Shown here: positions 1 to 45,995 of the stretch, one piece after another
How positions within the stretch are numbered: position 1 is the first letter of the stretch
Layout: each line of letters begins with the position of its first letter
Assembly: GCF_004402215.1 (NCBI RefSeq)
Contig: NZ_SOEZ01000010.1
Span: 13,699 to 59,693, forward strand
Origin: Cryobacterium tagatosivorans
Lineage (GTDB): Bacteria > Actinomycetota > Actinomycetes > Actinomycetales > Microbacteriaceae
DNA: 45,995 nucleotides
Direction of reading: 5' to 3'
Notes under the pieces: model-generated
What the model saw: only the letters and a program-made list of their open reading frames with translations
What the model was told of the DNA's origin: nothing
Databases searched by the model: none
Program-made: the position numbers and the translations under genes

Positions 1-1446
1 GGGACCACCAACACGGTGACCTTCACCCCGGCGAGCGCCCTCGCCAACAGCACGAGCTACACGGCCACGGTCAGCGGCGCCGTGAACGCGACCGGCCAGG
101 CCATGACCGCCCCTCGAACCTGGAGCTTCACCACCGCGGCCGTCGGCGAGTGCCCGTGCAGCGTGTTCAGCCCCAGTGACGTTCCGGCCACCCTCAGCGA
201 CAACGACTCCGCGGCCGTGGAGCTGGGGATGAAGTTCCGGTCGAGCGTCGCCGCGACGGTCACCGGCATCCGCTTCTACAAGGGCGCCGAGAACACCGGA
301 ACCCACACTGGGCACCTCTGGACCTCGGCCGGGACCCTGCTCGCCTCGGTCACCTTCACCGGCGAGACCGCCTCGGGCTGGCAGCAGGCCAATCTCTCCA
401 CTCCCGTGAACATCAGCGCCAACACCACCTACGTGGTCTCCTACCACGCACCCAACGGGCGCTACTCGGCCACCAGCAACTTCTTCACGACCGCGGCCAA
501 CAGCCCGCCCCTGCAGGGACTGGCCAGCGGCACCGACGGACCCAACGGCATCTACGTCTACGGCGCCCCGGCATTCCCCGACTCGAGCTTCCGCGACGCC
601 AACTACTGGGTGGATGTCGTCGTCACGACTGCGCCCCCGGCAGCGCCGGTCGTCACCGCGACCGCCCCGGCGGCCGGAGCGACCGGCGTGGCGGTGAGCA
701 CCGCGCCCTGGGCGACCTTCGACCAGGCGGTGACCCCCGCCTCGATCGGCTTCACGCTGAAGACCGCCGCCGGCGCCAGCGTCACCGGGACGACCGCCTA
801 CGACGCCGCGACGGATCGGGTCACGTTCACCCCCGCCGCGGCCCTCGCGAACAACACCACCTACACCGCCACAGTCAGCGGCGCGACCAATTCGAGCGGC
901 CAGGCCATGGAGGCGCCGCGCACCTGGAGCTTCACAACGACCGCCACCGGCGCCTGCCCGTGCAGCGTCTTCAGCGCGAGCGCGGTGCCGGCGACCATCA
1001 CCGAAAACGACCCGCGCGCCGTGGAGCTGGGGATGAAGTTCCGATCGAGCGTCGCCGGCTCGGTCACCGGCATCCGCTTCTACAAGGGCAGCCAGAACAC
1101 CGGCGCCCACACCGGGCACCTGTGGTCATCGACCGGCACCCTGCTCGCGACGGTCACCTTCACCGGTGAAACCGCCTCCGGCTGGCAGCAGGCCACCCTC
1201 TCCGCGCCCGTGAGCATCAGTGCCAATACGACCTACGTCGTCTCCTACTTCGCACCCGCCGGGCGCTATTCGGCCACCGCCAACTTCTTCAACACCGCGG
1301 CCAACAGCCCGCCGCTCCAGGGACTCGCCAGCGGCACCGACGGGCCCAACGGGATCTACCGCTACGGGACGACCTCCGGGTTCCCCACGTCCAGCTACCG
1401 GGGCACCAACTACTGGGTGGACGTCGTCTTCACGACCGCGCCGTAA
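1..1446 (+). CDS. Secreted Ig-like/DUF4082 repeat protein, C-terminal part (5' end outside window)
   Basis: The frame is open from the first base, so the true start lies upstream; the GTG at 16 lies inside a repeat and is not a credible start. Visible domain order is the end of a bacterial Ig-like domain (SbsA/Big_5 type, motif TWSFTT), a DUF4082 domain of about 150 residues (from CPCSVF to YWVDVV), a whole Ig-like domain, and a second DUF4082 domain ending at the stop codon. DUF4082 modules occur at the C-terminal end of large extracellular actinobacterial proteins, often with carbohydrate-binding or glycosidase domains; that link is family knowledge. The paired Cys of each CPC motif is conserved in both copies. 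No LPxTG signal or C-terminal membrane helix is present, so the protein is probably secreted or bound non-covalently. The enzymatic part, if any, is outside the window. Confidence 0.85.
   Translation, partial: GTTNTVTFTPASALANSTSYTATVSGAVNATGQAMTAPRTWSFTTAAVGECPCSVFSPSDVPATLSDNDSAAVELGMKFRSSVAATVTGIRFYKGAENTGTHTGHLWTSAGTLLASVTFTGETASGWQQANLSTPVNISANTTYVVSYHAPNGRYSATSNFFTTAANSPPLQGLASGTDGPNGIYVYGAPAFPDSSFRDANYWVDVVVTTAPPAAPVVTATAPAAGATGVAVSTAPWATFDQAVTPASIGFTLKTAAGASVTGTTAYDAATDRVTFTPAAALANNTTYTATVSGATNSSGQAMEAPRTWSFTTTATGACPCSVFSASAVPATITENDPRAVELGMKFRSSVAGSVTGIRFYKGSQNTGAHTGHLWSSTGTLLATVTFTGETASGWQQATLSAPVSISANTTYVVSYFAPAGRYSATANFFNTAANSPPLQGLASGTDGPNGIYRYGTTSGFPTSSYRGTNYWVDVVFTTAP
1..1446. 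repeat. Tandem in-gene repeat, 804-bp period
   Basis: Bases 1-642 and 805-1446 align in register at a distance of exactly 804 bp (268 codons). For example, the coding bases for VELGMKFRSS begin at 217 and 1021. Each unit is one Ig-like plus one DUF4082 module. The copies are diverged at synonymous and some non-synonymous positions, so this is an old duplication. The first copy starts outside the window. Confidence 0.85.
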
Positions 1447-1552
1447 CCAGGGTTCACCCGCCGAAGGGTCCCCTGCGACGCCCAGGAGGTGTTCGCCGAA
1501 CTCGTCGCCGAGCTGTACGGCTGATCGGCGACCCAGCCAGTAGCCTGATCGC

Positions 1553-2872
1553 ATGACCGAGCCATTTGTCATCGCCGACAACGACGCCCACCCCGTGCCC
1601 GCGCGGGGACACGTGGTTGCCTGGGCCTTCTGGGACTGGGGATCCGCCGCCTTCAACGCGGTGGTCACCACCTTCGTCTTCACCGTCTACATCACCGGTT
1701 CGGCGTTCGGCGACAAGGATGTGATCTCGGCCCAGCTCGGCTGGGCCCTGGCCATCGCCGGGTTCCTGATCGCCGTGCTCGCCCCGGTCACCGGGCAGCG
1801 CTCGGACACCTCGGGCCGGCGCAAGTTCTGGCTCGGGGTGAACACGTTCATCGTGGTCGCGCTGACCGCCGCCATGTTCTTCGTCGAGGCATCGCCCGCC
1901 TTCCTCCTGCTCGGGCTGTTCCTCGTCGCGGCCGGGAACGTGTTCTTCGAGTTCGCCGGGGTCAACTACAACGCCATGCTCGCCCAGGTCTCGACTCCTC
2001 GGACGATCGGCAAGGTGAGCGGCTTCGGCTGGGGCATGGGCTACCTCGGCGGGATCGTGCTGCTGCTCATCGTCTATTTCGGCTTCATCAAGCCGGAGGT
2101 GGGCCTGTTCGGCGTGACGAGTGAGAACGGGATGGCGGTGCGCGTCTCGATGCTCATCTCCGCCGCCTGGTTCGGTCTCTTCGCCCTCCCTGTGCTGCTC
2201 CGGGTGCCCGAATACCGCTCGCCGCCGGCCGCCCGGCGCGACCGGGTCGGCTTCTTCCGGTCCTACGCCGTGCTCGGACACGACATCGCCAGGCTCTGGA
2301 GGACCAGCCGGCAGACGGTGTACTTCCTCATCGCGAGTGCGGTCTTCCGCGACGGCCTGGCCGGGGTGTTCACCTTCGGGGGCGTGCTGGCGGCATCCGT
2401 CTTCGGGTTCTCCGCCGGCGAGGTGATCATCTTCGCCATCGCGGCGAACGTCGTCGCCGGAATCGCGACCATGAGCGTGGGCGCGCTCGACGACCGGCTC
2501 GGCGCGAAGCCGATCATCATGACGGCCCTCATCGGTCTGATCATCTGCGGCGGGCTTGTCTTCTTCCTGCACGACGGCGGGCAGATCGTGTTCTGGACCG
2601 CGGGCCTGGCCCTCTGCCTCTTCGTCGGACCGGCCCAGTCGGCGAGCCGCACGTTCCTCGCCCGGCTGATCCCGGCCGGACGCGAGGGTGAGGTCTTCGG
2701 CCTGTACGCGACGACCGGGCGCGCGGCGAGTTTCCTCGCCCCCACCGCATTCGCGCTGATGGTGACGATCTTCGGCGAGACCTACTGGGGGATCCTGGGC
2801 ATCGTGCTCGTGCTGCTCCTGGGCCTGCTGCTCCTGCTGCCGGTGGTGGCGAAACAGCAGCAGATCCGCTGA
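1553..2872 (+). CDS. MFS transporter, UMF1 family
   Basis: Encodes 439 residues with about 12 hydrophobic segments, the usual size for UMF1-type (Atg22-like) major facilitator proteins. The family signature AFWDWGSAAFNAV lies at about residues 24-36 just before the first helix, and an MFS motif-A-like loop (RSDTSGRRK) at about 82-90. It is an integral cytoplasmic-membrane protein, probably an exporter or small-molecule permease; the substrate cannot be read from sequence. The ATG at 1553 is the first start that retains the whole signature. A FadR-type regulator follows 41 bp downstream in the same direction and may be co-transcribed. The 106 bp upstream hold no recognisable gene. Confidence 0.88.
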   Translation: MTEPFVIADNDAHPVPARGHVVAWAFWDWGSAAFNAVVTTFVFTVYITGSAFGDKDVISAQLGWALAIAGFLIAVLAPVTGQRSDTSGRRKFWLGVNTFIVVALTAAMFFVEASPAFLLLGLFLVAAGNVFFEFAGVNYNAMLAQVSTPRTIGKVSGFGWGMGYLGGIVLLLIVYFGFIKPEVGLFGVTSENGMAVRVSMLISAAWFGLFALPVLLRVPEYRSPPAARRDRVGFFRSYAVLGHDIARLWRTSRQTVYFLIASAVFRDGLAGVFTFGGVLAASVFGFSAGEVIIFAIAANVVAGIATMSVGALDDRLGAKPIIMTALIGLIICGGLVFFLHDGGQIVFWTAGLALCLFVGPAQSASRTFLARLIPAGREGEVFGLYATTGRAASFLAPTAFALMVTIFGETYWGILGIVLVLLLGLLLLLPVVAKQQQIR

Positions 2873-2913
2873 CCTCCGCCGGTTCGGAAGGCCCGGAAAG
2901 GTAGGATCTTTGC

Positions 2914-3591
2914 ATGGCCGTCACCGATGAAGCGATCTTCAAGATCAAGGAAATGATCCTCTCGGGCGAGATCGGACCGGGCGACCGGCTGCCCCCGGAG
3001 AAGGAGCTCAGCGACCGGCTGGGGCTGTCCCGCAGTTCCATGCGCGAGGCCATCAAGGCGCTGGAGGTCATCCGGGTCCTCGACGTGCGCCGGGGCGACG
3101 GCACCTACGTCACCAGCCTCGAGCCTCGCCTGCTTCTCGAGGCCCTCTCCTTCGTGGTGGATCTCCACGCCGACGGTTCGATCCTCGAGCTCTTCGCGGT
3201 GCGCAGGATCCTCGAACCGGCCGCTGTCGCGTTGGCCGCGTTGCGGATGGATGCGGCCTCCATCGCCGACCTGCGTGCCCAGATCACCTCGGTGAGCGAT
3301 TCGACCAGCGTCGAGGGACTCGTCGCGCACGACCTCGAATTCCACGGCGCCATCGTTGCGGCGGCCGGTAATTCCTATTTGGCCAGCCTGGTCGACTCGC
3401 TCTCCAGCAACACCGTGCGGGCGCGCATCTGGCGCGGACTCACCCAGGAGCATGCGGTCGCCCGTACCCTGGCCGAGCATGAGGCGATCGTCGACGCCCT
3501 GGAGCGCGGCGATGCCGAACTCGCCCAGGCGCTGACCATCGTGCACATTTCCGGGGTCGAGCAGTGGCTGCGGGATGCCGCCGCCTCGTGA
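2914..3591 (+). CDS. GntR/FadR-family transcriptional regulator (FCD domain)
   Basis: Encodes 225 residues: an N-terminal winged helix (about 3-68, with DRLPPEKELSDRLGLSRSSM as recognition region and a GDGTYV wing) and a C-terminal all-helical FCD domain (about 80-215). The FCD metal/ligand pattern is visible as HDLEFH near 147 and a later EHEAIV. This family binds DNA as a dimer and senses small organic acids or sugar acids. It lies 41 bp after the transporter and runs tail-to-tail with the aldolase gene with only 10 bp between stops. It may control the transporter, the sugar cluster to the right, or both. A GGAAAGG-like ribosome site precedes the ATG. Confidence 0.88.
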   Translation: MAVTDEAIFKIKEMILSGEIGPGDRLPPEKELSDRLGLSRSSMREAIKALEVIRVLDVRRGDGTYVTSLEPRLLLEALSFVVDLHADGSILELFAVRRILEPAAVALAALRMDAASIADLRAQITSVSDSTSVEGLVAHDLEFHGAIVAAAGNSYLASLVDSLSSNTVRARIWRGLTQEHAVARTLAEHEAIVDALERGDAELAQALTIVHISGVEQWLRDAAAS

Positions 3592-3601
3592 GCCCGGTGC
3601 G

Positions 3602-4264
3602 TTAGCCCTGCAATCCTCGCGCCACGGCGGCCTCGAAGTCCTCGGCTGAGCGGTCGCTGACCTCGCTGTGCAGCGCCGCGAGAATGACCGAGGGAGCGGC
3701 GGTGAAGAAGGGCACGCCGGCCTGCGCCAGGGCCACGATGTCGTCCGGGGTTCGCAGGCTCGCGGCGAGCACGTCCGTGCCGCTCCCCTGGACCAGCGCC
3801 TGCATGGCCGAGATCTCGGCGACGCCCTCCCGCCCGGCGTCATTCAACCGGCCCAGGTACGGAGCGATGTACCTCACGCCGATCGTGGCTGCCGCCAGCG
3901 CCTGCGCCTGCGCGTAGACGGCGGTCACCAGGACGCTCGCGCCGGTCGAAACGAGCGCGGCAGCCGCGGTGAATCCCGCCCGCGTCGCGGGGACCTTGAC
4001 GACCACCAGCGACCCGAGAGCCGCCAGGCGTTCGGCATTGCCGATCATGGCCTGCGCGCTGTCTCCCCAGGCCTGGAAGAAGATCTCGCGGGCGCCCTCC
4101 GCTTCCCACCGGGCGTACAGCTCCGGGATGTCGCGGACCGAGCGTTGCCCGCGTGCGAGGATCGTCGGGTTCGTGGTGACTCCGTGCACCAGTCCGTCGG
4201 CCAGCAGGCCACTGACTTCCTCGACGTTGGCGCTATCGGCATAGAAACGGAGTTCACGGTTCAC
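3602..4264 (-). CDS. Transaldolase / fructose-6-phosphate aldolase-like protein
   Basis: Encodes 220 residues, the length of the short FSA/TalC-type transaldolases. Visible features are Asp10 in the first strand (YADSANVEE), TTNPTIL at 31-37, and the Schiff-base lysine Lys90 in VVVKVPAT. The family cleaves or forms C-C bonds of ketose phosphates through a lysine imine in the cytosol. Start is GTG at 4264. It is divergent from the ribokinase gene, with 137 bp between them that contain one TGTAATTACA operator, so it probably belongs to the same regulon. The exact substrate (fructose 6-phosphate, sedoheptulose phosphate or another ketose phosphate) is open. Confidence 0.82.
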   Translation of the reverse strand: MNRELRFYADSANVEEVSGLLADGLVHGVTTNPTILARGQRSVRDIPELYARWEAEGAREIFFQAWGDSAQAMIGNAERLAALGSLVVVKVPATRAGFTAAAALVSTGASVLVTAVYAQAQALAAATIGVRYIAPYLGRLNDAGREGVAEISAMQALVQGSGTDVLAASLRTPDDIVALAQAGVPFFTAAPSVILAALHSEVSDRSAEDFEAAVARGLQG

Positions 4265-4327
4265 TGGCTGGCTTTCTTCCTCGGGCGATCGGCAGTGACA
4301 TCGACCCTAGTCCTACCTGTCGGCTAA

Positions 4328-4337
4328 TGTAATTACA
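4328..4337. promoter_or_regulatory. Predicted operator TGTAATTACA (copy 1)
   Basis: This perfect 10-bp palindrome lies in the divergent region between the aldolase gene (start 4264) and ribokinase (start 4402). The right flank continues as GGTAG, the same flank seen beside the copy at 6679. The identical 10-mer occurs twice more before 6740. Inferred binding site of the HutC-type regulator encoded at 5777-6655. Confidence 0.6.
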
Positions 4338-4401
4338 GGTAGAAAGGGGCGTCCTTGGGACGACCCCGTGATGGGCGTGATTCGCCCTGCGAAAGGCAAG
4401 A

Positions 4402-5361
4402 ATGAGCCAGACAAAGTCGTCGGCATCCCCCACCGGCGGCGTGCTGATCGTCGGAAGCATCACGGCCGACCTCACCACGTTCTCCCACCGGCTTCCGGCG
4501 CGGGGGGAAACGATCCTCGGCGATGAGTTCACGCTCGTGCTCGGGGGCAAGGGGGCCAACCAGGCCGTGGCCGCGGGCCTCGCCGGCGGCACCGCGCACA
4601 TGGTCGCCTGCGTCGGCACCGACCTCTTCAGCGGGCTCGTCACCGGCGGCCTCCGCGCCGCGGGCGTCAACATCGACCACGTCCGGATGGTCGACGGACC
4701 GACCGGGATCGCCCACATTCGGGTCGACGATTCCGGCGAAAACGACATCGTGATGGTGCCGCTGGCCAACGCGTCACTCAGCGAAGCGCAAATCGACACC
4801 GCGTTCGCCGAGCGCGGAGCCTCGTCCGCGGTCCTGCTCACCCAGCTCGAAATCCCCTGGGCGCTCACCCAGCACGCGATCCGCCGGGGTCACGACGCAG
4901 GCCTCACTGTCGTCCTCGATCCGGCCCCCGCCGCGAAGCTCGACGAGGGCATTTGGCCGCTCGTCGACATCGTCACCCCGAACGAAACCGAGGCGAGCAT
5001 CCTCACCGGGATTCGCGTGCACGACCGCGATTCCGCCGTCCAGGCCGGCCGCTGGTTCACCGACCGCGGAGCGCGCTACGCCCTGATCACCATGGCGGCC
5101 GCCGGCGCGGTCCTGGTTTCCGCCGGCGACGTCGTGGCGTTCGACTCCATCCCGGTCACCGCCGTGGATACGACGGCGGCCGGGGACGCCTTCGCGGGCT
5201 ACCTCGGCGCATCGCTCGCGCTCGGCTATGAGCTGCCGGCCGCCATCGGCCGTGCCATCGCGGCGGGCGCGCTCGCGGTCACCAAGCGCGGGGCCTCGCC
5301 GAGCCTGCCGGGACGGGCCGACGTCGACGCGCTGCTCGAGGCGCAAGAGGCTGTGGCCTGA
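4402..5361 (+). CDS. Ribokinase-like PfkB-family sugar kinase
   Basis: Encodes 319 residues, close to the usual length for ribokinase. PfkB signature 1 is LGGKGANQAVA (Gly48-Asn53 region), and signature 2 is DTTAAGD at 256-262, with Asp262 as catalytic base and the preceding glycines as anion hole. The family transfers phosphate from ATP to a sugar hydroxyl in the cytosol; ribokinase makes ribose 5-phosphate. Start ATG at 4402 follows GAAAGG by about six bases. Its stop overlaps the next start (TGATG), an RbsD mutarotase, which supports ribose or a similar furanose/pyranose-interconverting sugar as substrate. Identity as true RbsK rather than a deoxyribokinase or related kinase is not certain. 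Confidence 0.85.
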   Translation: MSQTKSSASPTGGVLIVGSITADLTTFSHRLPARGETILGDEFTLVLGGKGANQAVAAGLAGGTAHMVACVGTDLFSGLVTGGLRAAGVNIDHVRMVDGPTGIAHIRVDDSGENDIVMVPLANASLSEAQIDTAFAERGASSAVLLTQLEIPWALTQHAIRRGHDAGLTVVLDPAPAAKLDEGIWPLVDIVTPNETEASILTGIRVHDRDSAVQAGRWFTDRGARYALITMAAAGAVLVSAGDVVAFDSIPVTAVDTTAAGDAFAGYLGASLALGYELPAAIGRAIAAGALAVTKRGASPSLPGRADVDALLEAQEAVA

Positions 5362-5765
5362 TGCGGAGCACGCACACCACGATCAATCCCCAGTTGTCCC
5401 GCGTCATCTCGGAGACGGGGCACACCGACCTCATCGTCGTGACGGATGCCGGACTCCCGATTCCCCAGAGCTCCGAGCGCATCGACCTGGCCTACCGCCC
5501 CGGGGCTCCGGCATTCCTGGACGTCCTCGACACGGTCCTCGCCGAACTCGTCATCGAGGGCGCCACAGCATCCGCGGAAATCGAACAGCACAGCCCCCAG
5601 ATGCTGGCCGCGCTGCGCGAGCGGCTCAAGCCGCTCGGTATCGACATCACACTGGTCCCCCACCAGCACTTCAAGGAGCTCACCCACGGTGCTCGCGCCT
5701 TCGTACGCTCCGGCGAGTACACCGCGTACGCCAACGTCATCCTGCACGCCGGCGTCGCATACTGA
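5361..5765 (+). CDS. rbsD: RbsD-type sugar pyranase (mutarotase)
   Basis: Encodes 134 residues of the RbsD/FucU fold. The RbsD pattern is complete: His21 in ETGHTD (catalytic His), Asp29 in VVTDAGLPIP, and the C-terminal signature RSGEYTAYANVILHAGV. These cytosolic decamers convert beta-pyranose to the furanose form so that ribokinase can act. The ATG overlaps the ribokinase stop, implying translational coupling, and the regulator gene begins 11 bp downstream. A separate FucU-type relative is present at 19962-20372. Confidence 0.88.
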   Translation: MRSTHTTINPQLSRVISETGHTDLIVVTDAGLPIPQSSERIDLAYRPGAPAFLDVLDTVLAELVIEGATASAEIEQHSPQMLAALRERLKPLGIDITLVPHQHFKELTHGARAFVRSGEYTAYANVILHAGVAY

Positions 5766-5776
5766 GATCGGGCACC

Positions 5777-6655
5777 ATGACTAAAGATCCTGAAGGCACA
5801 ATGGACGCCACACCTCCCCCCGCTCAAGCGCCGGCAAGCCGGTCCGGCGCCGGCGATATCGACCGCCGGGCACCCGTGCCCATGTACCACCAGCTCAAGC
5901 GCCGGATCATCGAGGACATCAACCGGCTCGGCATGCGGCCGGGCGACCTGCTGCCCGGCGAGCACAAGCTCTGCGAGCAGTTCGGCGTCTCCCGAACGGT
6001 CGTGCGGCAAGCGTTGCTCCAACTCGAACACCAGGGTGTCATCGACCGGGTCAAGGGCAAGGGCACCTTCGTCGCTCACCAGAAGACCGCCGAAAGCCTC
6101 GTCCACACGCTCACCGGACTCTACGAGGAGGTGGCCGCGCGCGGCGGCCACGTGCACAGCGACGTGCGCAGGCAAGAGATCGTACCCGCCGAGGACGAGG
6201 TCGCGGATGCGCTCGGCCTCGCCCCCGGCACGCCCGTCGTGCTCATCGAGCGTCTTCGCTACGTGGACGAGGAGCCGTGGTCCTGGACCACGACCTACCT
6301 GCCGCGCGAGGTGGGGGCCCTCGTGCTCCACGACGACCTCCGCGACCAGTCCCTCTACGCGCTGCTTGCCACGCACGGGATCCGCGCGGTGCGCGGCGTA
6401 CGCTCGGCCGAGGCCGCCTCGGCGGACGAGGCCCAGGCGGCGCTGCTCGGGGTCGGCCCCGGCCAGGCGCTGCTCGTGCTCCGCAGCGTCGGTTACGACG
6501 AGAAGGACAGCCCGATGGAGTACTTCGTCGCGTACCACCGGGGCGATCGCAGCCGATTCGAGTTCCAGCTCCGTGCGTCATCGACCGACGAGAGCACAGC
6601 ATCGCTGCGGCACACGGGCCGGCAGGGAGCCGACCTGCCCCTGGCGGCAAACTAA
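5777..6655 (+). CDS. GntR/HutC-family transcriptional regulator (UTRA domain)
   Basis: Encodes 292 residues. The winged helix spans about 33-100 (PMYHQLKRRI, then EHKLCEQFGVSRTVVRQAL, then GKGTFVA), followed by a UTRA effector domain at about 115-275 ending near RFEFQLR. UTRA domains bind sugars or sugar phosphates. Start ATG at 5777 is chosen because it follows the RbsD stop by 11 bp; an in-frame ATG at 5801 would remove only a disordered leader. It sits inside the operon whose two promoters carry the palindrome TGTAATTACA, and A/T-rich palindromes of this kind fit HutC-type regulators, so autoregulation of the cluster is inferred. Confidence 0.88.
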   Translation: MTKDPEGTMDATPPPAQAPASRSGAGDIDRRAPVPMYHQLKRRIIEDINRLGMRPGDLLPGEHKLCEQFGVSRTVVRQALLQLEHQGVIDRVKGKGTFVAHQKTAESLVHTLTGLYEEVAARGGHVHSDVRRQEIVPAEDEVADALGLAPGTPVVLIERLRYVDEEPWSWTTTYLPREVGALVLHDDLRDQSLYALLATHGIRAVRGVRSAEAASADEAQAALLGVGPGQALLVLRSVGYDEKDSPMEYFVAYHRGDRSRFEFQLRASSTDESTASLRHTGRQGADLPLAAN

Positions 6656-6661
6656 TCAACC

Positions 6662-6688
6662 TGTAATTACATGTCACCTGTAATTACA
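6662..6688. promoter_or_regulatory. Paired predicted operators TGTAATTACA (copies 2 and 3)
   Basis: Two exact copies of the palindrome lie at 6662-6671 and 6679-6688, 17 bp centre to centre, immediately after the HutC-type regulator stop and 51 bp before the GTG start of the cupin isomerase gene. Copy 3 sits in the longer palindrome CCTGTAATTACAGG (6677-6690). The position suggests control of the 6740-12287 operon. Two sites here against one before the ribokinase promoter suggest tighter control of the second operon. Confidence 0.65.
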
Positions 6689-6739
6689 GGTAGTCTGAGG
6701 TTGCAGCAAAGCAGCTGACTCGAGACCGAGGAGACCGCC

Positions 6740-7318
6740 GTGTCCCAGTACCACGCACTGCCCGTGCCCCCCATGAGCATCCGCTTCGACCAGTCCGCGG
6801 GGACGCTCAGCCCCGAAGGGCCCACGCTCACCCGCCGCATGTCAGACCTCGAAGGCCTGTTCCGCGACCACGCGGCCTGGCAAAAGGCCGTCGCCGACGG
6901 CGACCCGGTGGTCTACTCCGTCATCTCCTCGCCGGTGCCGGAAATCGACCGTGAACTGCCGCAGTCGATCACGACAATCCAGCCGGGCACGACCGCCGGC
7001 GAGCTGTGGATGACCAAGGGTCACCAGCACCCCAACCACCAGGGCGAGATCTATCTCGGCATCTCCGGCCGCGGCGGCCTGCTCATGTTCGACGGTACCG
7101 AAACCCGCTGGGTCGAGATGACCCCCGGCACCATCGGCTACATGCCGCCGGGCTGGGCGCACCGCAGCGTCAACATCGGCGACGAGCCGTATTCCTTCCT
7201 CGCCGTGTACCCCGGAGGCGCCGGCCACGACTACGGGTGGGTGCTCGAGCACGGCATGGGCCTCCGCGCGCTCAGCGGTACCGATGGTGTCGAGTTCGTC
7301 GACTACGTCGAAGGCTGA
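6740..7318 (+). CDS. Cupin-type glucose-6-phosphate isomerase family protein
   Basis: Encodes 192 residues of the archaeal-type (cupin) phosphoglucose isomerase family, unrelated in fold to ordinary Pgi. The metal ligands are all visible: His95 and His97 in KGHQHP, Glu103 in GEIYLG, and His141 in PGWAHRSVN; the family ending FLAVYPGGAGHDYG is also present. The family isomerises glucose 6-phosphate and fructose 6-phosphate, but cupins of this type also act on other aldoses and ketoses, such as lyxose. Start GTG at 6740 is preceded by GAGGAGA. It is the first gene after the double operator and five bases before the FGGY kinase, so it may isomerise that kinase's substrate or product. Confidence 0.82.
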   Translation: MSQYHALPVPPMSIRFDQSAGTLSPEGPTLTRRMSDLEGLFRDHAAWQKAVADGDPVVYSVISSPVPEIDRELPQSITTIQPGTTAGELWMTKGHQHPNHQGEIYLGISGRGGLLMFDGTETRWVEMTPGTIGYMPPGWAHRSVNIGDEPYSFLAVYPGGAGHDYGWVLEHGMGLRALSGTDGVEFVDYVEG

Positions 7319-7323
7319 CCCCA

Positions 7324-8823
7324 ATGATCATCGCCCACGACCTCGGCACGACCGGAGACAAGGCGTCGCTTCACCACGATGACGGGCGCCTCGTGACGGC
7401 GGTCACCGTGGCCTACCCCGCGCGCTTCGCTGACGGTGGAATCGCGGAACAGGACCCGCAGGACTGGTGGAACGCCGTCGTCTCGGCCACGCGCTCCCTC
7501 GTCGCGCGGTCCGGCGTCGATCCCGCCGAGGTCACCGGCCTGACCGTCAGCGGCCAGATGATGGGGGCGGTGCTCCTGGACGCCGCCTATCAGCCGGTGC
7601 GCCCGGCAATCATCTGGGCCGACACCAGAAGCGCGGCCCAGACGGCGCGGCTCGAGGGCATCATCGGCCAGGAGCGGGCGTATTCGCTGCTCGGCCACCG
7701 CCTCAACCCCACCTACTCGCTCGAAAAGATCATGTGGGTGCGCGACAACGAGCCGGAGACCTTCGCCCGGGTTCGCCACTTCTGCGTCGCCAAGGACTTC
7801 GTCGTGCACCGGCTGACCGGGCGCCTGGCCACGGACCGGTCGGATGCCTCCGCCACGAACGCCTACGACCAGGGGCGCGGAATGTGGTCGGCAGAGATGC
7901 TCGCCGCCGCCGGGCTGGATGCGGCAATCTTCCCCGAGGTGCTCGAATCGACGGCCATCGTCGGTCGACTCACCGGCGACGCGGCGAACGCCACCGGCCT
8001 GAGCCGGGACACCCGCGTCGTCATGGGCGGAGGCGACGGCCCGATTGCCGCCGTCGGCGCCGGGATCGTGGCGCCCGAGGACGGCGCCTACGTCTGCCTG
8101 GGAACCTCGTCCTGGATTTCATTCGCCAGCGACACCCCGGTCTACGACCCGAGGATGCGCACCATGACCTTCGATCACGTCGTGCCGGGAAGCTACGTGC
8201 CCACCGCAACGATGCAGGCCGGCGGCGCCGCGCTGCAATGGGTGGCGGAGCTCCTGACCCCGGATCCGGCCGGCACGAGCCTGTCGGCCCTGGTTGCAGA
8301 CGCCTCCACGGCGGACGCCTCCTCGAGCGGGCTCTACTTCCTCCCCTACCTCCTCGGCGAGCGCTCGCCCTACTGGAACCCCAACGCCACCGGGTCATTC
8401 ATCGGCATCGGGCGTCACCACGGCCGCGCCGAGATGACCCGCGCGGTCCTCGAGGGCGTTGCCTTCAACCTGCTGACCTGCCTCCAGTCGTTCCGGGAAT
8501 CGGGTGCGACCGTCGACCGGATCGACGCGATCGGCGGCGGCGCCGCGAGCGACGTCTGGCTGCAGATCATGGCGGATGTCTGGGGGCTGCCCGTGCGACG
8601 CCGCACCATCGTCGAGGAAGCGAACAGCCTGGGCGCGGCGGTGACCGCCGCCGTCGGCCTCGGGCTCGTCGACGACTTCGGCGCCGCCCGCAACCTCTCG
8701 GAGGTGACGGCGGAGTTCACTCCCGACTCCGGGCGCCACGCCGACTACCTCACCCGGCACGCCGTCTTCGTCGACGGCTACGAAAGCCTCGAACCCTGGT
8801 TCGCGAAGCGGGCGACCCGCTGA
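7324..8823 (+). CDS. FGGY-family carbohydrate kinase (xylulokinase-like)
   Basis: Encodes 499 residues, the normal length for FGGY kinases. The N-terminal ATP-phosphate loop HDLGTTGDK lies at about 5-13; the catalytic aspartate region is GGGDGPIAAVGAG at about 236-248; a C-terminal FGGY signature-like stretch and GGGAASDVWLQIMADV lie near 402-417. These enzymes phosphorylate ketoses or polyols in the cytosol. The start is five bases after the cupin gene, and the stop overlaps the next start (TGATG). The Asp-Gly pair replaces the more common Asp-Asn/Asp-Gln after GGG, so substrate assignment by simple similarity would be unsafe. Substrate unknown. Confidence 0.85.
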   Translation: MIIAHDLGTTGDKASLHHDDGRLVTAVTVAYPARFADGGIAEQDPQDWWNAVVSATRSLVARSGVDPAEVTGLTVSGQMMGAVLLDAAYQPVRPAIIWADTRSAAQTARLEGIIGQERAYSLLGHRLNPTYSLEKIMWVRDNEPETFARVRHFCVAKDFVVHRLTGRLATDRSDASATNAYDQGRGMWSAEMLAAAGLDAAIFPEVLESTAIVGRLTGDAANATGLSRDTRVVMGGGDGPIAAVGAGIVAPEDGAYVCLGTSSWISFASDTPVYDPRMRTMTFDHVVPGSYVPTATMQAGGAALQWVAELLTPDPAGTSLSALVADASTADASSSGLYFLPYLLGERSPYWNPNATGSFIGIGRHHGRAEMTRAVLEGVAFNLLTCLQSFRESGATVDRIDAIGGGAASDVWLQIMADVWGLPVRRRTIVEEANSLGAAVTAAVGLGLVDDFGAARNLSEVTAEFTPDSGRHADYLTRHAVFVDGYESLEPWFAKRATR

Positions 8824-9779
8824 TGGGCTCCGTCCTCGCCACCAGCCGGTCGTTCTCGTCCGGATCCGTCGACCTGGTCGCCCGTCTCGCCGAGCACGGC
8901 CACACCGTCCACCCGGGCCCGTCAGACCATGAGCTGGAGGCTCTGCGCCCCGCACTCCGGACCGCCGTCGGCTGGATCGCCGGCACGGGTCCGGTCACCG
9001 CCGAGCACCTCGACGCCGCGCCGCTGCTTCGCGTCGTCGCCCGCTACGGCGTCGGCTTCGAGGCGGTCGACCTCCGGGCCGCCCACGAGCGCGGCATCGT
9101 CGTCACGAACACTCCCGGAGCGAACAGCGCGGCCGTAGCCGACCACGCCGTCGGCCTGATGCTGGCCGTGCTGCGCGGCACGACCGAAGGCGACCGCCGA
9201 GTGCGGGTCGGTGACTGGTCCGTGCTGCGTGGCCGCGAGCTCGGCTCGCTCACCGTCGGCATCGTCGGCTTCGGCCGGATCGGCCAGGGAGTCGCCCAGC
9301 GACTGTCGGGATTCGGCTCGCGGGTCCTGGCCCACGATCCGTGGATGTCCGCCGAACAGATCGAGGCCGCCGGGGCATCCCCGTTCGACCTGTCCCGGAT
9401 GGCCGCGGAGTGCGACATCGTCACCCTGCACGCCCCCGGAGGCAGCACGATCGTCGATCGCGACTGGCTGGCCTCTGCCCGCACCGGGCTGGTCCTCATC
9501 AACACCGCCCGGCCCGAACTGGTCGACGAAGACGCCCTCGCCGACGCGCTGCGCTCCGGCCTGGTGTCCGGCTTCGGCGCCGACACTCTTGTCGGAGACA
9601 CGAGCGGAGCGGCGTCCCCCCTCCTCGCCGCCGACCTTGCGGCGCGAGTGATCGTGACGCCGCACTTCGGCGCCCAGACCGTCGAAGCCGTCGACAACAT
9701 GGGCTCCATCGCCGTGACCAACCTGCTCGCGGTGCTCGCCGGCGAGGCACCGCCCCACCCCATTTCGACGAAAGCGTGA
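8823..9779 (+). CDS. D-isomer-specific 2-hydroxyacid dehydrogenase family protein
   Basis: Encodes 318 residues from the ATG overlapping the FGGY-kinase stop; a longer open frame upstream is only a shadow of that kinase. The Rossmann motif GFGRIGQG lies at 149-156 with Asp172 after the second strand (favouring NAD). The catalytic Arg230 is in NTARPEL (the family usually has ARG-G) and His281 in TPHFGAQT. The usual catalytic Glu in the DVFxxEP region is not obvious: the corresponding stretch is GADTLVGDTSG. The family oxidises or reduces 2-hydroxy/2-oxo acids. Here it may act on a sugar acid, upstream of the KDPG-type aldolase six bases downstream. Confidence 0.82.
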   Translation: MGSVLATSRSFSSGSVDLVARLAEHGHTVHPGPSDHELEALRPALRTAVGWIAGTGPVTAEHLDAAPLLRVVARYGVGFEAVDLRAAHERGIVVTNTPGANSAAVADHAVGLMLAVLRGTTEGDRRVRVGDWSVLRGRELGSLTVGIVGFGRIGQGVAQRLSGFGSRVLAHDPWMSAEQIEAAGASPFDLSRMAAECDIVTLHAPGGSTIVDRDWLASARTGLVLINTARPELVDEDALADALRSGLVSGFGADTLVGDTSGAASPLLAADLAARVIVTPHFGAQTVEAVDNMGSIAVTNLLAVLAGEAPPHPISTKA

Positions 9780-9784
9780 GCGCC

Positions 9785-10411
9785 ATGACCCTCGCCCCCC
9801 TGATCAACGCCCGCGTGCTCGCCGTCGTGCGCGCGCCCAGCGCCGAGTCGGCCCTGCTCGCAGCCGACGCACTGATCGCCGGCGGAATCTCCGGGCTGGA
9901 GATCACCTACTCCACCCCCGACGCGCCCGCGGTCATCCGCGAGCTCGACGCGCGCTACGGCGACCGCATCTATCTGGGCGCCGGCACGGTCACCACGCCG
10001 GAGGAGGCCGCCAGGGCCGCGGACGCCGGGGCGCGCTTCCTGGTCAGCCCCGGCACGCGACCGCACCTCACCGCTGCGATGAAGGCCACCGGCCTGCTCG
10101 TCCTGACCGGGGCGCTCACCCCCAGCGAGGTTATGGCCGCGATCGAGTACGGGGCCGACGTCGTGAAGATCTTCCCGGCGTCGCTGGGCGGTCCGGCGTT
10201 CCTCAAGGCCCTGCGCGGTCCGTTCCCCGACGTGGCCCTCATGCCCACCGGTGGCGTCACTCCCGAGAACCTCGATGACTGGTTCGCTGCCGGCGCGGTC
10301 GCGGTCGGGGCCGGCGGGGACCTCGTTTCCGGCGCCGACCTGGCCGCCGGACGGTATGACGAGGTTCTGCGCAAGGCCCGCTGGTTCGCCTCGGCCGGCA
10401 CCCGCGCATGA
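9785..10411 (+). CDS. KDPG/KHG-type aldolase (2-keto-3-deoxy-(phospho)gluconate aldolase family)
   Basis: Encodes 208 residues, the family length. The class I aldolase motifs are in order: Glu39 in GLEITYST, GAGTVTT at 65-71, SPGT at 88-91, GALTPSEV at 109-116, the Schiff-base Lys128 in VVKIFPA and PTGGV at 154-158. The enzyme splits a 2-keto-3-deoxy sugar acid (phosphate) into pyruvate and an aldehyde. Start ATG at 9785. Its stop overlaps the start of the next gene by four bases. Together with a kinase, a dehydrogenase and a lactonase-like enzyme it indicates a branch that ends with C-C cleavage to pyruvate. Confidence 0.88.
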   Translation: MTLAPLINARVLAVVRAPSAESALLAADALIAGGISGLEITYSTPDAPAVIRELDARYGDRIYLGAGTVTTPEEAARAADAGARFLVSPGTRPHLTAAMKATGLLVLTGALTPSEVMAAIEYGADVVKIFPASLGGPAFLKALRGPFPDVALMPTGGVTPENLDDWFAAGAVAVGAGGDLVSGADLAAGRYDEVLRKARWFASAGTRA

Positions 10412-11322
10412 GCGGCTACATGGGATTCGTCGGCGTCAGCACGGCGCAGTCGTCGATCATGAAGATCTTCCCGACGTGGGCCGGGATCCTTGGTCTCCCC
10501 ACCCGCACCCTGATCGGGCACGACCTCCCCGTCGACGCGACGCCCGAGCAGTACGTGCGGCTCGTCGAGCGGATCAGGGACGACCCCGACCACCGAGGCG
10601 CCCTCGTCACGACCCACAAGATGGGGCTCTACGCCGCCGCGAGCGAGCTGTTCGACGAGCTGGACCAGTTCAGCACCCTCTGCGGCGAAATCTCGAGCAT
10701 TTCCAAGCATGACGGGCGGCTGATCGGGCACGCCAAAGACCCGATCACCGCCGGACTCGCCGTGGGGGAGTTCCTCCCCGCCGACCACTTCGGCCGGACG
10801 GGCGCGCACGCGGTCTGCCTGGGTGCGGGCGGGGCCGGCACCGCGCTCACCTGGAACCTCGCCGAGCGTGCTGACGCGCCCGAGCGCATCGTCGTCACGG
10901 ACACCAGCCCGGAACGCCTCGACCACCTCCGCAGCGTGCACGCGCGCCGCGGCACCCCGGACGGGCTCATCAGCTACCTGCTGGCGACCGACCCGGCGGC
11001 GACCCGTGGCGTGTTCGCGGCCGCGCCGGAGGGCAGCCTCATCGTGAACGCCAGCGGCCTGGGCAAGGACCGACCGGGCTCCCCCGTGCCGGAAGGCACG
11101 GCATTCCCCGAGCAGTCCTACGTGTGGGAGTTCAACTACCGGGGAACCCTCGAGTTCCTCGCCCAGGCTCGGGCGCAGGAAGCGGCATCCGGCCTCGTCG
11201 TCGTCGATGGCTGGCGCTACTTCATCCACGGCTGGTCTCAGGTCATCGCCGAGGTGTTCGGAGTAGAGCTGACCGAGGAACTCGTCGCGGAGCTCTCCAA
11301 GGCGGCCCTGGCGTCCCGATGA
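10408..11322 (+). CDS. Shikimate/quinate dehydrogenase-like oxidoreductase
   Basis: Encodes 304 residues. It has the two-domain shikimate-dehydrogenase architecture: the catalytic lysine Lys71 in VTTHKMGLY, the paired aspartate Asp111 in GHAKDPITAG (usually NTD), and a nucleotide-binding loop GAGGAG at 139-144. The N-terminal GVSTAQSS may correspond to the substrate SxS motif, although it is unusual. The family oxidises a ring hydroxyl next to a carboxylate or carbonyl with NAD(P). A true aroE would normally not lie between an aldolase and a phosphotriesterase-like gene with ATGA overlaps on both sides, so a catabolic role on a cyclic sugar acid or cyclitol is more likely. Substrate unknown. 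Confidence 0.78.
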   Translation: MSGYMGFVGVSTAQSSIMKIFPTWAGILGLPTRTLIGHDLPVDATPEQYVRLVERIRDDPDHRGALVTTHKMGLYAAASELFDELDQFSTLCGEISSISKHDGRLIGHAKDPITAGLAVGEFLPADHFGRTGAHAVCLGAGGAGTALTWNLAERADAPERIVVTDTSPERLDHLRSVHARRGTPDGLISYLLATDPAATRGVFAAAPEGSLIVNASGLGKDRPGSPVPEGTAFPEQSYVWEFNYRGTLEFLAQARAQEAASGLVVVDGWRYFIHGWSQVIAEVFGVELTEELVAELSKAALASR

Positions 11323-12287
11323 GCAAGGTGCGCACGGTCCTCGGCGACCTCGACCCGGCCCGGCTGGGCCGGGTGAACTACCACGAGCACCTGTTCCAGG
11401 CCAGTCCGTTGCTCGTCGGCGACGAGCTGGACGACGAGGCTTCCTCCCGGGAGGAAGCGCGCCTGCTCGCGACCAGCGGCTTCGACGCCATGGTGGATGC
11501 GACCCCCATCGGCCTGGGCCGCAGCCCGGAGGCCGTCGCCCGGATCAGCCTCGCGACCGGCCTCGGCGTCATCGCGACCACGGGGGCGCACCGAGAGGGC
11601 CACTACCCCGCCGCGCACTGGCTGCGCACCCTCCCGGCCGAACCACGAGGGCGGCTCTTCCTGGCCGACCTGACCGTGGGGATGCCCCGGCACGACGGCG
11701 ATCCCGCCCCCGGCGACGACGAGCACGGCCTGGCGGCCGGGCCCGACGGCGCGCCCGTTCGGGCCGGGCTGCTGAAGGCCGGAATCGGCTACTGGTCGAT
11801 CACGACCTTCGAACGGATCACCCTCGACGCCGTCGCCCTGGCCCATGCGGCAACGGGCGCACCGGTCATGGTTCACCTGGAGTTCTGCACCGCGGCCCAC
11901 GAGGTCCTTGACCTGCTCGCCGCCGCCGGCGTCCCGGCGCACCGGGTCGTGCTCGCGCATGCCGACCGCGACCCGAACCCCGCCCTGCACCTCGAACTCG
12001 CCGGGCGAGGGGCCATGCTGGGCTACGACGGGATGGCCAGGCCGCGCACGCGCAGCGACGCGGAGCTCCTCGACCTCACCGAGGCCGTCGTCTCCGGCGG
12101 CGGCGGGGACCACATCCTGATCGGCGGCGACGTCGCCCGCCGCAGTCGCTACAGCGCGTACGGCGGGATGCCGGGGCTGGCCTACCTCGGCACGCGCTAC
12201 CTGCCGCAGCTTCGCACCCGAATCGGTGCCGACCTCGTAGAGGCGATGCTCACGAGGAATGCCCAGCGCTTCCTCACCTGGAGCTAG
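11319..12287 (+). CDS. Phosphotriesterase-family metal hydrolase (probable sugar-acid lactonase)
   Basis: Encodes 322 residues of the PTE branch of the amidohydrolase superfamily. Binuclear-metal ligands can be placed: His22 and His24 in NYHEHLF, Lys153 in LLKAGIG (normally the carboxylated lysine), His186 in VMVHLEF, His214 in LAHADRD, and Asp271 in IGGDVAR. Characterised bacterial relatives include lactonases acting on phosphorylated or unphosphorylated sugar lactones. Start ATG at 11319 overlaps the preceding stop (ATGA). It is the last gene of the 6740-12287 operon, and a hairpin follows 11 bases after its stop. A lactone made by one of the neighbouring dehydrogenases would be a natural substrate (inference). 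Confidence 0.8.
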   Translation: MSKVRTVLGDLDPARLGRVNYHEHLFQASPLLVGDELDDEASSREEARLLATSGFDAMVDATPIGLGRSPEAVARISLATGLGVIATTGAHREGHYPAAHWLRTLPAEPRGRLFLADLTVGMPRHDGDPAPGDDEHGLAAGPDGAPVRAGLLKAGIGYWSITTFERITLDAVALAHAATGAPVMVHLEFCTAAHEVLDLLAAAGVPAHRVVLAHADRDPNPALHLELAGRGAMLGYDGMARPRTRSDAELLDLTEAVVSGGGGDHILIGGDVARRSRYSAYGGMPGLAYLGTRYLPQLRTRIGADLVEAMLTRNAQRFLTWS

Positions 12288-12297
12288 CGACCGGATG

Positions 12298-12317
12298 TCG
12301 CCTCATCGGTGAGGCGA
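12298..12317. terminator. Hairpin, probable terminator of the sugar-acid operon
   Basis: An 8-bp perfect stem (12298-12305 with 12310-12317) around a TCGG tetraloop starts 11 bases after the lactonase-like stop. No T tract follows, as is common in high-GC actinomycetes. It lies 20 bases before the LacI start, so it could also be an autoregulatory site. Confidence 0.5.
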
Positions 12318-12336
12318 TGTCGGTAGGGTTGGCAGA

Positions 12337-13332
12337 ATGTCAACGATCTACGACGTCGCGACGCTGGCCGGGGTGTCGCCCGCGACGGTTTCGCGCGTCT
12401 TGAACGGCATTGCGGTGTCACCCGACAGGGCGCAGCGGGTGCGGGAAGCCGCGGAGGCGCTGTCGTTCACCCCGAATCGCACCGCGCGCAGCCTGCGGAA
12501 GCAGCACTCCGAGGTGATCGCCCTGGTCATCCCCGACATCGAGAATCCCTTCTTCACCTCGATTGCCCGCGGGGTGGAGGACGTCGCCCAGGCGGCCGGC
12601 TACTCCGTCGTGCTCTGCAACACCGACGATGACCCCGACAAGGAGGCCCGGTACCTGCGGATCGCCGTGTCGGAGAACATGGCCGGGGTCATCCTGGCCA
12701 CCGCCGGTGGGCAGGCGGACCTGGCCCCGCTTCTCGGTCGAGGCCGTCCGATCGTCGCCGTCGACCGGCGCCCGCACGGCTATGACATCGACAGCGTCCT
12801 CCTGGACAGCGTGGCAGGCGGCCGCGATGCGACGCGCGCCCTGTACGACCAGGGTTTCCAGCGCATTGCCTGCATCACCGGGCCGAGCACCGTGGAGACC
12901 GCCGAGCGGCGGGCCCAGGGTTGGCGCGAGGCCGTTCGGGAGAACGGCGGGGACCCGGACGGCTACCTGCGCTACGCCGACTTCCGGGTCTCCGGCGGCC
13001 GGGCGGCCATGCCCGAGTTGCTTGCCCTGGAGACACCGCCCGACGCCGTGTTCGTCGCCAACAACCTGATGAGCGTCGGAGCCCTCCAGGTCCTCGCCGA
13101 ACGCGGCCTCGTCCCGCCGAGTATCGGCGTGGCCGTCTTCGGCGATCTCCCGTTCCTGCTGCAGCCACCGATCGGAGTGACCGTCATCCCGCTGCCCGCC
13201 CGGCGCCTCGGCGCGAGGGCCGCTGCCCTCCTGCTCGAACGGCTCGAGGGCGACGACCAGCCGGCCCGCACCCTCATCCTGTCCAACACTCCCTCCTCGG
13301 ACGACGGCTCGGGGAGCAGCCCTGCCGGTTGA
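12337..13332 (+). CDS. LacI-family transcriptional regulator
   Basis: Encodes 331 residues: a LacI helix-turn-helix at 3-25 (TIYDVATLAGVSPATVSRVL), hinge to about 57, and a periplasmic-binding-protein-like sugar domain from about 60 (VIALVIPDIENPFF). The C-terminus ends in a Ser/Gly-rich tail. Start ATG at 12337. It precedes the isomerase gene by 60 bp; that gap contains the palindrome GAAATCGATTTC, which has the central CG and flanks typical of LacI operators. A related half-conserved site lies before the importer's binding-protein gene at 16161. It therefore probably controls sugar isomerisation and uptake. Confidence 0.88.
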   Translation: MSTIYDVATLAGVSPATVSRVLNGIAVSPDRAQRVREAAEALSFTPNRTARSLRKQHSEVIALVIPDIENPFFTSIARGVEDVAQAAGYSVVLCNTDDDPDKEARYLRIAVSENMAGVILATAGGQADLAPLLGRGRPIVAVDRRPHGYDIDSVLLDSVAGGRDATRALYDQGFQRIACITGPSTVETAERRAQGWREAVRENGGDPDGYLRYADFRVSGGRAAMPELLALETPPDAVFVANNLMSVGALQVLAERGLVPPSIGVAVFGDLPFLLQPPIGVTVIPLPARRLGARAAALLLERLEGDDQPARTLILSNTPSSDDGSGSSPAG

Positions 13333-13336
13333 CCCT

Positions 13337-13348
13337 GAAATCGATTTC
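13337..13348. promoter_or_regulatory. Predicted LacI-type operator
   Basis: The perfect 12-bp palindrome GAAATCGATTTC, with TG before it and TG after, fits the usual LacI-family operator form with a central CG. It starts five bases after the LacI gene and 45 bases before the isomerase ATG. Confidence 0.6.
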
Positions 13349-13392
13349 TGCAACGCTGGTGTCATGGTTCGAACGAACAAAGGACGCCTTGA

Positions 13393-15033
13393 ATGACCAC
13401 CTACCCCCTTCCTCTTCCACTCAGCCAGGCGCCGGCGCCCGCCCGCACGATCATCACCGTGGCCAGCGGCGACCTGCGGCACAGCGCGAACGAGAAATGC
13501 TGGCCCACCCAGCAGCGCCTCGAAGCCGACTTCGGAGCGGCCGTGGAGGCGCTGGGCTGGGGCGTGCAGCGCGGGCACGCCGTCGACCCGGTCAAGGGGC
13601 ACGGTTTCATCGACGGCCAGCGCATGGGCATCGAGGTCTTCAAGACGATCGACCCCGACGCGCCGCTCGTCGTCGTCGAGGCCGTGTGGCAGTACAGCCA
13701 CCACGTGCTGGCCGGCCTGCGGTCGCACCGTGGCCCGATCCTCGTCGTGGCGAACTGGGCCGGCGACTACCCCGGCCTCGTCGGACTCCTCAACCTCACC
13801 GGCAGCCTGACCAAGGCCGGAGTGGCCTATTCCGCGCTGTGGAGCAAGGACTTCACCGACGAATGGGCCGTCGAGAAGCTGCGGTCCTGGCTCGACACTG
13901 GCGTCATCGAGCACGACCAGAGCCACGTGCACGACCTTCCCGCGCTCGACCCGGCCAGCCCGGAGGTCGAACTCGGCGTCGCGCTCGCCCGGCAACTCCG
14001 GCAGGAGAAGGCCATCATCGGTATCTTCGACGAGGGCTGCATGGGCATGTACAACGCCATCATCGACGACGAACTGCTCAACCCGCTCGGCATCTACAAG
14101 GAGCGCCTCTCCCAGAGCGCGCTCTACGCCGAAATAAACCGGGTCAGCGATTCAGAGGCCGACGAGATCAAGACGTGGCTGGACGCCGCGGGCTTCACCT
14201 TCCACTTCGGCACGGACGAGGCCACGGAGCTCACCCCCGCCCAGGTGCGCAGCCAGTTCGCCATGTACATCGCAGCACTCCGGATCTCGGATGACTACGG
14301 GCTCGACGCCGTCGGCATCCAGTACCAGCAGGGGCTGAAGGACCTGGTCCCGGCGAGCGACCTGGCCGAGGGCCTGCTCAACAACGTCGAGCGGCCTCCC
14401 GTCTTCTCGCGCGACGGCAGCCGTGAGCTGTACGCCGGGCTGGCCCTTCCGCACTTCAACGAGGTCGACGAGGGCGTGGCCGTGGACGCGCTGGTGACCA
14501 ACCGCGTGTGGACGGCGATGGGGCTCGACCCGGCCAACACGCTGCATGACGTGCGCTGGGGCGAGGAATACGACGGGGAGTTCGTCTGGGTCTTCGAGAT
14601 TTCGGGCTCGGTCCCCGCCTCACACAACGGGGGCTACGACAAGAGCTACAGCATGCGCCAGCCGGCGATGTTCTTCCCCCTCGGTGGAGGCACCCTGAGC
14701 GGGGTGTCGAAGCCCGGCGAGATCGTCTGGTCGCGAGTCTTCATCATGGACGGGGTGCTCCACGTCGACCTCGGCCGCGGGCATGTGGCCGACCTTCCGG
14801 CGGAAGAGACGCAGCGACGCCTGGACGCCACCGATCCGCAGTGGCCGATCATGCACGCGGTGCTGGACGGGGTCTCCCGCGACCAGCTGATGGCCAGGCA
14901 CAAGGCCAACCACGCCCAGGTCGCCTACGCGCCCGATGCCGACCTGGCCGACCGCGCCGTGCTGGCCAAGGCCGCGCTGTTCCGCGAACTCGGCGTCATC
15001 GTGCACCTCTGCGGGGACGTCGCGATCCGCTGA
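13393..15033 (+). CDS. L-fucose/L-arabinose isomerase-fold sugar isomerase
   Basis: Encodes 546 residues. Similarity is to the L-fucose isomerase/L-arabinose isomerase fold: an N-terminal domain with repeated beta-alpha units (VVVEAVWQYS, PILVVANWAG), then FDEGCMGMYNAIIDDELL at 212-229, where Glu214 is the likely metal-binding catalytic glutamate. A further acidic site, GLKDL, occurs near 315. The family interconverts aldoses and ketoses (fucose/fuculose, arabinose/ribulose, galactose/tagatose) with Mn2+. It is a single-gene unit behind a LacI-type operator and in front of a strong terminator. Whether it belongs with the importer opposite or the epimerase at 19067 is inference. Confidence 0.7.
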   Translation: MTTYPLPLPLSQAPAPARTIITVASGDLRHSANEKCWPTQQRLEADFGAAVEALGWGVQRGHAVDPVKGHGFIDGQRMGIEVFKTIDPDAPLVVVEAVWQYSHHVLAGLRSHRGPILVVANWAGDYPGLVGLLNLTGSLTKAGVAYSALWSKDFTDEWAVEKLRSWLDTGVIEHDQSHVHDLPALDPASPEVELGVALARQLRQEKAIIGIFDEGCMGMYNAIIDDELLNPLGIYKERLSQSALYAEINRVSDSEADEIKTWLDAAGFTFHFGTDEATELTPAQVRSQFAMYIAALRISDDYGLDAVGIQYQQGLKDLVPASDLAEGLLNNVERPPVFSRDGSRELYAGLALPHFNEVDEGVAVDALVTNRVWTAMGLDPANTLHDVRWGEEYDGEFVWVFEISGSVPASHNGGYDKSYSMRQPAMFFPLGGGTLSGVSKPGEIVWSRVFIMDGVLHVDLGRGHVADLPAEETQRRLDATDPQWPIMHAVLDGVSRDQLMARHKANHAQVAYAPDADLADRAVLAKAALFRELGVIVHLCGDVAIR

Positions 15034-15039
15034 CCCGCC

Positions 15040-15091
15040 CACACAGCAGAGCCCCTGTCCCGACGAGTCGGGGCAGGGGCTCTGCTGTGTG
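15040..15091. terminator. Strong bidirectional terminator
   Basis: A 24-bp stem (15040-15063 paired with 15068-15091, with one G-T wobble) closes a 4-base loop. It lies seven bases after the isomerase stop and 25 bases before the end of the convergent binding-protein gene, and so can serve both. No long T tract is present; the very stable stem is typical of actinobacterial terminators. Confidence 0.85.
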
Positions 15092-15115
15092 CGCTCCTCG
15101 CGGAGGACGCGGGTG

Positions 15116-16108
15116 TTACTTGTAGAGAACCGCGGCGATCTCGGCGTCTTCCATGTTGGACTTGTCGTACCAGAAGTAGCCGGTGTCGATGATCTTCTCC
15201 GGGGTCTTGCCCTTGATGGCGTCGTACGCGGCCTGCACGGTCTGCTCGCCGATACCGATCGGGTTCTGCGTGATCGCTCCGGACATCATGCCGTTCGTGA
15301 TCGCGTCGATCTGCGCCTGGCCGGAGTCGAAGCCGATGACGGTCAGGTCGCCGGCCTTGAGGCCCAGCTCGCCGACGGCGTCGACGATGCCGATGGCGGA
15401 GCCCTCGTTGGTGCCGTAGAGGCCCTTGAGCTTGGGGTGCGCCGCGATCATGGCCTTGGCGATGTCGGCCGACTTCAGGTGGTCGCCCTCGCCGTACTGG
15501 ATGTCGACGATCTTGATGTCGGGGTGGTTCTTCTTGATCTCGTCGACGAAGCCGTCGCGACGCTCGACCCCGGTGGAGTTGATCTGGCTGTGGCCGACAA
15601 TGGCGACCTCGCCCTTGTCACCGATGAGCTCGGCCATGTGGGTGGCCGCGAGCGCGCCGGCACCGAGGCTGTCGGTCTTGGCGATGCTGAGCGGGTAGTC
15701 GCTGTTGCAGCCGGCGTCGAACTGGACGACGGGAATCTCGGCGGCCTTGGCAGCATCCATCAGCGGGACGCAGGCTTCCGGGTCGAGGGCGGCGTAACCG
15801 ATGGCATCCGGCTTCTTGTCGATCGCGGCCTGGAGCATCTGCAGCTGGTTGTCGACCTCGGTCTCGGACGCCGGGCCTTCGAAGGTGACCTTGACGCCGA
15901 GCTCCTTCGCCTTGCTCTCCGCGCCCTGCTTCACGGCCTGCCAGAACTGGTGCTGGAAGCCCTTCGACACGAGGGCGATGTACAGCTCCTTGCTGTCGCC
16001 GCCGTTCGCGCTGTCATCGGTGGACGCGGCGCTCGTCGAGCAGCCGGCCAGCATGAGCGCAACCGCGGCAGCGGCTGCGACGAACGCGACCTTTTTACCT
16101 GTTTTCAT
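15116..16108 (-). CDS. Sugar ABC transporter substrate-binding lipoprotein
   Basis: Encodes 330 residues. It has a Lys-rich N-terminus, hydrophobic signal segment and lipobox LAGC with the lipidated Cys23, followed by a type I periplasmic-binding fold (Peripla_BP_4; LYIALVSKGFQHQFW, then AIGYAALDPEA and TVIGFDSGQAQ). It captures a sugar outside the membrane and delivers it to the permease at 16317. GGAG lies seven bases before the ATG. The gene comes last in the importer locus, after a terminator-like hairpin and a 208-bp gap with operator-like sequences, so it probably has its own promoter, which allows more binding protein than permease to be made. The ligand is not certain; context favours fucose or a related deoxy or pentose sugar. 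Confidence 0.88.
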   Translation of the reverse strand: MKTGKKVAFVAAAAAVALMLAGCSTSAASTDDSANGGDSKELYIALVSKGFQHQFWQAVKQGAESKAKELGVKVTFEGPASETEVDNQLQMLQAAIDKKPDAIGYAALDPEACVPLMDAAKAAEIPVVQFDAGCNSDYPLSIAKTDSLGAGALAATHMAELIGDKGEVAIVGHSQINSTGVERRDGFVDEIKKNHPDIKIVDIQYGEGDHLKSADIAKAMIAAHPKLKGLYGTNEGSAIGIVDAVGELGLKAGDLTVIGFDSGQAQIDAITNGMMSGAITQNPIGIGEQTVQAAYDAIKGKTPEKIIDTGYFWYDKSNMEDAEIAAVLYK

Positions 16109-16160
16109 CGAGTAACTCCATTGTTTGTTCGGCGATCAGCAGCACAGCTGACAACGCCAC

Positions 16161-16173
16161 GGTATCGATTTCG
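16161..16173 (-). promoter_or_regulatory. Operator-like site upstream of the binding-protein gene
   Basis: On the minus strand the bases read CGAAATCGATACC. They share GAAATCGAT with the perfect palindrome at 13337. The position, 53 bases before the binding-protein start, suits repression by the LacI-family protein encoded at 12337. Confidence 0.45.
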
Positions 16174-16193
16174 AGCGGCCGAACCTAGCAAAA

Positions 16194-16208
16194 ATACATG
16201 TAGATACA
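16194..16208 (-). promoter_or_regulatory. ATGTAT-containing regulatory motif
   Basis: On the minus strand the site reads TGTATCTACATGTAT. A 12-of-15 match, TGTATCCTAATGTAT, lies at 18969-18983 in front of the importer and epimerase genes. Both sit in promoter regions of the same transport system, so a common regulator is likely, but either could in part be a promoter element. Confidence 0.4.
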
Positions 16209-16263
16209 GGATCGTTACCAAACGCGTACTTCTGCGGATGTAACCGATTTCAGGATCGGTTGA

Positions 16264-16302
16264 GGAAGGGCTGCCCGGCCTCTCGGGGAACGCAGCCCTT
16301 CC
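16264..16302 (-). terminator. Hairpin after the permease gene
   Basis: An 11-bp perfect stem (16264-16274 with 16292-16302) begins 15 bases past the permease stop on the minus strand. A second hairpin follows at 16242-16261 (AACCGAT / ATCGGTT, 6-base loop). They may end the ATPase-permease transcript or stabilise its 3' end, separating it from the binding-protein gene. Confidence 0.6.
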
Positions 16303-16316
16303 CAGCTTGGTGAAGG

Positions 16317-17336
16317 CTAGGAGCCGGCCCGTCGCTGGCGGAGCGCGTCGGTGAAGACGGCGACCAGGATGACGGCGCCCACGACCACGTTCTGCCATTC
16401 GGTCTGGATGGACATGATGCGCAGGCCGTTGATCAGCACGCTCATGATCAGGGCGCCGATCAGGGTGCCCATGATCGATCCCCGGCCACCGAGGAGCGAG
16501 GTCCCGCCGATGATGACCGCGGCGATCGCCTGCAGTTCGTAGCCGGCGCCGAGTTGCGGCTGGGCCGAGTTGAGCCGGGAGGCGATGACGACGCCGGCGA
16601 TTCCGGTGAAGAGGCCGGCCACGGTGTAGATCATGATCTTCCACTTGCGGGTGTCGACCCCGGAGAGCCGGGTCGCCTCTTCGTTGCTGCCGATGGCGAA
16701 GGTGTAGCGGCCGAGGATCGTCTTGCTGAGCACGAGGTAGGCCACTGCCGCCAGCAGGAACAGGATGAGCACGGCGTTCGGCAGTCCGGGGATGAAGGTG
16801 CCGAGTGCGATGTCCCGGAAGCCCTGGACGCTGCTGAAGTAGATCGGTCGGACGCCGGAAATGACGAGCGCCAGCCCCTGGGCGATCAACATCATCGCCA
16901 GGGTGGCAATGAACGGGGGAAGCCGAAGCACGGCGATGTTGAACCCATTGATGAAGCCCATCAGCGCCCCGGTCGCGATGCCGCCGAGCACGCCGACGAC
17001 GAGGGGGAGCTGCATGTTCACCAGGAAGATCCCGGTCATCACCGAGGCCAGCGTCATGCCCGTTCCGATGGACAGGTCGATGCCGCCCGTGATGATGACG
17101 AAGGTCGTGCCGAGGGCGAGGATCCCGATCACCGCGGTCGAGAGCAGGATGCCGGAGATGTTGCTCCAGGTGAAGAAGGCGTCGTTGGCCAGGGAGAAGA
17201 AGGCCAGGAGGACGACCAGGGTGGCAAAGGCGAGCGATTGCTGGAGCTTGGCCCGGAGGAAGCTCCTGGTCGAACCGGCGGTGCGCCCGTCCGGCTTGCG
17301 CAGGGGTGACTTTTCCGTCACAGGAGTTGCGTTCAT
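16317..17336 (-). CDS. Sugar ABC transporter permease (CUT2/RbsC type)
   Basis: Encodes 339 residues from the ATG at 17336; an in-frame GTG at 17345 would overlap the ATPase stop and is a possible alternative. The frame is open far upstream only as a shadow of the ATPase. About eight to ten hydrophobic segments, the family motif ITGGIDLSIGTGM near 90, and the cytoplasmic loop IGSNEEATRLSGVD near 225 identify a BPD_transp_2 permease. It forms the membrane channel with the ATPase encoded directly upstream (six bases between genes). A terminator-like hairpin follows. Confidence 0.88.
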   Translation of the reverse strand: MNATPVTEKSPLRKPDGRTAGSTRSFLRAKLQQSLAFATLVVLLAFFSLANDAFFTWSNISGILLSTAVIGILALGTTFVIITGGIDLSIGTGMTLASVMTGIFLVNMQLPLVVGVLGGIATGALMGFINGFNIAVLRLPPFIATLAMMLIAQGLALVISGVRPIYFSSVQGFRDIALGTFIPGLPNAVLILFLLAAVAYLVLSKTILGRYTFAIGSNEEATRLSGVDTRKWKIMIYTVAGLFTGIAGVVIASRLNSAQPQLGAGYELQAIAAVIIGGTSLLGGRGSIMGTLIGALIMSVLINGLRIMSIQTEWQNVVVGAVILVAVFTDALRQRRAGS

Positions 17337-17341
17337 TTGCT

Positions 17342-18853
17342 TCACTGCTCTTTCTCGTCGCCCATGCGGGTTGCGTAGTCCATGATTTTCGCCTGGCTGG
17401 CGTCCTCGTTGTTGAGAACGCCCGTGATGCGGCCGCCGGCCATCACCACGATGCGGTGGGAGAGCCGCAGCACCTCGGGAAGCTCGGAGGAGATCATGAT
17501 GATCGACTTCCCCTGCGCCACGAGCTCGTTGAGCAGCCGGTAGATCTCTTCCTTCGCCCCGACGTCGATCCCTCGGGTCGGTTCGTCGAAGATGAGGATG
17601 TCGCAGTCGCGCGCCAGCCACTTGGCGATGACGACCTTCTGCTGGTTGCCGCCGGACAGGTTCTTCGTGGTGGCGTGGATCGATGGCGTCTTGATCCGCA
17701 GCGCCTTCACGTAGTCGCGGGACTTCCGCTTGCCCTTTTCGGTGTTCACGAAGCCGAACCGGTTCGTGTAGTCGGCCAGTGAGGCCAGCAGGATGTTCGT
17801 GTTCACGTCCTGTTCGAGCAACAGGCCGAACAGCTTGCGGTCCTCGGAGAGGTAGCCAACACCGTGCGCCACCGCCTCGGAGGGCTGCGAGATCTTCACC
17901 GGCTTGCCGTCGATGTGGATGAGCGTTCCCTCGGAGGGATCGGCGCCGATGATCGCCCGGGCGACCTCGGTTCGACCGGCGCCCATGAGCCCGGCGAAGC
18001 CGAGGATCTCGCCGCGGCGCAGTTCGAAGCTGATGTCTTTCAGGAGATGGCGGGTGTTCAGCCCCTCGACCTTGAGCACGACGTCGTCGTGGGCGTGCTG
18101 GCGAGCCTCGGGTCGGGCGCCCTCCTCGATGTGGCGGCCCACCATCATCTCGATGATGGTCGGGATGTCGATGTCGGCTTTGTCGAGCGTGCCGATGTAG
18201 GCGCCGTCGCGCAGCACCGTCACCCGGTCGGAGAGCCGGCGCAGCTCGTCCATCCGGTGCGAGATGTAGATGATGCCGGTTCCGGACGCCTTGAGACCCT
18301 CGATCAGGTTGAAGAGGGTTTCCGTCTCGGCCTCGGTCAGGGCGGAGGTGGGCTCGTCCATGATGAGCACCTTCGCGTCGAACGACAGCGCCTTGGCGAT
18401 CTCCACCATCTGCTGCTTGGCCACCGTGAGGTTCTCGATGAGTTCCCGCGGGTCGAGGTCGATTCCCAGGCGGGTCAGCAGCTCGGTGGCGCGCTGGTTC
18501 AGCGCGCGTGCCCGGACGAAGAGGCCGGTCCGCGGCTCGCGTCCGATGTAGATGTTCTGCGCGACCGTGAGGTGGGGCATCAGGTTCATCTCCTGGTGGA
18601 TGATGCTGATGCCGAGCGCCTGGGCGGCCTTCGGGCTGTCGATCTCGACCTCCGTGCCCTCGAGCACGATGTTGCCGGAGTCCTTCGAGTAGATCCCGGA
18701 GAGGATCTTCATCAGGCTGGACTTGCCTGCCCCGTTTTCGCCGACGAGGGTGAGGACCTCGCCGCGGTTCAGTTCGAATTGAACGTCCTTCAGCGCCTGC
18801 ACGCCGGGGAAGCTCTTGCTGATCCCGCTGACTTTCAAAAGCTGGGTTGACAC
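17342..18853 (-). CDS. Sugar ABC transporter ATP-binding protein (CUT2 type, two ABC domains)
   Basis: Encodes 503 residues with two nucleotide-binding domains, as in RbsA/MglA/XylG. Domain 1 has Walker A GENGAGKS at 38-45 and Walker B LIMDEPTSAL. Domain 2 has the degenerate A loop GLMGAGRTE and the signature LSGGNQQK with Walker B LIFDEPTRGID near 415. It energises uptake at the inner face of the membrane. The start is GTG at 18853, with AGGTGAG seven bases upstream. It is first in the minus-strand transport operon and divergent from the 3-epimerase gene. The permease follows directly. Confidence 0.9.
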   Translation of the reverse strand: MSTQLLKVSGISKSFPGVQALKDVQFELNRGEVLTLVGENGAGKSSLMKILSGIYSKDSGNIVLEGTEVEIDSPKAAQALGISIIHQEMNLMPHLTVAQNIYIGREPRTGLFVRARALNQRATELLTRLGIDLDPRELIENLTVAKQQMVEIAKALSFDAKVLIMDEPTSALTEAETETLFNLIEGLKASGTGIIYISHRMDELRRLSDRVTVLRDGAYIGTLDKADIDIPTIIEMMVGRHIEEGARPEARQHAHDDVVLKVEGLNTRHLLKDISFELRRGEILGFAGLMGAGRTEVARAIIGADPSEGTLIHIDGKPVKISQPSEAVAHGVGYLSEDRKLFGLLLEQDVNTNILLASLADYTNRFGFVNTEKGKRKSRDYVKALRIKTPSIHATTKNLSGGNQQKVVIAKWLARDCDILIFDEPTRGIDVGAKEEIYRLLNELVAQGKSIIMISSELPEVLRLSHRIVVMAGGRITGVLNNEDASQAKIMDYATRMGDEKEQ

Positions 18854-19066
18854 ACACTCACCTACTTCATCGGAGGATGGATTTGGAGGAACACGTGTGC
18901 ATGATCATGCCACGAAAAACGCCAAAGGTCCGACCAATTTTAGAAATTACTTGGTCGCTGGTACTAGTTGTATCCTAATGTATCTAATTCGGTCAAGTAG
19001 TCATAGTCTGAAGGTGCGCGACCTGGCACCGGCCAGGCCTGACCCCCGACGAGAGTGATATTCCCC
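18854..19066. promoter_or_regulatory. Divergent promoter region with two candidate operators
   Basis: These 213 bp separate the importer (minus) from the epimerase (plus) and are clearly AT-richer than the genes. Visible elements are a 7-bp inverted repeat, CGACCAA (18931-18937) with TTGGTCG (18951-18957), 13-base spacer, and TGTATCCTAATGTAT at 18969-18983, which resembles the site at 16194. FadR/GntR- or LacI-type control is plausible. A GAGAG ribosome-site candidate precedes the epimerase ATG. Confidence 0.5.
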
Positions 19067-19936
19067 ATGCAGATTGGTGCCCATGCCCTTGTATTTACAG
19101 GGACTTTCGACGAAGCCGGGCTCACCCACGCCATCCGCGAGACGAGCAAGGCGGGCTTCGACCTCATCGAAATCCCGCTCATGGACCCCGCTGGATTCGA
19201 CCGCGATCTGGCCGCGCGGCTGCTCAAGGAGCATGGACTGGCCGCGAGCGCCTCACTCGGACTCAGCGAATCAACCGACCTAACCAGCCCTGACCCCGCC
19301 GTGGCGGCCGCCGGCGAGCGGATGCTGGGCGAGTGCCTCGAGATCGTGCACGCGATGGGCGGAACGCGACTCTGCGGCGTGATCTACAGCGCGATGAAGA
19401 AGTATCTGGAACCCGCGACCGCGGCCGGGCGCGCGTCGAGCGCGGCCGCCTTGCACCGGCTGGCCGGTCGCGCCGCCGACCTCGGCATCCACCTGTCCCT
19501 CGAGGTTGTCAACCGCTACGAAACGAACCTGCTGAACACCGGTCGCCAGGCGCTGGCCTTTCTCGACGAGGTCGACCACCCGAACGTCTCTGTGCACCTC
19601 GACACGTATCACATGAACATCGAGGAGCCGGATCTGTTCTCCCCGGTGCTCGACGTCGCCGACCGGCTCGGCTACGTGCATATCGGCGAGAGCCACCGCG
19701 GCTACCTCGGTTCCGGAACTGTCGACTTCGATGCCTTCTTCCGCGGGCTGGCACGGATCGACTACGACGGGCCGGTGGTCTTCGAGTCGTTCTCCTCGGC
19801 CGTCGTCAACGAAGATCTGAGCCGGATGCTCGGCATCTGGCGCAACCTCTGGCAGGACTCCGGCGACCTCGCCGCCCACGCCAACACGTTCATTCGCGGC
19901 CGGCTGCACGGCGTCCGGTCGATCGCCGGGCAGTAG
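19067..19936 (+). CDS. Ketose 3-epimerase (D-tagatose/D-psicose 3-epimerase family)
   Basis: Encodes 289 residues of an AP-endonuclease-2-like TIM barrel. Family motifs are strong: SLEVVNRYETNLLNT, HLDTYHMNIEE, YVHIGESHRGYLGSG and VVFESFSS. The Mn2+ ligands would be Glu146, Asp179, His205 and Glu240; their spacing is exactly that of characterised psicose/tagatose 3-epimerases. It inverts C3 of a free ketose in the cytosol. The ATG at 19067 fits the family N-terminus better than the GTG at 19055. It is divergent from the sugar importer and faces the fucose operon tail-to-tail, and may act on a ketose made by the isomerase at 13393. Confidence 0.85.
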   Translation: MQIGAHALVFTGTFDEAGLTHAIRETSKAGFDLIEIPLMDPAGFDRDLAARLLKEHGLAASASLGLSESTDLTSPDPAVAAAGERMLGECLEIVHAMGGTRLCGVIYSAMKKYLEPATAAGRASSAAALHRLAGRAADLGIHLSLEVVNRYETNLLNTGRQALAFLDEVDHPNVSVHLDTYHMNIEEPDLFSPVLDVADRLGYVHIGESHRGYLGSGTVDFDAFFRGLARIDYDGPVVFESFSSAVVNEDLSRMLGIWRNLWQDSGDLAAHANTFIRGRLHGVRSIAGQ

Positions 19937-19961
19937 CGCGGCGGGCGCCGGGGCCCCGTTC

Positions 19962-20372
19962 TCAGTGCCCGACGAGCCCCTTGCGCACGACGACGCACCC
20001 GTAGGTGCGCGTTTCGCCCGTGCGGATGATGACGTAGGCGCTGTCGGCGGCCGCGTAGAAGTCATACCGGTCCACGAAACGGCTCTCCTCGGGGCCGACG
20101 CCGGCCGCGCCCAGGAGCTGCTCCTGCACCTCGAGGAGCGCTCCGTCGGCCGAGGTCATCAGGTCGACCGCCGGTGCGTCGTCGAGCGGGAGCACGCTCC
20201 GCACCGCCCGGAGCGCGTCGGGCGACGACGTGCCCGGCAGGGAGACCAGGCGCTTCGCCAGGCGGGACGCCGGGAAATGGGCGTCGACGATCATGGCGGA
20301 GTCGGAGTGTCCCATCTCGTCGAGGTGCTTGAGCAGTTCTCCGGTCAGGAGAGGGTTGATTCCGAGAAGCAT
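19962..20372 (-). CDS. fucU: L-fucose mutarotase (RbsD/FucU family)
   Basis: Encodes 136 residues. The FucU pattern is visible: MLLGINPLLTGELLKHL at the start, the catalytic His22 in EMGHSD, Asp30 in MIVDAHFPA, and a C-terminal YVIIRTGETRTYGCVVVRKG. It interconverts alpha- and beta-L-fucose in the cytosol. It is the last gene of the minus-strand operon and overlaps the lactonase gene by 28 bp, so the two are translationally coupled. Neighbouring genes strongly support fucose rather than ribose. Confidence 0.88.
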   Translation of the reverse strand: MLLGINPLLTGELLKHLDEMGHSDSAMIVDAHFPASRLAKRLVSLPGTSSPDALRAVRSVLPLDDAPAVDLMTSADGALLEVQEQLLGAAGVGPEESRFVDRYDFYAAADSAYVIIRTGETRTYGCVVVRKGLVGH

Positions 20373-21268
20373 GCCGTTCCTTTCGTGTGGTCGTTGGCGT
20401 GGTCGGGGACGGGGGACGGGCCCTCGGGGAGCCCGTAGACGCGGGTGGCGGTTCCCGACAGGATGCTCGCCTGCTCGGCCGGGGCCAGCTCGCCGACCAG
20501 TTCCGAAACCACCCGCCAGGTCCGCTGGTAGCCCCCCTTCGGCACGGTCAGCGGCCAGTCGCCGCCGTACATGAGGCGGCCCGGGCCGAAGAGCTCCAGG
20601 GCCGTGTCCCAGGCCGGACGGAGGGCGGCGACCGTGATCGGGGTTCCCGCGAAGCCGAGGCCGGAGATCTTGGCCACCGTGTTCGGATGGGCGGCCACGC
20701 CGGCCAGGCCCGTCCGCCAGGCCTCGAAGCCGTCCCGGCCGCGCGGCGGCTTGGCCAGGTGATCGATGACCAGGGTCAACCCCGGCAGGTCCCTGGCCAG
20801 CCGCTCGGCCTGGCCGAGGTGGCGCGGCCAGGCGTCGTGGATGTCGAACGGGAGCCCCCGGTTCGCCAGCTCCCGGAGGGACGCGCGCACCGCCCCGCGG
20901 TCGAGGAAGTCCTCCCGTGGGTCGTCATTGATGAGGTGGCGCACACCGCGGAAGGCGGGCTGCATCAGCCAGCGGTCGAGGTCGAGGCCGGCGGCGACGG
21001 GATCATCGAGCTGGATCCAGCCCACCACGCCCAGCACCCACGGGTGGTCAGCGGCGACGTCGAGGAGGAACTGCGTGTCCACCCGGCTGTCTTCGGCCTG
21101 GACGAGCACGGCTCCGGCCATTCCGGCCCGATCGAGCTCCGCGGCGGCCTGCCCCGGCGTCCAGCTCGCGTGCAGCTCCCCGGACTCCGGGCCCAACCAG
21201 GCGTACTCGCTCACGTCCAGGTCCCAGAGGTGCAGGTGGGCGTCGATGCGACGGATGCCCGCACTCAT
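20345..21268 (-). CDS. L-fucono-lactonase-type amidohydrolase (COG3618)
   Basis: Encodes 307 residues from the ATG at 21268; the longer open frame upstream is a shadow of the aldo/keto reductase. It is an amidohydrolase-superfamily TIM barrel with mononuclear-metal pattern: His11 and His13 in DAHLHLWD, His144 in FDIHDAW, His170 in VIDHLAKPP and Asp237 in YGGDWPL. Relatives hydrolyse L-fucono-1,5-lactone to L-fuconate. The start overlaps the reductase stop by ATGA, and the product of that reductase would be its substrate. Confidence 0.87.
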   Translation of the reverse strand: MSAGIRRIDAHLHLWDLDVSEYAWLGPESGELHASWTPGQAAAELDRAGMAGAVLVQAEDSRVDTQFLLDVAADHPWVLGVVGWIQLDDPVAAGLDLDRWLMQPAFRGVRHLINDDPREDFLDRGAVRASLRELANRGLPFDIHDAWPRHLGQAERLARDLPGLTLVIDHLAKPPRGRDGFEAWRTGLAGVAAHPNTVAKISGLGFAGTPITVAALRPAWDTALELFGPGRLMYGGDWPLTVPKGGYQRTWRVVSELVGELAPAEQASILSGTATRVYGLPEGPSPVPDHANDHTKGTACFSESTLS

Positions 21269-22221
21269 GCGGGAATCAGCTGTCTCTGCGCCAGCGCCTG
21301 CCAGAGTTCCTCGGGGATGGGTGCCCGCATGTGCCCGGCGTTCTCGTGCAGCTGCTCCGGCCGGCTTCCGCCGACCACAATGGTGCGCACCGCGTCCTCC
21401 CGCAGCGTGTACTGCAGGGCGGCCGCGGGGAGAGAGACCCCGAAGTCGCGGCAGACGGCCGCGATTTGCCGCACGCGCTCGAGCACCTCGGCCGGCGCCG
21501 TCCCGTAGTCGTACCGCGCGTTCGCCCCGGGATCGTTGGTCGCGAGCAGCCCCGAGTTGAACACGGAGGCGTTGACGATTCCGACGCCGCATTCCCGGCA
21601 GGCCGGGACCACGGCGGCGAGCGCGGGCTGTTCGGCGAGGGTGAATCGGCCGGCGACCATGAGGAGGTCGAGCAGCCCGGTCTCCACCGAGGCCAGCAGG
21701 GCGTCGGTGTCCATCGAGCCCACGCCGATGGCGTCGACGAGCCCTTCATCGCGCAGCCCGGCCAGCGCCGGCAGGGCGGATTCGCACCCCTCCCGCAGGC
21801 TGTGCCGCTCGGGGTCGTGCAGGAACAAAGCGTCGAACCGGTCGAGCCCCGTGCGGACCAGCGATTCCTCGACGCTCCGCCGGATGCCCTCGGCGGAGAA
21901 GTCCCACAGGCGCCTGGTGTCGGCCGGCACGGCGAAGTCGTGGGCCAGGTCGAGCGTGCCTGCCCCCTCGGGGTTCGGCCGCAGCAACCGCCCCACCTTG
22001 GTGGACACCAGGTACTCACCCCGCGGCTTCGTCGCCAGGAACGCGCCGAGCCGCCGTTCCGACAGGCCCAGCCCGTAGTGCGGGGCCGTGTCGAAGTACC
22101 GGACCCCCTCGTCCCAGGCGGCCTGCAGGATGGCCCAGGCCTGGTCATCCGTCAGCGCCCGGTAGAGGTTGCCCACGTTGGCGGCGCCGTAGCCCAGGCG
22201 CGGAAGAGCGATCTCAGTCAT
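21265..22221 (-). CDS. Aldo/keto reductase, probable L-fucose (D-threo-aldose) 1-dehydrogenase
   Basis: Encodes 318 residues. The AKR tetrad is complete: Asp44 and Tyr49 in FDTAPHYG, Lys75 in STKVGR and His135 in FLHDPE. The C-terminal GGSRPEQL is the cofactor-binding loop. Members of this subgroup oxidise L-fucose to the 1,5-lactone with NAD(P)+. It overlaps the dehydratase gene by 8 bp and the lactonase by 4 bp, which places it as the first oxidative step of the operon. Confidence 0.87.
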
Positions 22222-23500
22222 GTCCGGGGAAAGCGTACTCGGCGCGGCTGGCGGCGTGCATCTCCATGCCGGCGCCCGGCGCGGTCGGCGCCCGGTAGGC
22301 GCCCTGCCGGACCACGACCGGTGTCACAAAGTGCTCGTGCAGGTGGTCGACGTATTCGATCACGCGTTTCTCGGTCGTGCCGGAGACCGCGACGAAGTCG
22401 AACATGGAGAGGTGCTGCACGGCCTCGCAGAGGCCGACCCCGCCGGCGTGCGGGCAGACCGGAACGCCGAACTTCGCCGCCAGCAGCAGGATGGCGATGT
22501 TCTCGTTCACGCCGCCGACCCTGGTGGCGTCGATCTGCAGCACCTGCAGGGCGTCGGCCTGGAGGAATTGCTTGAACATGATCCGGTTGGCCATGTGCTC
22601 CCCGGTCGCCACCGGAATGGGCGCGACGCCGCGGGCAATCGCGGCGTGGGCGAGGATGTCGTCGGGGCTGGTGGGCTCCTCGATCCAGGCCACGTCGAAC
22701 TCGGCCAGGCGCGCCATCCACGCGATTGCCTCGTCGACCCCCCAACGCTGGTTCGCGTCCGTGCCGATCCGGATATCGGGGCCGACGGCCTCCCTGGCGA
22801 TGCGCATCCGGCGGATGTCGTCGTCGACGTTCGCGCCGACCTTGAGCTTGATCATCGAGAAACCGTCGGCGACCGCTTCCCGGGCCAGGCGGGCCAGCTT
22901 CTCATCGCTGTAGCCGAGCCAGCCGGGCGTCGTGGTGTACGCGGGGTACCCGGATGCCAGCAGGTGCGACTCCCGCGCGGCGCGACCGGGCGCCGCGGCG
23001 CGGAGGATGGCGAGGGCATCCGCCGGGGTGAGGGCGTCGGTGAGGTAGCGGAAGTCGATCAGTTCGACGAGCTGCTCCGGCGTCATCCGGGACAGGAGCT
23101 GCCAGAGCGGAAGGCCGGCGCGTTTGGCCTTGAGGTCCCAGAGTGCGTTCACGACCGCGCCGATGGCCATGTGCATGACGCCCTTCTCCGGTCCGAGCCA
23201 GCGCAGCTGGGAATCCCAGACGAAGTCCCGCCAGGTGGCCCCCATGTTGTCCAGGAGATCCTCGGCGTTGCGGCCGACGAGGTGATCGGCCAGCGCCCGG
23301 ATGCCGGCAACCTGCACCTCGTTGCCGCGCCCGATCGTGAAGACGAAGCCGTGTCCCTCCAGCCCGTCGTCGGCGTCGGTGATGATGCGCAGATAGGCGG
23401 CCGAGTAGTCGGGGTCGGGATTCATGGCGTCCGACCCGTCCAGGGAGGTCGAGGTCGGGAAGCGTACGTCGCTGGTCTCCAGCGCGATGACGGTACTCAC
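22214..23500 (-). CDS. fucD: L-fuconate dehydratase (enolase superfamily)
   Basis: Encodes 428 residues. Enolase-superfamily residues fall at Lys218 and Lys220 (IKLKVG), Asp248 (GTDANQRW), Glu274 ([10 protein letters not shown]), Glu301 (ATGEHM) and His351 (CPHAGG). From memory, this spacing and numbering match the characterised Xanthomonas fuconate dehydratase. The N-terminal part has the long capping region of this subgroup ([11 protein letters not shown]). It removes water from L-fuconate to give 2-keto-3-deoxy-L-fuconate using Mg2+. It is first in the minus-strand operon, divergent from the hydrolase at 23655, with palindromes between them. Confidence 0.92.
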
Positions 23501-23534
23501 AGTTGTTTCTCCTTGGTCGGCACTCAGAGCCTAA

Positions 23535-23562
23535 ACATCGGATGTATAGAATGTCAATTGAC
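23535..23562. promoter_or_regulatory. Candidate operators between the divergent fucose operons
   Basis: Two palindromes lie in the 154-bp divergent gap: ACATCGGATGT (23535-23545) and GTCAATTGAC (23553-23562). The first overlaps GATGTATAG, which shares ATGTAT with the sites at 16194 and 18969. They sit where a single regulator could control both directions. No regulator gene lies in the fucose operons themselves, so the LacI (12337) or FadR (2914) proteins are candidates. Confidence 0.45.
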
Positions 23563-23654
23563 GTCCTGCTCCTCGGCGCCGCGAGCTCCAGCCATATCGC
23601 GGCCGGAGAGTTCAGATGTTCGAGCACCCCTGCCGCCCCGATGAAAGTTGCCAG

Positions 23655-24527
23655 ATGAAATTCGCCCGCCTCGGCCCGATCGGCCACGAGAAGCCCGCCG
23701 TCCTCGTCGACGGCCGGTACTTCGACCTCTCGCCGATCGCGCGCGACATCGACGGCGACTTCCTGTCATCCGGCGGGATCGACCGGGTACGGCAGGCCCT
23801 CCGGGGCGGCTCCCTGGCGCCGTTCACCGACGCCGGGTCGCAGCGGATCGGCGCACCCATCGCCCGGCCGAGCGCCGTCGTCTGCATCGGGATGAACTAC
23901 GCCGCGCACGCGGCCGAGTCCGGCTCGAACCCGCCCGACGTTCCGATCATCTTCCTCAAGACCCCCAACACCGTCGTCGGACCCAACGACACGGTGGAGA
24001 TCCCCCGGACCAGCACGAAAACCGACTGGGAGGTCGAACTCGGGATCGTGATCGGCGCGCGCGCGTCCTACCTCGCCTCGCCGGCGGAGAGCATCGATCA
24101 CATCGCCGGATTCGTCACCGCGAACGACCTCTCCGAGCGCGACTTCCAGATGAGCGTCTCCGGCGGCCAGTGGTCGAAGGGCAAGTGCGCTCCCGGCTTC
24201 AACCCCACCGGGCCGTGGCTGGTGACCCCGGACGAGGTCGATTACCAGGACCTGGCGCTGCGGAGCTGGGTCAACGGCGAGGCCAGGCAGGATTCGACCA
24301 CGGCCGACCAGATCTTCCCGGTTGACTTCGTGATCTGGCACCTGAGCCAGTACCTGGCGCTCGAGCCCGGCGACCTCGTGCTCACCGGCACGCCGGAAGG
24401 AGTCGCCCTGTCCGGGCGGTTCCCCTACCTCGCCGCCGGGGACGTCTGCGAGATCGAGATCGAGGGTCTCGGGCGGCAGCGCCAGGAGTTCGTCGACGCT
24501 CCCAACGAAAGGCACCAGAATGCGTGA
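23655..24527 (+). CDS. FAH-family hydrolase, probable 2,4-diketo-3-deoxy-L-fuconate hydrolase
   Basis: Encodes 290 residues from the ATG at 23655, which has GAAAG seven bases upstream and gives the family N-terminus MKFARLG; an upstream ATG at 23616 would add an unrelated 13 residues. The fumarylacetoacetate-hydrolase fold shows metal ligands Glu126 and Glu128 (DWEVELG) and Asp158 (ANDLSERD), with Lys176 in SKGK. In the non-phosphorylative fucose route this family splits the diketo acid into pyruvate and L-lactate. It overlaps the SDR gene by 8 bp. Confidence 0.87.
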   Translation: MKFARLGPIGHEKPAVLVDGRYFDLSPIARDIDGDFLSSGGIDRVRQALRGGSLAPFTDAGSQRIGAPIARPSAVVCIGMNYAAHAAESGSNPPDVPIIFLKTPNTVVGPNDTVEIPRTSTKTDWEVELGIVIGARASYLASPAESIDHIAGFVTANDLSERDFQMSVSGGQWSKGKCAPGFNPTGPWLVTPDEVDYQDLALRSWVNGEARQDSTTADQIFPVDFVIWHLSQYLALEPGDLVLTGTPEGVALSGRFPYLAAGDVCEIEIEGLGRQRQEFVDAPNERHQNA

Positions 24528-25269
24528 ATTCGAGAACCTCGTCGCCGTCGTCACGGGGGGCGCGTCCGGGATCGGAGCCGCCATCGCCCACCGGCTGCAT
24601 GACGGCGGCGCCTCCGTCGCCGTGCTCGACCTCCAGCCGGAGGCAGCGGATGCGGCGCACTTCGCCGTGCGCGCCAACATCGCCGACGACGCGTCCGTGC
24701 GGGCGGCCATCGCCGCGGTGGCCGCCGAATTCGGCCGGATAGACATCGTGGTGAACAATGCCGGGATCGGCGCGCAGGGCAACGTCGCAGACAATGACGA
24801 CGACGAATGGGCTCGGGTGCTCAGCATCAACGTTGTCGGTATCGCCCGGGTCTCGCGTGCGGCGCTCCCCTGGCTGCGCCGGTCGCCCTCCGCCGCCATC
24901 GTCAACACCGGCTCGATCGCGGCCACGGCCGGCCTGCCCGAGCGCGCCCTCTACAGCGCGTCGAAGGGCGCCGTGCTCGCGCTCACCAGGGCGATGGCGG
25001 CCGACCACCTGCGCGAAGGCATCCGGGTCAACAGTGTGAGCCCCGGAACCGCGGACACGCCGTGGATCAGTCGCCTCCTCGAGAACGCCGACGACCCCGC
25101 CGCCGAGCGGGCCGCACTGCGCGCCCGCCAGCCGCATGGGCGGCTCGTCGCCCCGGACGAAGTCGCCGACGCGGTGGCCTACCTGGCCAGCCCACGGTCC
25201 GGCTCGACGACCGGCGTCTCCCTCGCCGTCGACGGCGGCATGCAGAACCTGCGCCTCCGGCCCGAGTAG
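24520..25269 (+). CDS. SDR oxidoreductase, probable 2-keto-3-deoxy-L-fuconate dehydrogenase
   Basis: Encodes 249 residues, a classical short-chain dehydrogenase: TGGASGIG at 12-19, NNAG at 79-82, and catalytic Ser132, Tyr145 and Lys149 (YSASK). Asp37 after the second strand favours NAD+. In the fucose pathway this step oxidises C4 of 2-keto-3-deoxy-L-fuconate to give the diketo acid used by the hydrolase. The 8-bp overlap with the hydrolase gene supports this. A hairpin follows ten bases after the stop. Confidence 0.87.
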   Translation: MREFENLVAVVTGGASGIGAAIAHRLHDGGASVAVLDLQPEAADAAHFAVRANIADDASVRAAIAAVAAEFGRIDIVVNNAGIGAQGNVADNDDDEWARVLSINVVGIARVSRAALPWLRRSPSAAIVNTGSIAATAGLPERALYSASKGAVLALTRAMAADHLREGIRVNSVSPGTADTPWISRLLENADDPAAERAALRARQPHGRLVAPDEVADAVAYLASPRSGSTTGVSLAVDGGMQNLRLRPE

Positions 25270-25278
25270 CAGCGCGGT

Positions 25279-25299
25279 CCCCGCCGAATTCGGCTGGGG
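25279..25299 (+). terminator. Hairpin after the fucose plus-strand operon
   Basis: CCCCGCCG pairs with CGGC-T-GGGG around an AATT loop (25279-25299; one bulged T). It starts nine bases after the SDR stop and contains the palindrome GCCGAATTCGGC. No T tract follows. It probably terminates or attenuates transcription before the next gene. Confidence 0.5.
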
Positions 25300-25334
25300 T
25301 GGCGCGGGGCATCCATGGCGGTCAGACTGGGCCG

Positions 25335-26135
25335 ATGACACTCACCCAATTCCAGAAGGCCGAGCTCCTCAACTCCCTGCACGTGCCGGGCACGCCGCTG
25401 ATCGTGACGAACGTGTGGGATGCGATGACCGCGAAGATCGTCGCGGACGCGCCCGGGGTGCGGGCGCTGGCGACCGCGTCGCACTCGATCTCGAACGTGC
25501 GCGGGCTGCCCGACGGCGAAGGGATCACCGTCGACGAGGCGATCATCGCCGCGCGGATCATCACCGGCGCGGTCGACCTGCCGGTGTCGGTCGACTTCGA
25601 AAAGGGCTACGCCCCGGATGCCGCGGGCGTGACCCGCAACGTGCGCCGGCTGATCGAAGAGTCGGGCGCCGTCGGCATCAACATCGAAGACTCCATCGGC
25701 GCGGCCAAAGCGCCCCAGTTCGACATCGAAACCGCGGCCGCCCGGGTGGCCGCCGCCCGCGCGGCCGGGGATGCCACCGGGATCCCGCTCGTGATCAACG
25801 CCCGGGTCGACACCCTCGCCGGCGGCGGCGACTGGGACGAGGCGGTCGCCCGGGCGAACGCGTACCTGGCCGCCGGCGCCGACGTGATCTTCTTCCTCGG
25901 CCTCGGTGACGAGGACAAGGTCAAGCGCGCCCTCGACCAGGTGAACGGGCGCCTCTCCGTGATCGGGAAGCCGGGCGCCGTTCCGCTGGCTCGCCTGGCC
26001 GAACTCGGCGTGTCCCGGGTGAGCTTCGGACCCGGCACGCTCGGGCTCACCCTCGCGGCCCTCCAGCGCGCGGCGGCGAACCTCACGGCGCTCGGCGATT
26101 ACCCAGACGATCTCGGCTTCACCTTCGCGCTCTAG
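25335..26135 (+). CDS. Isocitrate lyase/PEP mutase family protein
   Basis: Encodes 266 residues, a PEP-mutase-like TIM barrel. Visible motifs are NVWDAMTAKIV at 26-36, the metal-site aspartate Asp87 in VSVDFEKGY, and GINIEDS at 114-120. The catalytic cysteine motif of isocitrate lyase (KKCGH) is absent, since the region reads IGAAKAPQ. That leaves a PEP phosphonomutase-like, oxaloacetate hydrolase-like or unassigned carboxylic-acid lyase activity. It lies 65 bp after the fucose genes in the same direction, partly insulated by a hairpin. A role in handling C3 products is possible but unproven. Confidence 0.8.
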   Translation: MTLTQFQKAELLNSLHVPGTPLIVTNVWDAMTAKIVADAPGVRALATASHSISNVRGLPDGEGITVDEAIIAARIITGAVDLPVSVDFEKGYAPDAAGVTRNVRRLIEESGAVGINIEDSIGAAKAPQFDIETAAARVAAARAAGDATGIPLVINARVDTLAGGGDWDEAVARANAYLAAGADVIFFLGLGDEDKVKRALDQVNGRLSVIGKPGAVPLARLAELGVSRVSFGPGTLGLTLAALQRAAANLTALGDYPDDLGFTFAL

Positions 26136-26159
26136 CGTTCACGCTCGGTCCCGGACGGG

Positions 26160-26684
26160 TCAGCGGATGCGGGTGGCCCGGTTGCGTGCGACGATGAGCC
26201 AGCTGGCACCCTCGTCGTTCGAGACCCAGCCCTCCCACGTGTAGGCGTCGGCGGTGATCGAGGTGAAGTTCCAGCGGATCGGGCGGCCGTCGGTGCCCGT
26301 GCCGTCCTGGCGGAGGCCGTTGCGGTGCGGGGTGGCGACGAGGTGGCAGTACTCCCCCAGCGTCGGCGCGAAGAAGCTGACTCGCCATGCGCCGGCGTTC
26401 GGGTCGTAGACCCGGATGGCGGTGGCCACGGTCTCGAACCCGGAGGGATGCGTGGCGCTGGCGACGACCTCGACGTCCTGCACGGCGCGACCGTCGAGGA
26501 TGAACTCGACGATCCAGGTGAACTCGCGTTCGGTCCACTCGCCGCTTGCCTCGTCCAGCCGCGAGCTGGTCGTCGACCAGGAGCCGACGAGCTGGCCGAA
26601 GCGGCGCATCCGGCCGGGGTACTCCGGTGTCGGTCCGGGCGCGATGAGGGCGTTGGCGAAATCGGGCACGGAAGCGGAGGTCAT
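26160..26684 (-). CDS. Conserved hypothetical protein, lipocalin/DUF1579-like
   Basis: Encodes 174 residues with no signal peptide or membrane segment. The sequence (GSWSTTSSRLD, then alternating strands ending in SNDEGASWLIVARNRATR) resembles cytosolic beta-barrel proteins of the DUF1579/heme-free lipocalin type that bind small ligands. No catalytic motif is apparent. It is convergent with the preceding lyase gene (24 bp apart) and precedes the stress module. Function unknown; the domain name is a tentative reading. Confidence 0.6.
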   Translation of the reverse strand: MTSASVPDFANALIAPGPTPEYPGRMRRFGQLVGSWSTTSSRLDEASGEWTEREFTWIVEFILDGRAVQDVEVVASATHPSGFETVATAIRVYDPNAGAWRVSFFAPTLGEYCHLVATPHRNGLRQDGTGTDGRPIRWNFTSITADAYTWEGWVSNDEGASWLIVARNRATRIR

Positions 26685-26727
26685 GCCCCGATTTTAGCCC
26701 GGGCCATGTTGCATCCGTGTGAACAAG

Positions 26728-27084
26728 CTACCCGCCGGCGTCGCCGCCGGCCTGGCCCGAACTGATCCGGCTGACCTGGATCTTCACCCGGTCGACGGTC
26801 GTGCCGTCGGCATTCGAGCCGAGGTGGCCGGAAATGGCCTCGAGGATGCGCCGGCACACCTCGGCGGCCGGGCTCGCATCCGAGATGGCCACGCTCACCG
26901 CGACGCTGATGCCGCCGCCGGTGTTCGTGACCGCGATCGGCTCCCCGGCCGGCTGCCCGATGACCGTCGCCACGAGGTCGGCGGCCGCCGCAAGCGCGGT
27001 CGGGCGCGCGTCGTAAACCTGCACGACCCCGTCGATCGACCTCACCAGGCCGGTGAGCTGCTCGGACAATTCTGGCGTGGTCAT
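26728..27084 (-). CDS. Small Asp23/Gls24-like protein, end of the sigma-factor operon
   Basis: Encodes 118 residues. The sequence TTPELSEQLTGLVRSIDGVVQVYDARP, followed by VSVAISDASPAAEVCRRILEAI, has the alternating strand-helix pattern of Asp23/Gls24 proteins, although similarity is weaker than for the genes at 27081 and 28385. No signal peptide is visible. Its ATG overlaps the stop of the preceding gene (ATGA), so it is translationally coupled and third in the ECF sigma operon. A role in envelope stress is inferred from context. Confidence 0.65.
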   Translation of the reverse strand: MTTPELSEQLTGLVRSIDGVVQVYDARPTALAAAADLVATVIGQPAGEPIAVTNTGGGISVAVSVAISDASPAAEVCRRILEAISGHLGSNADGTTVDRVKIQVSRISSGQAGGDAGG

Positions 27085-27689
27085 TGCTCCGGCTCCTGCC
27101 CATCGCGGCTGAGATTGACGTCGGTAACGGTCACATCGATGGCGGCCAGCGTCAGCTCCGTATGCCGGTGAAGGGCATCCGCGATGCCCTCGCGGATGTG
27201 GTCGGCGGCGGCCGGGATGGGCTCGCCCCAGGGGACGCTCGCCTCCACCGCCACGGTGATCGGCTCGCCGGGTACCGTGACATCGCCGTCGAGCCGGCAC
27301 CGGCCGATGAGCGAGCCGGGCACGGAATCGCCCGCCGCCCGGATGAGCCCGCGCACGGCGCCTTCCGTGATGCTGAACTCCGCGCTCGGGGTCGGCGAGG
27401 CGAGCGGAATGGACCTCCCGGCCCGGGCCTCGATGTGAATGTTGGTCAGGATGCGCGAGACCCAGCTGTCGTCGCGGCTCGGCTCGGCGTCGGCGTCTGC
27501 CTGGAGCAGTCCCCGGGCCACCGAGCGGAACCGGAGCAGCGATTCGAGCGCGATCCGGTGCGCCGGCGAGCGGTCCAGGAGCTCCAGTGGGGGGCTCTCG
27601 CCGCGGTCCAGGTACTCGCTGAGGTCGGCGATGATGTCCTCCGACTCGTCGTGCCGCTCGTCGTGCGGGCCAGTGGGTGGTGTCGTCAT
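27081..27689 (-). CDS. Asp23/Gls24-family protein with anti-sigma-like N-terminus
   Basis: Encodes 202 residues from the ATG at 27689, supported by GGAGGA six bases upstream and an ATGA overlap with the sigma-factor stop; the ATG at 27695 lies directly on the ribosome site. The C-terminal half (about 95-195: FSITEGAVRGLIRAAG, PITVAVEASV, LAAIDVTVTDVNL) is Asp23/Gls24-like. The N-terminal half (DIIADLSEYLDRGE, then RSPAHRIALESLLRFRSV) is helical and resembles the sigma-binding region of anti-sigma factors, without a zinc-binding His-Cys-Cys motif. Placement directly after an ECF sigma gene is the usual place for an anti-sigma gene. Confidence 0.72.
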   Translation of the reverse strand: MTTPPTGPHDERHDESEDIIADLSEYLDRGESPPLELLDRSPAHRIALESLLRFRSVARGLLQADADAEPSRDDSWVSRILTNIHIEARAGRSIPLASPTPSAEFSITEGAVRGLIRAAGDSVPGSLIGRCRLDGDVTVPGEPITVAVEASVPWGEPIPAAADHIREGIADALHRHTELTLAAIDVTVTDVNLSRDGQEPEQ

Positions 27690-28252
27690 CGCCATTCCTC
27701 CATTTCTTCTACGAGTTTCCGTCGTGCCCGGGCCAGGTGTCCGCGAACCGTGGAGGGAGGAATCTTGAGTTCCTCGGCAATCTCGTCGTAGCTGTAGCCA
27801 CCCATTTCCCGCAGCAGCCAGCACTGGCGCTGGGTCTCGCTGAGCCGGCCGAGCACCTGGGAGATCATCTCCCATTGCGATGCCGCCTCGGCGCGACGGT
27901 GGGGAGTGTCGGAGTCCGGCGCCTCCACGTCCCAGTCCTCAAGCGGCGCGTGGTCGCGCCGGGCGCGAATCCGGTCGATGGCCTTGTGACTGGTGATCCG
28001 CATCAGCCACGACTTGACCGCGCTCAGGTCTTTCACGGTGGGCAACTGGTCCCAGGCGGTGATGAACGCTTCCTGCACGACGTCGTCGCTCTCGCTCGTC
28101 GACCCGAGGATCCGGGTGGCGTACGCGCGCATCAGCGGGCCGTGGCGGCGCACGAGAACCTCGAAAGAGCGCACATCCCCGTCCACGGCGCGGCCGGCGA
28201 GCACGCCGTCGGGCGCTTCGGCCAGGCGCAGCCCGTCGTGTAGCGGCGTCAA
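27686..28252 (-). CDS. ECF-type RNA polymerase sigma factor
   Basis: Encodes 188 residues: sigma region 2 (about 25-95, with SESDDVVQEAFITAWDQL and SWLMRITSHKAIDRIRAR) and region 4 (about 133-182, with YSYDEIAEELKIPPSTVRGH as the helix-turn-helix). The start appears to be TTG at 28252, preceded by AAGGGGG; no ATG fits the family N-terminus. It heads a three-gene operon with two Asp23-like proteins and is divergent from a further Asp23 gene. A GGAACC-N17-CGTG element at 28254-28280, pointing towards that gene, looks like an ECF promoter and may be its target. Confidence 0.88.
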   Translation of the reverse strand: MTPLHDGLRLAEAPDGVLAGRAVDGDVRSFEVLVRRHGPLMRAYATRILGSTSESDDVVQEAFITAWDQLPTVKDLSAVKSWLMRITSHKAIDRIRARRDHAPLEDWDVEAPDSDTPHRRAEAASQWEMISQVLGRLSETQRQCWLLREMGGYSYDEIAEELKIPPSTVRGHLARARRKLVEEMEEWR

Positions 28253-28253
28253 C

Positions 28254-28280
28254 GGAACCCCCTTTTCAAACTATTTCGTG
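28254..28280 (+). promoter_or_regulatory. Candidate ECF-sigma promoter
   Basis: GGAACC (28254-28259), 17 bases, then CGTG (28277-28280): this resembles actinobacterial ECF sigma promoters (GGAAC / CGT). It points towards the Asp23 gene at 28385, leaving about 100 bases of leader. The -35 element begins one base beyond the sigma start codon on the other strand. Confidence 0.35.
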
Positions 28281-28384
28281 CACATCCGTGACGAATGCGT
28301 GACGAGTTGCGTCTTACTAGTGACCATCCCGTCATTCGGTTGCCCGAATTGACCGGTCCCCATTCTTGCAAGGAGTTGAACACA

Positions 28385-28804
28385 ATGGTTGAAACCTCAC
28401 CCACAATCGGCACAACCGGCACGATCGCCGGCACAACGGTCATCTCCGAGAGCGTCATCGCGAAGATCGTCGGCATCGCGGCGCGCGAGGTATCCGGCGT
28501 GCACGCGCTGGCCAACGGCGCGGGCCCCCTCGGCGCCATCCGCGAGGCCATCAGCGGCGCCGACCTCGCACAGGGCGTGAGCATCACCGTCGCAGACTCG
28601 CAGGTCGCCGTCGATATCTCCCTGGTGGCCGAGTACCCGGTTCCGCTGCATAAGGTCGCCGCCGATGTGCGCGCCGCCGTCATCGCGGCCGTTGAATCCC
28701 TCGTCGAGCTGCAGGTCACCGAGGTCAACGTGACCGTCAAAGACGTGCACCTGGCTTCCGACGACGACACCACCGGCAGCACGAGCACACCGGTCGGAGC
28801 CTGA
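28385..28804 (+). CDS. Asp23/Gls24 family envelope stress response protein
   Basis: Encodes 139 residues from the ATG at 28385, which has AAGGAG nine bases upstream; the reading frame extends upstream to 28295 without a ribosome site. The family pattern is clear: VISESVIAKIVGIAAREVSGV, then VSITVADSQVAVDISLVAEYP and VTEVNVTVKDVHL. Asp23 proteins coat the inner face of the cytoplasmic membrane and are linked to cell-wall stress. The next gene, four bases downstream, encodes a protein with a C-terminal membrane segment that could anchor it. Divergent from the ECF sigma gene. Confidence 0.88.
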   Translation: MVETSPTIGTTGTIAGTTVISESVIAKIVGIAAREVSGVHALANGAGPLGAIREAISGADLAQGVSITVADSQVAVDISLVAEYPVPLHKVAADVRAAVIAAVESLVELQVTEVNVTVKDVHLASDDDTTGSTSTPVGA

Positions 28805-28808
28805 ACAC

Positions 28809-29234
28809 GTGATCGAGCAGGAGACGGATCGGGGCACCACCCGGATCAGCGCGCGCGCGTTCACCCGGGTTGCCGCCTCCGTCGCCGCGGGCTGCCTCGA
28901 CCTGGCTCCGGACCAGGTGGGAGTGACGCTCGCCCGGCCCGAGGGCCGGATCGAACTCATCGTGAGCGCACCCATCCCCGCCGCGGTCATGATCGACCGC
29001 GTGCAGGAGCAGATTCGCCAGGAGGCGGCCGCCCTCACCGGATCGGCCATCGCCCGGGTTTCGGTTCGCCGGAGCGGCGCGCCCGTGGCGGCGGCGCTGG
29101 CCGGGAACATCCTGACCCAGGTTCGCTCGCACTACCGCAGGGATCCCGTTCGCCTGGTCGGGCTCGTCGCGGTCGGCCTCACCTCGCTCGGTGTCGTCGC
29201 GGGCGTTCTCGCCCGCGCCATCTCCCGCAAATAG
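28809..29234 (+). CDS. Small membrane-anchored protein associated with Asp23
   Basis: Encodes 141 residues beginning with GTG four bases after the Asp23 stop. The soluble part (ISARAFTRVAASVAAGCLDL, then IELIVSAPIPAAVMIDRVQEQI) has a pattern similar to Asp23-type domains, and residues about 115-137 (VGLVAVGLTSLGVVAGVLA) form one transmembrane helix with a short Arg/Lys-ending tail. It is probably the membrane partner of the preceding protein, analogous in role to AmaP, although no sequence identity to AmaP is claimed. Confidence 0.7.
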   Translation: MIEQETDRGTTRISARAFTRVAASVAAGCLDLAPDQVGVTLARPEGRIELIVSAPIPAAVMIDRVQEQIRQEAAALTGSAIARVSVRRSGAPVAAALAGNILTQVRSHYRRDPVRLVGLVAVGLTSLGVVAGVLARAISRK

Positions 29235-29303
29235 ACTCTCGCACCAACTTCCCGGGCACAGCCATGTCGGCTGCACCCTTCCCCTAGAGAAAGAGAGGCC
29301 CTC

Positions 29304-29477
29304 ATGGGCGCATCAGAAAAGATCAACAACGAAGCCGATGACCTCAAAGGCAAGGCCAAAGAGGGCTTCGGCAAGGTAACCAACGATGACTCCGCGGTTG
29401 CCGAGGGCAAGGCCGACCAGGCCGGTGCCAGCCTGAAAAAGGCCGGCGAGAACATCAAGGACGCCTTCAAGAAATAG
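29304..29477 (+). CDS. CsbD family stress protein
   Basis: Encodes 57 residues. The sequence begins MGASEKINNEADDLKGKAKE and continues with two short Lys/Gly/Ala-rich repeats (GFGKVTNDDSAVAEGKADQA), the hallmark of CsbD-like proteins: small, hydrophilic, charged and probably disordered. Family members are induced by general stress. GAGAGG precedes the ATG at 29304 by about five bases. It sits between the Asp23 pair and a GlsB-type membrane protein in one stress module; function at the molecular level is not known. Confidence 0.85.
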   Translation: MGASEKINNEADDLKGKAKEGFGKVTNDDSAVAEGKADQAGASLKKAGENIKDAFKK

Positions 29478-29533
29478 GCGCCTTCAGGCGGCACCCGGGT
29501 TGTCCCTGGGGGGAACCCGGGCGCCTTCAGGCG
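29478..29533. repeat. Hairpin flanked by 13-bp direct repeats
   Basis: GCGCCTTCAGGCG occurs at 29478-29490 and 29521-29533; each copy can itself fold (GCGCC/GGCGC type). Between them an 8-bp stem CCCGGGTT/AACCCGGG (29494-29501, 29514-29521) encloses a G-rich loop. The structure starts directly after the CsbD stop and probably acts as a terminator or processing element before the GlsB gene. Confidence 0.6.
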
Positions 29534-29581
29534 CAATCGCATCAATCACGACCACATCACCATCGAATAAAGGACACCCAC

Positions 29582-29845
29582 ATGGGCTTCATCGCATTCC
29601 TCATCCTCGGACTCATTGCCGGCGCGATCGCAAAGGCAATCCTCCCCGGTCGCCAGGGCGGCGGATGGCTGATCACGCTCATCCTGGGCGTCATCGGCGC
29701 CTTCGTCGGCGGATGGCTCGGATCGCTGCTCTTCAACGTTCCGCTGACCGACTTCTTCTCGATCTCCACCTGGCTGCTGGCCATCGGTGGATCCATCATC
29801 GTGCTGCTGGTTTACGGCGCACTGGCCAACCGTCGCCGGGCGTAA
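29582..29845 (+). CDS. GlsB/YeaQ/YmgE family stress response membrane protein
   Basis: Encodes 87 residues with three hydrophobic segments: GFIAFLILGLIAGAIAKAI, then GGWLITLILGVIGAFVGGWLGS, and LLAIGGSIIVLLVYGAL. The Gly-rich helices and the LPGRQGGGW loop are typical of this transglycosylase-associated (Transgly_assoc) family. It is an integral membrane protein of unknown mechanism, commonly found with Asp23/CsbD genes. A strong intrinsic terminator follows at 29872. Confidence 0.88.
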   Translation: MGFIAFLILGLIAGAIAKAILPGRQGGGWLITLILGVIGAFVGGWLGSLLFNVPLTDFFSISTWLLAIGGSIIVLLVYGALANRRRA

Positions 29846-29871
29846 TCAGCCCGGCCTCCTGGCCTGAATAG

Positions 29872-29910
29872 CCGCCGGCGCTCCGAGACTCTCGGAGCGC
29901 CGGCGGTTTT
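29872..29910 (+). terminator. Intrinsic terminator after the stress module
   Basis: A 16-bp perfect GC-rich stem (29872-29887 with 29891-29906) with a three-base loop is followed by TTTT (29907-29910). It lies 26 bases after the GlsB stop and before the convergent dcd gene, so it may act in both directions. Confidence 0.88.
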
Positions 29911-29966
29911 CCGTGTGCCGTGCGGGCAGGGCGGGTGCGTGCGGGGTTCTGCGCGGAGGCTTCCGG

Positions 29967-30572
29967 TTACGCGCCGGCACTGCCGGCGTCGGTCGCGCGG
30001 ACATCCGTGCGGTGGAAGCCCTGGAACGAGCGCGAGGCGGTAGGGCCGCGCTGGCCCTGGTACCGGGAGCTGTACTCGCCCGAGCCGTAGGGCCGTTCGG
30101 CCGGTGAGCTCAGTCGGAAGAAGCAGAGCTGCCCGATCTTCATGCCTGGCCAGAGCTTGATCGGCAGCGTCGCGACGTTGCTCAGCTCGAGCGTGACGTG
30201 GCCGGAGAAGCCCGGGTCGATGAACCCGGCGGTGGAGTGCGTGAGCAGGCCAAGCCGGCCGAGCGAGCTCTTGCCCTCGAGCCGGGCGGCGACGTCGTCG
30301 GGCAGGCTGACGAGCTCGTAGGTGGAGCCGAGCACGAATTCGCCCGGGTGCAGGATGAACGGCTCGTCCGGCTGCGTCTCGATCAGCCGGGTGAGGTCGG
30401 GCTGGTCCTCGGCCGGGTCGATGTAGGGGTACTTGTGGTTGTCGAACAGCCGGAAGTAGCGGTCGAGGCGCACATCGATGCTCGACGGCTGGATCATCTC
30501 CGGCTGGTACGGGTCCAGGCCGATACGTCCGGCGCCGAGTTCAAGCTTGATGTCGCGGTCCGAGAGAAGCAC
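29967..30572 (-). CDS. dcd: dCTP deaminase (dUMP-forming)
   Basis: Encodes 201 residues. The Dcd/Dut-fold motifs are present: [13 protein letters not shown] at 28-40, [12 protein letters not shown] at 75-86, [11 protein letters not shown] at 99-109 and [14 protein letters not shown] at 112-125, followed by the catalytic Glu129 in TLELSN. The [11 protein letters not shown] form is that of the bifunctional actinobacterial enzyme that converts dCTP directly to dUMP. It supplies dUMP for thymidylate synthesis. Start GTG at 30572. It is a single gene, convergent with the stress module, and a typical core-genome neighbour of the tRNA at 30638. Confidence 0.92.
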
Positions 30573-30637
30573 GATGCCAGCCTACCGGCGCGCAGTTGAT
30601 AAGCTGGCACGGTTCCGGCACGCTACAGGCCGGTTAC

Positions 30638-30711
30638 GCGGATGTAGTTCAATGGTAGAACTTCAGCTTCCCAAGCTGATAGCGCGGGTTCGATTCCCGT
30701 CATCCGCTCCA
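30638..30711 (+). tRNA. tRNA-Gly (anticodon CCC)
   Basis: A full cloverleaf can be drawn: acceptor GCGGATG/CATCCGC, D arm, anticodon stem TCAGC/GCTGA with loop TTCCCAA (anticodon CCC at 30670-30672), T arm with loop sequence TTCGATT, discriminator T and encoded CCA at 30709-30711. Reads GGG codons. GC content drops directly downstream, so the 3' end is a likely attachment site for the island that follows. Confidence 0.96.
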
Positions 30712-31178
30712 TTTGTCAGCCTCACCCGATGACGCTTTGCTGTCCACCTGGTGTGCTGTTGCAACTTCTTGAACCGAATTCGTGGGCTGGGCTGTAGCTC
30801 CGTGGCAGCGTTGAAGCCTCCCAAGCTGGGAGAGTGCAAAACGATAGAGCGACGGCGAAACACATAGATGCGGTGCCAAGCGTCGCCAGTATGACGCACC
30901 GCCACGACCCACGCCCGCAGGCGCCCCGCGACGGTGTCGCGGACTACTACCTTGTGCGCAACTGACAATCACCCATCCGTCTGGACTTCGGTCCCAGTGC
31001 GGTCAGGACCGCGTCCCGGTCGCCTCGCTGTTGTCTGCGGGCTCCATTCTTGGGCGCGGCGTAGCGTAACGCAGCCCGGCAGGCCGGTCAGAGGAACCCT
31101 GAACCTGGCGCGGCGGCTGCTTCCCCACGGGAGGCTCCGTCAACCCGAAACCAGTTCCGATGCACTGCGCGATCCTCC
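30712..31178. other. Non-coding junction between core genome and island
   Basis: Nothing here looks like a functional gene: the open frames lack codon bias and ribosome sites. The stretch contains the tRNA-like fossil at 30791-30832 and a small hairpin CTCCCA/TGGGAG (30818-30832) that is part of that fossil. No integrase remnant could be recognised. Confidence 0.6.
30791..30832 (+). pseudogene. Degenerate tRNA-Gly-like sequence
   Basis: These 42 bases align without gaps to bases 30641-30682 of the intact tRNA-Gly, matching at 29 positions, including TGTAG, TGG-AG and the complete anticodon loop region TCCCAAGCTG. The 3' third (T arm, acceptor) is not preserved. It may be a fossil from recombination or integration at the tRNA gene, or an old tandem tRNA copy. 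Confidence 0.4.
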
Positions 31179-31433
31179 TTACGTGCTTCGAGTCGGATCT
31201 GCGGCAGAGGTCAGCTGTCGCACCCGCGTGGATTGCCGGTCGAGCCACGGTTCGGTGACTTCCGGGGCGAAGTCGCGGGCCTCCGTTTGGAAGCAGAGAT
31301 AGCGCAGGATCTGGTGGTATCGCGAAACGCCAATGCCGAAGGTGTCTCGGATCGCCTCGCGCTTGGATCCGCCGGCGCCTGGCGTCCACTTCATCTCGAA
31401 ATCGAGAGTCTTTCGGCGTCGTTCCGTGAACAT
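31179..31433 (-). CDS. DUF3263 domain-containing protein
   Basis: Encodes 84 residues. The segment LDFEMKWTPGAGGSKREAIR followed by DTFGIGVSRYHQIL matches the DUF3263 pattern (LDFE-W--GA-KE-AIR--FG-S-TRYYQ-L), a short helical, probably DNA-binding domain widespread in Actinobacteria. The start is ATG at 31433. It stands alone, in the low-GC side of the tRNA junction, convergent with nothing and 213 bp from the SDR gene. It may be a small regulator carried by the island or displaced core DNA. Confidence 0.72.
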   Translation of the reverse strand: MFTERRRKTLDFEMKWTPGAGGSKREAIRDTFGIGVSRYHQILRYLCFQTEARDFAPEVTEPWLDRQSTRVRQLTSAADPTRST

Positions 31434-31646
31434 GGACTCATTCTAAGAAGACGCCTGCCCTGCGACGTGACGGGTTGCGCTCTGCGTATCGTCGCGCCGT
31501 GATCCCGACAACTTCCGGTCCGCTTCACGCTTCACGCTTCGCTATTGCGCCCCACTAGCCCCTCTCGCTGGCAATGCGTTCGATTTCAAAGAGCATCGCC
31601 GCGTGCTACGTCAAGAGACGCCTGGGCCGCCGCCCTCGGCGATCCG

Positions 31647-32408
31647 TCAACGAACGAGGTATCCGCCGTCCACGGGGATGATCGCCCCGTTGATGTAATG
31701 AGCAGCTGCTGAGCACAAGAAGGTCACGGTTCCGGCGATGTCGTCGGCGTCGCCCCAGCGACCAGCGGGAATCCGATCCAGAATGCTCCGCCTACGTGCC
31801 TCGTCGTTCAAGAGGGCCTTATTGAGTTCGGTGGCGATGTATCCGGGTGCGACGGCGTTCACAGTGACACCTCGGTTTCCCCACTCATTTGCCAGCGCCT
31901 TCGTGAACTGAGCGATCGCGCCCTTTGACGCTGAATACGCGGCGACGTTCGTGCCGCCGACAAACGAATTGGCGGAGGCGATGTTGACAATTCGCCCGCT
32001 GCCCCGTGTGAGCATCTGCCGCCCCACTTGCTGGGTCACCTGCGCCACGGCTCGCAGATTGACGTTCAGCACGTCATCCCAGTCCCGGAGGGGGTACTTT
32101 TCAAACGGGTGGCGTATGACCATCCCCGCGTTGTTCACCAAGATGTCGATCTCTTCGTCTCGGAGCAGTTCCTCCATCCTGGATTCGATTGCCTCCGGAT
32201 CGGACAGGTCGACGGCCACGCTCCGGGCTATGTGGGAATGGACGTCGTCGGAACGCTGCAACCCGATGACTCGTGCGCCGCTCCTCGACAGGTCGAGAGC
32301 GATTGCTCGACCTATTCCGCGCGAAGCTCCCGTGACGAGCGCGGTTGCCGATTGTAGGTCGACATTCATCCTCCCGAAGCGTGACTCTTGGCCTTGCGCC
32401 GGACTCAT
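31647..32408 (-). CDS. SDR oxidoreductase, KduD/gluconate 5-dehydrogenase-like
   Basis: Encodes 253 residues if started at the ATG (32408) that overlaps the preceding stop (ATGA); a second ATG at 32369, directly after GGGAGG, would give a more typical SDR length. Motifs are TGASRGIG at 26-33, NNAG at 92-95, and catalytic Ser145, Tyr158 and Lys162. The closest family pattern is 2-keto-3-deoxy-gluconate 5-dehydrogenase or gluconate 5-dehydrogenase (ANSFVGG, PVDGGYLVR). It is the last gene of the ten-gene island operon and probably oxidises or reduces a sugar-acid hydroxyl. Confidence 0.82.
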   Translation of the reverse strand: MSPAQGQESRFGRMNVDLQSATALVTGASRGIGRAIALDLSRSGARVIGLQRSDDVHSHIARSVAVDLSDPEAIESRMEELLRDEEIDILVNNAGMVIRHPFEKYPLRDWDDVLNVNLRAVAQVTQQVGRQMLTRGSGRIVNIASANSFVGGTNVAAYSASKGAIAQFTKALANEWGNRGVTVNAVAPGYIATELNKALLNDEARRRSILDRIPAGRWGDADDIAGTVTFLCSAAAHYINGAIIPVDGGYLVR

Positions 32409-33667
32409 GGCTGGTGTTCCGCAAGAACGCTTGGCAAGGTGCGCGGTGTTCCTACCAGCTCGAGAAATCGATCCGCAACGGCATTGGCGAACTCGGCGCT
32501 GTTGATGTCGCGATCAATCGTTGTCAGGGGGATGGTAGCGGGGAGATGCCGTCGCAGCGCTTCAATCAGGGCATTGTCTGCCTTCTCGTTCGCGATGGGT
32601 CCGCCGGGGACGCCGATAAGGGAGAGCCCTTTGGTCGGTACCATCACGGCGGTAGGGGCCGTGGCGGGGGCGACGCATGCGGCAATCTGCCGTCCCAGTT
32701 CCTGCATTTCCGTCTCGTTGATTCGTACAAGTGTGGCGACGGCATTGTGGTGATAGAGCGCTCGGGAGCGGTATCGGTCCGGCACGGTGTCCATGGCACC
32801 TTGATTGAAGAAGTCGCAGGCTCCCGGCACCACGATCAATGGCACATTGTGCTTGACCGCAGCCGTCATCCGGTCAGGCCCTGTAGCGTGCACACCGCCA
32901 AAGAGGCTGTTGGCGACCTCCGAAAGGGTGAAGTCGATGACGGCCGTAATGACGCCGTCCCGCACGAAGTCGTCCATCGCCGGTCCGCCCACTCCATTGG
33001 CATGGAAGATAATTGGCTCGTAACCGGCGTCTTCAAGCCGTTTGGCGAGCACCATTGCCCCCGGGGTGGTCTGGCCCAGCATGGTGATTCCGACACAGGG
33101 CCGGTGACTGACAGGCGGCCGACCTGCCCAGGTGACCATGCCCATCACCGCGGCTGTCGCATTGTCGAACACGCTTCTGGCCACCGAATTCAGACCAAGA
33201 ATGTCGACCACGGAGTGCATAACCACGACATCGCTACTCCCCATGAACGGGCCGAATTCGCGCCTGCCGGACGCGCTCGGCGAGACGATGACCTTGGGGA
33301 CGCCCACGGGTAGGGCCTGCATCGCTGCGGCAGCCATCAGACCGCCTTCCGCGCCTCCGAGGCATAGGAGGCCGTCGATGTGGCCGGCTGCGTACAGGTC
33401 CTTGACCACCTGTCGGAGGCCCTCCTGCATAAGCGCAACTGCAGCACCTCGAGAGCCCGTATTTCGTACCTCCGCGAGCGAGTGACCCGACCCCTCGGCG
33501 ACGACGTCCCTCGAGACGTCGGCGAGTAACGTCGCGGTGCCCAGGATGCCTGAGTCGATCACGATCGTGCCCGCCCCCAACCCGCGCAGGCGATCTCGCA
33601 CATACCGAATCTCGTCGCTCTTTGTGTCGAGGGTCCCGATCAGGGCGATATTGGGCGTTTTCTCCAT
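32405..33667 (-). CDS. Tm-1-like ATP-binding domain protein (UPF0261 family)
   Basis: Encodes 420 residues, the family length. It has the N-terminal Tm-1 domain (IALIGTLDTKSDEIRYVRD, then LCLGGAEGG and PKVIVSPSASG) and the C-terminal half (GITMLGQTTPGAM, FHANGVGGPAMDDFV). The fold was named from the tomato virus-resistance protein Tm-1; bacterial members occur in catabolic operons and their reaction is poorly established. Overlap with the SDR gene (4 bp) and 15 bp from the DeoR gene show it belongs to the island operon. Cytosolic; ATP or another nucleotide may bind at the Gly-rich loop. Confidence 0.85.
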   Translation of the reverse strand: MEKTPNIALIGTLDTKSDEIRYVRDRLRGLGAGTIVIDSGILGTATLLADVSRDVVAEGSGHSLAEVRNTGSRGAAVALMQEGLRQVVKDLYAAGHIDGLLCLGGAEGGLMAAAAMQALPVGVPKVIVSPSASGRREFGPFMGSSDVVVMHSVVDILGLNSVARSVFDNATAAVMGMVTWAGRPPVSHRPCVGITMLGQTTPGAMVLAKRLEDAGYEPIIFHANGVGGPAMDDFVRDGVITAVIDFTLSEVANSLFGGVHATGPDRMTAAVKHNVPLIVVPGACDFFNQGAMDTVPDRYRSRALYHHNAVATLVRINETEMQELGRQIAACVAPATAPTAVMVPTKGLSLIGVPGGPIANEKADNALIEALRRHLPATIPLTTIDRDINSAEFANAVADRFLELVGTPRTLPSVLAEHQP

Positions 33668-33682
33668 TGAATGGTTCCTTGC

Positions 33683-34486
33683 CTAAGATTGCCGGCCGCG
33701 ACTAGGCGCGTTGCCGGGAGCTCGCACGAGTGGCAGACCGCCGTCGACATACTTCTTCTCTACGCTGCTGAGCATTTCCGCGTCAGTGATCACAAGATCC
33801 AGCTGACCAAGGGGTGCCATTGACAGGAGAGCGGGCGCATCGAACTTGGTGGAGTCGACCAGCGCGATCCGTCGCTCCGAGCGGGCGAAGACCGTTTTCG
33901 TGATCTCTGCGAGCTCCCTCTGAGTTGTCATGAGGCCACCGCTCACCGTCAGACCCGCTGCGGAGACAAATGCAGTGTCGAGGCTGAGCCCGCCCAGGAA
34001 CTCGGCCGTCCATAGTCCAGTGATTGCACGCAGCGACTGATCAACTTCGCCCGGTGTCACGATCACGCGGATGTACGGAGCGTGCAACATGAAGGCAATC
34101 GCTGGAGAGTTGGTGACTATCGTCAGGCTCCGGCTGGCGTCTTGTTCCAACTCAAGCGCCAGTTCAAGAACAGTGGTCGAGGCGTCGAAGAAGACCGTCG
34201 CGCCGTCGGGAATCTCGTCGAGGGCGCGCCGGGCGATGGCTCTCTTCTGCTCTATGACCTGCGAACGACGAAGGTTGAAGTCCGTCCTGATCTCGTGGTG
34301 GAGTCCGGAGAGACTTCGGGCGCCGCCGCGCACGCGTTCAAGAACGCCTTCCGTGACCAGGTAGTCGAGGTCTCGGTGAATCGTGACCGGGGCAACTCCA
34401 AACAACTCACTGAGCGAGTTCAGCTTCGCATACCCGTCGCGGTCGACGACCTCGCGGATGCTCGCTCGTCGTAGCGACGTATCCAT
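33683..34486 (-). CDS. DeoR-family transcriptional regulator
   Basis: Encodes 267 residues: an N-terminal DeoR helix-turn-helix (about 5-57: LNSLSELFGVAPVTIHRDL, then EGVLERVRGGA) and the C-terminal sugar-phosphate-isomerase-like sensor domain (VFFDASTTVLELA, then IALVDSTKF). This family usually represses sugar operons until a phosphorylated sugar binds. AGGAGC precedes the ATG by five bases. It is embedded inside the operon, with only nine bases to the preceding flavoprotein gene, so it is likely autoregulated. No sugar kinase gene accompanies it. Confidence 0.88.
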   Translation of the reverse strand: MDTSLRRASIREVVDRDGYAKLNSLSELFGVAPVTIHRDLDYLVTEGVLERVRGGARSLSGLHHEIRTDFNLRRSQVIEQKRAIARRALDEIPDGATVFFDASTTVLELALELEQDASRSLTIVTNSPAIAFMLHAPYIRVIVTPGEVDQSLRAITGLWTAEFLGGLSLDTAFVSAAGLTVSGGLMTTQRELAEITKTVFARSERRIALVDSTKFDAPALLSMAPLGQLDLVITDAEMLSSVEKKYVDGGLPLVRAPGNAPSRGRQS

Positions 34487-34495
34487 ATGCTGCTC

Positions 34496-36361
34496 CTAAA
34501 TCCCGATTCCGGTCCAAAAACCCGATTGTGTAGCAGCGTACAAGCGACCGCCCTTGGCACGTGCACCGACCACCAGAACCTCCGCGTCCGCCGGAATCTC
34601 GGCGAAGGGGGCACGAGAGTCCGCCGCCCAGTCAGGAGACGACAGCCGAATGCCGGAATCCCCCGGATCGGTCGAAACGAAGCGAACGCCGAGTCGTTCC
34701 AGGATGCCGACGGTGTGCGCCGCAAGAATTGGATTCATGTCGTAACCGACGCCACCTTCGTTCGTGATGACGACCGTTTCGCGCCCCTGCTGGGCAGCGA
34801 AGGCTGCGGCGTTCAGCGCTATCTCATTTGACCCGAGGATCGTGACCCGTCCTGGGGGGAGCTCGCCGGAACGCAACGCGTGCATTGCGTCGATTGTGCC
34901 TTCTGGGGCAGCAGGCGCATACCCCCCGGTAGCGACGACGACGACATCCGCTCCCTCTGCAGATGTGCTGAAGTCGAATGGTGCGTTTACCTGAACGCGC
35001 ACGCCAACATGTTCCAGCTCCTTTTCCATGAATGTCACGTACGCTTCCATCTCGCGTCGTTTGTAATCGACTGCGGCTGCCGTCAGCACCTGGCCTCCGA
35101 TCCGGGCTGATGCTTCGACCAGGCGCACGTCGTGACCGCGCAGCGCAGCCGCGCGGGCCGCCTCGAAGCCGGCTGGACCACCGCCGACTACGAGTACCCT
35201 CTTGCTCTTGGCCTGTGGAGTCAGCCCCTGCGCCGCTTCTCGTTCGTAACCGAGTTCTGGGTTCATTACGCAATGGACGCGCCAGCCGCGGAAGAGGAAT
35301 CCGCCCACACACTCGTTGCAGCCGATGCACCGTCTCACACGGCCCGACTCGCCGTTCTTGATCTTGAACACGAGGTTCGCGTCGGTGAGTTGGGTACGCG
35401 CAAGCGCCACGAAGTCAAGAGCACCGCTTTCAATTGCCCTCGCTGAGGTATCCAGCGCCCAGCCGAGACGGCTAACTCCGATGACCGGCTTGGAGACCAC
35501 TGCCTTGACCCGCGCCGCCAGGGGCAACAGCTCAGCGGGTTCGCGACCCTGCATCATGAACACGGAATCCATGCTTTCGTAGGTCGCGGCCGTCACATTG
35601 AAAACGTCAACGTATGGTTCGATGAGCTTGCAGAAGGCGATGCCTTCCTCGGCCTCCATGCCGCCCTCAACTCGTTCCTCAAGGCTGATGCGGTAGCTCA
35701 GCGGAAAGTCCGGACCCACCTCGTCCCGGATGGCGCGCACGACTTCGAGGGGGAAACGTGCCCGGTTGTCAAAAGACCCGCCGTACTCGTCCGTGCGGTG
35801 GTTGGACTGTGGCGAGAGGAACTGGGTCAACAGGTATCCGTGGGAACCGTGAATGTCAATCAGATCAAATCCGGCAGCCACCGATCGGCGCGCGGCATCC
35901 CGGAATTGCTGAACGATCTGTTTGATCTCGCTGACTTCCAGTGCTCGAGGTTCGTCGCCGATCGCCGAGGAAGTGATAGCGGAAGGCGCAACCGGACCTA
36001 ACCCGTCGACGGTGTTGCTGCGGGGATTCTGGCGGCCGGCGTGGTGGAGCTGCGTCGCGATGAGGACGCCCTCGCGATGGATGGCCTCGGTGAGATCGCT
36101 GAGACCAGCAATGAAAAGGTCATCGTCGATGCGCACGGGGTTGCCCGCGGCACGCCCCACCTTCCAGTCGATGGCCGTGTTCTCCAGGATGATGAGCGAG
36201 ACACCTCCCTTTGCCCTGGCGACCAGGTAGTCGGTGAGCTTTTCGGACACTTCGCCGAATTCTGTAGCGAATTTGGTATGCATGGGTGATTGGACGAAGC
36301 GATTCTTCAGTGTCAAGCGCCCGATCTGGGCCGGGGTATACAGAACATCCAGGGTGCTCAT
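34496..36361 (-). CDS. Old-yellow-enzyme/Fe-S flavoprotein, trimethylamine-dehydrogenase-like
   Basis: Encodes 621 residues. Residues 1-370 form an FMN-binding OYE barrel (LKNRFVQSPM, HGSHGYLLTQFLSP, DEYGGSFDNRARF). A [4Fe-4S] motif follows with Cys345, Cys348, Cys351 and Cys364; the C-x2-C-x2-C-x12-C spacing is that of trimethylamine dehydrogenase rather than of 2,4-dienoyl-CoA reductase. The C-terminal part is a nucleotide-binding domain (VLVVGGGPAGFEAA, then TILGSNEIALNAA). The cysteine that carries covalent FMN in trimethylamine dehydrogenase is not seen in QSPMHTK, so FMN should be non-covalent. It probably removes electrons or hydride from an organic substrate in the cytosol; substrate unknown. 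Confidence 0.85.
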   Translation of the reverse strand: MSTLDVLYTPAQIGRLTLKNRFVQSPMHTKFATEFGEVSEKLTDYLVARAKGGVSLIILENTAIDWKVGRAAGNPVRIDDDLFIAGLSDLTEAIHREGVLIATQLHHAGRQNPRSNTVDGLGPVAPSAITSSAIGDEPRALEVSEIKQIVQQFRDAARRSVAAGFDLIDIHGSHGYLLTQFLSPQSNHRTDEYGGSFDNRARFPLEVVRAIRDEVGPDFPLSYRISLEERVEGGMEAEEGIAFCKLIEPYVDVFNVTAATYESMDSVFMMQGREPAELLPLAARVKAVVSKPVIGVSRLGWALDTSARAIESGALDFVALARTQLTDANLVFKIKNGESGRVRRCIGCNECVGGFLFRGWRVHCVMNPELGYEREAAQGLTPQAKSKRVLVVGGGPAGFEAARAAALRGHDVRLVEASARIGGQVLTAAAVDYKRREMEAYVTFMEKELEHVGVRVQVNAPFDFSTSAEGADVVVVATGGYAPAAPEGTIDAMHALRSGELPPGRVTILGSNEIALNAAAFAAQQGRETVVITNEGGVGYDMNPILAAHTVGILERLGVRFVSTDPGDSGIRLSSPDWAADSRAPFAEIPADAEVLVVGARAKGGRLYAATQSGFWTGIGI

Positions 36362-36399
36362 TGCATGTGCTCCTCTTTGAGTGCGATGGGTTGGAAGTT

Positions 36400-37533
36400 T
36401 CAGTCGTTCTGGACAGGTGTCCAGAGCCCTGACTTGGCCGATTCAATGACCGCCTCTTCGACGAGCGTTGACTTGAGGCCCTCCCGGAACGTGGTCTGCG
36501 GACGCTCAGTCGTTCCAGCTACCGCGGATAGGAAATCCGCGATCTGGATGACCTTGGTATCGGCGTATCCGATTTGGTACCCGGAAATGGGCCAGAAGAA
36601 GTCCCCGGACGGGTGAGCGGGACCAGTGAGGATTGTGCGGTAGCCCTGCCGGTCGGCACTGTCGCGACCGTCGTAGTACTGCAGTTCCCCCATGTGTTCC
36701 CAGTTGAAGGAGAGGCTCCCGGTGGAACCGATGACCTCGAATCCTGCCGAGGTCTTCTTGCCGGGTGCGGCCCAGGAGCTCTCGATGTAGCCAGTTGCGC
36801 CGCTGGCGAATTTGAGCATGAACGCTGTGGCGTCGTCAACGTCCACGGGCCCGGTGCCCGAGCCGCTCAAGAGCGGCCGTTCAGTGACGAATTGGTGCTG
36901 GATCCCTTGTACTGCAGTGATGTCGCCAGCGAGGAAGCGGCTGAAGTCGATGGCATGACTGCCGATGTCTCCGAGAGCACCAGAGCCGGCCTGGTCCTTC
37001 TTGAAGCGCCAGACGAGCGGGACGCTTGGATCGTTGAAGAATTCTCCGAGCCAGAAGGAGCGGACACTGCGGATCTCTCCAATGGCCCCTTCGTCGATTA
37101 GCTTCTTTGCGAGCTGAACGGCGGGGGCCAGACGCCAATTGAATCCCACCTGATTGACGACGCCTGCTGCTTCCGCTGCGTCGGCCATTTCGCGGGCAAG
37201 GTTTGCGGTCAGAGCCAGGGGCTTCTCGCAGATCACGTGTTTGCCGTTGGCGATCGCTGCCATGACAACTTCGTAATGCATCACATTGGGCACAAGAATG
37301 TCAATCACGTCAATTTCGGGGTCTTCCACGGCTTCGCGCCAGCTCGTGCCGGCTCTGTTGAAGCCGAAGCGCTTCTGCGACTCTGCCGCAAGTTCGTCGT
37401 TGATTTCGACGATGAGATCGCGCACTGGATAGTACGGGGCAGGCCAGACATACATGGGGTAGGTGGCGAGAGCGATGCTATGGGCCTTGCCCATGAAACC
37501 TCCGCCGATGACTGCAAACTTGAGATCGCGCAC
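36400..37533 (-). CDS. Gfo/Idh/MocA family oxidoreductase
   Basis: Encodes 377 residues beginning with GTG at 37533. The Rossmann loop AVIGGGFMGKAH lies at 7-18, the family EKP motif at 103-105 (VICEKPLAL), and the catalytic-site pair Asp189 and His193 in GDIGSHAIDF. These NAD(P)-dependent enzymes oxidise a ring hydroxyl of sugars, cyclitols or sugar derivatives, often to the 3-keto form. It lies 34 bp after the importer permease and 38 bp before the flavoprotein gene. It is a candidate for the first step after uptake. Confidence 0.88.
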   Translation of the reverse strand: MRDLKFAVIGGGFMGKAHSIALATYPMYVWPAPYYPVRDLIVEINDELAAESQKRFGFNRAGTSWREAVEDPEIDVIDILVPNVMHYEVVMAAIANGKHVICEKPLALTANLAREMADAAEAAGVVNQVGFNWRLAPAVQLAKKLIDEGAIGEIRSVRSFWLGEFFNDPSVPLVWRFKKDQAGSGALGDIGSHAIDFSRFLAGDITAVQGIQHQFVTERPLLSGSGTGPVDVDDATAFMLKFASGATGYIESSWAAPGKKTSAGFEVIGSTGSLSFNWEHMGELQYYDGRDSADRQGYRTILTGPAHPSGDFFWPISGYQIGYADTKVIQIADFLSAVAGTTERPQTTFREGLKSTLVEEAVIESAKSGLWTPVQND

Positions 37534-37567
37534 GACTATGTCCTGTCTCTTATGGTGGGTGTTGGAT

Positions 37568-38794
37568 TTATCGGGAGGAGCGACGCAGTATGTAGGCGTC
37601 GACGCCGAGGGCGGCGATGAGAATCAGGCCCTTGATGATGGCTTGCGAAAACGAAGAGATGTTGAGGATGCTCATGCCGTTGTTGATCGTGGTCAACAGC
37701 ACGGCACCCATTACGGCGCCCGCCACTTTGCCGACGCCTCCGCGCAGTGAGACACCGCCGATGACGGCAGCCGCGATCGCGTCCAGTTCCAGGAATTCAC
37801 CCGCGCCCGGCGTAGACGACCCCAGACGCGCGGTCAGAAGAACCCCTGCAACACCGTACAACGCGCCCATTATGATGAAACCGATGAAGACTGTGCGCTT
37901 GACGTTGACGCCGGAGTAGATCGCGGCCTCACGATTGGCCCCAAGCAGGTACGCACCGCGACCATACGTTGTCCTGAGCATAAGGACCGACAACGCGATC
38001 ACGATAATGACCACCCAGACGAGCGCCATAGGGATTCCGAGGAATCCACCGACGATCCAAGCAAGGATGCCCAGGGGCACGACGAGCAGTGCGATCTCGC
38101 CGATCGTCCTGCCCATCGGCACGGGCGGGCGTGCGAGGATGCCTTCCCGCGCCTCCATGCGACGCTTGGCGGACTTGCGGCGATCTCGGATGACAATGAA
38201 TCCAACCCCGAACGCGAGCGCGATCGCAATGATTACGTACGAGATGCCGGGTGGGATGTAACTTTCGCTTAGCGCTGTGAACTCGGGCGACACCGGGCCG
38301 ATCGTGGCTGCGTTTGTCCAGAGAAGGCCGATGCCTCGGAAGGCCAGCAGCCCGGCGAGGGTCGCGATGAATGAGGGTATGCCGAGGAACACAACCCAAG
38401 CTCCTTGGACCGCGCCAAGAAGAACGCCCGTGCCCAGCGCTGCGAGTACCACCACGATGAGAGGGAGATTGCCCTGCGTTGCGAGTTCAGCGGAGACGAC
38501 TCCGCATAGGAAGACTGCGCTGCCAATGGAGAGGTCGATTTCTGACATGGTCATGAGGATGGCAACCCCGGCTGCTACGACGGCGAGAATGGCGCTCTGT
38601 CGCAACATGAGAGAGAGATTGCGGGGGGTGAGGAACAAACCGTTGGACTGGAGGTGAAAGAGGACCGCGAGTACGACGAAGACGCCGACGAAAATGAGTG
38701 TGCGCCTGCTCATGACTGCCCCCAGCTCCATCCGCGCTTGCTTGCGAAGGGAGTTGTTCGACTCCGCCGTGGACGGGAGCGTAGTTTGCGACAT
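37568..38794 (-). CDS. Sugar ABC transporter permease (XylH type)
   Basis: Encodes 408 residues from the ATG at 38794, with AGGAGG six bases upstream and overlapping the ATPase stop. It is longer than most CUT2 permeases because of an insert of about 70 residues in the middle (IVIRDRRKSAKRRMEAREG, then further helices), as seen in XylH-type members. Family motifs are TMSEIDLSIGSAVFL and LLGANREAAIYSGVNV. About ten membrane segments. It forms the channel of the island importer. Confidence 0.88.
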   Translation of the reverse strand: MSQTTLPSTAESNNSLRKQARMELGAVMSRRTLIFVGVFVVLAVLFHLQSNGLFLTPRNLSLMLRQSAILAVVAAGVAILMTMSEIDLSIGSAVFLCGVVSAELATQGNLPLIVVVLAALGTGVLLGAVQGAWVVFLGIPSFIATLAGLLAFRGIGLLWTNAATIGPVSPEFTALSESYIPPGISYVIIAIALAFGVGFIVIRDRRKSAKRRMEAREGILARPPVPMGRTIGEIALLVVPLGILAWIVGGFLGIPMALVWVVIIVIALSVLMLRTTYGRGAYLLGANREAAIYSGVNVKRTVFIGFIIMGALYGVAGVLLTARLGSSTPGAGEFLELDAIAAAVIGGVSLRGGVGKVAGAVMGAVLLTTINNGMSILNISSFSQAIIKGLILIAALGVDAYILRRSSR

Positions 38795-40371
38795 CACTGT
38801 CCTCCTGTTGCTGCTGTCATGAGCGCGTGCCGAGTGGGGCGCCCCTGGATTGTGGCCGTGATTCGACCCTTGTACATGACGAGTGTCCGATCACTCATTC
38901 TCATGATCTCGTCCAGATCGCTGGAGACGAGCAGCACCGCGCATCCTGCCCGTGCGAGCTCCTCAATTTGGAGGTAGATCTCCTCCCGGGCGCCGACGTC
39001 AACGCCGGCCGTCGGCTCGTCGAGGAGCAGGACGTGCGGATTCGTCGCTAGCCACCTTCCTAGCAAGACCTTCTGCTGGTTCCCTCCGCTAAGCGTCTCG
39101 ATGCTCTGGCTCGCGGACCGTGCCCGCACGTCCAGGGACTTGATGATCCCGAGCGCGCGATCCAGGTCCTTCGAGGAATCGAAGAAGCCATAGCGGGAGA
39201 CCTGGCTGGGCGCGGCCGCGTCGATGTTCGACATCAGCGAGTGCCCCGAGAAGATGCCGGTTTGTTTGCGGTCCTCCGTCAGCATCGCAACGCGGCGTCG
39301 GATTGCTGCCCTGGGCGTACTCGGACGGTAAGGGGCGCCATCAACCTCGATGGTCCCTTCGAAGCCGCCCGGCCAAGTTCCGAAGAGCGTGCGCAGGATC
39401 TCGGTGCGGCCAGCTCCCACCAGGCCAAACAGACCGACGATCTCACCCGCTCTGACATCGAAGGAGACTTTGTCAACACGGATGCGGCTCTTGTCGACTG
39501 GATCTGCAACGCTCAGGGCTGCCACGTTGAGGGCAACCTTGTCGCCGATGTCGCGGGGCGCCCGATCCACGTTCTCGTCCTGCCCTCGCCCGATCATTGC
39601 CTGCACGATCTCGCCGCGAGGGGCATTTCGTTCGGGGAAGAACGCCACGGACTCGCCATTGCGCATGACGAGGACTTCATCGCAGACCTGTGCGATGTCG
39701 TCCAGTCGATGGGAGATGAAGAGTACTCCGATTCCCTTGTTCCTCAACTTGGCGACGTGGGCGAACAGGGACTGGGCTTCCCCATCAGAGAGAGATGCAG
39801 TCGGCTCATCCAGAATGAGTACGCGGGCTTCCTGAGAGAGAGCGCCCGCGATGAGGATGAGCCGCTGCTCGGACGGCGACAGAATCGATGCCGGCAGCCA
39901 CGGGTCGAGTTCGAGCCCAAAGAAGGACAGCCAGGTGTGCGCTCGTAACTCCAGTGTCTCCGAATCAACGAACGCTCCCCGGCTGGGCAGAGCGCCGGCG
40001 AACATGTTCTCTGCAATCGAGAGCTCCGGTGCGATGTGCAACTCCTGCGGCACGAGGACCACGCCGGCAGCCCGCGCCTCCTGAACATTTCGGAATCTCA
40101 CCTTCTCTCCTCTGAGGTAAACGTCCCCTTCGTAGCTGCCTGCGGGGTACACGCCTCCCAGGATCTTCATGAGGGTGGACTTGCCGGCGCCATTTTCACC
40201 GATGATCCCGAGCGCGCGACCGATGCGGAGGCTGAAGGAGACGTTGTGCAACGCGATTGCCCCGCCGAAGGACTTGCCGGCGTTCTCCACGCGCAGCAGA
40301 TCGGGTTCAGACGGCGCCCCGCCGAGTGGCGCCGACGTACCGGCGCCACTCGGTGTTTCGATCTTCGACAT
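38794..40371 (-). CDS. Sugar ABC transporter ATP-binding protein (two ABC domains)
   Basis: Encodes 525 residues. Domain 1 has Walker A GENGAGKS at 58-65 and LILDEPTASL. Domain 2 has GLVGAGRTEIL and the signature LSGGNQQK with LLLDEPTAGVDVG. It is the XylG/RbsA class that drives uptake of pentoses, hexoses or related compounds. A Gly/Ala/Pro-rich leader of about 25 residues precedes the first domain. It follows the binding-protein gene by 24 bp and overlaps the permease start. Confidence 0.9.
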   Translation of the reverse strand: MSKIETPSGAGTSAPLGGAPSEPDLLRVENAGKSFGGAIALHNVSFSLRIGRALGIIGENGAGKSTLMKILGGVYPAGSYEGDVYLRGEKVRFRNVQEARAAGVVLVPQELHIAPELSIAENMFAGALPSRGAFVDSETLELRAHTWLSFFGLELDPWLPASILSPSEQRLILIAGALSQEARVLILDEPTASLSDGEAQSLFAHVAKLRNKGIGVLFISHRLDDIAQVCDEVLVMRNGESVAFFPERNAPRGEIVQAMIGRGQDENVDRAPRDIGDKVALNVAALSVADPVDKSRIRVDKVSFDVRAGEIVGLFGLVGAGRTEILRTLFGTWPGGFEGTIEVDGAPYRPSTPRAAIRRRVAMLTEDRKQTGIFSGHSLMSNIDAAAPSQVSRYGFFDSSKDLDRALGIIKSLDVRARSASQSIETLSGGNQQKVLLGRWLATNPHVLLLDEPTAGVDVGAREEIYLQIEELARAGCAVLLVSSDLDEIMRMSDRTLVMYKGRITATIQGRPTRHALMTAATGGQ

Positions 40372-40395
40372 TGTTCTACCTGTGTCTGCTTGCGT

Positions 40396-41508
40396 TCAGC
40401 TCGTGGGGCACTGGGAAGGGTCGGCGAAGACCTCTTCCGGCGTGACCCATCCCTCGGGGGCAATTTTTGTCACAAAGTCACAGAGATTCTCCTTTGTGAC
40501 GGCCACAACGGGTGCCACGCGAGCCGGAATGGGTGCATCGGAGCCGTTGTCAACGGTGGTCTCCGGCTTGATTTTCTCTCCCTTGGCCAGCTTGACGGCT
40601 ACGTCGACAGCGATTTTGCCTTGCTCGTCAATCTGGGTCCAGACCGACATGGTCTGCAGGCCCTGGTCGATGAGCTTCAGGTTCGCCGCGTCCGCGTCTA
40701 GGCCGGATACAAAGACCTTCCCACCCAGGCCGCGGGCTTTCAGCGCCTGCACGACCGAGGTCGCCATGCCGTCGTTTGCCGTGAGGAATGCTGAAACGTC
40801 GTCGTTGTTTGAACTCAGGATGTTCTCAGCCTCCGCTAGTGCCGTTGTCGGATCCCAGTTCTTGGTGAACTGGTCGTAGACGACCGTGGGGGACTTGCCC
40901 TTGAGGGTTGCGACATGGGCCGTGTGGATGGCTTGTGCCACGTCATTGGCCGCATCGCCCTCGACGAGCGCATAGTTCCCGTCGGCCGCGAACTTCAAAG
41001 CCGCCTCCGCTTGCAGGACACCGACCTGTGGGTTGTCCCGGATCACGAAGTAGTCCACCGGAACGCCCTGGATGCCGATGTCGTATGACACGACTGGCAC
41101 ACCTTCCGCCTTTGCCTGTGTCGCGGAGGCTGCTGCGGCCTTGTCGTCCACAGGCGTCACGATGAGCGCGTCCACGCCCTGGCTGAGCAGGTTCTCGATC
41201 TGGCTCGACTGGGTGCTGGCATCGTCGTTGGCCCACTGGACGATGAGCTTGACCCCGAGCTTGTCGGCTTCCTTCTGCATGGCGTCGACGTCGAACGCCC
41301 ATCGGCGCTGCTGCTGGGTCTTCATTGCGACGCCGATCACGATCTTCTCGCCATCGCCTCCAGAATCGGGGGATGCCGAATTGGTGTTGCTGCAGCCGGC
41401 TAGGGCGACCAGCGAAAGGCTGGCGGCCATGGCCGCAGCGGCGATCAGGCTGCGGCGTTTGCGTGGGCCGCTGAAGGTGGCGGGGCGCTTGATGAAATGT
41501 GAATTCAC
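40396..41508 (-). CDS. Sugar ABC transporter substrate-binding lipoprotein
   Basis: Encodes 370 residues from the GTG at 41508, chosen because AAGGAG lies eight bases upstream and the product then starts with a proper signal peptide (KRRSLIAAAAMAAS) and lipobox LAGC, lipidated Cys39. The frame continues upstream to 41583 but that part is not signal-like. The type I binding fold is clear (IVIGVAMKTQQQRRWAFDV, DALIVTPVDD, GLDADAANLKL). It resembles xylose/rhizopine-type binding proteins; the ligand cannot be determined. A 143-bp gap before it may hold an internal promoter. Confidence 0.87.
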   Translation of the reverse strand: MNSHFIKRPATFSGPRKRRSLIAAAAMAASLSLVALAGCSNTNSASPDSGGDGEKIVIGVAMKTQQQRRWAFDVDAMQKEADKLGVKLIVQWANDDASTQSSQIENLLSQGVDALIVTPVDDKAAAASATQAKAEGVPVVSYDIGIQGVPVDYFVIRDNPQVGVLQAEAALKFAADGNYALVEGDAANDVAQAIHTAHVATLKGKSPTVVYDQFTKNWDPTTALAEAENILSSNNDDVSAFLTANDGMATSVVQALKARGLGGKVFVSGLDADAANLKLIDQGLQTMSVWTQIDEQGKIAVDVAVKLAKGEKIKPETTVDNGSDAPIPARVAPVVAVTKENLCDFVTKIAPEGWVTPEEVFADPSQCPTS

Positions 41509-41651
41509 TGCTGTATCTCCTTGGTCTCGGCAACTCTGGCGAAACGGGTGGACGGTGACGACCAAAGCGGTCGGCGCATCCATCCTTGGGGACCCAACGC
41601 CGCGGTTGCGTCGTTGAGCCGATCAATCTGTGCGGGATGTTGGTGTCTTCT

Positions 41652-42569
41652 TTATAGAACGCGGTCGATGAACTCGCGGTGGTGGACGGTGACGGGCACT
41701 TTCTGAAGGTCAAGGATGCCTCGGGCGACGTGCTCGCTCAGACGGCGGAAAGCTTCGTGGCCCTTCTCTGCGGTGGCTCGCATCGGGTTGCCGATAATCC
41801 CGTTGTCGACAAACTCGTGGTGATCCATCGGGAAACTGAAGTACTGATAGCCCTCGAACTCGGCATCCGGCATTCCGTCTTCCTTGCTGAATGACTTCGG
41901 CAGGAAAGCCGGAATGTGCGCACGAGTGTCGACAGCACGCTCCATCCGCACCAAGTCTGGGTTCCACGCCAGGTCTTGGGACGTCTCGAGCTCGGAGGAA
42001 TGCCAGCCCGGCGTCTCCTCCGGTGGGTTCTCCAGGATGCCGGTGAGGATCCCCTCGTAGCGCTCCATGTATGGCTTAACGAAGGAGATGAGCGCACCCG
42101 TGTCGTAGCGCAGCTTGCGCAGGATGGGATCGACAACCTTGATGTTTGAGCCGTGACCGTTGATGAAGATGATACGGCTGAAACCGTGGTGGATGAGGCT
42201 GCGGGCGATGTCGTTCATGAGGGCGAGCAAGGTGGACGAACGGACGGTGATGGTGCCGCGCCCCTCCCCGACCCCGTACATGTGCTGGGGCGAGTAGCCG
42301 GTCCAGATCGGCGGCGTGTGCAGCACACCGATCTCTTCCGAGATTCGCTCGGAGATCTCGACCGCGGTGATGGTGTCCGTGTACAGCGGGAGATGCGGCC
42401 CATGCTGCTCGGTGCTCGCCATGGGGACGAGCACCGTGTCCTTCGTCTTCAAGTATTCGGCGATGTCCACGTAGGACAGGTGGGCGAGGTTCCAGGAGCG
42501 AAACTTGCTCCGGAACTCGTCGTCGCCTTCGGTAAGCCGGTTGATCTGGCGTTCAGGTCTGCTGTTCAT
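41652..42569 (-). CDS. Creatininase family protein (creatinine amidohydrolase-like)
   Basis: Encodes 305 residues. Metal-site motifs of the creatininase fold are present: TEQHGPHLPLYTD (Glu54, His56, Asp65), NGHGSN near 139, and HSSELETS with a metal-binding Glu. The family opens cyclic or linear amides (creatinine) and includes MftE-type peptidases and dehydratase-like members, so creatinine itself need not be the substrate. The product extends about 45 residues beyond the usual length, mainly at the N-terminus. It lies between the FAD oxidase and the importer in the island operon. Confidence 0.85.
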   Translation of the reverse strand: MNSRPERQINRLTEGDDEFRSKFRSWNLAHLSYVDIAEYLKTKDTVLVPMASTEQHGPHLPLYTDTITAVEISERISEEIGVLHTPPIWTGYSPQHMYGVGEGRGTITVRSSTLLALMNDIARSLIHHGFSRIIFINGHGSNIKVVDPILRKLRYDTGALISFVKPYMERYEGILTGILENPPEETPGWHSSELETSQDLAWNPDLVRMERAVDTRAHIPAFLPKSFSKEDGMPDAEFEGYQYFSFPMDHHEFVDNGIIGNPMRATAEKGHEAFRRLSEHVARGILDLQKVPVTVHHREFIDRVL

Positions 42570-42627
42570 TTTGTTGCGCCTCCTTGCGCGGTGGGGGTCA
42601 GGGTGGTTAACAGTCTCGGAATTCCGC

Positions 42628-44118
42628 TCAAGAACGATTCCGTGGAGGCCCGAATCCGAGCTTGCCCGGATTCATGATTCCGTCCGGATCCCACGCGTCC
42701 TTGATGCCCCGCATCAGGTCGAAGCCGGTCCCGTATTGAGGGCGCATGAAGCGCCCAAGTTTGAGGCCGACGCCGTGGTGTTCGTTGATGGTTCCACCGT
42801 TGGCAAGGGATGCGTTGACGCCGGCGTCCCACAATTCATCGTGCAGAGCCATGGCCTCCGCCGGATCTTCGGGTGGGTTGTCCACGTAGAACCGGTCGTA
42901 GACCATTCCTCCCCACGGGAACCAGTGCGAGAAGTGAGCGGTGTAGCGGGCTCCTCTTGATCCGAACTTGGACTCGATCGCTTCCTTCTTGGCCCGATAA
43001 ATCTTCGGAAGATCGGCGAAACGTGCGACGGTATCAAAGGTGCCGTACATGAGTGGAGGAGCTGGGAGTTTGCCTTTGGCGTAGGGTTCGTATTTTCCTT
43101 CCCACCAGATAGCGCCTACCTCGGGCCCAAGGGAATGCCCTCCTGCCCGCTCAGCCTGCTCGGTGATGGCGCGCATCTCGTAGTCGACGAGTGATCGATC
43201 GCCGTCGCACATGATGACCATGAGAGTGCCAGTGAAGGGAGTTCCGACCCATTCCTGAAGCTTCCGGCTGTCCGCCTCGTCATAGAGACGTATGACGGCC
43301 GGGCGGAGGCGCCGGGTCATGATCAGTCGGGCCGCCTCGATCCCCGCGAAGATGTCGGGAAAGCTGAAGGACAGGAAGTCGCGTACCTCCGGAAGCGGAT
43401 CCAAGCGGAAGGAGAGCTTCGTGATGATTCCGAGCGTCCCCTCAGAGCCGACCAGCGTCTGCAGCAGATCAGGACCGGCCGCATGGCTTGGCACGCGAAG
43501 GGTTTGAATGGTCTTCCCGGGGGGAACGACGGCCTCAACCTGAAGCACCTGGTCTTCGGCCTTGCCGTATTTTGTCGAAACGACACCTGACCCGCGGGCG
43601 GCCACGTAACCGCCCAAAGTCGCGCCGAGGTGATATGAACCGGGGTAATGGGCGAGTGTCAGGCCCTTCTCATTGAGTTTCTCTTCGAGCAGAGGCCCTT
43701 CGAGTCCGGCCTCGGCCGTCACAACGAGGCTTTCCTCGTCGATCTCAATGATCTTGTTGAGGCGGGTGAGGTCTACGGCGATGCCGCCATACGGAGCAAA
43801 TGTTCCGCCCTGAGTTCCCGATCCTCCTCCTCGGGGAATGACAGGGATTTTGTAGTCAGAGGCGATTTCGACAATGCGCTCCACATCAGCGGTTGATCCC
43901 GGCCGGACTACGAAGTCCGCTGCGGGCACATCAAGACCTTTGTACTGCAGGTACTTGCTCACCCAGGACCAGTCGGCGGCTTTCGCCTGCAGGTCTGCAG
44001 GATCGCGACTCACGAACTCTCGACCCAAAACGCCGGTCAGTTCCCGCTCAATTTGACCGTGAAGATATGAGGATCCGCTCACCCCGTCGGAAGCTTCTTT
44101 GCCCACGCTTTTCTCCAT
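42628..44118 (-). CDS. FAD-linked oxidase (VAO/PCMH family, glycolate-oxidase/alkyl-DHAP-synthase-like)
   Basis: Encodes 496 residues. The FAD_binding_4 loop PRGGGSGTQGG lies at 96-106, with GATLGGYVAARGSG and VGSEGTLGIITKL later in the domain. The C-terminal FAD-oxidase region ends with INEHHGVGLKLGRF, the family's histidine-containing active-site motif, and DPDGIMNPGK. Such enzymes oxidise a 2-hydroxy acid, D-lactate, phenol or ether-lipid precursor with FAD. It is the first gene of the minus-strand island operon, behind an AT-rich promoter region. Confidence 0.87.
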   Translation of the reverse strand: MEKSVGKEASDGVSGSSYLHGQIERELTGVLGREFVSRDPADLQAKAADWSWVSKYLQYKGLDVPAADFVVRPGSTADVERIVEIASDYKIPVIPRGGGSGTQGGTFAPYGGIAVDLTRLNKIIEIDEESLVVTAEAGLEGPLLEEKLNEKGLTLAHYPGSYHLGATLGGYVAARGSGVVSTKYGKAEDQVLQVEAVVPPGKTIQTLRVPSHAAGPDLLQTLVGSEGTLGIITKLSFRLDPLPEVRDFLSFSFPDIFAGIEAARLIMTRRLRPAVIRLYDEADSRKLQEWVGTPFTGTLMVIMCDGDRSLVDYEMRAITEQAERAGGHSLGPEVGAIWWEGKYEPYAKGKLPAPPLMYGTFDTVARFADLPKIYRAKKEAIESKFGSRGARYTAHFSHWFPWGGMVYDRFYVDNPPEDPAEAMALHDELWDAGVNASLANGGTINEHHGVGLKLGRFMRPQYGTGFDLMRGIKDAWDPDGIMNPGKLGFGPPRNRS

Positions 44119-44224
44119 CTACTAAAGCTGCAGGGCAATTTCTCGGCCCTGAGCAAATTCATCTCGACGTGGCACCGGCATCCCAAGTGGGCCTGCCTGA
44201 CCGTCTCGAACTCGACTAACAACA

Positions 44225-44253
44225 TTTATAACAAAGTGAAGAGAAAATGAAAA
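44225..44253 (-). promoter_or_regulatory. Candidate promoter of the ten-gene island operon
   Basis: On the minus strand TTTTCA (44253-44248) and TATAAA (44230-44225) are separated by 17 bases, a fair match to -35/-10 elements. They lie about 105 bases before the FAD-oxidase ATG, in the most AT-rich part of the window. The leader is long enough for regulator sites. Confidence 0.45.
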
Positions 44254-44290
44254 GAGGAGAAAGAAAAAACTTTAAAGCTTTCTCTATTTG

Positions 44291-44503
44291 TCATTTCGAG
44301 GCCGTGGCGAGCTGCGAGATGTCTGCCTGGGGGGTCGACGGCGGTTGTGGTTGCAGAATGAATGCAGTTGCGGAGACGTTTGCCTCCGAGCCGGACGTTT
44401 GCCGGAGTATCACCTCGACGCCCGGGAAGTTGGGATCGCCGTCGAGCCCGCACGCTGAAGTGCCCGAGACGTCGTCGGTGCAAACGACATCGCTCTTGTG
44501 ATT
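44291..44503 (-). pseudogene. Beheaded gene fragment, unknown function
   Basis: On the minus strand, 70 codons run from just after a stop (44506-44504) to TGA at 44293-44291 with strong G/C bias at third positions, unlike a random frame. The reading includes CTDDVSGTSACGLDGDPNFP and ends near QLATASK. No start codon with a ribosome site exists near its 5' end. It looks like the C-terminal remnant of a protein, perhaps exported (two Cys, Ser/Thr-rich), cut off during island rearrangement. No family recognised. Confidence 0.35.
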
Positions 44504-44828
44504 TCACCGCCTAGCCCATAGCGAGGTGAAACGAGCTGCCGAAGTCCACTCATATTTCAGCAAGACAAGCCCAGCCACTCTTCTTGCCTTCTCTCGAGGG
44601 ACCATCCGTTGGCATCGGCGAGTTGGAAAGTGGTGGGACCACGGCGAGGATCGCCCCGTGCTCGAATTGGAAGCCCGGGTCCAGGTAGGCATTGCCACGC
44701 CTCACGCCGATTACCTTGCATGCTGTTCGTTTCGCAGTCGAGTAGTCCCGATTGCGTGGTCCGGCGCTATCTTGATCGCCCGTGTAAACGTCAACCGAAA
44801 ATAGGGCCATTTCTGCCAGGCGAGTTCT

Positions 44829-44865
44829 AGGTCTCGTCGCAACACTCCACCAAGATTTGGAGTGT
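44829..44865. repeat. Probable left end of the IS30-type element, with hairpin
   Basis: GGTCTCGTCGCAACACTCCACC (44830-44851) resembles the terminal inverted repeats of actinobacterial IS30 elements. It includes a perfect 8-bp inverted repeat ACACTCCA/TGGAGTGT (44842-44849, 44858-44865) immediately before the transposase start. The matching right end is not in the window. Confidence 0.45.
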
Positions 44866-44869
44866 GAAG

Positions 44870-45928
44870 ATGGGCAGACGGGGACGCAAGAGAAACCTCA
44901 ACCGCGAGGACGAGTACTGGAAGCTCATCCTTGCCGGGATTGGACCGATCGCGGCGGCGACGCGCGTAGGGATCGGACGCACGACCTGTCACCGTTGGCG
45001 ATCTCAACGCGGTGGGATCGCCCCGCTCCGGCTAGCTGAGGCAGACAGACACGAACGGCACCTGAATCTGATTGAACGTGACCGAATCGCTCTGTTCAGG
45101 CGAGAAGGATGCTCCATCCGGGAGATATCCAGGCGTCTCGGCCGGTCGCCGTCGACGATCAGTCGCGAGGTCCGCCGCAATATGCGCAAACACGACCGCG
45201 GCCAGTACGAGCTGTCCTGGCCCACGCCCGCGCCCGAGAGAAGGCGCGCCGGGCGCGAGCTAGCCGCATCGGGCAAGACCTCGAGCTCCGCGACCTGGTC
45301 CAGGCGAAGCTGAAACAGGATTGGAGTCCCGAACAGATCAGCTTCTGGCTTCGAGACGCTCACCCGCAGAAACGATCGTGGCACGTGTGTCACGAAACGA
45401 TCTACCAGGCCCTGTACTGGCCGGGGAACAGCGGGTTGACCAGGAAACTGACACCGCATCTCCGAACGGGCCGGCCGCTGCGCAAACGTCGACGGCGCCC
45501 CGACGTGCGTGCCCCACGCTTCATCGCCCCGGCGACCTTGATCGATCATCGTCCCAAGGTCGTGAACGACCGGGCCCGGTTCGGAGATTGGGAGGGCGAC
45601 CTCATCATTGACACGCGCACCCGTTCAGCGAACGGCACCCTGGTCGACCGTAAGAGCGGCTACGCAGTCCTCCTTCACCTTCCCGGCGGGCACACTGCAG
45701 CTGAAGTCAACGCATCGCTCGTCACCGCCATGTCTGCGCTACCTCAGGATCTTCGGCGGACTTTGACTTGGGACCAGGGCGCCGAAATGGCCAGCCACGA
45801 CAAGATCGCCTCCCTCTTCACCGACGGCGTGTTCTTCGCTCACGCCGGCAAGCCCTGGCAGCGCGGCTCCAACGAGAACCGAGAACATGAACGGGCTGCT
45901 GCGGCAGTACTTCCAGCTTGTTGAATAG
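44870..45928 (+). pseudogene. IS30-family transposase, frame-disrupted and truncated
   Basis: The coding sequence is spread over three frame segments. The N-terminal part (44870 to about 45212) contains the helix-turn-helix CSIREISRRLGRSPSTISRE. Near 45212 (GGCCAGTACGAGCT) a base appears lost, and the frame shifts so that RAVLAHARAREKARR and the catalytic core follow: Asp in FGDWEGDLI, Asp in TWDQGAEMA and Glu in QRGSNEN. A 7-bp insertion (GAGAACC at 45874-45880, a near copy of 45881-45887) breaks the frame again before MNGLLRQYF. The reading then ends at 45928 in sequence unlike IS30 (QLVE), so about 30 C-terminal residues are missing. Not expected to be active. Confidence 0.8.
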
Positions 45929-45995
45929 GGGTAGGAATCGTGGGTCTGCAGCCCATTGTTCTCAGATCGTGGCAGGCCTCGCTCGAGTACTTCCT

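Follow-up and report, generated by a model that had tools for sequence, protein, structure and literature searches.

Ten minus-strand genes in the window (the whole 45,995-nucleotide stretch of Cryobacterium tagatosivorans DNA analysed here) place a sugar-type importer beside redox enzymes, a creatininase-fold hydrolase (CRN) and a protein of the UPF0261 family. This combination raises the question of whether the genes form one catabolic unit and, if so, which type of compound it degrades and by which steps.

Gene layout, composition and recurrence

All ten ORFs were found closely spaced on the minus strand between 31647 and 44118, and each of the ten proteins scored above the curated cut-off of its named Pfam family (Table 1), confirming the coordinates, strand and families of the original prediction of an operon with short gaps or overlaps. 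Measured between the longest ORFs, the nine junctions are -4, 15, 9, 38, 34, -4, 24, 68 and 58 bp. Two gene pairs overlap, and 8 of 9 junctions measure 58 bp or less. The longest ORF of the binding protein starts at 41583; the GTG at 41508, located 8 bases after an AAGGAG, is probably the right start, and its use gives the 143-bp gap to the CRN gene that had been reported. No sigma-70-like promoter or terminator was detected in 44100-44870 or 30700-31700; spacing and conservation, the two lines of evidence here, suggest co-transcription of the ten genes.

Table 1. Genes of the locus, with window coordinates
Feature	Coordinates	Strand	Evidence
FAD-linked oxidase, 496 aa	42628..44118	-	FAD_binding_4 + FAD-oxidase_C
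CRN, creatininase-fold metal-dependent hydrolase, 305 aa, predicted ring-opening	41652..42569	-	PF02633 200.4 bits
CUT2 substrate-binding protein, XylF-like, lipobox LAGC	40396..41508	-	Peripla_BP_4 195.4 bits
CUT2 two-domain ATPase	38794..40371	-	two ABC_tran stretches
CUT2 permease	37568..38797	-	BPD_transp_2 105.7 bits
Gfo/Idh/MocA dehydrogenase, levoglucosan-dehydrogenase-like	36400..37533	-	NF052479 437.6 bits
OYE-like flavoprotein, predicted ene-reductase	34496..36361	-	IHGSHGY + CIGCNEC...C motifs
DeoR-family regulator	33683..34486	-	HTH_DeoR + DeoRC
UPF0261 (Tm-1-like), CRN-linked clade	32405..33667	-	PF06792 177.2 bits, PF23189 252.0 bits
KduD-like short-chain dehydrogenase	31647..32408	-	TIGR01832 261.5 bits

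A Gfo/Idh of the window type (E <= 1e-130) was found in 3 of 398 genomes of the family, all among the 15 CRN-positive ones and clustered with CRN each time; therefore, the ten genes are a real unit, with a recurrence beyond chance. Clusters of the set occur in three genera. Herbiconiux moechotypicola (L033/L080) carries it in the same order without the importer in between, and G764 (L090, L099), a 1.4-Mb genome from another genus of the family, has the importer in a rearranged order, with CRN and the FAD gene on the strand opposite to Gfo/Idh and no short-chain dehydrogenase found in the fetched stretch. The proposed neighbourhood search bore out the clustering of the gene set in relatives. 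That the genes are separate transcription units, together on the island by chance, is extremely improbable; the varying gene order and the split strands of G764 would fit this explanation and the promoter and terminator scan gave no evidence either way, but the overlaps, the short junctions and the clustering in three genera all speak against it. Spacing and recurrence make the predicted single catabolic operon around a CUT2 importer likely.

The G+C content is 0.613 across the operon, compared with 0.700 (1-14000) and 0.702 (19000-28000) elsewhere in the window, and a UPF0261 of the window type is missing from 36 genomes of the same genus (best identity, 42%); both findings support the island status of the locus. 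A second low-G+C region lies at about 15-20 kb. A tRNA-Gly repeat considered as island boundary (attachment site) was rejected, as the last 20 bases and longer ends of the tRNA are single-copy in the window and absent from L034 (one strand of L034 checked). Window-type UPF0261 was also found in none of 30 genomes from the order of G325 (E <= 1e-110), a set without a positive control.

Predicted roles of the importer and enzymes

The importer is complete, as predicted, with a binding protein, a protein with two ATPase domains and a BPD_transp_2 permease. NCBIfam cut-offs of the XylF, GguAB and ChvE models were missed (xylF, 219.6 of 389.55 bits; GguB, 287 of 450; GguA, 455.5 of 810; ChvE, 149.4 of 460); the best model for the ATPase was the xylose importer ATPase (501 bits; cut-off, 699), and the binding protein is 58% identical to its counterpart in the G764 cluster.

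For the Gfo/Idh protein, levoglucosan dehydrogenase (NF052479) was the best among the models listed, at 437.6 bits and below the cut-off of 650. The protein scored 378 bits against the levoglucosan dehydrogenase in PDB entry 6a3f, 212.9 bits against the scyllo-inositol/L-glucose dehydrogenase 5ya8, which we take to be the enzyme of Paracoccus 43P, and at most 91 bits against DgpA chains. It retains the EKP and GDIxxHxID motifs, and oxidation of a ring hydroxyl, the role originally assigned to it, is supported as a likely step.

His-x-x-His-x-Tyr is the flavin-site pattern of ene-reductases, as in YqjM, and a Tyr-x-x-His pair is an active-site feature of trimethylamine and histamine dehydrogenases. 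The OYE-like protein has the fold and 4Fe-4S cysteines common to the latter enzymes. Its motif IHGSHGY, with H171, H174 and Y176 invariant among four sequences, follows the ene-reductase pattern; in the alignment with histamine dehydrogenases 3k30 and 6de6, which read Y-G-A-H at H171-x-x-H174, the Tyr-x-x-His pair is missing. These residues predict an ene-reductase. For the FAD-linked oxidase, the nearest solved relative was alkyl-DHAP synthase, followed by D-lactate dehydrogenase and glycolate oxidase; its HxSH and HHGVG motifs match alkyl-DHAP synthase no worse than they do a dehydrogenase, and its score against GlcD of glycolate oxidase (TIGR00387) was 171.1 bits (cut-off, 567.9). The short-chain dehydrogenase also remained below the KduD cut-off (338.85).

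CRN retains the metal site (E54, H56, D65, H139 and H-x-S-E-L-E), and all its scores are below NCBIfam cut-offs (creatininase TIGR04448, 128.3 bits against 235; IolN NF041098, 108.2 against 245; MftE, 96.9 against 172). It reads NGHGSN where creatininase has NGHYEN, with Ser in place of Glu122, a residue to which we ascribe a functional role in creatininase; neither score nor motif is that of a creatininase. By analogy, CRN is predicted to be a hydrolase that opens the ring of an oxidised substrate. The original proposal of an amine-, amide- or ether-substituted sugar or cyclitol, in which the amide would be cut by CRN and the amine by the trimethylamine-dehydrogenase-like enzyme, is very unlikely. 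It draws on the family names, on the retained metal site and on creatininase being the top NCBIfam model for CRN, but the missing Glu122 equivalent and the IHGSHGY motif leave both assigned roles weak, and no aminotransferase or deaminase is found among the ten genes. Two likely annotations, creatinine amidohydrolase and trimethylamine dehydrogenase-like, are thereby questioned; in actinobacterial genomes they could lead the prediction of pathways astray.

A variant of levoglucosan degradation would have Gfo/Idh form a 3-keto-1,6-anhydrosugar, elimination give an enone and OYE reduction replace LgdB2-type hydration, with the other enzymes feeding central metabolism. The levoglucosan dehydrogenase-like Gfo/Idh, the ene-reductase-type motif and the variable gene sets downstream of LgdA (described in the accessible part of PMC10066097) are consistent with this variant, which is nevertheless unlikely; the Gfo/Idh score is well under its cut-off, no AP_endonuc_2 match that would indicate an isomerase-fold LgdB1/LgdB2-type enzyme, such as the eliminase, was found among the ten proteins, and creatininase and UPF0261 go unmentioned in the main text of PMC10066097.

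Cluster types and the UPF0261 protein

Clusters with CRN fall into types with different enzyme kits. Type A (window, L080 and L090) has the Gfo/Idh, ene-reductase and CUT2 kit; the OYE orthologue (62-100%) occurs in the same 3 of 16 examined CRN genomes as the window-type Gfo/Idh, and upstream regions of type A genes share 10-mers and no longer operator motif. Type B keeps CRN and the FAD gene, and two isomerase-fold enzymes and a LIV importer replace the ene-reductase and CUT2. The isomerase SIE1 is present in 12 of the 16 CRN genomes and in none of the 3 with window-type Gfo/Idh. The prediction that the window lacks an isomerase is correct, yet in 11 of the 12 type B clusters fetched, UPF0261 and the FAD gene flank the gene of an enzyme resembling IolO and psicose epimerase. 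The FAD gene is clustered with CRN in 14 of 15 type A and B loci, including the window, and in the exception (L087) a contig end truncates the locus. Type C has a dehydrogenase and, between CRN and UPF0261, a class II aldolase (that of L093 scored 111.4 bits against 3-oxo-tetronate 4-phosphate decarboxylase; cut-off, 250); Pfam matches revealed no aldolase in the window, as originally noted.

Compared with the window, CRN is 79-93% identical in type B loci and 82% in L090, and the FAD protein 65-78% and 70%, whereas the corresponding values are 39-45% and 61% for UPF0261 and 37-41% and 74% for Gfo/Idh. The case for module exchange depends on L090, because the FAD protein of L080 (81%) is closer to the window than any type B FAD protein. 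Such natural enzyme exchanges suggest an order of steps.

Both UPF0261 domains (PF06792 and PF23189) pass the gathering cut-offs of 27, and the AlphaFold model (pLDDT, 85.5) matches Tm-1 and Saro_1862 in predicted fold. Members of the family are common among bacteria, and the related plant protein Tm-1 confers antiviral resistance. UPF0261 adjoins a PEP_hydrolase-type TIM barrel in 16 of 20 stretches; in the window it is grouped with CRN instead. No PEP_hydrolase/TBST gene was found in the genome of the window (assembly 97.8% complete) by a search that was positive in G588, G325 and Haloferax volcanii, and 14 of the 16 CRN genomes, including that of the window, gave no PEP_hydrolase hit. In the tree, the 5 rows of CRN-linked UPF0261 proteins from types A and B group as one clade (support, 100/98). 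It is possible, if rather doubtful, that CRN and its own UPF0261 clade are a new module that replaces the UPF0261-TIM-barrel pair and cleaves or activates an oxidised ring compound, with upstream kits (Gfo/Idh joined either to ene-reductase and CUT2 or to two isomerase-fold enzymes and a LIV importer) plugging into a CRN-FAD core. If true, the catabolic route would be one not yet described, and the family of Tm-1 would gain a sugar-side role. An apparent CRN-UPF0261 fusion (P0202, 652 aa) was rejected; its CRN homology ends at residue 181, followed by a frame-shift-like stretch before the UPF0261 start, and an assembly error affecting two neighbouring genes is the preferred reading.

The solved bacterial structure 9mpy (Saro_1862 according to its title) has acetovanillone bound. 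A glycoside whose aglycone is aromatic or an enone, its sugar oxidised at C3 by Gfo/Idh, its aglycone attacked by the FAD or OYE enzyme and an aryl ketone handled by UPF0261, would agree with this ligand and with the relatedness of DgpA-type C-glycoside dehydrogenases to Gfo/Idh. Such a substrate is quite unlikely, as DgpA chains score far below levoglucosan dehydrogenase, the closest likeness of the importer is to monosaccharide importers, the ten genes include no eliminase of the DgpB/C-like or isomerase-fold kind, and an identity of about 32% to 9mpy is too low for ligand transfer.

Acetovanillone catabolism in N. aromaticivorans begins with MarK, a single-component kinase (accessible part of PMC13101465, crediting Hall et al. 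2025), and HpeHI is a two-component kinase of the PEP-synthase/rifampin-phosphotransferase type (accessible part of PMC12167813). A kinase role for UPF0261 was not adopted; MarK and Saro_1862 might be one protein, but, given the type of HpeHI, MarK may well be another. No settled chemistry for UPF0261 was found in the open-licence literature, with nothing on the family in the accessible parts of PMC12607616, PMC12997858, PMC13406360 and PMC9618137; the operon can therefore not be said to have no kinase, as had been predicted. Among the 50 structural matches listed for UPF0261 there was no DUF1537 fold, which neither shows nor excludes a resemblance. The operon offers a compact conserved setting for UPF0261, with a screenable binding protein and CRN as constant neighbour.

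A candidate route and its closest known systems

The inositol route of Thermotoga maritima runs in the order IolG-IolM-IolN-IolO. We tentatively favour, at somewhat less than even chances, the reading that the conserved set imports a cyclic polyol or anhydro/keto-sugar and oxidises a ring hydroxyl, after which CRN opens the ring hydrolytically in the manner of this route. The substrate would enter through the CUT2 transporter, and Gfo/Idh, judging from its family, would form a ring ketone. The ene-reductase-type flavoprotein could reduce a C=C bond conjugated to the ketone, for example after loss of a substituent, and the FAD enzyme may act beside the ketone to give an activated dicarbonyl, or oxidise a 2-hydroxyacid. 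CRN, like IolN, might then hydrolyse the C-C bond of a beta-dicarbonyl, UPF0261 would have a putative role in activating or cleaving the open-chain product, and the KduD-like dehydrogenase could adjust a keto acid for central metabolism. We infer that the FAD and CRN steps are the shared core and that the Gfo/Idh, ene-reductase and UPF0261 steps are variant-specific.

No enzyme of the operon reaches the cut-off of a named-function model (levoglucosan dehydrogenase, IolN, creatininase, KduD or GlcD), and orthology thus fixes none of the steps. With the IolG, IolM, IolN and IolO models (TIGR04380, NF041097, NF041098 and NF041099), Iol-like relatives were found across cluster types: Gfo/Idh (IolG, 121.7 bits; cut-off, 355), CRN (IolN), SIE1 of type B (IolO, 139.6; cut-off, 300) and the type C dehydrogenase (IolM, 203.9; cut-off, 450). 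These likenesses are not specific, since CRN scores higher as creatininase, SIE1 about equally as psicose epimerase (137.9) and the type C enzyme higher as threonine dehydrogenase (209.7). Moreover, CRN may not perform C-C cleavage, given that a class II aldolase separates it from UPF0261 in type C.

The open-licence literature yielded no described pathway with the same gene set, in agreement with the original prediction, and no description of the CRN-UPF0261 set. Threonate/erythronate-type acid-sugar pathways consist of a dehydrogenase, an isomerase, a DUF1537 kinase and a class II aldolase; type C resembles them in grouping CRN, the aldolase, UPF0261 and a dehydrogenase, whereas the window has neither an aldolase nor a DUF1537 protein. 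The UPF0261-TBST pair, fused in plant Tm-1 (accessible part of PMC5028733), has the same Pfam families and fold as the window's UPF0261, but the neighbour here is CRN. The L-glucose route of Paracoccus 43P has in its dehydrogenase (taken to be 5ya8) a Gfo/Idh relative. That of Luteolibacter LG18 uses an IolO-like C-4 epimerase, and creatininase is unmentioned for either route in the accessible part of PMC12632266. The levoglucosan pathway LgdA-LgdB1-LgdB2-LgdC is similar in its LgdA and adjoining ABC importer (accessible part of PMC10066097), whereas it includes no CRN, UPF0261, OYE or FAD enzyme. The Thermotoga inositol route differs in that all four Iol models stay below cut-off and the window has the FAD oxidase, the OYE-type enzyme and UPF0261 rather than an IolM- or IolO-like gene, but it shares the combination of a Gfo/Idh dehydrogenase with a creatininase-fold hydrolase, to which type B adds an IolO-like isomerase and type C a dehydrogenase resembling IolM.

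Layout and composition of the operon

The operon consists of ten open reading frames (ORFs), separated by junctions of -4, 15, 9, 38, 34, -4, 24, 68 and 58 bp. The original prediction had named the ten gene families, and these names agree with the Pfam assignments; the 143-bp gap that it reported was reproduced, in place of the 68-bp junction, once the binding protein was started at a GTG codon at 41508, which has AAGGAG upstream. The G+C content of the operon is 0.613 versus 0.700 for positions 1-14000 and 0.702 for positions 19000-28000 of the window. A second stretch of lower G+C content (about 0.63-0.65), which contains another permease ORF, lies at 15000-20000. The low-G+C stretch has a tRNA-Gly(CCC) at its left edge, and 150 bp after this tRNA is a 39-nt stretch that is 72% like it, had no ARAGORN call and is perhaps a tRNA remnant. 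On the other side, transposase frames (HTH_38, and rve slightly under the cut-off) in two overlapping ORFs are read here as an IS30-like element. The window ends, within this element, at the end of its 59693-base contig, and the operon is flanked by a mobile element there.

Features of the window, with positions in nucleotides
Feature	Position	Strand	Basis
BPD_transp_2 permease ORF	16317-18857		
tRNA-Gly(CCC)	30638-30711		
39-nt tRNA-like stretch	30790-30828		
SDR	one of ten ORFs, 31647-44118	minus	Pfam
UPF0261 (Tm-1-like)	one of ten ORFs, 31647-44118	minus	Pfam
DeoR	one of ten ORFs, 31647-44118	minus	Pfam
Oxidored_FMN + pyridine-nucleotide domain (OYE)	one of ten ORFs, 31647-44118	minus	Pfam
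Gfo/Idh/MocA	one of ten ORFs, 31647-44118	minus	Pfam
CUT2 permease	one of ten ORFs, 31647-44118	minus	Pfam
Two-domain ATPase of CUT2 importer	one of ten ORFs, 31647-44118	minus	Pfam
CUT2 binding protein	one of ten ORFs, 31647-44118	minus	Pfam
Creatininase (CRN)	one of ten ORFs, 31647-44118	minus	Pfam
FAD_binding_4/FAD-oxidase_C (FAD enzyme)	one of ten ORFs, 31647-44118	minus	Pfam
Transposase frames	44864-45995	plus	

Recurrence of the unit and cluster types

Clustered relatives in two other genomes, and the confinement of the levoglucosan-dehydrogenase-like (LgdA-like) Gfo/Idh enzyme of the window's type to CRN-positive genomes, bear out the proposal that the ten genes form a genuine unit. A single pattern-based scan that used the Gfo/Idh as query on GTDB species genomes returned one relative (82%), in Herbiconiux moechotypicola, where the FAD enzyme, CRN, Gfo/Idh, OYE, DeoR, UPF0261 and SDR genes stand in the window's order and the importer is absent from between them. 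In G764, a 1.4-Mb genome from another genus of the family, the binding protein, ATPase, permease, Gfo/Idh, OYE, DeoR and UPF0261 genes share one strand; the FAD enzyme, CRN and GntR genes lie on the opposite strand, pointing towards them, and an LldD-like gene lies past the FAD enzyme gene. The SDR was not found in the stretch fetched from this genome. Across 398 family genomes, CRN (E <= 1e-40) was found in 15, with 82-100% identity in 14 and 48% in one, and the window-type Gfo/Idh (E <= 1e-130) in three, all within these 15. Random draw would place both non-window Gfo/Idh genomes among the 14 remaining CRN genomes with p ~0.001, a rough guide given that the genomes are related.

Type A comprises the window, the single H. 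moechotypicola genome (L033/L080) and the G764 locus (L090). Type B comprises 12 loci (L078, L079, L081-L089 and L039) from 11 family genomes and G325, in which absent genes may fall beyond the fetched stretch; GntR, CRN and a LIV-type binding protein are present in 12/12, the FAD enzyme and an isomerase-fold enzyme, SIE1, in 11/12 (both absences are in L087, which is ended by a contig end), an LgdA-like Gfo/Idh in 9/12 and a further isomerase-fold enzyme, SIE2, in 8/12. L039 also carries LutB- and LutC-like genes. Type C (L051, L091, L092 and L093) has a CRN (46-48% identical), a class II aldolase, UPF0261 and a zinc dehydrogenase, and at a Thermus plasmid locus (L061) a truncated UPF0261 adjoins CRN. 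A gene for an LldD-like FMN 2-hydroxyacid dehydrogenase is found in six of the 15 type A and B stretches (L079, L081, L085, L088, L089 and L090), hinting, together with the LutB- and LutC-like genes, at a 2-hydroxyacid intermediate.

Proposed exchange of modules and the partner of UPF0261

Among the 16 genomes examined, OYE orthologues (62-100%) were found only in the three type A genomes, with relatives at 35% in two others. SIE1 was found in 12 of the 16 (ten at 84-100%, one at 63% and a weak match at 33%); the three type A genomes are among those without it, as is G489, where a contig end ends the cluster. Identities to the window's proteins, given for 11 of the 12 type B loci (eight of them with Gfo/Idh), are 79-93% in type B versus 82% in L090 for CRN, 65-78% versus 70% for the FAD enzyme, 39-45% versus 61% for UPF0261 and 37-41% versus 74% for Gfo/Idh. 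The respective values for L080 are 90, 81, 68 and 82%; its CRN is about as close to the window's as the best type B CRNs (91-93%), and its FAD enzyme is closer than every type B one. Judged by these identities, CRN is clearly independent of the A/B split, as is the FAD enzyme in the case of L090, and Gfo/Idh and UPF0261 track it. We infer that CRN and, less firmly, the FAD enzyme work on a common kind of intermediate.

Among 20 stretches fetched after UPF0261 searches, which are a selection of the matches, the usual partner, a PEP_hydrolase-type TIM barrel, adjoins UPF0261 in 16, CRN is in the cluster in two and neither is present in two. A 2016 study (PMC5028733) describes this partner and UPF0261 as co-evolving, with UPF0261 also present in 491 of 504 bacterial genomes that have the partner. 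A search of the 16 CRN genomes found PEP_hydrolase in two (G588 and G325) and not in the window's genome. A tree of 19 UPF0261 proteins groups the five rows of types A (three) and B (two) in one clade, with support 100/98; the type C row sits on a long branch with an unsure placement, and the CRN label taken as a whole requires two changes. Contig C214 of G325 carries a second UPF0261 cluster (L055) with a LIV importer, an LgdA-like Gfo/Idh, an isomerase-fold protein, a xylose isomerase (above the cut-off), UPF0261 and PEP_hydrolase; because of this gene content, PEP_hydrolase-linked UPF0261 can occur in sugar clusters too. In a distant actinobacterium (L053, 1054-5122), UPF0261 has PEP_hydrolase on one side and, on the other, an OYE-type protein (41% to that of the window).

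Conserved residues, candidate route and known systems

In ten CRN relatives, E54, H56, D65, H139 and H190-x-S-E-L-E are all kept, and the motif reads NGHGSN (types A and B) or SHHGSN (type C) versus NGHYEN in creatininase. The window's OYE has H171-G-S-H174-G-Y176 and C345-x2-C348-x2-C351...C364; across four sequences C345, C348 and C364 do not vary, and the third cysteine differs in the L053 relative. In the FAD enzyme, H395-x-S-H398, Y407 and H447-H448-G449 are invariant in seven sequences and presumably resemble residues of alkyl-DHAP synthase; the best PDB matches are alkyl-DHAP synthases (175.3 bits). Compared with E. coli XylF at positions that we take to touch xylose, the binding protein keeps an R-W pair, a D, N-D and a D, and has D-R changed to D-I, D-N-N to N-D-V and a K to T. 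Since these residues are changed, and likewise in G764's protein, the ligand is probably not xylose.

The favoured but tentative reading, which we hold at somewhat below even, is that a ring compound would be oxidized first and its ring then opened hydrolytically by CRN, acting as a putative C-C hydrolase by analogy with IolN, the creatininase-fold hydrolase of the Thermotoga inositol route. The analysis establishes which genes are present, that the set recurs, its exclusivity and its motifs. The importer, dehydrogenase and ene-reductase roles are predicted, the steps would presumably follow in this order, and UPF0261 may have a role in the route. A precedent from another family is dihydrophloroglucinol cyclohydrolase, a 'cyclase'-family enzyme that performs a metal-dependent retro-Claisen ring opening and is related to an amide hydrolase, isatin hydrolase (PMC10470551).

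No description of the creatininase-UPF0261 set was found in an open-licence library of papers, whose coverage leaves subscription journals mostly outside. Relatives of CRN (2161 at E <= 1e-60) and of UPF0261 (at least 1890 at E <= 1e-100, among 7995 scored candidates sharing most words) are common. We rate the operon as one of a known kind, a sugar or cyclitol catabolic operon, within which a module could turn out to be new.
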